Shown: positions 1-34,709 of the stretch, in pieces | Layout: every line of letters starts with the position of its first letter | Numbering within the stretch: position 1 is the stretch's first letter | Notes under the pieces: generated by a model | Seen by the model: only the letters and a program-made list of their open reading frames with translations | What the model was told of the DNA's origin: nothing | Database searches by the model: none | Program-made: the position numbers and the translations under genes | Source: a virus | IMG/VR virus record: IMGVR_UViG_3300036804_000118 | Span: 1-34,709 of that record | Length of the DNA stretch: 34,709 nucleotides | Reading direction: 5' to 3' (one strand)

Positions 1-17
1 ACCCCGCACGTGCGTGC
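1..17. repeat. Left terminal inverted repeat / end palindrome
   Basis: The first 14 bases (ACCCCGCACGTGCG) match the reverse complement of bases 34695-34708 at 13 of 14 positions. Bases 6-17 are also a local hairpin (GCACG, TG, CGTGC). Joining the two window ends gives a 29-base near-perfect dyad centred on base 34709. This is seen directly. Whether it is a symmetric cos cleavage site or a terminal inverted repeat of a linear replicon is inference. Confidence 0.6.
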
Positions 18-34
18 CAAGGTTTTTGGTTTTT

Positions 35-347
35 CCGAGCGTCTGCTCGGGTCCGCCTCCGGGCGCGCGCTCGGATACCGTCGCTCGAGCGCGCCCGGCG
101 CCCGAACGGCCGGCCGGATCGCCCGCGCCGGCGCTCGGCCGGGGCCCGCCCGCCCGCCGCCGCGCCCGAGTGGCTGCCCGGATTTCGCCCGAGCAGCTGC
201 CCGGGTCCGCGGACCCGAGTCTCTGCCCGGCCCGCCGCATCCGAACGCGGCCGGCGCCCGAGCAGCCGCCCGCGTTCCGAGCGTCTGCCCGGCTGCGGCC
301 CGGCCCGAGCGTGCGCCCGGGCCCGCGGCGCCCGAGACGCTGTTCGG
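35..347. repeat. Array of eight 16-bp dyad elements, left end
   Basis: Bases 1-432 hold no convincing gene. Within them a 16-base element of consensus CCGAGCNNCTGCCCGG occurs at 35, 166, 189, 215, 258, 277, 305 and 332, with spacings of mostly 19-43 bases. The copy at 35-50 is a perfect hairpin (CCGAGC, GTCT, GCTCGG), and the others keep the dyad character less perfectly. A further 16-base perfect palindrome (CGGGTCCGCGGACCCG) lies at 202-217, and 61-68 pairs with 89-96. Such an array could bind terminase, a ParB-like protein or a replication protein. Confidence 0.65.
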
Positions 348-432
348 TGCGGCCGCTCACCGAAAAGACGTGCGGACCGATCCGGATCTATGCTCGGTTT
401 CAGTGAACGACGCGCTGAAAGGACGGCGGTCC

Positions 433-975
433 ATGGCGGCAGTGATCCCCCACCGTTACGAGCAGCGGAACGTCGACCAACTGGAACCGCACCCGGACAA
501 CCCGAACCGCGGAGACCCCGATGCAGTCGGCGAGTCGATCGAGTCGATCGGGTTCTTCGGCGTCGTCCTCGTCCAGGAGTCGACCGGGCGGATCCTCGCG
601 GGCGAGCACCGCTGGCGCGCGGCGCAGGCGCACGGCATTCCCGCGCTGCCCGTGATCGCCGTCGACTGCGACGACGAGACCGCCCGAAAGATCCTGCTGG
701 CCGACAACCACTTCGCGCGCCTCGCCGTCTGGGACGAAGACGCGCTGACCGCGCTGCTCGCGACGATGGCCGCCGACGACGGCGGGTTGGCCGGGTCCGG
801 GTTCAACGGCGATGACCTCGCGGTGCTGCTCGCCCGCCAGGCCGAGGGACTGCCCGAGGGATTCCGGCACCTCGTGCCCGGCGAGACCGGCGGCGACGGG
901 CACCACGGCGACGACGCCGGAATGGTCACCTGCCCCAACTGCGGTCACGAGTTCGCGCCCGGCGGCGAACCGTGA
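433..975 (+). CDS. ParB/sulfiredoxin-domain protein with C-terminal zinc finger
   Basis: This is a 180-residue protein with a single ParB N-terminal (ParB/Srx) domain. It has the early 'LEPHPDNPN' segment (about residues 17-25), a turn at 'SIGFFGVV' and the signature GEHRWRA at 57-63. The C-terminus carries a CPNCGHEF zinc-knuckle-like motif (167-174). No helix-turn-helix domain follows, so it is shorter than chromosomal ParB. I chose ATG 433, preceded by AAAGGAC, over an open extension into the repeat region because the extension is low-complexity. Proteins of this class often sit beside DNA methyltransferases in phages, and here the next gene overlaps it by GTGA. Its biochemical role is not certain; centromere-like binding, nuclease or accessory modification functions are all possible. 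Confidence 0.85.
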   Translation: MAAVIPHRYEQRNVDQLEPHPDNPNRGDPDAVGESIESIGFFGVVLVQESTGRILAGEHRWRAAQAHGIPALPVIAVDCDDETARKILLADNHFARLAVWDEDALTALLATMAADDGGLAGSGFNGDDLAVLLARQAEGLPEGFRHLVPGETGGDGHHGDDAGMVTCPNCGHEFAPGGEP

Positions 976-2015
976 ACGGCTACGCCGATCGCCTCGACGC
1001 GCTGTGGGCCGCCGCCACCGCTCCGCGCGCCGACGACGCGCCCACCGTCGCATCGTGCTTCGCCGGGATGGGCGGCTCGCTGCTCGGCTACCTCGGCGCC
1101 GGGTACCGCGAGGTCCTGGCGGTCGAGCACGACGCGCACGCCGCCGCGTGCCTTCGCCTCAACTTCGGCGTGACCGTCCACCAGGGCGACATCGGCGCCG
1201 TGCGGGCCGGCGCGCTCCCGCTGGCGCCCGGCGAGCTCGGGCTATTGGACGGCTCGCCGCCATGCCAAGGGTTTTCCACCCTCGGGCGGCGCCGCGAGGA
1301 AGACCCGCGATCGCGGCTGTTCGGCGAGTTCGTGCGGCTGCTGCGCGCCTGGCGGCCGCGCGCGTTCGTGATGGAGAACGTCCCCGGCCTGCCGCGCCAG
1401 TTCCCCGCGCGATTCGCCGAGATCTGCGCCGCGCTTTCCGGCGCCGGGTACGTCGTCACCGCGGCGCTGGTCGACGCGTGCGCGTTCGGCGCCGCCACCA
1501 CCCGCAAGCGGCTGATCATCACCGGCGCCCGCGCCGACCTGGCGCCCGCCGGGGCCGGCCTGCCCGCCCCGTCCGCGCGCCCGACGACCCTCCGCGACGC
1601 GCTAAGGCCGACGCCCGGCCCGGTGATCGAGGCGCCGCCGCTCACCGAGCGAATCCGCCGCCTGGCCCTGATCACCGAACCCGGCTACGACGCCGCCGAC
1701 GCCATGAAACTAAGGGGCGGCCGCGCGTCGTACTTCAACCTTCAGCGGCCCGCGTGGGACGTGCCCTGCTGGACGATCCCCGCGACCGTCAGCCAGAGCC
1801 GCTGCGGAATGCTGCACCCGCGCGAGCAACGGCTGATGTCCATCGGCGAGCTCATGCGCATTCAGGGCATACCGGACGGGTACCAGTGGCCGCCGATGAC
1901 CACCTACGCGCACGCGCACCACCGCATCGGAAACAGCGTCGTCCCGCTGCTGACCGAGGCCCTCGGCGCGCACCTTCGCCCGATCGCGGCCGGCGCGGTG
2001 CCCGTTGGGACGTAG
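972..2015 (+). CDS. DNA (cytosine-5-)-methyltransferase
   Basis: A 347-residue C5-cytosine methyltransferase that would transfer methyl groups from S-adenosylmethionine to cytosine in DNA. The ordered motifs are present: SAM-binding motif I (FAGMGGS, 30-36), catalytic motif IV GSPPCQGFS with Cys98, motif VI ENVPG (135-139), motif VIII TTRKR (176-180) and a C-terminal GNSVVP motif X. The region between motifs VIII and IX gives target recognition, so the recognition sequence cannot be read here. The GTG start overlaps the ParB stop by four bases, so the two are probably one transcript. No restriction endonuclease gene is adjacent, so an orphan protective methylase is more likely than a restriction-modification pair. 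Confidence 0.95.
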   Translation: MNGYADRLDALWAAATAPRADDAPTVASCFAGMGGSLLGYLGAGYREVLAVEHDAHAAACLRLNFGVTVHQGDIGAVRAGALPLAPGELGLLDGSPPCQGFSTLGRRREEDPRSRLFGEFVRLLRAWRPRAFVMENVPGLPRQFPARFAEICAALSGAGYVVTAALVDACAFGAATTRKRLIITGARADLAPAGAGLPAPSARPTTLRDALRPTPGPVIEAPPLTERIRRLALITEPGYDAADAMKLRGGRASYFNLQRPAWDVPCWTIPATVSQSRCGMLHPREQRLMSIGELMRIQGIPDGYQWPPMTTYAHAHHRIGNSVVPLLTEALGAHLRPIAAGAVPVGT

Positions 2016-2460
2016 GGGGCCGGCGCCGACGCCGACGAACCTCCGCGTTCTCAAGGGCGAGAAACGCTACCGCATCAACCGCGACGAGCCGCGCCCCCGC
2101 GACGAGGTGCCCGACCGGCCCGCGTGGCTGTCCAAGGGCGCGGCCGCCGAATGGGACCGGGTGATGCCCGACCTGATCATGATGGGCACCGCCAAGGCCG
2201 TCGACGCGACCGCGCTGGGCGCGTACTGCGAAGCCGCGGCTCTCCTCGCGGTCCTGTCCGATCTCGTCGCGCGCACCGGACCGCTGATCATGGGCCGTGA
2301 CGGGGCTGCGCACAAGAACCCGGCCGTTTCGCAGCGCCGCGACGCCTCGGTGGAGGTCCGCATGTGGGCGCGCGAGTTCGGTTTCACCCCGGCTGCCCGC
2401 CAGCCGCTCCGGATCGAGCACTCCCACGCCGGACTTCCCGCCGAGCGGTTGCTGTCATGA
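2005..2460 (+). CDS. terS: Terminase small subunit, P27 family
   Basis: This 151-residue protein begins with GRRGPAPTPTNLRVLKG, the typical opening of P27-type small terminases (Terminase_4 family), followed by 'RPAWLSKGAAAEWDRV' and a helical 'YCEAAALL' segment. Its role would be to recognise the packaging site and recruit the large subunit. The start is TTG 2005, inside the methyltransferase gene; the conserved N-terminus decides this. It is separated from the large subunit, which lies on the other strand at 29.5-31.1 kb. That is unusual, because the two are normally adjacent. It lies close to the left end, near the putative packaging site if the ends are cos. Confidence 0.85.
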   Translation: MGRRGPAPTPTNLRVLKGEKRYRINRDEPRPRDEVPDRPAWLSKGAAAEWDRVMPDLIMMGTAKAVDATALGAYCEAAALLAVLSDLVARTGPLIMGRDGAAHKNPAVSQRRDASVEVRMWAREFGFTPAARQPLRIEHSHAGLPAERLLS

Positions 2461-2723
2461 CGGAATCCGCCGAACCGTTCCGCCTCGATGACGCGGCGCC
2501 CGCCGGCAAGCCGTTCCCGTTCACCTTCCGGGGCGCTGGCTACGTGCTGCCGCCCGTCGCCACATGGCCGATCGGGGTCATGTCCACGATCGCGCGCGGC
2601 CTGGTCGAGGACGCGCTTACCGAACTGCTCGGCGAGGCAGCCACGACCCGGCTAGTCAATGACGGGATGACGGTCGGTCACATGAGGGCGCTGTTCGAGA
2701 CAGCGGCGAAAAACGACGGCTAG
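2457..2723 (+). CDS. Tail assembly chaperone G-like small protein
   Basis: An 88-residue protein starting at ATG 2457, which overlaps the small-terminase stop (ATGA). Its core resembles the tail chaperone G encoded at 22583-22936: both carry PFxFT followed by a Gly and Tyr, a later WPxxxM, a helical segment ending in LxExG-like spacing, and a terminal VG/IG-L-E-A block. The resemblance is seen by eye and covers most of the protein. It lacks the slippery site and the downstream T-type extension found in the tail operon copy. It could be a stand-alone paralogue, a relic of a second tail module or a repurposed small protein. Confidence 0.6.
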   Translation: MTESAEPFRLDDAAPAGKPFPFTFRGAGYVLPPVATWPIGVMSTIARGLVEDALTELLGEAATTRLVNDGMTVGHMRALFETAAKNDG

Positions 2724-3117
2724 CGGCTGCTGCTGTCGTGACGCCCCGGCGTCCGCTACGGTACGTGACATGACTCTGGCGTTCCGGGTCGCGCTGGCGG
2801 CCGCCGGCCTGTTCGTGCTCGCGCTCGCCGGCCTCGCCGTGTGGCTGTGGCTCAGCGGCGACTTCGGGCCGACTCCGTAACGCCCGGCGCTTGACGACCG
2901 CGCGCACCCGGCGGGCAGATCCCATCGTGTCGGACCGCGCCGCGAACGACACGGCGGCCCGCAATGTCGCCTGCCTGCGCGGCTCGCTGATCCGCGCCTG
3001 CCGCGCCATGTGGCGGGTCGGCACCGGGTAGCGCCACGCGGACCGCGGTGCGCTTTTGGACGCGTACACGAACGCCGAACGCGGGAGCGCGTTCCGCTGG
3101 CGCGCGGTCAGCCCCAC
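2656..3117 (-). CDS. Small basic phage protein (DUF6582-like motif), 3' end uncertain
   Basis: From GTG 3117 the first 75 or so residues look like a real phage protein: 'LTARQRNALPRSAFVY', then 'RYPVPT', a basic helix, 'AARSDTMGS' and 'VRAVVKRR'. This order (ALPxSAF, YPxPT, GS, V-KRR) recalls the DUF6582-type domain, from memory only. An in-frame TAG lies just upstream of GTG 3117, so no longer start is possible. The frame remains open to 2656, running antisense to the rightward genes, and that distal part has poor third-position bias. The natural stop therefore seems to be missing or the gene was truncated at a module boundary. Confidence 0.45.
   Translation of the reverse strand: MGLTARQRNALPRSAFVYASKSAPRSAWRYPVPTRHMARQARISEPRRQATLRAAVSFAARSDTMGSARRVRAVVKRRALRSRPEVAAEPQPHGEAGEREHEQAGGRQRDPERQSHVTYRSGRRGVTTAAAASRRFSPLSRTAPSCDRPSSRH
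2770..2880 (+). CDS. Possible 36-residue single-span membrane peptide
   Basis: A short frame starting at ATG 2770 encodes about 36 residues, with a hydrophobic stretch (VALAAAGLFVLALAGLAVWLWL) ending in a short polar tail. It looks like a single transmembrane span with the N-terminus close to the membrane. The ribosome binding site is poor (TACGGTACGTGAC). It lies antisense to the distal part of the leftward frame 2656-3117, so at most one of these two interpretations is fully right here. Small membrane peptides are common in phage genomes, but no function can be named. Confidence 0.4.
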   Translation: MTLAFRVALAAAGLFVLALAGLAVWLWLSGDFGPTP

Positions 3118-3226
3118 CGGCGCGTCCAGGTGTCGCTAACGGGCCGAACTGCACGCCGATGATCCACCACAGCGGCCCCGCGAGGAAGATCGCCGCGACG
3201 ACGATCACGAGCAGGACAACGGGCAT
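2852..3226 (-). CDS. Possible membrane protein with one strong N-terminal span
   Basis: ATG 3226, preceded by GAGG, opens a frame whose first 28 residues are strongly hydrophobic (MPVVLLVIVVAAIFLAG, then PLWWIIGVQFG). Codon third positions are GC-rich only for about the first 32 codons. Beyond that the frame overlaps the GTG 3117 gene in another phase and looks non-coding, although no stop occurs until 2852. The hydrophobic N-terminus is probably a real membrane peptide whose end is uncertain. Its start overlaps the stop of the gene at 3232-3432, suggesting coupled translation. Confidence 0.4.
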   Translation of the reverse strand: MPVVLLVIVVAAIFLAGPLWWIIGVQFGPLATPGRAGGADRAPAERAPAFGVRVRVQKRTAVRVALPGADPPHGAAGADQRAAQAGDIAGRRVVRGAVRHDGICPPGARGRQAPGVTESARSRR

Positions 3227-3231
3227 CCACC

Positions 3232-3432
3232 TCAACGGCCCCCGGACCGGCGTACCGTCCCCGAGGTCCTCGCCGCGCCCGCCGCCGCCACCAGGCCGCC
3301 GCCGCCGCTGCCCGAGCGGGACGCCTGGGCGGGGATCGCGACCGGCAGGAACCGGCCCGTAGCGTGGTGGCGGGGCTGGGCCCGCGCCGCTGCCGCCCTC
3401 GCGGACTTCGCGCTCGCCGCGTTCTTCGCCAT
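3232..3432 (-). CDS. Small basic Ala-rich unknown protein
   Basis: A 66-residue frame from ATG 3432 (a GTG immediately precedes it at 3435), with GAGGGAG upstream as a good ribosome binding site. It is rich in Ala, Arg, Gly and Ser ('AKSARAAAARAQPRHH') with no recognisable domain. Third codon positions are almost all G or C, which favours this frame over the overlapping longer frame from 3526. It is the next gene after the initiator-like protein in the leftward early operon. No function can be proposed. Confidence 0.45.
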   Translation of the reverse strand: MAKNAASAKSARAAAARAQPRHHATGRFLPVAIPAQASRSGSGGGGLVAAAGAARTSGTVRRSGGR

Positions 3433-3447
3433 CACGAAACTCCCTCG

Positions 3448-3465
3448 CCGGGGTGCCCGCCCCGG
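3448..3465 (-). terminator. Short GC hairpin after the initiator-like gene
   Basis: CCGGGG, TGCCCG and CCCCGG form a 6-bp stem with a 6-base loop in the gap between the leftward genes 3504-4586 and 3232-3432. There is no U tract, so it may only be an attenuating or RNA-processing hairpin. Confidence 0.25.
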
Positions 3466-3503
3466 TGCCAGCGTGCATCGCCGGCCGCCGCCCCGTCAAG
3501 ACC

Positions 3504-4586
3504 TCAGAACGGCGGCTCGTCGTCATACCCGCCGTCGACGTCGATGTCCTCGATGTCGGGTTCGTCGGCGTCGACGTCGGGAAGCGCCCGGTGGGCCCGC
3601 GACGACGCGAGCTGCGCGCGGGCGAGCTGCTCGCCGTGGAGTTCGGCGCCGCGTTCGGGGGCCTGCTCGGTTGCCGGCGGCCGCTCCCGGTCGGCGAGCA
3701 GCTTCCGCGCGTCCGATGCGCCCCGGTGCGAGGCGTCGATCCGCTCGTCGTCGCCGAGCGGCACCTGGCCGGCCTCCCGGGCGCGCAGTTCCGCCGCCCG
3801 CGCCCGGAAGTCCGCCGGAAGCCCCGGAGGCTGGCCGCCTCCGCGCGCCGGCGGCGATCCGGGCGAGAACTTCCGCGCCTCGGCCTGGCTGCGCAGCGCG
3901 CGGCGGACGTACGCGGCCGGGTCGGCTAGCTGTCGGCCGCCGGTGATCCGGTCGAGCACGCCCGGGGCTTGCGCGGCGGTGCACGGCACGCCCGCCGACG
4001 CCATCAGCGCGACAACGAGCGATGCGAGGTCTTCCCGGTTGTTCGAATGATTCGAATCGTCGTCGTCGCGCGCGCGCCCGCGCCCGCGCGCGTCCGCGTC
4101 AACTACAGAAGACGAGACTGGTTGTGCCTGTGCGTATGACTCTCGCACGCCGCTCGCATCGATTCCGGATTGCGGACCGCTATGCGGGTCGGATGCGCCG
4201 CGCTTACCCCACCGTATGCGCGCCGCATCTTTTGCCTGTTCAGCGCGCCGTATCGCGTCCTGCCGGGTGCCGTTCCTCTTGACGTACGCCGGAATGCTCC
4301 ATGCGGTGCCATTGCTGTTCGCACGTGCGGTGATCATGCGAGCGTCCTGCAACAGCGATGCGAGCCGCAATGCGGTTTGCTTGTCGAGCGGAGCGGCCAC
4401 CGCGACCACTTCCGATGCCCGGATGTAGCCGTCGGTCAGGTTCTCGCGGCAGTAGAGCACCATCAGCACGTAGAGGTGCGCGGCCATGAAACCGGACTCG
4501 CCGTGCTCGTAGACCATCTCTCTGACTTTGGGTTCGCGGGCGTACCCGACAGACCACGGGACGAAGATCTCGCCGAACGCCATCAT
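3504..4586 (-). CDS. Replication initiator-like protein (helix-turn-helix N-terminus)
   Basis: A 360-residue protein. Residues 1-125 form a compact domain with an 'FGEIFVPWSVGY' opening, helices around 'MAAHLYVLMVLYCRENL' and a winged-helix-like 'LDKQTALRLASLLQDARMI' segment, reminiscent of phage replisome-organiser or DnaD-like proteins. The middle (150-190) is disordered and acidic/Arg-rich. Residues about 195-245 form a second small helical domain ('LVVALMASAGVPCTAAQAPGVLDRITGG'), and the C-terminus is acidic ('DVDADEPDIEDIDVDGG'). ATG 4586 overlaps the upstream stop (ATGA), with GAGGAGGA just before it. It is the last large gene of the leftward early operon, a common place for an initiator. 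The function is inferred from architecture, not from a catalytic motif. Confidence 0.6.
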   Translation of the reverse strand: MMAFGEIFVPWSVGYAREPKVREMVYEHGESGFMAAHLYVLMVLYCRENLTDGYIRASEVVAVAAPLDKQTALRLASLLQDARMITARANSNGTAWSIPAYVKRNGTRQDAIRRAEQAKDAARIRWGKRGASDPHSGPQSGIDASGVRESYAQAQPVSSSVVDADARGRGRARDDDDSNHSNNREDLASLVVALMASAGVPCTAAQAPGVLDRITGGRQLADPAAYVRRALRSQAEARKFSPGSPPARGGGQPPGLPADFRARAAELRAREAGQVPLGDDERIDASHRGASDARKLLADRERPPATEQAPERGAELHGEQLARAQLASSRAHRALPDVDADEPDIEDIDVDGGYDDEPPF

Positions 4587-4939
4587 TCCTCCTCGGCGCC
4601 GGTCCGGAAATGGGAACTGAGTGAGCCGAAGGTGGCCTGTCCTTCCGGTGACCGCGCCCACTCGTCCGCTTCGGCGCGGCTGGCGTCGTGCACGCCCTCG
4701 GCCACTGCGATAGCGAGCGCGCGCAGGCGCCCCCGCGCGTCCGCGTCGGGTGTCGTCGCGGCCGCGCGGCGCAGCTCGGAGACGAGCGCGAGTTCCGGCA
4801 TGGCGAGCGGTGACAGGTAGTCGTGGTAGTAGCCGCGCTCGGCGCGGCGGATCATGCCGGGCGGGGCGCCCGCCTCGGCGAGCGCGGCGGCAAGCTTGCG
4901 GGCGGTGTGCCCCTCGGGTAGCGGCTGGTCGCTGATCAT
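4583..4939 (-). CDS. Unknown early protein
   Basis: A 118-residue mostly helical protein with no family I recognise. Its start, ATG 4939, overlaps the stop of the resolvase-like gene (ATGA), and a CGAGGAGG ribosome binding site precedes it. It has an N-terminal helix ('TARKLAAALAEAGAPPGMIRRAERGYYHDYLS') followed by an Ala/Arg-rich helical region and an acidic end. The tight overlap on both sides places it in the recombination/replication operon, but nothing in the sequence gives a specific role. Confidence 0.7.
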   Translation of the reverse strand: MISDQPLPEGHTARKLAAALAEAGAPPGMIRRAERGYYHDYLSPLAMPELALVSELRRAAATTPDADARGRLRALAIAVAEGVHDASRAEADEWARSPEGQATFGSLSSHFRTGAEEE

Positions 4940-5289
4940 CACTCCTCCTCGGGGGTGCGGGTAGGTTCGGGCGCGTACCCGGCTGCGGCGAGCAGCGGCA
5001 TGACCTCGCGCAGGGGAAGCACCGCGAGGGCATCGGCCACCGATCGCTCGCCGCAGCCGGGCGGCAGGTAGACGATCAGCGGTATCTCGCCGTCGCCCGC
5101 GTAGCCGGCCGCCTGGGCGATCCACTTATGCCGCCACTCGGCCCCGGTCTTGACCTCGATCGCCACGCCGGGGGTGCCGAGGATGTCGCGGCCGGGGCGC
5201 GAGTTCGGGGTCTTCTCCGCGCCCGGCCACCATCGCGACAGGTACGCCGCGACCCACGCCGGCGCCGCGTTGCCCTTATCCCGGCTCAT
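4939..5289 (-). CDS. Holliday junction resolvase-like PD-(D/E)XK nuclease
   Basis: A 116-residue protein with the core of a small archaeal Hjc-like or VRR-like nuclease. Asp35 in 'RPGRDILGTPG' is followed ten residues later by Glu45-x-Lys47 in 'VAIEVKTG', giving the D-x9-E-x-K active site. A later helix contains 'KWIAQAAGYAG', matching the Q-containing helix of such enzymes. It would cut branched recombination or replication intermediates in DNA. It lies in the same leftward operon as RecT and the exonuclease, which supports a recombination role. A general DNA endonuclease of the same fold cannot be excluded. Confidence 0.8.
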   Translation of the reverse strand: MSRDKGNAAPAWVAAYLSRWWPGAEKTPNSRPGRDILGTPGVAIEVKTGAEWRHKWIAQAAGYAGDGEIPLIVYLPPGCGERSVADALAVLPLREVMPLLAAAGYAPEPTRTPEEE

Positions 5290-5533
5290 GGCCGGATTCG
5301 AACTCGTCGGGATACAGGGGCCCGCGTTCGAGCAGGTCGGCGATCCGGCGGATGTCCTCGGCCATCGACACGATCGCCATGCACGCGGCGACGTGCGCGG
5401 CGTTCTGCCCCTGCTCGCCGGCCCGCGCGATGTACGAGCCGAGCGGGTCGTCCTGCTGGTACTGGGCGCTGCGTTCGACCGCCCGCGCGGCGTTGAGGGC
5501 CATTTCCAGCGGCGAAAGCCGCGGCTGCGTCAT
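5276..5533 (-). CDS. Unknown small helical early protein
   Basis: An 85-residue protein from ATG 5533, overlapping the upstream stop (ATGA); its own end overlaps the resolvase-like gene by 14 bases. It is mostly alpha-helical ('LEMALNAARAVERSAQYQQ', 'HVAACMAIVSMAEDIRRIADLLERG'). No catalytic motif or family is recognised. Its place in the tightly packed operon supports it being translated. Confidence 0.7.
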   Translation of the reverse strand: MTQPRLSPLEMALNAARAVERSAQYQQDDPLGSYIARAGEQGQNAAHVAACMAIVSMAEDIRRIADLLERGPLYPDEFESGHEPG

Positions 5534-5931
5534 GACGGGTACTCTCCTTGTCCGCACGCCGAGACCCAGCGCGCTCCCTTGCGCTGCCAGCGGCACAGTC
5601 CCGCCGCTTCGGCCTCTTCGACGGGGAATTTCGAGCCGTCCGCCATCGTGGGGTCCTCGAACGCGAACGCGCACTCGTCGGTGAGGGAGACGAGGCTCCC
5701 GCAGCGGCACCGCGCGCCGGTCAGCAGCCGCCGCACGAGCGCCTCTATCGCTTCGACGGGGCTGGGATAGTCCTCCACGACGACCAGGCCGCCACGGAAC
5801 CGCGCCTGAGCGAACCACGCCGCCTCGTGCGAGGGCACGCCCTCGTGCAGGTAGCCGATCTCGAAATTACGCGCCCCGGACCGCCCGACCAGGTTGGCGC
5901 CGGCGATGATGCGCTGCCGCATCTCGATCAC
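5530..5931 (-). CDS. Unknown early protein with cysteine-rich C-terminal half
   Basis: About 133 residues. GTG 5931 is chosen because it makes a GTGA overlap with the preceding small gene; ATG 5922 is an alternative three codons in. The N-terminal half contains 'RNFEIGYLHEGVPSHEAAWFAQARF' and 'VVEDYPSPVEAIEALVRRLL', an alpha/beta pattern. The second half has CRCGS, then DECAF, then LCRWQ and SACGQ, giving several cysteines that may bind a metal. It resembles no family I can name. Confidence 0.7.
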   Translation of the reverse strand: MIEMRQRIIAGANLVGRSGARNFEIGYLHEGVPSHEAAWFAQARFRGGLVVVEDYPSPVEAIEALVRRLLTGARCRCGSLVSLTDECAFAFEDPTMADGSKFPVEEAEAAGLCRWQRKGARWVSACGQGEYPS

Positions 5932-6104
5932 ATCCACCGCTTGCCTCCCCGGACCGGCTGGCCCTTGCGGCCCTTGCGCTGACGCAGCGGCCGGTACCTG
6001 ATGCAGCTGCACATCGCGCAGTGCGTTGAGCCGGGCGCGCGCCCGTCGACGTGGACGCCGCGCTCATGACGGCACCGGCAGACGCCGGGGTCGTCGGCGC
6101 TCAC
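5928..6104 (-). CDS. 58-residue Cys-rich basic protein
   Basis: Starting at GTG 6104 (GTGA overlap with the gene upstream), this frame encodes 58 residues: 'CRCRHERGVHVDG', then 'STHCAMCSCIRY' and a strongly basic tail 'RQRKGRKGQPVRGGKRW'. The Cys and His pattern (CxC, H, C-x2-C-x-C) suggests a small zinc-binding nucleic-acid-associated protein. It is supported by start/stop overlaps at both ends and by GC-rich third positions. Its specific function is unknown. Confidence 0.7.
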   Translation of the reverse strand: MSADDPGVCRCRHERGVHVDGRAPGSTHCAMCSCIRYRPLRQRKGRKGQPVRGGKRWM

Positions 6105-6520
6105 GATGGCACCGAGCGCGGAAGGTCGATGTTCGCGACCGGAATCGCGGAGTCGAACAGGTCACCGCCGAACTCGATCGTTACGCCGCCGTTCGCGTCG
6201 ACCACCAGTTTGGTCGGGGTGATCGCATCGGCGACCTGTTCCCGGGCGCCCCTGACCGCCTGGTTGAGTTCCTCGGCGGCGTCGTTCATCTGCCGCTGGA
6301 AGTGCGCCGAGAACCGGTTGATCTCCTCGCACCCGGCGCGGAACGCGGCATCCTGGGCGGCGTGCGCGGTATCGGCCATGAGCGCGCGGTGCTCGCGGAT
6401 CAGCCGGTCCATGTCGCGGATCGCGCCGTGCGCCTCGGCGAGCAGATCGCGCAACCGGGCCTCGGCGGCGGGCAGCTCGGCGGCGCGGTCCTTGCGCTGT
6501 CCGCCGGCCAGGGCGTTCAT
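6101..6520 (-). CDS. Unknown coiled-coil early protein
   Basis: A 139-residue protein. Residues 10-95 are a long charged helix ('AAELPAAEARLRDLLAEAHG', 'IREHRALMADTAHAAQDAAF', 'EEINRFSAHFQRQMNDAAEEL') likely to be a coiled coil. The last 40 residues look beta-rich ('TKLVVDANGGVTIEFGGDLF'). It is bounded by four-base overlaps with both neighbours. No family is recognised. Confidence 0.7.
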   Translation of the reverse strand: MNALAGGQRKDRAAELPAAEARLRDLLAEAHGAIRDMDRLIREHRALMADTAHAAQDAAFRAGCEEINRFSAHFQRQMNDAAEELNQAVRGAREQVADAITPTKLVVDANGGVTIEFGGDLFDSAIPVANIDLPRSVPS

Positions 6521-6756
6521 ATGATGTCCCCGACGTCGTGCAGGCCGGCCAGGTCGATCAGCTCGTCGGAGACTTCCGCGCCGAGCGCGAGCATGCCTTC
6601 GATCATTCGCCCGAACTGGGCCGGGTCGACGTCGTAGGCAGCGCGGATCGTCACCGGGTCGGCGCCGCCGTTCATCGCGGTTATGCGGTCCATCGCATCG
6701 CGGACCTGGGCGGCCCAGTCGTCCCGCGTCTTGACGACGTACCAGCGGCCCCTCAC
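6517..6756 (-). CDS. Unknown small early protein
   Basis: A 79-residue protein from GTG 6756 (GTGA overlap). It begins 'RGRWYVVKTRDDWAAQVRDA' and continues as helices ('VTIRAAYDVDPAQFGRMIEGM'). The pattern resembles a small helical or helix-turn-helix-like fold, but this is weak. It is co-transcribed with the genes on both sides. Confidence 0.65.
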   Translation of the reverse strand: MRGRWYVVKTRDDWAAQVRDAMDRITAMNGGADPVTIRAAYDVDPAQFGRMIEGMLALGAEVSDELIDLAGLHDVGDII

Positions 6757-7130
6757 GGCTCCGGTTCCGTTCCGCTCTCGCCCGCGCCGGGCTCCTCGGG
6801 TGACAGCGGGTCGGGCATGTCCTTGAAGGTCTGCTCGATCTCGTCTTCGAGGTCGAGCGGCAGCGTGGTCTGACCGGTGCGGAACTCCAGCGCGCGGCGG
6901 ATCAGCTTCTCGGCCGCCATCAGGTCCGCGGGAAGCACCACCTCCGCGCGGCGTATCCGGATCGTGGCGGCCTCTTCGCCGTTGTCGCTGTCGATCGTGA
7001 CGCGGCGGCAGTCCACGATGGCGATCACGGCGCGGTACCGCTTGGGGTCGGCGATCAGCTCGGCGGCGATGGCGTAGAGGCCGTTCTCGTCTCCCTTGGG
7101 CAGAACTGCGTTCGTCTTGACGGTGGGCAT
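6753..7130 (-). CDS. Unknown conserved-looking early protein
   Basis: A 125-residue protein starting at ATG 7130 with GAGGAAG as ribosome binding site. Residues 1-90 alternate strands and helices ('YAIAAELIADPKRYRAVIAI', 'VDCRRVTIDSDNGEEAATIR', 'EKLIRRALEFRTGQTTLPLD') and the last 30 residues are acidic and disordered. Phage proteins that modulate replication or recombination often look like this, but no family can be named. It is the first gene after a strong hairpin, so it may be expressed at a different level from recT. Confidence 0.65.
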   Translation of the reverse strand: MPTVKTNAVLPKGDENGLYAIAAELIADPKRYRAVIAIVDCRRVTIDSDNGEEAATIRIRRAEVVLPADLMAAEKLIRRALEFRTGQTTLPLDLEDEIEQTFKDMPDPLSPEEPGAGESGTEPEP

Positions 7131-7222
7131 TGCTTCACTTCCTCGTGGTGGCGGTGCTGGGGGAGATTGGCGGCCGGCGCGCCCGCGCCCGTGGACGCGA
7201 TGCGCGGGCGCGACGGCCCAGA

Positions 7223-7259
7223 CCGCGCGGGGGAACAGGGGTGGCGTTTCCCCGCGCGG
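7223..7259 (-). terminator. 14-bp stem-loop in the early operon
   Basis: Bases 7223-7236 pair with 7246-7259 over 14 positions (one G-T wobble), with a 9-base loop. It lies 12 bases beyond the stop of the leftward gene 7271-7504 and before the start of gene 6753-7130. No U tract follows. It could act as a transcription terminator, attenuator or RNA-processing site that reduces expression of the downstream early genes. The flanking bases 7131-7270 hold no gene. Confidence 0.5.
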
Positions 7260-7270
7260 CCGTCCGGGGG

Positions 7271-7504
7271 TCACGGCGGGTTAATGTCCGGGTCGTCGCG
7301 GACCGGCTCACCGAGCGCCGCGATGCGGTTGAGTCCCTGCCGGTTCAGCGCGATCAGGTGCACCCGCAGCTTCCACAGGTCGCGGACCTCGGCGATCAGG
7401 GCGGCGACGTGCTCAGCTTGCAGCGCGCCCCGGTCGTCGTAGTTGAAGCACAGGTCCGCGCGCTTCTCGATCATCTCCAGGTCGTCATTGGTCAGTCCCG
7501 GCAT
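7271..7504 (-). CDS. Unknown small early protein
   Basis: A 77-residue protein from ATG 7504, with AGGAGGG as a strong ribosome binding site lying inside the end of recT. It is helical and charged: 'LTNDDLEMIEKRADLCFNYD' followed by 'DVAALIAEVRDLWKLR'-like segments and an acidic end. It overlaps recT by 20 bases. No function is recognised. Confidence 0.7.
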   Translation of the reverse strand: MPGLTNDDLEMIEKRADLCFNYDDRGALQAEHVAALIAEVRDLWKLRVHLIALNRQGLNRIAALGEPVRDDPDINPP

Positions 7505-8555
7505 CGGTGGTTCCCTCCTGTCCGGGTTCGTCGGGAGGCGGTTCGGCGGGCGGTTCGTCGGGCTCGTCCTCGCGGCGGTCGCTGTCGCGGACCGCCCGGA
7601 GCGCATCGAGGCGCTTGAGCACGACGTCGATCTCGTCGCGGGTGAGGTGGCCGGTCGAGGTGACCTTGCGGCCCGCCCACGTCGACACCAGCGCCAGCCC
7701 TTCCTCGGGGCCGGTGATCTGGATGTCTTTCAACGCCGCGTGAAGCTTGTTCAGCTGCGACCTGGTGGGCCGGGGCGTGCCGGGCGGCGGCTGGGTTGAC
7801 TCCGGTTCGGGCGGCGGCCGCTGATCGGGCACGGTCAGCGGCGGGGCGGCGGGCAGCGCGGCGCGCGCCGCTGTGGTGCGGCGGCGCGACCCGCGCGACG
7901 CCGGCCGGTCGTCGCCGGATTCGGGGGTCGCGGCGTCGGGCGCTGCCTCGCTGCCCGCGTCGCCGTCCTCTACTTCCTCGGCGAGCAGCGGGAGGCCGAG
8001 CATGGCGTCTGCCGCGATCCAGCGGCAGACCTCGGCGGTGGCCCGCGCGACGAGCATCGACTTGGTTTGCTTGCGCCAGTTGCCGTCCGGGTGGCCGGGA
8101 TAGAGCCCCGCCTGCTTCGCCCGGTCGAGGTCCCATGTCGAAAACTGCCAGTCATCGGTCCCGGCGCGCCGCCCGCGCACGATGGCGCGGACGCTGGTCG
8201 GTTCCACCACGACGATCTCATGGCCGTGACGGAGCAGCAGCGCCCGCGCGGCGATCGCGTACATTGCGACGGTCCCGCGGATGATGACGAACGCGCGCAG
8301 CGATGCCATCGGCCCGAACTCGAGTTCCTGGCCGGCCAGCAGCACCGCGCTGATCTGCGCGACGGTGGATTCAAGGTCAAGGACGCGCTTGGACGGGTCG
8401 CGTTCTTGCGGGTTGGTCCACACCCGCAGGTGATCGGGCACGAATGCGGTGGGCGCGAGGGCCTTCGCGATACCGGCTGCGGCCTGGGCCTCCTCTGCCC
8501 AGCCGCGCAGCGACATGATCCCGGGGGCCTGGTCGCGGGGTGCTCGGGCGGCCAT
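7485..8555 (-). CDS. recT: RecT-family single-strand annealing protein
   Basis: A 356-residue protein whose residues 30-190 match the RecT family as seen in actinophages: 'ISAVLLAGQELEFGPMASLR' is followed by 'FVIIRGTVAMYAIAARALLL', a beta-rich section, 'WDLDRAKQAGL' and the signature 'KSMLVARATAEVCRWIAADA'. It would anneal complementary single strands during recombination with the neighbouring exonuclease. The C-terminal part (from about 200) is a disordered Pro/Arg-rich linker ending in a small helical domain ('QLNKLHAALKDIQITGPEEG') and an acidic tail, longer than usual. Its ATG overlaps the stop of an 11-codon leader frame (TGATG), so translation may be coupled. An internal Met at residue 14 is an alternative start. 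Confidence 0.85.
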   Translation of the reverse strand: MAARAPRDQAPGIMSLRGWAEEAQAAAGIAKALAPTAFVPDHLRVWTNPQERDPSKRVLDLESTVAQISAVLLAGQELEFGPMASLRAFVIIRGTVAMYAIAARALLLRHGHEIVVVEPTSVRAIVRGRRAGTDDWQFSTWDLDRAKQAGLYPGHPDGNWRKQTKSMLVARATAEVCRWIAADAMLGLPLLAEEVEDGDAGSEAAPDAATPESGDDRPASRGSRRRTTAARAALPAAPPLTVPDQRPPPEPESTQPPPGTPRPTRSQLNKLHAALKDIQITGPEEGLALVSTWAGRKVTSTGHLTRDEIDVVLKRLDALRAVRDSDRREDEPDEPPAEPPPDEPGQEGTTDAGTDQ

Positions 8556-8590
8556 CAGGGCGCCGCCCTAGCTATAGTGGGGTTGTTCAT
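8555..8590 (-). CDS. 11-residue leader ORF coupled to recT
   Basis: ATG 8590 follows a strong ribosome binding site (GAGAGGAG) and encodes MNNPTIARAAP before a TGA that overlaps the recT start as TGATG. The good ribosome binding site belongs to this frame, not directly to recT. It may serve to couple ribosome entry to recT. Alternatively it marks the true N-terminus in a frame-shifted assembly. Confidence 0.4.
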   Translation of the reverse strand: MNNPTIARAAP

Positions 8591-8692
8591 CTCGGGGCAA
8601 CTCCTCTCGTCCTTCGGGATGGGCCGGGTTAGCGGCAAGCCGACGGGTACGCCAGCCAGGCCAGTTCGGGCGGGCCCGCCCTTGCCGCGTCT

Positions 8693-9499
8693 TTAGGCCG
8701 GCTCCAGCTCTGCCGGAGCCGGGGCGGCGCTCCCGCCGATCCACCCGTCGGTGGTGTCGGCGCGGTCGTAGAGCCACCGCAGGTGAGTGAAGTAGTCGAA
8801 CGTCGACGGGCCGGTATCGACCGGGCGCAACTCCCACGCGTCCGAGCGGATCCACACCACGCCGCAGCGCTGGATGCCGAGCCACTCCATGGGACGCTCG
8901 TCGTCGGGGTGCGCGGGGTCCACGAACACCTCCGCGTTGGTGTACGCGGACGCCTGCAAGGCTGACTCAGGCCAGATCCCCGAACGGGTCGACTTCAGTT
9001 CGAGCAGCCACCGGCACGCGGGGATGTGGTCAAGGTCGACGGTGAGCGCGGGCAGGTCGGCCACCAGGTCCGCGGTGCCGCAGTAACGGTGCGTGCGGCT
9101 CGCTACGACGAGTTCGATCCCGCCGATCAGCGGCACCGGCTCAACGGTGTCGAGGAAATCGCGGTACGCCTCGACGTGCCCCTGCAGTTCCTCGGGCACG
9201 AGCGGGTTTTCGCCTTGCACCTGGGCGCCCGCGATCTTGTGGATCTCGGTGCCGCGCTTGGCGGCCTTGTCGCGGTCATGGCGGTAGGCGTGGTGCAGCC
9301 GCTCGTGGCGCTCGGACAGGCGCAGCCCGGCGAGCTCGTCCCAGTAGTCGATGGCTTCGTCGGCGGCCTTGCGGGCGGCCCAGTCGGTGAGCCCCGACTT
9401 TGGCATCGTCGCGCCCAGCACCGTCGTGACGCCGGGCACCTTCGCGCCGTCCACGTAGTACGCGTGACCGGTACCGTACTTTCGTCGCTTCACGGTCAT
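8693..9499 (-). CDS. RecB-like PD-(D/E)XK exonuclease
   Basis: A 268-residue nuclease of the Cas4/RecB-like exonuclease group. It has the N-terminal 'VPGVTTVLGATMPKSGL' segment, GTEIH at 83-87, Asp144 in 'GTADLVADL', Glu167-x-Lys169 in 'LLELKSTRSG' and the Q-x3-Y motif in 'LQASAYTNAEVF'. This gives the H-D-ExK-Q order of RecB-family exonucleases. It would resect double-stranded ends to produce single strands for RecT. ATG 9499 is chosen over GTG 9538 because the extra N-terminal residues look unrelated. A plausible promoter lies about 90 bases upstream. Confidence 0.85.
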   Translation of the reverse strand: MTVKRRKYGTGHAYYVDGAKVPGVTTVLGATMPKSGLTDWAARKAADEAIDYWDELAGLRLSERHERLHHAYRHDRDKAAKRGTEIHKIAGAQVQGENPLVPEELQGHVEAYRDFLDTVEPVPLIGGIELVVASRTHRYCGTADLVADLPALTVDLDHIPACRWLLELKSTRSGIWPESALQASAYTNAEVFVDPAHPDDERPMEWLGIQRCGVVWIRSDAWELRPVDTGPSTFDYFTHLRWLYDRADTTDGWIGGSAAPAPAELEPA

Positions 9500-9589
9500 C
9501 GCGTGTCCAACCAGCCGTAACCAGGTATTTCGTTCCACAGAAGCACCGTGCGGCCAAAAGCGGAACCGGCCTCCACCTCGGGATACTGA

Positions 9590-9618
9590 AATCTATCGAT
9601 CTGGTAAGTGTTGATCAA
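9590..9618 (-). promoter_or_regulatory. Candidate sigma-70-type promoter for exonuclease/recT
   Basis: On the minus strand TTGATC (9618-9613) and TAGATT (9595-9590) are separated by 17 bases, each matching four of six consensus positions. The stretch is an AT-rich island in a GC-rich genome, with palindromes TTGATCAA and AATCGATT around the -35. Transcription would begin near 9583, ahead of the exonuclease gene. Bases 9500-9614 hold no other gene. Confidence 0.55.
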
Positions 9619-9926
9619 TCGATTGCACCCCCCTCAGTGCCCGATTGGCCCGAAAAGCGGGCTTTCACCTGCGGATTCTCATGCGACGGTGCATGCGAAA
9701 CGGAACGTGCATCTGCACTGACCGCGATCGCGCGCGCGACCGCACGTGCAGCCGCAAGGTCCGGGGCGGTGACCGTCAGCGGCTTGAAGGGGAACCCCGG
9801 CCACGTCGCCGCGAAGACGTGCCCGCACCGGCATGCCTGGTCGCTGGTCTTGATTTCGGCGTCCCATTCGCCGGTGACCTTGGCGCCGCACTCGGGGCAA
9901 GCCAGCGGGGCCTTGAGGCGGATCAC
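9615..9926 (-). CDS. Zinc-ribbon-containing small protein
   Basis: A 103-residue protein starting at GTG 9926 (GTGA overlap with the XRE gene). The N-terminal 40 residues contain CPECG and later CRCGH, a likely zinc ribbon. A hydrophobic 'WPGFPFKPLTVTAPDLAAAR' segment follows, then an Ala-rich helix and a polar tail. The stop lies inside the candidate promoter for the exonuclease gene. Co-transcription with the XRE regulator suggests a regulatory or DNA-binding accessory role, but this is inference. Confidence 0.65.
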   Translation of the reverse strand: MIRLKAPLACPECGAKVTGEWDAEIKTSDQACRCGHVFAATWPGFPFKPLTVTAPDLAAARAVARAIAVSADARSVSHAPSHENPQVKARFSGQSGTEGGAID

Positions 9927-10162
9927 GGCGCTGCCCCGAGCAGCTCGCCGGGCTGGTGCCCGTAGAACTGCGCAAGCCGCACCAGCAGTCCGAGGCTCGG
10001 CGCGCGCGCGGTGCGCCCGTGCTCAAGCTCGGCGAGCCAGGCGACGGACACGCCGACTTCGAGCCATACCTGTTCGCGCGACAGCCCGGCGTCGTCGCGC
10101 CACTGCCGCAGTTTCGCGTGGTCGTACAGGCGCCCGGCGTCATCGGGCGCGGTGGCAGTCAT
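9923..10162 (-). CDS. XRE-family helix-turn-helix regulator
   Basis: A 79-residue protein that is almost entirely one Cro/C1-type helix-turn-helix: 'KLRQWRDDAGLSREQVWLEV' followed by 'GVSVAWLAELEHGRTARAPS' and 'LLVRLAQFYGHQPGELL'. It would bind operator DNA as a dimer and may control the lysis/lysogeny choice or the early operon. ATG 10162 is preferred; an open extension to 10222 is Arg-rich and unconvincing. It is the first gene of the leftward early operon and lies downstream of integrase. It is shorter than a full C1 repressor and has no dimerisation or protease domain. Confidence 0.8.
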   Translation of the reverse strand: MTATAPDDAGRLYDHAKLRQWRDDAGLSREQVWLEVGVSVAWLAELEHGRTARAPSLGLLVRLAQFYGHQPGELLGAAP

Positions 10163-10302
10163 CAGACCCGTCTCCACAAGATCGCTGACCGGCCGCCGCG
10201 CGCGCCCCGAAGGCGCCCGCACGAGCGGGGCAGGGTGCGGGCAGACAGCGCGCGGCGGCCGGAACTAAAGGGATCTCGGGTGTTTCGCGCCTTCCCGAAG
10301 CG

Positions 10303-10366
10303 GCGACGCCGGGGCTTTAACGCCCGTCCGGTGGGCGACGCCGGGGCTTTAGCGCCCGTCCGGTGG
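10303..10366. repeat. Two tandem 32-bp repeats with internal hairpins
   Basis: Bases 10303-10334 and 10335-10366 are 32-base direct repeats differing at one position. Each contains GGGGCTTTA followed by a CGCCC...GGGCG hairpin. A partial third unit follows. They lie in the gene-free gap (10223-10469) between integrase and the XRE gene and could be protein-binding sites controlling the early operon. Confidence 0.7.
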
Positions 10367-10420
10367 GCGTCCGGGGTGTGTCTCGCTCCCGGCAGGCGGT
10401 GAAACTGGCGCAAACGCCAA

Positions 10421-10448
10421 CGGCTACCGACACTAATGTCGGTAGCCG
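10421..10448 (-). terminator. Perfect 12-bp hairpin downstream of integrase
   Basis: CGGCTACCGACA (10421-10432) is followed by the loop CTAA and the exact complement (10437-10448). It starts about 20 bases past the integrase stop. A smaller hairpin, TGGCG-CAAA-CGCCA, follows at 10406-10419. No U tract is present, so it may be a terminator of the Rho-assisted kind, or a dyad binding site or attachment-site element. Confidence 0.5.
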
Positions 10449-10469
10449 GATGGCGTCAACCCCTGCGGT

Positions 10470-11921
10470 TTAGGCTGGCAGATCCTCGGTTGCGGTGAAC
10501 TCCCCGTTCGTCACGGTGACGAGCCTCTTCGTCGCCAGGATCTTGAAACCGTTCCTGGCCAGCCACGGCCCCCGCTGGTGCGGCTCGACTTCCAGCCACA
10601 GCGCGGCGTACCGGTCCCCGGTCTCGGTGTACTCGATCGTGTCGGGGACGATCACGGCGTTCATGAGCTCGCGCCGCTCAGCGCGCAGCGCCTGGTGCCG
10701 CTGCTCGTACTCGTCGTCTTCAAGGTCCATCGATGCTAGCTGTCCGGTCTCGAACTGGATCTCCGCAAGCCGCGCGTCGCGCTTGGCCTCGTTGCCGGGG
10801 ATAACCGTATGGGCCCTTACGGGCGTGTCCCACGATGCGGCGATGATGCGGTCGACCGCCGGTTCCAGAACATCGCGCCGCACCGTGTTCCCGCAGCTCT
10901 TGCGGCCCGCGCCCCGCCCGGTGCACCAGTAATACTCAAACTGGCTCTTGCGGTACTGCTCGGGGTTGCCGCTCTTTTTCCGGTACATCGGCGAGTCGTC
11001 GCAGTTGCCGCAGAAAAGGGCTGTGGTCAGGGGGGCACGGTTCTCGACGTTCCTCGGCCCGTGCTTGGGACGATTCGAGAGCGCCTTGTTAGCGCCGGCC
11101 CAGATCGCCGCATTCACAAGCGGCTCATTGCGCGACAGGGTGCGCCCGAACGTCTTGGTCTCCTCGTCCCACTCGCAGCGGTGCCCCATGTACGTCGGGC
11201 ACCGGACAAGCTTGTTTATGGAACTGGCCCACCAGCGCCGACCGGTTACCTCGTAGAGCCACGCGGCGATCATCGCGAGGCTTTCGCCGTCGATAACCCG
11301 GCCGAAGAGTTCCGGGATGATCGCCCGGCCATCGTCAGTCGGCACGAGCCAGTGATCGTATTTGACGCCAACCGACTGATAGCCGAACGGCGGACGGCCC
11401 ATGAACTTACCGCCCTCGCGCAGCTTGGCTTGCGCGCGGCGAATGCGTTCCTGCATGTGCTCCCATTCGGCGGCCGCGTGCTTGGCGTTCGCCTCCCAGC
11501 TCCACTCGTCGCCGGCGTCGCGGGGCGGCCACTGCGGTCCGTTCACTATGATCAGCCGCTTTCCGTTCTCCTCGGCCCACAGCCGGATACGCGCCTCGTC
11601 GGCCCAGCAGCCGCGGGAAAGCCGGTCATTGGAGGTGGCGAGGATGCCATCGTAAAGCGCCATCCGCTCCGGGTCCTTGACCCACGGGCGAAGTTCCGGG
11701 CGGTCCCACGGCGCGACCTTGCCGCTTTTCACGTCGGCCGCGACGTCCACGATGATGTGTTTGTTGAGGTCGGCCCACTCGCGTCCGCGCTCGTCCTGGG
11801 TTTCGATGCCGATCGACCGGAGTTCACGTCCGTTTCCATCGGTGACCTTGTTGCTCTTACGCGCTGCGAGCACTAGCCGAAGTTGCTGCGGATTACCTGA
11901 TGTGGTGGCGGAATAAGACAT
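10470..11921 (-). CDS. int: Large serine integrase
   Basis: A 483-residue site-specific recombinase of the large serine family. The catalytic domain opens 'LRLVLAARKSNK', with Ser23 as the likely nucleophile, and has the DRLSRG motif near residue 100. The recombinase domain includes 'LREGGKFMGRPPFGYQ', and a zinc ribbon carries 'FCGNCDDSPMYRKK' and 'YYWCTGRGAGRKSCGN'. A coiled-coil stretch ('EIQFETGQLASMDLEDDEYE') follows. It would integrate the phage at a host attB through attP without host factors. No ribosome binding site is visible; a TAAAAT box ends six bases before ATG 11921, so the mRNA may be leaderless. No recombination directionality factor is obvious nearby. Confidence 0.95.
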   Translation of the reverse strand: MSYSATTSGNPQQLRLVLAARKSNKVTDGNGRELRSIGIETQDERGREWADLNKHIIVDVAADVKSGKVAPWDRPELRPWVKDPERMALYDGILATSNDRLSRGCWADEARIRLWAEENGKRLIIVNGPQWPPRDAGDEWSWEANAKHAAAEWEHMQERIRRAQAKLREGGKFMGRPPFGYQSVGVKYDHWLVPTDDGRAIIPELFGRVIDGESLAMIAAWLYEVTGRRWWASSINKLVRCPTYMGHRCEWDEETKTFGRTLSRNEPLVNAAIWAGANKALSNRPKHGPRNVENRAPLTTALFCGNCDDSPMYRKKSGNPEQYRKSQFEYYWCTGRGAGRKSCGNTVRRDVLEPAVDRIIAASWDTPVRAHTVIPGNEAKRDARLAEIQFETGQLASMDLEDDEYEQRHQALRAERRELMNAVIVPDTIEYTETGDRYAALWLEVEPHQRGPWLARNGFKILATKRLVTVTNGEFTATEDLPA

Positions 11922-11956
11922 ATGTCTATTTTAACAGGTGAGCACTTATCAAGTGT
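11922..11956 (-). promoter_or_regulatory. Integrase promoter region with dyads
   Basis: The minus strand has TAAAAT at 11933-11928, directly followed by AGACAT and the integrase ATG, so transcription would start at or next to the start codon. The -35 region is weak. GACATATGTC at 11917-11926 is a perfect palindrome over the start codon, and CACTT-ATC-AAGTG lies at 11943-11955. Serine-integrase attP sites often lie immediately upstream of the gene, so attP may be within 11922-12040; this is inference. Confidence 0.45.
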
Positions 11957-12040
11957 CATGTGGTCATCTTTGAAGCCTGATCATGGGCCCTTTTCGATGT
12001 CCGATCGCGTATTCGGACCTATGCGAAAAGTGATGATTTT

Positions 12041-12061
12041 GCTAGAATATCGCGATCTAGC
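12041..12061 (+). promoter_or_regulatory. Candidate -10 box inside a 21-bp operator-like dyad
   Basis: TAGAAT (12043-12048) matches five of six -10 positions. It is embedded in GCTAGA (12041-12046) and its exact inverse TCTAGC (12056-12061), separated by nine bases. The -35 is weak. A repressor bound here would block the rightward transcript that reads the genes from 12108. Confidence 0.5.
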
Positions 12062-12107
12062 AGGGCATTTAACGCCCGCTGAAACGATGGTCGGAAGGGA
12101 TTTTCAG

Positions 12108-12335
12108 TTGTCCACCACCAACGCCACCACCCCCCTTTACAGCGCTCTCGTCATCGACGCGCACGGTCCCGCCCGGGTCGAGCAGGTGCAGTCCGCCCCG
12201 GAGGCGCTTTCGTCGCTCGTCGGCGGCTGGCTCGAAGCGATCACCGGCACCTACGCGGGCGAACTGTGGAAGCCCGCGCCGGTGATCGCCCACGCCCGCG
12301 AAATCGGTATCGTCGCCGCTGAAGCCGCGAAGTGA
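12108..12335 (+). CDS. DUF3846-like small protein
   Basis: A 75-residue protein. The segments 'YSALVIDAHGPARVEQV' and 'LSSLVGGWLEAITG' match the pattern of DUF3846 proteins, a small alpha/beta fold common in actinobacteria and their phages. Function is unknown in the family. TTG 12108 is chosen because GGAAGGGA precedes it at good spacing; ATG 12087 is an alternative. It is the first gene of a four-gene rightward operon opposite integrase. Confidence 0.65.
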   Translation: MSTTNATTPLYSALVIDAHGPARVEQVQSAPEALSSLVGGWLEAITGTYAGELWKPAPVIAHAREIGIVAAEAAK

Positions 12336-12592
12336 GCGCCGATCCGCTGACCGCCCAGGAAATCGAGTTCGTCTGCGACCTGCTCGAAACGGTGCTATCG
12401 GACGAGGCGAACACCATGGGAGTTTTCGACGTCACCAGCGGCGGCGCGATGTCGCCCGACGAGGTGACGGAGTACCGCGCTCAACTCGGGAGCGCAGTTC
12501 TGAAACTGCAAGCCATGCGAATGCATGATCCCGCAGCGCTGGTCTGGGGCGCGCGGCTGCTGCAGACGATCAGGAAAGAACAGGAGCAGTAG
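12332..12592 (+). CDS. Unknown small helical protein
   Basis: An 86-residue acidic helical protein from GTG 12332, which overlaps the previous stop (GTGA). It opens 'LTAQEIEFVCDLLETVLSDE' and ends in a basic helix 'LLQTIRKEQEQ'. No domain is recognised. Confidence 0.65.
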   Translation: MSADPLTAQEIEFVCDLLETVLSDEANTMGVFDVTSGGAMSPDEVTEYRAQLGSAVLKLQAMRMHDPAALVWGARLLQTIRKEQEQ

Positions 12593-12595
12593 CAA

Positions 12596-12877
12596 ATGCC
12601 AGCCAGGAAAAGCACGACAGGCCGGAAGTCACCGGCCCGCTTCGAAGGCGACCCGACCACGCAGTTCTCCGCGATCGTGTGGCTGGGCGCGGACGCGGGA
12701 ACGATGCAAAAGTTCTGGTTCGACAGCCCGGTCGAGGCGCTCGCGACGTGCGTGGAGTACCTCAAGCGCGGCTATCAGACGCGACTGTCGGACGGCGCGG
12801 TCCGGCACTTCGCCGAACTGGAGCGGGCGCCGGTCGGCCCGGTGGTCCCGCCGGCGAAGTTCGCCGGGGAGCCGTGA
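12596..12877 (+). CDS. Unknown small protein
   Basis: A 93-residue protein starting at ATG 12596 with a CAGGAG ribosome binding site. It has a basic, disordered N-terminus ('ARKSTTGRKSPARF') and then an alpha/beta stretch ('FSAIVWLGADAGTMQKFWF', 'ALATCVEYLKRGYQTRLSDG'). It is immediately followed by the next gene. No function is recognised. Confidence 0.65.
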   Translation: MPARKSTTGRKSPARFEGDPTTQFSAIVWLGADAGTMQKFWFDSPVEALATCVEYLKRGYQTRLSDGAVRHFAELERAPVGPVVPPAKFAGEP

Positions 12878-13473
12878 TGCTGCGCGATGACGTGATGGAG
12901 GCGCTCGCCGAATACGTCGGGCGCCCGAATGGCTGGGACGCCAGCCCCGAGGTGTTCACGGTCTACGTCCAAGGGCGGCACGTCACTCTGTCGCCGATAC
13001 CGATCCCGCCGGACATATGGTCCCGTTACGAGAAACCGTCGCTGGCGCTGGAGGCGCTCGCCGAGGCGCTGAGCGGGCAGCGCGGCGCGCTGATCGTGCC
13101 GCCGGGCAAGTCGGGGTCATTGCACGCGGTCGCGTTGGTGCACGAGGCGTTCTGGGTCGATGTCGACCGGTCCGACCCGCAGGAGGAGCGGCGCGTGCAG
13201 GCGTTCGTGGATCAAGGCCGGCTTCGTGATCACCCGATGGCGCGGGAGATCCGATTCGCGGTGGCCGTCGACCGCGATGGCGTGACGTATCAGGCGCGTC
13301 ATGTCCGCGGGAAGGTCGGTACGGAGCATGACATGCTGCTGCCCGGCGAACCCGATGCGCAGGCGTCGGGGATCGTGGTGGAGGCGCTTGACCGCCTGGT
13401 GGAGGCGCTCACCGGCGCGAAACCGCAGCAGCGCCCGGAGCCGCGGATGGTGCCGCCGGCGGATATGAACTGA
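12877..13473 (+). CDS. Unknown protein, last of rightward operon
   Basis: A 198-residue protein starting at ATG 12877 (TGATG overlap; GTG 12874 is also possible). It begins 'LRDDVMEALAEYVGRPNGWD' and carries 'FWVDVDRSDPQEERRVQAFV' and 'HDMLLPGEPDAQASGIVVEA'. The mix of strands and helices suggests a globular cytoplasmic protein. No known domain is recognised. Transcription ends at the strong terminator just downstream. Confidence 0.7.
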   Translation: MLRDDVMEALAEYVGRPNGWDASPEVFTVYVQGRHVTLSPIPIPPDIWSRYEKPSLALEALAEALSGQRGALIVPPGKSGSLHAVALVHEAFWVDVDRSDPQEERRVQAFVDQGRLRDHPMAREIRFAVAVDRDGVTYQARHVRGKVGTEHDMLLPGEPDAQASGIVVEALDRLVEALTGAKPQQRPEPRMVPPADMN

Positions 13474-13482
13474 CCCAAACGG

Positions 13483-13523
13483 CGGCCCGCCCGTTCCCCA
13501 GAGCTTTGGGAACGGGCGGGCCG
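13483..13523. terminator. Strong bidirectional Rho-independent terminator
   Basis: A perfect 16-bp stem (13483-13498 with 13508-13523) has a nine-base loop and is followed by TTTTCT on the plus strand. On the minus strand a shorter TTT follows. It lies between the convergent ends of the rightward operon and the holin gene, so it serves both. Confidence 0.9.
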
Positions 13524-13532
13524 TTTTCTATG

Positions 13533-13715
13533 CTAGGCCGGTTCCTTCGGATTGCCGCCGAACACGGCGAACGCGACGGCGATGATCGCGGCCGCCGTCT
13601 CGATCAGCGTCGTGACGAGGCCGGCGAGCTCGTGCAGGTCGAAGCCGAGCGACATTCCGATGCCCGCCGCAGCGGTGACGATCGCCGCGAGCACAGCGCG
13701 GGCGCGCGCGCTCAT
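13533..13715 (-). CDS. Holin-like small membrane protein
   Basis: A 60-residue protein with two hydrophobic segments: 'AVLAAIVTAAAGIGMSLGF' and 'LVTTLIETAAAIIAVAFAVF', separated by a short polar turn (DLHE), and a short C-terminal tail. This is the size and topology of a class II holin. ATG 13715 overlaps the amidase stop (ATGA). Lying at the end of the lysis cassette just after two amidases, it would form the membrane lesion that releases endolysin. Confidence 0.75.
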   Translation of the reverse strand: MSARARAVLAAIVTAAAGIGMSLGFDLHELAGLVTTLIETAAAIIAVAFAVFGGNPKEPA

Positions 13716-14542
13716 TGCTTGACCAGCGTCCAGCCAACGCGGACGGTTCCGCCGTTGGCGAGGGTCACCACGTCGGTTGTGTCCGCGTGGGGGAAGCCGA
13801 GGCCGCCGACGCCGTTGTCGGTGACTCCGACCGTGTTGAGGCTGTTGCCGCCCTTGCTGTGGAACGTGCACTTGACCGGGGCGGTCACGTTCGCGACCGG
13901 GTGGTACATCATGACGTGGGTGAATGACCCGGCTGGGAACGGTATCGATACCTGCTCGCTGGGGTCTAGGTGGCCGTTCAGCATTTCGTCTTCCTCCTTC
14001 GGCGCCGGGTCGGTTCCGCCGCCGCTCGCGCGCTCGATGATGTAGTCCATCGGGAACCCGCTGCCGCAGTCGGAGTGACCGCCGCCCCACGACCCGAGGT
14101 CCATGTGCTGGCAGATGCCGCGCCCGCCGGCCTGCGCCTGGCTGGCGGTCAGCACGGTCAGCGGGATACCAAACGCCTTGGCCTCCTCGGCTACCCAGTC
14201 GGCCGCGTTGTCCAGCAGGGTCCTTTGGCTGTTGAGCCAGTAGTCACGCGACCAGTTAGCGGCCGCCCCGGACGGGGTGCACAGCTCGGCGGCCACGGCG
14301 ACGGGGTTAGCGTTCGCCTGCGTCCACGCCTTGTTTCCGCGCTTGACGTACTCGCCGATGGTGCCTCGGACCGCGTTGTCTATGCCGACGTGGGAACTGG
14401 CCTCGACGTTGCCTTGGAAGTAGCTGCCCAGCGACTGATAAGTCTGCGCGCCCTCGCTGGTGTGCAGCACGATCAGCCGCACGGCGGACCCGCCGCGGCC
14501 TGAGTAATTCGGGCTGGCGATCCACGCCCGGTTAAGGGTCAC
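13712..14542 (-). CDS. Endolysin, N-acetylmuramoyl-L-alanine amidase (amidase_2)
   Basis: A 276-residue peptidoglycan amidase. Zinc-ligand candidates are His27 in 'LIVLHTSEG' and His156 in 'GGGHSDCG', with 'ASSHVGID' and 'ICQHMDLGSW' completing the amidase_2/PGRP pattern. Residues from about 190 ('MLNGHLDPSEQVSIPFPAGS' onward) form a beta-rich C-terminal domain that may bind the cell wall. It would cleave the bond between N-acetylmuramic acid and L-alanine at lysis. It overlaps the holin by four bases. A second amidase is encoded next to it, so the two may differ in timing or specificity. Confidence 0.9.
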   Translation of the reverse strand: MTLNRAWIASPNYSGRGGSAVRLIVLHTSEGAQTYQSLGSYFQGNVEASSHVGIDNAVRGTIGEYVKRGNKAWTQANANPVAVAAELCTPSGAAANWSRDYWLNSQRTLLDNAADWVAEEAKAFGIPLTVLTASQAQAGGRGICQHMDLGSWGGGHSDCGSGFPMDYIIERASGGGTDPAPKEEDEMLNGHLDPSEQVSIPFPAGSFTHVMMYHPVANVTAPVKCTFHSKGGNSLNTVGVTDNGVGGLGFPHADTTDVVTLANGGTVRVGWTLVKQ

Positions 14543-14715
14543 GGGTAACTCGCCTCCTCGTCGTCGTCTTCGTCGGCGGGCCGCGCCCAGTCCTCATGCT
14601 GCCGTTCGACGGGCGGTTCCGGGTTGGGGACCGGCTCTGGCCGGTCGTCGTCGGTGTCGGGTGTCACGGTGCTGTCCTTCCGTGCTAGCGGTCCCACGTT
14701 GCCCCCGGCGCTCAT
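14539..14715 (-). CDS. Acidic microprotein of the lysis cassette
   Basis: A 58-residue frame from ATG 14715 (ATGA overlap with the second amidase). A GTG at 14667 with a better ribosome binding site (GGAAGGAC) would give 42 residues. The sequence is disordered and very acidic: 'TPDTDDDRPEPVPNPEPPVE' and 'DEDDDEEASYP'. A similar acidic protein precedes the other amidase, so these may form repeated pairs. No function is known. Confidence 0.55.
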   Translation of the reverse strand: MSAGGNVGPLARKDSTVTPDTDDDRPEPVPNPEPPVERQHEDWARPADEDDDEEASYP

Positions 14716-15494
14716 GGCGTGCGGAACTGCCGCCAGGCGGACCACGAGCCGCGCGAGACCCGCCAGCGGTGCAGCTCGCGCGGGGCGAGGTCGGAGACGG
14801 TGAACGTCGTGCGGGCCGCCGAGGGGACCGGCACGGTGAACGTGCGGACGTTCGCGGTGCCCGTGTTGCCGCGCTGAACCTGCACGGTGAACTGCGAGGC
14901 CGGCCCCGTGACGGTGTTCCACACGAGGTTGACCTGCGCGACCGACGAGGTGGGGGTCTCTGCCATGCCGGTGGGCTGGCCGGGCGGGGCCGGGGCGGGA
15001 GCGGTCGCGGCGGGCATGCCGCGCTGTACCCACGAGTTGAGTGCCGGGCCGGCGCACTGCGTGGGGTGGTGCTGGCCGTGCCAGGACATGCCGAGGGTCC
15101 GCCCGCATACCTGGTTGAGCCAGTTGTAAAGCGCGCGGGTCGCATTCAGCGCGGCCTGCGGCGGCTGCTCGCCGACAGCGATCATGACGCACACGCCGAA
15201 CCCGTCAGTGTTGCGGGGCGGCGAGTGGATGCCGCGCACGTCGCGCCCGCATCCGTCGTAGATCGTCCCCGAGCGGCCCACCAGGTAGTTGTAACCGGGC
15301 GCGGCCGCCCATCCCTGCCCTTGCCGGTGCGACCGCTCGATCGACCGCACCACGGCGCGCTCGTCGCCGCTGACCGCCGAGCCGGGCCAGTGCACGACGA
15401 ACCAGCGGCGCGCGGACGGGGCGACGAACCGGCCGCCGGGGATGGTGAACGCGGCGCCCCACTGGGCGCGGGTGACGACTGGGACCGACATCAT
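14712..15494 (-). CDS. Second amidase with C-terminal fibronectin type III domain
   Basis: A 260-residue protein. Residues 1-160 form a PGRP/amidase_2 domain: 'WFVVHWPGSA' with His35, 'GYNYLVGRSGTIYDG', 'IHSPPRNTDGFGVCVMIAVG' and the zinc site 'HGQHHPTQCAGPAL' with His142 and Cys147. After an Ala/Pro linker, residues about 180-260 look like a fibronectin type III domain ('VNLVWNTVTG', 'QFTVQVQRG', 'TTFTVSDLAP', 'HRWRVS'). It may act as a virion-associated or secondary endolysin. GTG/ATG starts at 15494 and 15491 follow GAGGAGGA. Confidence 0.9.
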   Translation of the reverse strand: MMSVPVVTRAQWGAAFTIPGGRFVAPSARRWFVVHWPGSAVSGDERAVVRSIERSHRQGQGWAAAPGYNYLVGRSGTIYDGCGRDVRGIHSPPRNTDGFGVCVMIAVGEQPPQAALNATRALYNWLNQVCGRTLGMSWHGQHHPTQCAGPALNSWVQRGMPAATAPAPAPPGQPTGMAETPTSSVAQVNLVWNTVTGPASQFTVQVQRGNTGTANVRTFTVPVPSAARTTFTVSDLAPRELHRWRVSRGSWSAWRQFRTP

Positions 15495-15661
15495 TCCTCC
15501 TCGGGGTCGGGCAGCTCGGCGGGGGTCTCGCCGGGGTTTTCCTCGGTGCCCTCGCCCGGCTGGGTGTCGCGCGGGTCGTCGGTTGATTCCCCCGGTTCCT
15601 CGTGCTGGGGGTCGGGGTGCTGGGGGTCGAAATCCTCGTCCCGCGTTGGGGTGTCGCTCAT
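15491..15661 (-). CDS. Acidic microprotein upstream of second amidase
   Basis: A 56-residue frame from ATG 15661, with AGAAAGGAC as ribosome binding site and a TGA overlapping the amidase ATG. It is almost entirely acidic and disordered: 'TRDEDFDPQHPDPQHEEPGE' and 'ENPGETPAELPDPEEE'. It pairs with the amidase downstream just as gene 14539-14715 pairs with the other amidase. It may act as an inhibitor, chaperone or virion accessory protein, but this is speculation. Confidence 0.6.
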   Translation of the reverse strand: MSDTPTRDEDFDPQHPDPQHEEPGESTDDPRDTQPGEGTEENPGETPAELPDPEEE

Positions 15662-15677
15662 TTCCGTGGCGTCCTTT

Positions 15678-16751
15678 CTAGGGGGTGATCTGGCCGGTCG
15701 GGTCCTGCCCGCCGTTGCGCATGAACGTCGATCCCCACGCCGACAGCAGTCCGCCCTGCGATGCGCAGCTGCACCGCATCACGAGCGTGTTCGCCACGTT
15801 GGGGTTGAGGGACCGGGGCGTGTCGAACGCGAGCATCGTCACGGCGGGGATCCCCGCCGTCGCCCTGTTCTGGATGGTCGCCTTGATGGAGCACATGACG
15901 TTGGCGCCGCCGAAGTCGACTTGCAGGTGGGCTTCGCACGTCCACGCGAAGCTGGTGCTTACGGGTACCGCGTTGTTCGCGAAGTTGACCCGCGTGTACC
16001 CGCCCAGTCCGTTGACGTCGAACCAGATGGACTGAGCGGCCGCCGGGGTGGTGCCGTTCCCGTGCGCCCACAGCGAGTAGTGCGTGTAGGGCACGATGTC
16101 GCCGACCGGCACTGACCACTGCGGCGTGAACGACACGCCGTCTGCTGCCCCGGCGGCGTCGCGGTGCTGCCCGTCCTGGACCGAGGTAACCAGCGTCCCG
16201 CCGGCGGTGCCTATGCGCGACTGGACGTACAGCATTCCCGAGGCGGTGGAGTACAGGTACGCGCGGCCGCCGGTCGCATCGGTCTGGAACGTGATCCCCT
16301 GAAAATTCGCGAACGTCGCCTGCGTCGGCGTGAGGGTCATCGCGGCGGCGGTGTTCGACCCGGCCGGCGCCGTGACCGTGCCGAGCTGCACCCCGGCGCG
16401 GCCGACCGCCTGCGCGGACGTGATCACGTTGAGTGTGAACGTGGCCGCATCGGGGTTCACGTCGGCCCATATGAGGTACGTCGCCGAGCCGGTGGCCGGC
16501 CCGGCCGGGACCGTGATGCTCATGGCGACCCGCGACCCGATGACCGCGAGGGTCGAGTCCGCGCAGCTTGCGACGGCGAGCCAGCCGGCCGCGACGTTGA
16601 CGGCGAGCCCGGACCCGGCGGACAGCACGGCGGGCGTCACCATGCCGTTGTGCCGGTTGGCCAGCGCCGCGATAACCATGCGGTCGTCTACCGCGTTGTA
16701 CTGCCCGGCCTGCCCCCAGGTCAGCAGCCCGCCGCTTGGTGGTGTTGTCAT
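15678..16751 (-). CDS. Distal tail / receptor-binding-type protein
   Basis: A 357-residue protein starting at ATG 16751, with AAAGGAG as ribosome binding site. The first 100 residues ('LTWGQAGQYNAVDDRMVIAA', 'GLAVNVAAGWLAVAS') resemble the N-terminal attachment domain of actinophage minor tail proteins. The middle and C-terminus are beta-rich ('TPQWSVPVGDIVPYTHYSLW'), consistent with a receptor-binding tip. It lies at the distal end of the tail operon, where receptor-binding proteins usually sit. It has no enzymatic motif I recognise. Confidence 0.7.
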   Translation of the reverse strand: MTTPPSGGLLTWGQAGQYNAVDDRMVIAALANRHNGMVTPAVLSAGSGLAVNVAAGWLAVASCADSTLAVIGSRVAMSITVPAGPATGSATYLIWADVNPDAATFTLNVITSAQAVGRAGVQLGTVTAPAGSNTAAAMTLTPTQATFANFQGITFQTDATGGRAYLYSTASGMLYVQSRIGTAGGTLVTSVQDGQHRDAAGAADGVSFTPQWSVPVGDIVPYTHYSLWAHGNGTTPAAAQSIWFDVNGLGGYTRVNFANNAVPVSTSFAWTCEAHLQVDFGGANVMCSIKATIQNRATAGIPAVTMLAFDTPRSLNPNVANTLVMRCSCASQGGLLSAWGSTFMRNGGQDPTGQITP

Positions 16752-16770
16752 GGCGCGTTCTCCTTTCCGG

Positions 16771-17955
16771 CTAGCCGTTGAGCTGGGCCGGGTTGCGGTG
16801 GAAGGTCCCCGAGATCAGCCGGTCCTGGGCCGTGAGCCGGGCCGTGAGGGTGTCGCGCGGCTTCGCCGGCGGCAGCGTCAGCGAGCAGGTGAGCGCGACG
16901 GTCCCGGCCGCCGCGTCGATGTCCATTTCGGTCAGCCGGCCGGAAGTGAACAGGCCGCCGGGCAGCAGCGGGTCAGTGATCTGCACCGCCACGTCGTCGC
17001 CGGGCCCGTACGAGCCGAGCGGCGGCATGGCCACGGTGACCGACCCGGTAAGGTCCGCGACCGCTGACGGGTACTGGACTGCGGCGGTGTTCGCGCGCTC
17101 CAGCAACGTCGACTGGAGGATCGTGTCCGGCCACTGGTCAACGGCGTCGAGGCGCGGCAGGTCCGCTTGCGGGCGGTCAACGACGGCCACGGGCTGCTGC
17201 GCGTTCGGGTCCGCCTCGTCGTCTGGGAGGCTGCCGACCGCGAACGTGCGGGTCCGCAGCATGTCGGAGTCCCACTGGCCCGAGTAGTCGGTCCCGGTGC
17301 CCGGGACCACCAGGCCCAGCCCCGTCGCCGACCCCACGCGCGGGTAAGCGATCCGCACCGCCGCATGCGGCGCGCCCGTGCCGGGCGTGACGCTGTACTC
17401 CGTGCGGAACTCCGGCCCGCTGATGACCTGTGACAGGTTGGTCAGCAGCTCCCCGCGGCTTGACGCCTCAAGGTAGGCGTACTGGCGGTCGCGCAGGAAC
17501 CCCGGCCCGGCGCTCACGGAGATCCCGACGCCGATGTCCAGCAGCGGGCGCGCGATGTCGGCGGCGATCAGCGTCTGCTCTACCTGCGTGTAGGTGTGCC
17601 CGCCGGCCACGTCGTACTGGCGGCGGGTGAGGTACCCGGTCAGCTCCAGCAGCGTCAGGGTTACCGTCGTGCCGGCGGTGTCGGCGATGCCGGTGGGCAC
17701 CCCGGCCCAGATCAGCGCGCCGTTGAAGTACGCCCACAGCCGCCATGACCACAGGTTCAGCAGCCGGTCATTCGGGACCGACAGCATCATGGCGGGCACG
17801 GTGATCGATCCCTTGCCGAAGTCGGACAGCACCCGCGACGCCGTGAACGCCGTTGCGGTCACCGGCCCGAGCGGGACCGCGCCGACGACGGTATCGGCCC
17901 AGAACGACCAGGAACCCGGAAGCGGGATGATGTCCTCGGGTCTCGCTACTGCCAT
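16771..17955 (-). CDS. Tail-tip protein (ReqiPepy6 Gp37-like)
   Basis: A 394-residue protein starting at ATG 17955, 10 bases inside the end of the Dit gene. 'IIPLPGSWSFWADTVVGAVP', 'ASRVLSDFGKGSITVP' and 'LTLLELTGYLTRRQYDV' match the pattern of siphovirus ReqiPepy6 Gp37-like proteins, which cap the tail tip below Dit. The C-terminal half is beta-rich ('GDDVAVQITDPLLPGG'). It would anchor the distal fibre/receptor proteins. A much longer open frame extends upstream through the Dit gene, but the internal ATG fits the domain start. Confidence 0.75.
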   Translation of the reverse strand: MAVARPEDIIPLPGSWSFWADTVVGAVPLGPVTATAFTASRVLSDFGKGSITVPAMMLSVPNDRLLNLWSWRLWAYFNGALIWAGVPTGIADTAGTTVTLTLLELTGYLTRRQYDVAGGHTYTQVEQTLIAADIARPLLDIGVGISVSAGPGFLRDRQYAYLEASSRGELLTNLSQVISGPEFRTEYSVTPGTGAPHAAVRIAYPRVGSATGLGLVVPGTGTDYSGQWDSDMLRTRTFAVGSLPDDEADPNAQQPVAVVDRPQADLPRLDAVDQWPDTILQSTLLERANTAAVQYPSAVADLTGSVTVAMPPLGSYGPGDDVAVQITDPLLPGGLFTSGRLTEMDIDAAAGTVALTCSLTLPPAKPRDTLTARLTAQDRLISGTFHRNPAQLNG

Positions 17956-19469
17956 GCTGACCGCCAGGTGAGGGTGACCGACCCGCCGCCGGCCGCGTAC
18001 AGCGACCACACGTCCGACGCCTGCGGCGCGACGAGGAGGGTCTGCGACCCGGCGAGCACGTAGGATGCGCGGCTTTCGCCGCCCGGCGCGGTCGCGACCA
18101 GCGTGGACGTGTCGACGTTGATCGTCTCGCCGACCTGGAGCGCCGCGACGTTGATCGTCCGCCCGGACGCCAGCGCGACGAGCCGTGACTGGGTGAGGTC
18201 GCCGATGTAGGCGGCGTGCACCGGCGCGGGCACGTTGCCCTGGTTGAGCAGCACCGCCTCGTTCGAGTCGATCGTCCCGGCGTACTGGCGCGGGTACACG
18301 CGGACGATCTTCGGCGGGTACCAGAGCATGGACGCCGCGACGAGCGAGGCGGTGCCGTTCGCGGCGACGACGCGCGTGAAGCCGGGCGGGTCGCCGGGGG
18401 TGCCCGGCTTCGCGCCGTTCATCACGAACGCGAGGCTTCCCGCCCACGGGGCGCGCGGGTTGCCGGTGGGGATGGACGCGACCGCCCCGGCGCCGCTGAT
18501 CGCACGGGCGTAGTCCGATGCGCCGATGTCCCCGGCGCCGGTCAGGCCGGCGAACGTCGCCGCGCCCTCGACCAGGGTCGTCGTCGTGATGCTGATCCAC
18601 CCGTTCCCGGCGGTCATGCCGGGGCTGGGCGCGGTGGCGTAGAAAAGCCAGCTCCGCTGCGCGCTGGTGCTGTTGGCCGTCCATGCGCGCTGCGCGTAGG
18701 CGGTGCCGTTGGAGTCGGTGACGGTGACGGTCCCGGCCCCGGCGTTGGTCGTCATCGTCAGCAGGATGCGCGCCCCGGCGGGAATGTCCGCCGTGCACGG
18801 GACATTGATGGTCGCGACTCCCACGAACGTCACCGACGCTCCGCCCCCGGCGACGGCAGGCGCGGTCGTGCAGTTCACCAGGAACGCCCCGGCGGTGTAC
18901 TGCCCGGTTACCCCGGCGGCGGTCGCGATCGGCGCGTCCCATGTCGCGGGGACGGCCGGGTCCGGGCCGCCCGTGGCGGGGTGGTCGTACTTCCAGCCGG
19001 TCGTGGCGTCGCCGAGGTTGTTCAACGTGACCGACTGGTAAGGCCCGTACAGGCGCGGGTCGGTCGCGGTGACGGTGAGCTGGTAGCGGAACATCGTCGG
19101 CCCGCTGAACGTGTGCTTGAAGGCGTCGGAGTCGGCGCGGACCCGCGCGGTCATCGCCCGCCCCGCTCCGTCGATGATCACCAGGTCGGCGGGGCTCGCC
19201 GCCGCTGCCCGGACGATCAGGTCATCGCGGAACAGCGCGAGCGCCGACCGCGACCCTAGCCCGACGCCGGTTATCACGATGTCGCGCGGCCCGGCGGTCT
19301 TGGGCCCGCGCTGCGCGCCGTCCATGAGCACGAACGTGGCGTCGCGGCCGTCGTAGGGCGGCGAGTCGTACCAGCCGGTCACGTCCTCGACAACGCGGAG
19401 TATCCCGCGGTCGTCCTCGGCCGCGAGGTTGAGGTCCATGCCGTCCCAGGTCACCGGAACCGTGATCAT
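17946..19469 (-). CDS. Distal tail protein (Dit) with large inserted domain
   Basis: A 507-residue protein starting at ATG 19469 (ATGA overlap with the tape measure stop). The N-terminal 165 residues have Dit features: 'VTWDGMDLNLAAEDDRGILR', 'YDSPPYDGRDATFVLMDG' and 'RYQLTVTATDPRLYGPYQSV'. Residues about 190-380 form a beta-rich, Thr/Ala/Gly-rich insertion resembling a carbohydrate-binding module. The Dit-like galectin part resumes near 'RVYPRQYAGTIDSNEAVLLN'. Classical Dit proteins are about 250 residues, so this is an enlarged ('evolved') form that may contact host glycans. It links tail tube to tip. Confidence 0.75.
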   Translation of the reverse strand: MITVPVTWDGMDLNLAAEDDRGILRVVEDVTGWYDSPPYDGRDATFVLMDGAQRGPKTAGPRDIVITGVGLGSRSALALFRDDLIVRAAAASPADLVIIDGAGRAMTARVRADSDAFKHTFSGPTMFRYQLTVTATDPRLYGPYQSVTLNNLGDATTGWKYDHPATGGPDPAVPATWDAPIATAAGVTGQYTAGAFLVNCTTAPAVAGGGASVTFVGVATINVPCTADIPAGARILLTMTTNAGAGTVTVTDSNGTAYAQRAWTANSTSAQRSWLFYATAPSPGMTAGNGWISITTTTLVEGAATFAGLTGAGDIGASDYARAISGAGAVASIPTGNPRAPWAGSLAFVMNGAKPGTPGDPPGFTRVVAANGTASLVAASMLWYPPKIVRVYPRQYAGTIDSNEAVLLNQGNVPAPVHAAYIGDLTQSRLVALASGRTINVAALQVGETINVDTSTLVATAPGGESRASYVLAGSQTLLVAPQASDVWSLYAAGGGSVTLTWRSAWQ

Positions 19470-22189
19470 CGCGACCCGCCTCCTGCCGCCGCCCATGCCC
19501 ACTCTTTGTCGACCGCCGCCGCGACCTGAGTCTCAGACTGGGACTCGCGCGGGTAGACGTTGATCGCGGTTGCGCCGCGCCCGCCGCCGAGCGCGGAGAG
19601 CATGGCGCGCTCGTCGGCGGTCAGCCCGCCGGGCAGCAGCGGCGATACCCGCTCGGGGCCGGCCTCGCCGATCAGGTAGCGGCGGCCGGTGCGCGTGCCC
19701 AGCCCGGTCACCGGCTCGCGGACGATGCCGCCGCGTGCCATCGCGATCGTGCCCGCCAGCCTGCCCGCCTGCACGCGGCTGGTCGGGCCCACCGGCGCTG
19801 GTGTCACGGGCGCGGGGGCGCTCCTGATCAGGCCGCCGGTCACGGTGCTGAGCGCGCTGCGGACCGGCCCGAGGATGTGCGAGTTGATCCACGACAGGAT
19901 TCCGCCGAGCGCGGCCGACATGCCGTTCTTGAGCCCGTCCACCGCCGCCACGCCAGCGCTGTACGCGACCCCGGCGAGCCCGGACAGGGCGCGCGCGATC
20001 GCGCCGCCGACCCCCGACCACAGGGCCGCCGCCGCGCCGGCAATGCCAGCCCACGCCGAGCGAAGCGCGCCCACGGCCCCCGCCGCGCCGGCGGCCACCA
20101 CGCCGCGCAGCGTCGACAGCACGCCGCTCACCACCGACACGACGCGGCCCCAGGTGGACGACGCGATCGACGCGACCGCCCCGAACGCCGACGCTACGGC
20201 GTTGCGGATCGCCGTTAGGGTCCGCGTCGTCACCCCGGACACCGACGCCCACGCCGACGACACCACCCGGGAGACCGCCGCCCAGGACACGGACGCCGCC
20301 CCGACGACCGCCGCGAACGCGGCCGAGACCGCGCCGGTCACCGCGCTCGTGGCCCTCGTCGTGGCGCCGGTCACCGCCGACCAGGCGGCGCTCACGGCGC
20401 CGACTACGGCGGTCATCACAGAAGAGATCACGGCGTTCGATGCGTCGTAGGCGGTGAGGATCGCGTGATACGTCGCCTGCGCCGCTGCCGCTACGGCGGT
20501 CGCGGTCGCCTCGAAGGTCGGCACCACGCCGTTGACGGCGCCGAGCAGGATCGTGATCGCCGGGACCGCGACGGCGAGCACCATTTCCGCCAGCGCGGAC
20601 AGCGCGTTGATGACGGCGGTCGTGACCGGCATCGCCAGCTTCATGGCGAATGACAGCTCGGTGAACCCGACAGCCAGCACGGTTCCCACGGCGAGCCCGA
20701 GCGGCGCTAGCAGCGGGGTCAACTGGGCGATGATGGGGGCCAGGTCGTCGCCGATGATCTTCGCGACCGCCATGATCGGCGGGATCACCTGCTTTGCCCC
20801 GTACACCACGGCGGCGAACACGGGCGCGAGCGCCTGGACCACGCCCGTGCCGAACCCGACCAGGGCGGCCCGCAGCTTGGGGCTGGCGGCGACCACCAGG
20901 GCCACGGCGCCGACGAGCGCCGCGACGGGCGCGGACAGCCCGCCCAGCGCGGCCGCCGCCTCGGGCGCGACGCCGGCGAGCTCGCCCAGCCCGGGAACGA
21001 GCTGCAGCAGCGTCCCGGCGGTCAGCTTCCCGATGGCCTTTCCCAGCGACAGGAACGGCCCGATCAGCCCGCTGACGATCGGGCCGATCAGCGGCAGCTG
21101 CGCCAGCAGCGTCCCGCCGGCCAGCGCCGACAGGGCAGCGCTCACGGCGAGCGCGGGCGCCCCGAACCGCTTGAGCGCGGCGACGGCCGGGTCGACGCCG
21201 TTGTTCGCGAAGTTGAGCGTTGCGTCCAGCAGGTCGTTTATGCCCTTGTTTACCCAGGCGATCGCCGGGGCGAGCGACTGCATGAGCGCGTTAGTCAGCG
21301 GGGTTACGGCCGGCTCAAGCGCCTTCAGCACGACGCCGAGTTTGTTGCCCCACTCGATCGCGAGGCCGCCGCCCTCCTTGGAGATGAACGGCTCCACGAT
21401 GGCCGAGCCGATGTCGCGCATCGCGGCCTGAATCGTCTGCTTGGTGCCGACCCATGTTGTCTTCAGCCCGGCGGCCGCGCCCGCGTACTTGATCTGCATC
21501 TGCTGGACGAGGACGGTAAGCGCCTTCTGGCTGTCGAGCGTCCCCGACGTGATCGACTTGCGGACCTGCGCCGCAGTCATGTCCATGCCCTTGCCGATTA
21601 GCTGCGCGGCGTCGATTCCGCGCGTGCCCATCTCGTTAAGGGTCCGGGCGGTGAACTTGCCCTGTGACTGCACCTTGGCGAGCACGGTCACGATGCCGCT
21701 GAGGTCGTCGGCGTTGCCGCCGGTCGCCGCCACGGCGTCCTGGACCGCGGACAGGATCGGTATCACGTTCTTCGATGCGACGCCGAACCCGAGCATCTGC
21801 TGAGTCGCGGCGATGAACGTCTGCCGGGGGAACGGGCTGGTCTTGGCGAACGCCGTGATGCTCGCCATCATGTCGCTGGCGGCCTTCTGGCTGCCGAGCA
21901 CGCTCTGGAACGCCTTGGTCGACTTCTGGTAAAGGACGTTGTACGCAACGCCGGCCTTGACCGCGCTGACCAGGAACCCGCCCATGGCGGCGCCCGCCAC
22001 GACCCCGACCGCGCCGAGGGCCTTCCCGGCAGTCTTCGCGGCGCCGCCTATGCCGGTGCTGACCTGCTTGCCGATGGTCGACCCGGCGGCGGCGCCCGCC
22101 TCCTTGGAAGCGGCGCTGACCTCGGTGGTCAGGGCTCGGGTGTCGGCGGTGACCCGTACGGTCAGCCCGGCGTAGGACAGGCTAGCCAC
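19466..22189 (-). CDS. Tail tape measure protein
   Basis: A 907-residue protein from GTG 22189, overlapping the chaperone T frame by 8 bases. The N-terminus has a coiled region ('GLTVRVTADTRALTTEVSAA', 'GSTIGKQVSTGIGGAAKTAG') and typical tape-measure sections ('QKSTKAFQSVLGSQKAASDM', 'TFIAATQQMLGFG', 'LAKVQSQGKFTARTLNEMGT'). Several long hydrophobic stretches in the middle ('LIGPIVSGLIGPFLSLGKAI', 'VAALVGAVALVVAA') may enter the membrane at DNA injection. The Ala/Val/Ser-rich helical repeats from 620 to 760 set tail length. About 900 residues would predict a tail of roughly 130-140 nm by the usual 1.5 angstrom per residue rule. Confidence 0.95.
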   Translation of the reverse strand: MASLSYAGLTVRVTADTRALTTEVSAASKEAGAAAGSTIGKQVSTGIGGAAKTAGKALGAVGVVAGAAMGGFLVSAVKAGVAYNVLYQKSTKAFQSVLGSQKAASDMMASITAFAKTSPFPRQTFIAATQQMLGFGVASKNVIPILSAVQDAVAATGGNADDLSGIVTVLAKVQSQGKFTARTLNEMGTRGIDAAQLIGKGMDMTAAQVRKSITSGTLDSQKALTVLVQQMQIKYAGAAAGLKTTWVGTKQTIQAAMRDIGSAIVEPFISKEGGGLAIEWGNKLGVVLKALEPAVTPLTNALMQSLAPAIAWVNKGINDLLDATLNFANNGVDPAVAALKRFGAPALAVSAALSALAGGTLLAQLPLIGPIVSGLIGPFLSLGKAIGKLTAGTLLQLVPGLGELAGVAPEAAAALGGLSAPVAALVGAVALVVAASPKLRAALVGFGTGVVQALAPVFAAVVYGAKQVIPPIMAVAKIIGDDLAPIIAQLTPLLAPLGLAVGTVLAVGFTELSFAMKLAMPVTTAVINALSALAEMVLAVAVPAITILLGAVNGVVPTFEATATAVAAAAQATYHAILTAYDASNAVISSVMTAVVGAVSAAWSAVTGATTRATSAVTGAVSAAFAAVVGAASVSWAAVSRVVSSAWASVSGVTTRTLTAIRNAVASAFGAVASIASSTWGRVVSVVSGVLSTLRGVVAAGAAGAVGALRSAWAGIAGAAAALWSGVGGAIARALSGLAGVAYSAGVAAVDGLKNGMSAALGGILSWINSHILGPVRSALSTVTGGLIRSAPAPVTPAPVGPTSRVQAGRLAGTIAMARGGIVREPVTGLGTRTGRRYLIGEAGPERVSPLLPGGLTADERAMLSALGGGRGATAINVYPRESQSETQVAAAVDKEWAWAAAGGGSR

Positions 22190-22936
22190 GGCGCACCCGC
22201 ACTCCCTCGGACCCGGCTATCTGCGCGATCGCCGCGCCCCAGCTCGAGGTTTTTACCGGCGCGTCCGCCTTGGCCGGCGGAAGCGCCTTGCGCGTGACGC
22301 GGTTCGCGTCACGCCTCACCGCCTCGGGCGCGGCGGCCCGCAGCGGCGGGCGCCTGACCGGCTTGGGCCGCTTCGCCGACTTGGCCCCGTGCGCGCGCAG
22401 GGTCACGAACGTCAGGAACGCCACGTGATCGGTCAGGCCCGCGAGCAGCTCCGCTTCAGTCGACCACTGTTCGCCGCCCCGCCGGGCATGCGGCGGCAGC
22501 CGCTCCAGCAGCACGTGGACGCGGCGCAGCGAGGTACGGGGGTCGAGCACGTCGACCCCGAACGCGGCGAGCATCGCCGCCTCTACCTCGGGGTTGAACC
22601 GGGCCGCGCAGGCGGCTTGGAGTTTGGGAGGCTGCCGACCCCGGCGTCGGCCGACGCCGCCTCGATCAGCACCGTAAGTTCCCCGATGACCAGCCCCGCC
22701 TCGCGCAGCCGCTCGTATACCTGGTCTTTCGCGCCGATCTCGGCGAGGAACGCGCCGATGTCGCCTTGCTCGGACAGGGTGGCCATGGCCGACAGCGGCC
22801 ACAGCTTCTGATTGGGGACCTCGTAGAGGTCGCCTTTGTAGGTGAACCGGAACGGGCGCGCGAGGGCCTCGGCGATGGCGGCGCTTGCCGCCTGGCCTAG
22901 GTCGAACAGGTCCAGTTCCGGCTTGGCGCCGCTCAC
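22182..22936 (-). CDS. Tail assembly chaperone GT, made by -1 frameshift
   Basis: The fused chaperone produced when ribosomes slip at 22628-22622. The first 105 codons are those of G; reading then moves back one base and continues 146 codons in the second frame to TAG at 22182, for 251 residues in all. The join reads '...GSLPN' then 'LQAACAARFNPEVEAAM'. The T part is basic, ends 'SSWGAAIAQIAGSEGVRVRRG' and overlaps the tape measure gene by 8 bases. In lambda-like siphoviruses GT binds the tape measure and recruits tail tube subunits. The frame arithmetic fits exactly, which supports the assignment. Confidence 0.85.
22583..22936 (-). CDS. Tail assembly chaperone G
   Basis: A 117-residue protein from GTG 22936 (GTGA overlap with the major tail gene). 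Features include 'PFRFTYKGDLYEVP', 'WPLSAMATLSEQGDIGAFLA' and 'REAGLVIGELTVLIEAASAD'. G is the unshifted product; the T extension is made by frameshifting. It is expected to keep the tape measure soluble and coat it before tube assembly. A related copy is encoded at 2457-2723. Confidence 0.85.
   Translation of the reverse strand: MSGAKPELDLFDLGQAASAAIAEALARPFRFTYKGDLYEVPNQKLWPLSAMATLSEQGDIGAFLAEIGAKDQVYERLREAGLVIGELTVLIEAASADAGVGSLPNSKPPARPGSTPR
22622..22628 (-). promoter_or_regulatory. Programmed -1 ribosomal frameshift site CCCAAAC
   Basis: On the minus strand the zero frame reads CTC CCA AAC, giving the heptamer C CCA AAC of the X-XXY-YYZ type. Slipping one base joins the G frame exactly to the T frame. 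The site falls at G codons 103-105. It is a canonical tail-chaperone signal. Confidence 0.85.
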
Positions 22937-23580
22937 TTCGTTGACGAGGGGCTGGAGCCTGACGAGCTCGTCCCCACGCTGCTCGTGGTGGATGCGGCTG
23001 CCGCGTCGCTGGCGGGGGCCGCCGCCGCCGGGCCGAGCAGCACGTCCGCCAGGACCCCGGCGTCGTCCAGCGCGGACAGCGTGACGTCGAGGGGGACCGC
23101 CGCGCCAGCCTGGATCTGCATGTCGCCCGAGTCGGACAGCGATGCACGGTGGAAGATCAGCCGCAGCGCGCGGCCGCCGTCTGCGGTGTCGATCCCGATC
23201 GCGTACAGGTGCTGATCCTCGTCGGTGCGGATCTGCATGGAGACGCTTCCGTCAGCGGCGGGCGTCGGCACGTCGGCGTCGAACCGCAACGCCAGCGTGG
23301 TCTCGTTGAGCTGCCACATGATGAACTGGACCGTCATGGTGCGCCCGGTCACGACGGTGCGGATCGGCGCGCGGGACTGCCACGGCTGGATGTCTTCGGT
23401 GTCGGTGGAGCCGCTGATGGTGGGCCCGTCGTCGGACAGGTAGCCGAGGCTCAGCCACGGCGCCGCCCAGTCCGAGGAAGTGTCGGCCGGCGGCGGGGTG
23501 CCTTCCGGGGCGACGTAGATACCGGGGCCGTTGCTGGTGCCGATCTGCACCTCGGCCGGGTCAAGGACGGGGGTTGTCAT
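22933..23580 (-). CDS. Major tail (tube) protein
   Basis: A 215-residue protein that would polymerise into the tail tube. It has 'EVQIGTSNGPGIYVAPEGTP', 'WLSLGYLSDDGPTISGSTDT' and 'PWQSRAPIRTVVTGRTMTVQ', the usual features of actinophage tube proteins, and a Ser/Thr/Ala-rich C-terminal tail that may be disordered. It is the gene directly before chaperone G, a fixed order in siphoviruses, and overlaps it by four bases (GTGA). Confidence 0.9.
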   Translation of the reverse strand: MTTPVLDPAEVQIGTSNGPGIYVAPEGTPPPADTSSDWAAPWLSLGYLSDDGPTISGSTDTEDIQPWQSRAPIRTVVTGRTMTVQFIMWQLNETTLALRFDADVPTPAADGSVSMQIRTDEDQHLYAIGIDTADGGRALRLIFHRASLSDSGDMQIQAGAAVPLDVTLSALDDAGVLADVLLGPAAAAPASDAAAASTTSSVGTSSSGSSPSSTK

Positions 23581-24016
23581 TGCGTGCTATCCCTTCGCGG
23601 ATGCGGAGGTGACCGGGGGCGGCGGGGGTGCCGGCCCGGAGCTTGAGCGGCGCGGGCTGCCATGCGCCGCGCGGCGGGTGGGCCCGGATCTCGTAGCGGC
23701 CGCAGTAGCGCGGGCCGCCGTCGTCGTCGGGCATCCAGAACGGTCCCTCGTCGGCGTGCGCGTAGCTGACCGTGCCGGCGTCCCACGGGACATCGGGCAG
23801 CGCGAGCATGATCTGGCGGGCCTGCTCGGCGAGGGAGCGCGCGGCGGCCTTGCGGCCGGTGCGGGCGTCGACCTGCACGGAGTAGGACCACAGCCAGCCG
23901 GGCAGGCCGAGCTGCACCGCCGAGAAAACGAATACGGTCACGCCGCGCAGCGGCGCGAGGTTCTGCACGATCCACGCTTCCGCGTCGGGCTGGGCGATGA
24001 CCGGCGCTGTCATCAC
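23561..24016 (-). CDS. Tail terminator-like protein
   Basis: A 151-residue protein. It begins 'IAQPDAEAWIVQNLAPLRGV' and carries 'AEQARQIMLALPDVPWDAGT' and 'GRYEIRAHPP', fitting tail terminator proteins that cap the tube at the neck side. GTG 24016 overlaps the upstream stop (GTGA); ATG 24013 is possible. Its 3' end overlaps the tube gene by 20 bases. The position just before the tube gene supports the call. Confidence 0.7.
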   Translation of the reverse strand: MMTAPVIAQPDAEAWIVQNLAPLRGVTVFVFSAVQLGLPGWLWSYSVQVDARTGRKAAARSLAEQARQIMLALPDVPWDAGTVSYAHADEGPFWMPDDDGGPRYCGRYEIRAHPPRGAWQPAPLKLRAGTPAAPGHLRIREGIARNDNPRP

Positions 24017-24309
24017 ACGCCGCCGTAACGGGCGCGGAACACCGCAAGGGCGCGCCCGAGCGCCGGCTGGGGTGCCTGCCGGGAGGTGCCGAACTCCACG
24101 AAACGCCAGTACGAGACGTCGTTGATGACCGCGTACGCGGCGGGCCCGTTCCGCACCGTGCGGTACCCGCCGGCCAGCGTGCCGGTGTCGCGGGGGCTCT
24201 CGGCGGACGCGGCGGCGGACAGCGCGGCGGCGATCGCCCCGATGTTCTGGTCGACCGCGGTGAACGGCGCCTCGGGGTTGGTGACCGTGAAAACGGCAAC
24301 CTCAGCCAT
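24013..24309 (-). CDS. HK97 gp10-like neck / tail completion protein
   Basis: A 98-residue protein with 'RDTGTLAGGYRTV' and the end 'YWRFVEFGTSRQAPQPALGR', the hallmark of the HK97 gp10-like family (PRDTG-L and VEFGT-R-P-P). Members join the neck or close the tail after assembly. It overlaps both neighbours by a few bases, and the connector-to-tube gene order supports it. Confidence 0.8.
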   Translation of the reverse strand: MAEVAVFTVTNPEAPFTAVDQNIGAIAAALSAAASAESPRDTGTLAGGYRTVRNGPAAYAVINDVSYWRFVEFGTSRQAPQPALGRALAVFRARYGGV

Positions 24310-24697
24310 CGGCGTCCGCCTCCCACTGCGCCGTGGCGGTCACGGTCGCGCTCATGCACGAGATGCCGTCGCCCGGCGCGGCGGTCGGGTCGGTGACGAG
24401 CCGCACCTGGGACACCGCCCACATGGCGCCGCGCACCAGCGCCGCCGATCCCTCGGCGAGGGGGCATTCCGGCGGCACGAACAGCTGCCCGCCCGGCGCG
24501 GCGTGCGGGTCGTAGGGTCCGTGCCCGCCGCCTTGGGTGTTGCGCGGGTCGCTGGCGCCCGGGGCAAGCTGGAGGCTTCCCGGGCCGGTCCAGTACGGTT
24601 CGGCGCCGGGCAGCGCCCACGCGTGGGTGTCGGCGTCGGCTGCGGGCGCGTACAGGCTCACGGTGTCGGTGCCGAGCAGCAGCCCGAGCGGCGTCAC
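24302..24697 (-). CDS. Head closure (stopper)-like protein
   Basis: A 131-residue protein from GTG 24697 (GTGA overlap). It starts 'TPLGLLLGTDTVSLYAPAAD' and contains 'GQLFVPPECPLAEGSAALVR' and an end rich in Thr and Ala. In this gene order the position between adaptor and gp10 is held by the head-closure protein. Sequence support alone is modest. Confidence 0.6.
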   Translation of the reverse strand: MTPLGLLLGTDTVSLYAPAADADTHAWALPGAEPYWTGPGSLQLAPGASDPRNTQGGGHGPYDPHAAPGGQLFVPPECPLAEGSAALVRGAMWAVSQVRLVTDPTAAPGDGISCMSATVTATAQWEADADG

Positions 24698-25065
24698 GGG
24701 TCCCACCAGTTGTCCGGCCAGCACGGGGCGGGCAGCACCGGCGCGGCCCGCAAGGGGACCGACACCAGGGTTCCGGTGATGAACGAGCGGTGCCACGCGG
24801 CGCGCGACAGCGCGAGGCCGAGCGCGCCGCCCGGCACCGCCGGGGAGTAGCTGACGTTCTGCACGCCGGTCGACACCGACGCGACCGCCGGGGCGGGCGG
24901 TAGCATCGCCGCGTACGCCTCCCACTGGAGCGCCGCGACGAGGTGCGGGTCCTCGCCGTCGTAGGCGTCGGCGATGCACTGCGCCTGGTCGGCGGGCAGG
25001 CCGCCAGGCGTGGGCGGGTCCAGCGGAGGCGCCCACGACTGCCACGGGACGCACGGCGTGCTCAC
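24694..25065 (-). CDS. Head-tail adaptor-like protein
   Basis: A 123-residue protein. 'ADQAQCIADAYDGEDPHLVA' and 'ALQWEAYAAMLPP' fit a helical adaptor as in HK97 gp6-like proteins that bind below the portal, although the latter half is Pro- and Trp-rich ('PVLPAPCWPDNWWDP'). Function is mostly inferred from being the first gene after the capsid. Confidence 0.6.
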   Translation of the reverse strand: MSTPCVPWQSWAPPLDPPTPGGLPADQAQCIADAYDGEDPHLVAALQWEAYAAMLPPAPAVASVSTGVQNVSYSPAVPGGALGLALSRAAWHRSFITGTLVSVPLRAAPVLPAPCWPDNWWDP

Positions 25066-25069
25066 GGTC

Positions 25070-26077
25070 TTACGCGCTCGCCGTGCTCGTCTTCGAGGTG
25101 CTGGTCTTGGACGTCGCGGCTACCGTGTCCGCGCCGCCGCCGTTGCCGCCGCTCACGGGCGGAACCCACCCGGCGAGCTCGGTAGCCGCGAACGGCTTCG
25201 CGCCGTCCGGGGTCCGCTGCGTGACCGGGTTGACGATCGCGCACGCGAACCGCGCCCAGACCTTGAGCGGCGTCTGGTTGTCCTGCCACCCCGAGATGAT
25301 GACCTTGCCGGTGTCGTCAACGATGACTGCGGACGGGTCCATGTTGTAGCGGATGTCCTGCCGCACGCCGACGATCAGCGCGCCCCAGTCGCCGGTGATG
25401 AAGTTGTCGACGGCGGACAGGTCGAACGGCGTGTACGCGATCGGTACCCCGTAAAGGGTCTGCACGGTCCGCTCGTCCACCGTCGCCTCGCCGAGCAGCA
25501 GCCCGCCCTGGCTGTCGCGCGTTCCGCGGAGCATGCCCTTGACCGACAGGTCCGCCGCCGACCCGTCGACGTTCAGGCCCTGCGACTCCACCGCGCTCAT
25601 GGCCTGGTTCACGCCGTCGACGGCATCGAAGCCGGGCGGGCTCTGGATGCAGAACGCGGGGTCGACCACGCCGCCGGGCGGGAACGACGTCGGCGCGTCG
25701 ATCCCGAACAGGATCGCCTCGTCAAGCGCGATCGCGATCGCCTCGGCCAGGCGCGGGCGGACGAACCCCCACAGGTTGATGGACGCGTCGTCTAGGTACA
25801 CGTCGGGGATCGAGGTGATCGCCGCGACTTCCTCGGCCTTGAGCGTCTTGGTTCCGAGGCCGAGCGCCGCGTACGGCTTGCGGCCGCCGGCCACCGAGAC
25901 CCACCCGGCGCGCGGGAGCGACGTCGGGACGGGCATCTCGCTGATGCCGGTTCCCATGGGAACGAGGTTGGCCAGGCGCAGCACCGCCGACTGCTGCACC
26001 GCTTCCTGGATGATCTGGGTGCTGTACTCCGGGGGAATGACGCCCGAGAAGTCCAGCGGCGCGATTGGGGTTGTCAT
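25070..26077 (-). CDS. Major capsid protein, HK97 fold
   Basis: A 335-residue capsid protein from ATG 26077 with AGCGGAG as ribosome binding site. 'GVIPPEYSTQIIQEAVQQSA', 'SEMPVPTSLPRAGWVSVAGG' and 'EEVAAITSIPDVYLDD' are the N-arm and E-loop-like segments. 'AEAIAIALDEAILFGIDAP' is the spine helix, and 'GKVIISGWQDNQTPLKVWAR' is in the A-domain. It lacks a fused protease; a separate scaffold is encoded upstream. The C-terminal 30 residues are Gly/Ser/Thr-rich and may be flexible. Confidence 0.9.
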   Translation of the reverse strand: MTTPIAPLDFSGVIPPEYSTQIIQEAVQQSAVLRLANLVPMGTGISEMPVPTSLPRAGWVSVAGGRKPYAALGLGTKTLKAEEVAAITSIPDVYLDDASINLWGFVRPRLAEAIAIALDEAILFGIDAPTSFPPGGVVDPAFCIQSPPGFDAVDGVNQAMSAVESQGLNVDGSAADLSVKGMLRGTRDSQGGLLLGEATVDERTVQTLYGVPIAYTPFDLSAVDNFITGDWGALIVGVRQDIRYNMDPSAVIVDDTGKVIISGWQDNQTPLKVWARFACAIVNPVTQRTPDGAKPFAATELAGWVPPVSGGNGGGADTVAATSKTSTSKTSTASA

Positions 26078-26300
26078 TTGGCGCTCCGCTTTCAGCGTGA
26101 CAGGACTGGTCACGCCGCTTTCCGCGCCACCGGCCCGCGCTCGGCATCACGCCACTGCGCCGGCCTGGCCTCGGCGTCACGCCTCGTGAAGCACCCGGGT
26201 TCGGCTACCGGCTGCCGCTGGCATCACGCCGCACGGCATCCCGCCCAGTATGCAGCGGCGACGCGCCGAATGTCACCCGGGGCGGCTACGATGCCCGGCG
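26078..26300 (-). promoter_or_regulatory. Gene-free leader of the capsid gene with repeats
   Basis: This 223-base gap upstream of the capsid gene holds the motif TCACGCC at 26110, 26147, 26177 and 26224 (GGCGTGA on the minus strand), three of the copies within the longer GGC(A/G)TCACGCC. A candidate promoter, GTGACA (26276-26271) with 18 bases to CATACT (26252-26247), would give the capsid extra transcription beyond the scaffold. No protein-coding frame is convincing here. Confidence 0.4.
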
Positions 26301-26870
26301 CTAGCCGGCGCGGTTGGGCCGGCGGATACCGCGGAGCCAGTCAGTGTCGCCGCCTTGCGGCGCGGGCTGGCGCGGCCCGGCGGGGATGAAGTGACCTCCG
26401 GCCGGCTGGCCTTGCTGCTGGGCGGCCGGCGCGGCGAGCTGCTCCACGAGCGCCGCGATCGCGGCGCGGTCGGGCTGGCCGTTCTTGCCGATCAGCTTCG
26501 CCAGGTCGAGAGCGGCGATCGCCGCTTCGGGGTTGGCGATCTTCCCGGCGGCGGCCGCGCGGAACTCGGCGGCCGCCAGCGCGCGGGCGCCCATCGCTTC
26601 CCCTTCGGCCTTGCCGGCGGCGCGGGCGGCGGCGACGGCCTTTTCGTGCTCGGTCATCGACTCGGCGTCTTTCGTCGCCAGCTTCGTCTCAAGGTCCTTG
26701 CGGGCTTGGCGTTCCTGGTCGAGCGCCGCCGTGACGCGCGCGAGGTCCTCGGCGGTCGGCGCGTGCGCGGCCGGCGCGGGCGGCGCGGCGGCGGGGGCGC
26801 CGCCGTTCTGCGACGGCGCGGGCGGCGCGGGCGGGCTGGGTGCGCCGGCTGGCGCGGCGGGTGTGGTCAT
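26301..26870 (-). CDS. Capsid scaffolding protein
   Basis: A 189-residue protein from ATG 26870 with AAAGGAG as ribosome binding site. The N-terminal 45 residues are Pro/Ala-rich and the middle is a long charged helix ('ARVTAALDQERQARKDLETK', 'MTEHEKAVAAARAAGKAEGE'). Following 'FRAAAAGKIANPEAAIAALD' and 'LAKLIGKNGQPDRAAIAALV' are the usual scaffold sequences in actinophages, with a basic C-terminus ('RGIRRPNRAG') to contact the capsid. It sits immediately before the capsid gene and would be lost from the mature head. Confidence 0.85.
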   Translation of the reverse strand: MTTPAAPAGAPSPPAPPAPSQNGGAPAAAPPAPAAHAPTAEDLARVTAALDQERQARKDLETKLATKDAESMTEHEKAVAAARAAGKAEGEAMGARALAAAEFRAAAAGKIANPEAAIAALDLAKLIGKNGQPDRAAIAALVEQLAAPAAQQQGQPAGGHFIPAGPRQPAPQGGDTDWLRGIRRPNRAG

Positions 26871-26887
26871 GGGGGTTTCTCCTTTGC

Positions 26888-28057
26888 TCAGGACATTACG
26901 GCGACGATGCCGCCGGTCAGCGGGCCTAGCGTGCCGTGCGACGCGGGAAGCGCCGTGTACCCGGTGCCGGCGGCCAGCGATGACGGGTACTTGCCCGCCG
27001 CCGCCCCGGCGTTGCTGAACGCGGCCGACTGCGTGGGGAAGCCGGTGAACCCCGGGAACGTCGTCGCGGCGCCGATCAGCAGGCCGACCCGGTACAGGGT
27101 GCCGGGCGCCAGCGTGACCGGGGCCAGCAGCGCGGCGCTGTAGACCCCCGCTGCCGCCATGGCGGCGCTCTGGTCGGCGGTGCTTCCCAGCAGGTTCCCG
27201 GCCGCGTCGTAGATGCCGAAGTAGGCGCCGGCCAGTCCCGTTCCCGCAGGCGACGCCGCGCAGTTGACCCGCGTGACGGCGCCGCCGGCCCCGGACATGA
27301 ACGCGAACAGCAGCAGCCGCCCCGCGTACGTTGCGGCGGCGTAGGTGGTGGTCTGCGCGTACTGCGACGGGTTGGCCGTCCACGCGATCGCGCCGATGTC
27401 CTGCGCGCGGATCTCCCACGCGGGCGCAGCCGGGCCGGTGTCGCCCTGCGGGCCGGTCGCACCCTGCGGGCCGGTGGCGCCGGCCGGCCCGGTGTCGCCT
27501 TGCGGTCCCGCCGGGCCGGGTGCGCCCTGCGGTCCCGCGTCGCCTTGCGGGCCGGTGGCGCCGGCCGGCCCGGTCGCGCCTTGCGGTCCGGGTGAGCCTT
27601 CGGGACCGGGTTCGCCCTGCGGTCCGGGCGGGCCGGCGGTGACCGGCTCGCCGGTCGAGGCGCGGACGGGCGCCGCGTGAGACAGGTCGGTGACGCTCCC
27701 GGTCGGCACCGTGATGGAGAACGGGCGGTACATCATCCCGATCGCGAAGCTGACCGCGTACGTCCAGCCGTTCGGGTTGAGGTCCGGGTCGTCGGTCGCG
27801 ATCAGCGTGATGTCGATGCTGCCCGATTCGTCCAGGACGGCGACGAACGGGCGCGGCAGGATCGTCAGCGGGGGCGCCGCCGTCGCGTCGAGGAACGCTT
27901 GCGGGGTCGCGGTAAACGTGATCGTCCCGGTGCACGGCGCCAGCACGGTAAGGCGCCCGTCGTCGTCGGCGATCGCGTAGGCGAACGTGCCGGTTACCCG
28001 GCCGGTGGCCACGTTGTCCGGCAGCGGCTCGCTGGCGAGCGCGGCGGGTACGGTCAT
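26888..28057 (-). CDS. Collagen-like fibre protein within the head module
   Basis: A 389-residue protein. Residues about 1-140 are a beta-rich N-terminal domain ('[20 protein letters not shown]', '[15 protein letters not shown]'). Residues 141-208 are Gly-X-Y collagen triplets such as [16 protein letters not shown], and the rest (210-389) is a beta-rich C-terminal head ('[20 protein letters not shown]', '[14 protein letters not shown]'). It would trimerise through the collagen rod. It lies between portal and scaffold, not in the tail module, so it may be a head fibre or capsid surface protein. The C-terminal domain could bind host or other surfaces. Confidence 0.8.
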
Positions 28058-28079
28058 GGCCGGCTCCCTTCCACGGTGC

Positions 28080-29486
28080 TCATGCGGCTTCGCTGGCCGG
28101 CGCGGCTGGCGCTTGCGGCGGCGCGGGCGCGGCCGGGGCGGCCGGGGCGGCCGGGGCCGGGCTTGTCTCGGACTGGGACGGGTCGGCGGCGATGATCTTT
28201 TCCCATTCCTCGATTTCCTGCGGGGTCGCGCCCCAGCGCTGCCACAGCACGCGGCGCGGCACGCCTAGGGTCGCCATCTTGACCAGCGCGTCGACGCGCT
28301 GTCCCTCGCTGCGGGTTTCCATGTCGGCCCAGATCACTTCGGCGGAAAGGTCGGTCGCGGCCGGGCTTCCCGTCAGGGTGAACGCGAGCCGCAGCGCTTC
28401 CTCGTGCGCCTCGCCGATGTGCCGCGCCCGCCGGCGGCACTTCGCGACCAGGCCCGCCTCGGCGGCCTTGATCGCGTCGGCCGACAGGTTGATCATCTCG
28501 CCGAGCAGGTAATGCGGCGGCGTCTGGGTGATCGCCGCGAGGCCCTGCACGTCCTGTTCCACCGACGCGAGGTAGCCGGTCAGCGTCGACTCGGGGAACG
28601 ACCCGAACCGCCCGTCCGGTGCCTCGTTGGTAAGCAGCCGGTTAGCGCCGACGTCGAACGGGCGCGCGACGCTGACCGCCTGGCCGGCCGGGGTCTTGAC
28701 GACCTCGCGGGCGATCTTGATCCCCGTCGCCCAGATCTGCCGGAACGCGCCGTAGTCCGTCGCCACCATGCGGTTGAAGATCGTCGTGTGTATGCGGTCC
28801 TGGATGCTGATGGCCGAGTGCAGTTCCGACCGGGGCGGCTTGAGTGTCCGCGGCTGCGGCACGACCTCGACAAGGCCGATGAACCCCGCCGGGTTCGCCT
28901 CCACGTACGGCCCGGTCTCGCCGGGGAACCACGTCCAGACCTCCTCGGGCAGGATCAGCACCTCGATCACCCCGGACAGGCCGCCGATCTCCCACGGCTC
29001 GGCGCAGTAGCGCTTGTACCCGGCGATCCGCCGGCGCCGCGACCCGGGCGCGTACAGCACCGTCGCCTGCATCGCTGACTCGCCGGTGATGGACACGCCG
29101 GTCGGGTTGTCCTCGTCGGGCTGCACGAGCTCGAACGCGCTGCCCTGCACGAGCGCATCCGTCTGGATCAGCTCGGCGTCGGCGTCGAGGCTGTTCGCCT
29201 GCCAGATCGCCCATGCGGCGTCGGACTGCTCCGGGGTGCCGAACCGGAAGCCGGTGACCTGGAGCCGCTCGGCGACGGCGTTGACGACCAGTTCGCACCA
29301 GTTCGCGCCCGACTCGGCGAGGAACGTCCGGAACGTCTGCCGTTCCTCGGTGTCGAGCAGCGCGATGATCCCCGCCTCAAGGTCGTAGTGGGCCTGGTAC
29401 GTCGCGGCGCGCGCTGCCTGCGCGTCGAGTTTCGCCGATGCCATCTCGCGCAGCCGCGCCGGGCTGATGTCCGTGGGTGCGTCCAC
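28080..29486 (-). CDS. Portal protein (SPP1 Gp6-like)
   Basis: A 468-residue portal that forms the dodecameric ring at one capsid vertex through which DNA enters and leaves. Signature parts are '[20 protein letters not shown]', '[20 protein letters not shown]', '[20 protein letters not shown]' and '[20 protein letters not shown]'. The C-terminal 40 residues are Pro/Ala-rich. GTG 29486 is chosen because AAGGGAGG precedes it; the open frame extending upstream overlaps the large terminase and looks spurious. Confidence 0.9.
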
Positions 29487-29503
29487 CGGGCGGCCTCCCT
29501 TCG

Positions 29504-31123
29504 CTAGAAACCGGCCGCCGCGTAGTCTTCGCGCTGCGGCTCCGCGTGGCGTATCGCGCGGTCGAGCGCCATGATGGCGGCCACCATCGAGTCGATCTTC
29601 TCGGCGCTGCGCGCCTTGTCGGGCTTCAGGTTCCCGGCCGGGTCCATCCGGACGATCAGGTTCCCGGCCTGCCACCGCGCAACGGGGTTGCCACCGTGGC
29701 GGTAGCTGCCCGCCGTGACGAGCCGCAGGAACTCTTTCGTGGGCCCGGACATGGAAGCGAAGCCCTGACCAGTCTGTATCAGCGGGAATCCCTCGTCCAG
29801 CAGGTCGAGTGACAACTGGGTCGCGCCCCACCGGTCGAACGCGATTTCCTTGATGTCGTACCGCTCGGCGTCGTCGCGCATTGCCTCCTTGATCGCCTCG
29901 TAGTCGATGACGTCTCCCTCGGTCACGGTGATCAGCCCGTTAGCCGCCCACACCGACGCCTGGCCGCCCGTGCGCCGGTCGAGTCCCGTCATGGCCGACG
30001 CGGGCGCGAACACGCGGAACAGCGCATCGTGGCCGCCCTCGCCGTCTGGGAAGTCCAGCGCGTAGCTGGCCAGGTCGATCGTGGAACCGAGGTCAAGGCC
30101 GCCGTAGCACGCGCGGCCGCCCAGGTCCGCGGTGATCGGCGCGGCCCGCCCGTCCCAGACGGGAAGGTCGATCGCGCGGCCGGCCTGCACGGACTGCTGG
30201 TTGAGGCGGTACTGGCGGAACGCCCGCTCGGCGGCCGGGTTCGCGATCGCCTTATTGCACTCGTCGGCGAGGACCTGCGGGTCAAGGTAGTCGCCCAGCG
30301 CCGGGTTGGCGAGCTTCCACGTCTCCGGGTCGGTCCATTCCGCGTCGGGTGGCGCGGCGTGCAGCACCACCAGGCGGCGCCGGTCGAGCGCGGGGTCATC
30401 GAGCACCTTTTCCGACCACGCGCGCTCGGACGCGGCGAAGCCGCCCGGCTTGTTGTCGGCGGTCGTGACGAGCAGCATGAGCGGCTGCGCGCGGGTGCCG
30501 AAGCCGGTCCGCAGCGCGTCGTACAGGTCACGGTCGGGCTGGGTCAGCAGCTCGTCAATGTAGGCGGCGTGCGGGTTGGGGCCGAGCGCGCCCATGGCGT
30601 CCCCGGCGGTGATCGCGAAGAACGACGCCGTTTTCGGGTCCACGATGCGCCGCGCCGCGCGGGCCAGCGTCAGGCGGCGGCTGAGCACCGGCTGAAGTTC
30701 GACCATCCGCACGGCGACGTTGAACGCGAGCGCCGCCTGGTCTTTGTCCAGCGCCAGCCCGTAGACCTCGGCGGCCTCCTCGCCGTCCGCGCACGTCAGG
30801 TAGAGCACGATCGCGGCGATCAGCTCCGTCTTGCCGTTCTTCCGCCCGGTCGACAGGTAAAGCTCCCGGTAGCGGCGCACGTAGCGGCCGCGCCGCGCGT
30901 CGTACTCCACCGTCCCGAACAGCGGCGTCAGCACCTCGTCGATTTCCCATGCGGCGGGGATGAACGGGCGCCGCGCCCAGTCGCCCTTGGTGTGGACGAG
31001 CAGCTCGGCGAAGAACTGCAGGACGTGAGCGACGCGCGGCGTGCAAAGGTGCTCGCCGCGCTTCATGCAGATCTCGCCGTCGAACGTGTGGCCGCACGGC
31101 GGGAACCGGCGGCGGTCGGTCAC
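29504..31123 (-). CDS. terL: Terminase large subunit
   Basis: A 539-residue packaging motor and nuclease. The ATPase domain has Walker A TGRKNGKT (92-99), Walker B AAYIDE (186-191) and a coupling segment near 'PLMLLVTTADNKPGG'. The RNase H-like nuclease carries 'GGLDLGSTIDLASYALDFPD', 'IAFDRWGATQLSLDLL' and a C-terminal 'KARSAEKIDSMVAAIMALDR', placing the acidic metal ligands in the expected order. GTG 31123 begins five bases after the HNH stop. It is far from the small subunit gene on the other strand. Confidence 0.97.
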   Translation of the reverse strand: MTDRRRFPPCGHTFDGEICMKRGEHLCTPRVAHVLQFFAELLVHTKGDWARRPFIPAAWEIDEVLTPLFGTVEYDARRGRYVRRYRELYLSTGRKNGKTELIAAIVLYLTCADGEEAAEVYGLALDKDQAALAFNVAVRMVELQPVLSRRLTLARAARRIVDPKTASFFAITAGDAMGALGPNPHAAYIDELLTQPDRDLYDALRTGFGTRAQPLMLLVTTADNKPGGFAASERAWSEKVLDDPALDRRRLVVLHAAPPDAEWTDPETWKLANPALGDYLDPQVLADECNKAIANPAAERAFRQYRLNQQSVQAGRAIDLPVWDGRAAPITADLGGRACYGGLDLGSTIDLASYALDFPDGEGGHDALFRVFAPASAMTGLDRRTGGQASVWAANGLITVTEGDVIDYEAIKEAMRDDAERYDIKEIAFDRWGATQLSLDLLDEGFPLIQTGQGFASMSGPTKEFLRLVTAGSYRHGGNPVARWQAGNLIVRMDPAGNLKPDKARSAEKIDSMVAAIMALDRAIRHAEPQREDYAAAGF

Positions 31124-31127
31124 CGGG

Positions 31128-31439
31128 CTAGGACGCCAGGCGCCGCGCCGCCTGCGCCTGGGCGAGGGTGACGGGCAGGTGGCATGCGGCGCACAGCGAC
31201 AGCATCAGGTCTTCCGACTCGGCGCCCGGCACGGTGTGGTGAACTTCCGTCGCCTCGGCGCCGCACTGGCGGCAGTGGTGCCCGTCGCGCGCCAGGACGC
31301 GGGCGCGGGTCGCGCCCCACCCCGGCGCCATGCGCCGGCCGGGGGCGCCGTCCGCCCAGCGCGCGGGAGGGTGCACCGGGCAGGCGGCGCGCGGGTGCGG
31401 GCACCCGGGGCGGCATGCGGTCGGCGCGCGGTAGGGCAT
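31128..31439 (-). CDS. HNH endonuclease
   Basis: A 103-residue HNH nuclease from ATG 31439. 'ARDGHHCRQCG' supplies Cys56 and Cys59, 'TEVHHTVPG' the His pair at 67-68 and 'LCAACH' the second Cys pair. An N-terminal 'GCPHPRAACPVHPP' adds further Cys/His. HNH proteins next to the large terminase are needed for cos cleavage in HK97-like phages. This supports cohesive-end packaging and a cos site at the window ends. Confidence 0.9.
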   Translation of the reverse strand: MPYRAPTACRPGCPHPRAACPVHPPARWADGAPGRRMAPGWGATRARVLARDGHHCRQCGAEATEVHHTVPGAESEDLMLSLCAACHLPVTLAQAQAARRLAS

Positions 31440-31592
31440 GTCAGCCAGTCTGCGCCGCGCGCGGAGCGGGGGGCAAGAAAACGCAGAGGGGCGCGGCCCG
31501 CCACCACAGCTAAACCGCGCCCCGTGGGCCGGCGAGGAACGCTCGCCACCACCGCGTTGATCATATCGCGGGCGAAGCGGAGACTGTGACGC
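31440..31592. promoter_or_regulatory. Divergent intergenic region with hairpin
   Basis: No gene lies between the leftward HNH gene and the rightward gene at 31593. A 9-bp inverted repeat (GGGGCGCGG at 31488-31496 with CCGCGCCCC at 31515-31523) and AT-rich bases around 31559-31565 (TTGATCATA) suggest promoters facing both ways. The start of late transcription for the structural operon may lie here. Confidence 0.35.
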
Positions 31593-31967
31593 GTGACCAC
31601 CGCCCCGCCACCGCCCCCGCCGTCGTTCACCTGCCCGCGCTGCGGCCGCGTCAGCAATCACCCCAAGGACGTCGACGCCGGGTACTGCGGCGCGTGCCGT
31701 GACTGGACCCGCGACGCGTTGCGGATGCGCCTCTACATCGGCGGCCAGGTCGCCGACGAGGAATGGATCAGCGACCCCGGCCTAGCCGAACAGGTCTCCG
31801 CGCGGCACGTGGCGATCGCCGCCGACGCCGACCGCGCCGGCCAGGCGTGGCTGATCGAGATCTTCAACCCGACCGCGCCGCAAGAGTCGGCTTACCTGCG
31901 GTTCGGGACCGACCGCGACGGCATGGTGCTGCCCGTCGAGGTCGATCCCGGGTTCTTCGGCAAGGAA
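31593..31967 (+). CDS. Zinc-ribbon unknown protein, stop codon missing
   Basis: From GTG 31593 about 125 residues look coding: a Pro-rich start, 'FTCPRCGRVS' and 'GYCGACRDW' (two CxxC pairs, a likely zinc ribbon), then 'LRMRLYIGGQVADEEWISDP' and 'AWLIEIFNPTAPQESAYLRF', ending near 'DGMVLPVEVDPGFFGK'. Third positions are GC-rich to this point. No stop follows: the frame stays open to 33305 while running antisense to real leftward genes. The 3' end appears to have been cut off by a join at about 31965, or its stop was lost. Function is unknown. Confidence 0.55.
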
Positions 31968-32402
31968 TTACAACTGGGCCAGCGCGTCCTCGATCGCCTC
32001 GGCCAGCGCCATCGGAGCCATGAAACGGTACTCGCGACCGTCCATCACCGTCACGCGCACAGTCCCGGGACCCGACGCCGCCGACGCGATCCGCGCGAGC
32101 GGGATCATGACCGGCGTCCACACGCCTTTCTTGCGGCCGTTCGGGTGCACGACGTTGCCGCCGCCGACCCACAGCACCCGTCCGTTCCACGTCGCCTGAT
32201 GTCCCTTGATCACGCCGTCCGGGCCGGTCGCGCGCGCGATCCGCTCGCGGCGCTCGGCGGCCCAGCGCTCAGCCTGCCCGGCGGCGGCCGCCAGCTTCGC
32301 CGCCTCGGCGTCGCTGCGGCTGCGCTGCCACTGCGCCTCCGCGTCGCGCGCGTGGTCCAGTCCCTTGGCGCCCAGTTCTTTAAGTCGCGTCCACTTGCTC
32401 AT
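31968..32402 (-). CDS. Unknown protein with coiled-coil N-terminus
   Basis: A 144-residue protein from ATG 32402 with GGAAGGAAC as ribosome binding site. The N-terminal 60 residues are a charged helix ('LKELGAKGLDHARDAEAQWQ', 'RSRSDAEAAKLAAAAGQAER'). The C-terminal part is beta-rich ('GHQATWNGRVLWVGGGNVV', 'RVTVMDGREYRFMAPMALAE') like a small SH3 or PH-like domain. It follows the G7C4 repeat array, so its leader RNA, if transcribed from the right, would be unusual. No family is recognised. Confidence 0.7.
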   Translation of the reverse strand: MSKWTRLKELGAKGLDHARDAEAQWQRSRSDAEAAKLAAAAGQAERWAAERRERIARATGPDGVIKGHQATWNGRVLWVGGGNVVHPNGRKKGVWTPVMIPLARIASAASGPGTVRVTVMDGREYRFMAPMALAEAIEDALAQL

Positions 32403-32457
32403 GTCGTTGGTTCCTTCCCGCTTGCGCGTGTGAATCTCGCTGACGTCGGCGGAAAAC

Positions 32458-32564
32458 TTCCGTCTCCGTTTTCGTTTTCTTCCGTTTTTCCTTTTTGTTT
32501 TTTTCGTGGGGCCCCCCCGGTTGGGGCCCCCCCGACGGGGCCCCCCCGACACGGGGCCCCCCCG
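32458..32564. repeat. Polypyrimidine tract plus four GGGGCCCCCCCG repeats
   Basis: Bases 32458-32506 are almost purely pyrimidine on the plus strand with runs of four to seven T. They are followed directly by exact 12-base repeats GGGGCCCCCCCG starting at 32508, 32523, 32537 and 32553. On the minus strand this is four CGGGGGGGCCCC units, then an A-rich purine tract. The layout recalls iterons beside a melting element of a replication origin; alternatively it may be an RNA or DNA G-quadruplex element ahead of the gene at 32402. Confidence 0.8.
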
Positions 32565-32829
32565 AGAGCACCGCGCCGCCGTCGCCGACCGCGCCGGCCG
32601 GCCCGCCCGAGCGCCTGGCCGGGCGCGCCGCCGTCCATGCCGCCGCCCGAGCGCATGAGCGGGTCCTGGGCACGGCCACGGAGGCCGCCAGGACCGCCAC
32701 AGGCGAGCCGGCGCCCATCGGCGCGCCCATGGCCGATCCATCCCAAAAGGGCGCGCTGGGCCGGTCCTGGGCGCCTCCGGGCGCATGTCCGCGGGAAGCG
32801 CCGCCCGCCGTGCGCGGGAACGCAAAGGT
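32565..32829. other. No confident gene, three leftward frames open
   Basis: All three minus-strand frames are open here, and all run through the repeat array, so openness is not evidence of coding. Frames from 32730 and 32746 begin with ATG and have GC-rich third positions, but their Gly/Pro/Arg/Lys-rich products look like repeat translation ('GGPRVGGAPSGGPQPGG'). A short gene for a basic, Gly-rich protein cannot be excluded. Confidence 0.3.
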
Positions 32830-32856
32830 CCCTCCCGGCGCAATGCGCCGGGAGGG
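32830..32856 (-). terminator. Hairpin terminator after small leftward genes
   Basis: CCCTCCCGGCGCA (32830-32842) and its exact complement (32844-32856) surround one base, giving an 11-12 bp stem with a CAAT-type loop. On the minus strand ACCTTTG follows, a weak U tract. It begins just after the stop of gene 32867-33013. Confidence 0.65.
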
Positions 32857-32866
32857 TCGGCCTCAG

Positions 32867-33013
32867 TCACTCGCCATCGGCGTCCAGCGCCGCCATGACG
32901 GCAGCGTCCAGCCGCTGCTCGTCCGCGCTGCGCTCGCACGGCGGCGCCGACCACGGCGCCGATTCTTCGGCGAGGAACCACGCGATGAACCGCCGCAGGA
33001 CGTTACTCGCCAT
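32867..33013 (-). CDS. 48-residue protein with duplicated C-terminus
   Basis: ATG 33013 lies inside the end of the upstream gene and encodes 48 residues: 'ASNVLRRFIAWFLAEESAPW', a Cys, then 'DEQRLDAAVMAALDADGE'. The last 15 residues match the end of the preceding gene ('RRLDAAIMAALDGE'), and the DNA is also a near-repeat, so a tandem duplication is likely. Function is unknown. Confidence 0.55.
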   Translation of the reverse strand: MASNVLRRFIAWFLAEESAPWSAPPCERSADEQRLDAAVMAALDADGE

Positions 33014-33371
33014 CCAGCGCCGCCATGATCGCGGCGTCCAGCCGCCGGGTGATCGCGCGGCGCTCGCTGATGTAGAGTTCGGCCGCCGCCCGCAGCGCCG
33101 GCGACCGGCCGAGCAGCATTTCGGCGTTCGGCAACGACCATTCGACGTCCGAGTCGATCGCGTCGGCGATGCAGCGGACGATCATGCCGTCGTCGGACGC
33201 GGGAATGTTGTCGGTCACGACGAAGTGATCAGTGTCGCCGTCGAACATGATGATGCACAACGTTCCGTCGCCGTCCGTGGCGTATTGCGCATCGGCTTCG
33301 CCTAGGCGCAACTCGTCAAGGTCGGCGGCGCTGACGCTACGGAAGGCCGCCAGGATTTCGCTTTCGGTCAC
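33003..33371 (-). CDS. Unknown protein
   Basis: A 122-residue protein from GTG 33371 with GAGAGGAA as ribosome binding site. It starts 'TESEILAAFRSVSAADLDEL' and has 'TLCIIMFDGDTDHFVVTDNI' and 'MIVRCIADAIDSDVEWSL', a small alpha/beta fold, then a basic helix ending 'RRLDAAIMAALDGE'. No family is recognised. Translation may couple to the overlapping 48-residue gene. Confidence 0.65.
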   Translation of the reverse strand: MTESEILAAFRSVSAADLDELRLGEADAQYATDGDGTLCIIMFDGDTDHFVVTDNIPASDDGMIVRCIADAIDSDVEWSLPNAEMLLGRSPALRAAAELYISERRAITRRLDAAIMAALDGE

Positions 33372-33466
33372 AAAGGGTTCCTCTCGCTGGGATCTTCGGA
33401 CGCGGACATGACCGGTCCCGCCGACCATGCGCCCGTTCGGTCGCATGATCAGCGGCGCCGTCCATG

Positions 33467-33547
33467 TCAGACGGCCGCGACGGGCAGCAAGATCATGCTG
33501 AGAATGGCGACGGCGAACACAGCGGACAGCAGCAGGGCGTAGCGCAT
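33467..33547 (-). CDS. 26-residue membrane micropeptide
   Basis: ATG 33547, preceded by AAAGGAAATTCC, encodes MRYALLLSAVFAVAIL followed by SMILLPVAAV. It is a single hydrophobic span with one positive residue at the N-terminus. The good ribosome binding site favours translation. Larger frames covering it are arginine- and proline-rich and look spurious. Function is unknown; small membrane peptides of phages sometimes modify the host envelope. Confidence 0.5.
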   Translation of the reverse strand: MRYALLLSAVFAVAILSMILLPVAAV

Positions 33548-33629
33548 TGGAATTTCCTTTGGTGGTGGCGTGGTGGTGTTCGGCCCAGTCCGGGGGCCGG
33601 GCGCGTGCCCGGCCCCCCGTTCGGATTGC

Positions 33630-34094
33630 TCAGCCTTCGGCGTTCGGACGCACGTAGTAGTTGATCTCGGCGCCGGCCTCAGCGATCCGCGCAAGCTTGC
33701 GCATCTCGGCGAGCATGTAGTCCTTGACCGACTCGCGGACCGCGACGGGACCCGTCGCCGCCGTCGCCGGCTTGTGGACCTTGTTAGCCGTCTCGATCGC
33801 CGTCGCCTCGTCGTAGCCGCCGGCCATGAGCACCTTGACGAGCGCGGCGCGCGCTGCGTCGGCCTCTTCGCTGCTCTGCTCGATCGACCACTTGGACGGG
33901 TCGACGTCGATCAGAACGTGGAGGTTGATCCGCATGGACTCGGTAACCGAGATCTCAATCGGCGCGGCTTCGGTCGTGGTCTCGGTGGTCTCGGTCACAG
34001 TCGCCTCGGTCGGCGTGGTCTCGGTCACGGTCGTCTCCTGGTTGTCGGTGGTGGCGTCGATAGCAACAGCGGCGGTGTTCTTGCGAGCGGGCAT
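33630..34094 (-). CDS. Unknown protein with Thr/Glu-rich N-terminus
   Basis: A 154-residue protein from ATG 34094 with AAAGGAAATGC as ribosome binding site. Residues 15-45 are low-complexity Thr and Glu ('TVTETTPTEATVTETTETTT'), and the rest is alpha/beta ('RINLHVLIDVDPSKWSIEQS', 'RESVKDYMLAEMRKLARIAE'). It resembles no known family. It is the first leftward gene at the right end and may be driven by the promoter near 34165. Confidence 0.7.
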   Translation of the reverse strand: MPARKNTAAVAIDATTDNQETTVTETTPTEATVTETTETTTEAAPIEISVTESMRINLHVLIDVDPSKWSIEQSSEEADAARAALVKVLMAGGYDEATAIETANKVHKPATAATGPVAVRESVKDYMLAEMRKLARIAEAGAEINYYVRPNAEG

Positions 34095-34163
34095 TGCATT
34101 TCCTTTTCATTCGCGCGATCCGGCCGGCCGGCCGATCCGCTTTCGTTCTTCCTTACATTTTCT

Positions 34164-34169
34164 ATTTTA
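34164..34169 (-). promoter_or_regulatory. Candidate -10 box shared with the integrase promoter
   Basis: The minus strand reads TAAAATAGA here, the same nine bases found directly before integrase at 11933-11925. It sits in an AT-rich island upstream of gene 33630-34094. The -35 region is weak. The shared nonamer suggests a common promoter type for these two leftward transcripts. Confidence 0.4.
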
Positions 34170-34265
34170 GCCGGTGACCAGCGGAAATGCAGATCCTAGG
34201 CACGTAGTCTGGGTCACATCAGCGGCTTTCATCAGGCCGCAACGACACTCGGAACAAACACCGGA

Positions 34266-34447
34266 CGCAGTTCTCATTCGCAATTCCACTCGACTGCAAT
34301 CGCATTCGGTCGAATGCAATCGGCCCAGGCAAGACCGCCAGTTCGTTCGGTCGGCGGCGCGCTGCAATCCCGTTCGGTCACCGGCGCCGGCGCCGGCCAA
34401 GACCGCCAGTCCGTTCGGACCGGCGCCGACTGCAAGTCCGCTCGGAC
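34266..34447 (+). repeat. Right-end array of 17-18 bp repeats
   Basis: Bases 34171-34709 hold no convincing gene. Related elements occur at 34266, 34294, 34336, 34362, 34404 and 34430 with consensus CYGCAATCCCGTTCGGTC (variants CGCCAGTCCGTTCGGAC). Further TTCGG and CTCGG copies continue toward the end. A perfect hairpin (GCATTCG, GT, CGAATGC) lies at 34302-34317. The CGYTCGG core matches the outward-reading strand of the left-end elements, so the two arrays face outward symmetrically. Confidence 0.6.
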
Positions 34448-34682
34448 CCGCCATCCGAACGCGACCGAGGCCGGTCCTATGTTCGGGCCCGGCATGCGAT
34501 CGCCGGCGGCGGCGCGCGACACGGGAGCATGCGCCGATCACGACCGAACCTGCGCTCGGCCGAACAGTCGCTCGGCTTCCGCCCGAATTTCCGCTCGCCG
34601 AGTTTTAATTCGGGCGATGTCGAGTCGAACCGGGCCCGAGCTCGCGTTCGGCGGGCACACATTCGGGTGGGGGGGGGCCTAT

Positions 34683-34709
34683 CGAGTGCACACTCGCACG
34701 AGCGGGGTT
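34683..34709. repeat. Right terminal palindromes and inverted repeat
   Basis: CGAGTG-CA-CACTCG (34683-34696) is a perfect hairpin, overlapping CTCG-CA-CGAG (34693-34702). Bases 34695-34708 are the inverse of bases 1-14 at 13 of 14 positions. A run of nine G lies just before at 34669-34677. Confidence 0.6.

Follow-up and report, generated by a model that had tools for sequence, protein, structure and literature searches.

Four exact copies of a 12-base GC-rich unit lie against a 49-base AT-rich tract ahead of the gene P0001 in the genome of a bacterial virus, and the two together may form a lineage-specific cis-regulatory element, an operator and leader, for that gene. The window, meaning the whole stretch of DNA that was analysed, is the full 34,709-base record, with a GC content of about 72%. 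The existence of the array in this record, at a frequency far beyond chance, is confirmed; its role in control is a tentative reading, to which a probability of roughly 0.35 was given. Since 56 related fragments are without the pattern, the region looks like a lineage-specific control region and not like a proven replication origin. If it is a control element, it provides a compact and testable case of a new operator array arising between otherwise conserved phage neighbours.

Genome context and the leader of P0001

To judge by its genes, the record is a near-complete temperate siphophage, and its main features are collected in Table 1. The gene at 2005-2460 is called a probable small terminase (TerS) gene from its sequence; it and the gene for the ParB-like protein are far from the large terminase gene (terL) and on the opposite strand. 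A near-perfect 32-bp tandem duplication (GGCGACGCCGGGGCTTTAACGCCCGTCCGGTG twice) is found at 10302-10369, directly downstream of the integrase gene. ARAGORN predicts a tRNA-Ser at 24535-24620 on the plus strand, within the leftward structural genes, that is probably a false positive. The longest homopolymer of the window, a G9 run at 34669-34677, is near the contig end and may be an end artefact.

Table 1. Positions of the array, its neighbours and other features of the window
Feature	Position	Strand	Remarks
Array of four exact GGGGCCCCCCCG units (CGGGGGGGCCCC on the minus strand)	32508-32564		spacers GTT/AC/ACAC
49-base AT-rich tract, abutting the array	32459-32507		pyrimidine-rich on plus, purine-rich (A-rich) on minus
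P0001, 144 aa	31968-32402	-	coding score; homologue in L007; structure model and Foldseek
Non-coding gap holding the array, 464 bp	32403-32866		no clear coding signal
Hairpin, 13-bp perfect, directly after the small upstream ORF	32830-32856	-	terminator-like, poor T tail
Small upstream ORF, 48 aa	32867-33013	-	
Gene B, 147 aa as listed	33003-33446	-	coding score
P0003, convergent	31593-31967	+	zinc-ribbon-like CPRC...CGAC motif
Large terminase (terL)	29504-31123		
Portal	28080-29831		
Major capsid	25070-26113		
Tape measure	19466-22189		
Serine integrase	10470-11921		
RecT-like annealing protein	7485-8555		
RusA-like resolvase	4939-5289		
Replication-like gene	3504-5033		weak match to phrog_1882 (function unknown)
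Probable small terminase (TerS)	2005-2460	+	early operon; 85% identical in L005
DNA methyltransferase	972-2015		
ParB-like protein	about 430-975	+	early operon

A preliminary description of this DNA had placed the array and tract in the leader of the gene at 32402. Coding statistics and the homologue in a related phage indicate that this gene, P0001, is real, and both elements are indeed in its leader, with about 56 bases between the end of the tract and the ATG and a ribosome-binding-like GGAAGGA just upstream of the gene. P0001 is predicted to consist of a long N-terminal helix and a PH-like domain (mean pLDDT 88, from a two-sequence alignment); the best Foldseek matches of the model are PH, PTB and FERM domains, all weak. 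The 48-aa ORF, gene B and P0001 all run leftward. A coding reading of the array was rejected: frames through 32470-32830 score poorly, and the 570-codon plus-strand frame that runs from P0003 through the array (GAPPVGAPPTGPPRHGAPP), in which no stop is met until 33305, has no coding signal past about 31960.

The repeat array and its tract

The units occupy 32508-32519, 32523-32534, 32537-32548 and 32553-32564, so that four exact 12-base repeats at a period of 14-16 bases abut the tract, as had been described. No further exact copy of GGGGCCCCCCCG occurs anywhere in the record, and in 60 order-3 Markov simulations no 12-mer was present more than twice within 60 bp, against the four copies observed. 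The cores are identical at 48 of 48 bases, including the G4 and C7 runs, and it is the 2-4 base spacers that differ. The probability that three random differences on 57 bases would all hit the nine spacer bases is 0.003, a rough figure because the units were picked for exactness. The array has no homopolymer run longer than seven, and its spacers contain A/T bases. The four G7 runs reported for the minus strand are also present.

The tract has the reported length and pyrimidine bias (43/49; T31, C12, G6 and A0 on the plus strand, the six G's interrupting), and no other 50-mer of the window is as pyrimidine-biased as that of its region (44/50, against 37 for the runner-up). It had also been called the most AT-rich homopolymer-like tract of the window, but at 33/50 it ranks second to the 34/50 of 11912-11961.

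Relatives and database comparisons

With terL as query, L005, L006 and L007 were found first (75-80% identity), and the total later came to 80 loci. The relatives compared are the 56 contigs with a terL identity of at least 50%, which together carry 149 kb of DNA upstream of terL (37 of them with at least 1.5 kb). The block GGGGCCCC is found in none of the 56, anywhere in the locus, and none has an AT-rich strand-biased tract upstream of terL. The nearest relative, L005, is without P0001, and its entire 27-kb contig has neither a GGGGCCC or GGGCCCC run nor a comparable AT-rich strand-biased tract. L007 is the only relative found with a recognisable P0001 homologue, and a search with the alignment of the two sequences returned L007 again and none besides. 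The order gene A, P0001, HNH, terL is common to the window and L007, in which the gap before P0001 is 86 bp long and has a GC hairpin, with no array and no AT-rich tract. The preliminary description held that related phages keeping both flanking genes without the repeats, and with no effect, would speak against its proposal; L007 goes part of the way, in that it keeps these four genes and is without the repeats.

The homologue of P0003 in L005 is at 514-861 on the minus strand, next to TerS in the early operon. P0003 has therefore changed place between these phages, and the neighbourhood is mosaic; the P0003 cassette carries about 110 bp of upstream DNA, and in the window the gene runs opposite to the late genes. 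The change of place marks the interval between P0001 and the HNH gene as a site of exchange, and the array is on the opposite side of P0001 from it. The non-coding DNA at 34170-34709, ahead of gene A, contains repeated TTCGGTC-type dyads. At the matching place, L005 carries 48-bp repeats (3330-3432) in which GTGACGCAGATCACCGAG and ATTCGGACATCCGAAT occur, and L007 begins with sequence that resembles this region. These are candidate repressor sites.

Rfam gave no match at gathering thresholds. DNA similarity searches found nothing for 31500-34709 among phages and nothing for 32403-32870 in plasmids; the latter segment had weak partial matches to phage coding DNA only (E 0.04-0.1). Viral contigs yielded neither two close exact GGGGCCCCCCCG copies nor a T-run plus GGGGCCCC pattern. 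Three-fold GGGGCCCC arrays do occur there, in 14 stretches, several of which are tandem repeats, hairpins or G/C junk, and none of the 14 has a comparable AT tract beside it. No terL relative was found among genome contigs.

A candidate control element for P0001

Read on the sense strand, the four identical GC-rich units (GGGGGGGCCCC) stand directly upstream of the A-rich tract, with the P0001 ATG following. In the proposed arrangement they are duplex sites: a DNA-binding protein, of phage or host origin, would bind all four and thereby set P0001 transcription, and the A-rich tract may act as an upstream promoter (UP-like) element or as an easily opened stretch. Since the array stands ahead of a gene, local control of P0001 is the favoured role. 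The exact repetition far beyond chance, the invariant cores between differing spacers, the long non-coding gap, the good ribosome-binding-like site, the hairpin that closes the upstream ORF and the gene order shared with L007 are all in keeping with a control element.

Several observations stand against this reading. No sigma-70-type promoter was found, the minus strand of the 464-bp gap has no TANNNT, and with no promoter consensus found, the mechanism of control is one that we infer. The start-to-start distances of 15, 14 and 16 bp are not helically phased. The genome has no second copy of the site, although one would be expected for a regulator with several targets, and the relatives manage without the array.

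Alternative explanations

It is possible, if on balance somewhat unlikely, that the array is a neutral and recent tandem-repeat expansion in a fast-changing spacer, produced by slippage or template switching of one GC-rich unit and functionless, with the AT tract an unrelated piece of low-complexity DNA. None of the relatives examined has the array, units 2 and 3 have GGGGCCCCCCCGAC in common, as expected of tandem copies, the gap is far longer than that of L007 and also holds other imperfect GC-rich repeats, and the adjoining region is mosaic, with P0003 elsewhere in L005. However, it is the spacers that vary, and the homopolymer runs, where slippage should strike first, are the same in each of the four units. 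Invariant cores of this kind favour a duplex site that is recognised over an expansion in decay. That so extreme an AT tract should adjoin the array by coincidence is also unlikely.

An unlikely explanation is that G/C-only and T-rich low-quality sequence was written into the contig during sequencing or assembly. The idea of a poly-G artefact comes from a scan of draft genomes for paired blocks and from general knowledge; no citable paper on it was found in the literature. The scan, for the pattern GGGGGGGCCCC-N1-9-GGGGGGGCCCC, gave at least 118 loci, and 116 of the 118 loci listed have a locus end within 300 bases, N's beside them, or a run of at least nine G/C within 100 bases. In one locus (L070), at the end of a contig, the same G/C blocks come after a stretch rich in T and G. 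The array in the window, in contrast, is internal, its units are exact, its spacers contain A/T and no run exceeds seven, and the gene order on both of its sides matches L007. This shared order places the array before a gene and not at an obvious misjoin. If the array were an artefact after all, it would call for caution with G/C-block sequences in the virus records of metagenomes: in draft genomes the pair pattern lies, among the loci listed, almost wholly in G/C junk.

Decidedly unlikely is an RNA element in the P0001 leader, either a G-quadruplex or GC hairpins, that blocks translation or shapes mRNA decay. A quadruplex requires four runs of three or more G's with short loops, and the sense strand of P0001 (the minus strand) carries four runs of G7 with loops of 9, 7 and 8 bases. 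The tests of the earlier quadruplex proposal disagree. ViennaRNA with its quadruplex term prefers a seven-layer quadruplex (-71.8 versus -50.7 kcal/mol), an energy taken as extrapolated beyond measured stacks, but G4Hunter gives 0.77 over the 57-base array, below the default threshold of 1.2 (PMC8036883), a low score because C4 follows each G7. Without the quadruplex term, GGGGCCCC blocks of different units form GC stems of 8 bp with one another. The folding energy of the leader is 2.45 s.d. lower than that of shuffled sequences (z -2.45), a modest excess, and the GC blocks are followed by an A-rich unstructured stretch and then the ribosome-binding-like site. Against an RNA role, the C4 of every unit pairs with G and would oppose a quadruplex, which itself favours a duplex site over an RNA structure, as does the identity of the cores, slippage-prone G4 and C7 runs included, between differing spacers. 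Transcription through the array can at most be presumed. An intrinsic terminator was considered and rejected, as the GC array has no following T run on either strand; a terminator scan gave only a weak plus-strand hairpin, at 32448-32464, ahead of the T-rich tract.

It is likewise decidedly unlikely that the array is a recently acquired iteron-type element outside an initiator gene, as in a transplanted or accessory origin, or else a seven-tetrad quadruplex switch in the leader of the PH-like gene, in either case confined to one lineage.

A lambda-type replication origin, with iterons beside an AT-rich melting region, is very unlikely here. The preliminary description proposed an origin on the strength of its layout. 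That layout of repeats beside an easily melted tract is present and lambdoid-like (PMC7466680): the array resembles ori-lambda in repeat number, adjacency and AT-rich tract, and a search around the replication-like gene turned up no iteron array. No test favoured the origin itself. The fold predicted for the adjacent P0001, a long helix plus a PH-like domain, is unlike that of an initiator. DnaA-box-like sites show no enrichment over shuffles, and in relatives the DNA upstream of terL has neither the array nor the tract, although the L005 contig is without most of the replication region. The GC-skew check suggested earlier also went against an origin at the array: the cumulative minimum is at 6797, beside recombination and replication genes, and the maximum at 31496. 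GC skew is a weak guide in phages.

Least probable is that the repeats near HNH and terL are recognition sites for packaging (cos/pac): the array is about 1.4 kb upstream of terL, and some relatives have other short direct repeats in the non-coding DNA upstream of terL, but these are unrelated to it in sequence, most relatives are without any there, and the array is separated from HNH by P0001 and P0003. One such set, CAGCGCGTGT in about 5.7 copies at about 2708-2764 of the relative L171, directly after TerS and apparently non-coding, is a possible packaging-site repeat.

Comparison with known systems

A lambda-like origin comes nearest in layout. In the origin of phage lambda, an AT-rich region flanks four iterons (PMC7466680), and in the window, too, four direct repeats directly adjoin an AT-rich stretch. 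Ori-lambda lies inside gene O, whereas the array in the window is neither within nor beside an initiator gene. Its repeat is also unlike that layout in being 12 bp long and GC-only, in having no skew minimum at its site and in being missing from relatives.

In high-GC phages, such as L145, intrinsic terminators are built on GGGGCCCC stems, and the blocks in the window are likewise able to pair with one another. Unlike those terminators, the stems in the window have no T run on either strand, and on the sense strand it is an A-rich tract that follows.

Cluster K mycobacteriophages have start-associated and extended start-associated sequences of unknown function, some with inverted repeats (PMC3203893). 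The start-associated sites are of 13 bp (GGGATAGGAGCCC), number 11-19 per genome, are spread over gene starts and are conserved across relatives (PMC3203893). Unlike these sites, the repeats in the window form one array of four with a different sequence, not of the GGGATAGGAGCCC type, and no other copy; what the two have in common is the placing of short, well-conserved repeats before phage genes.
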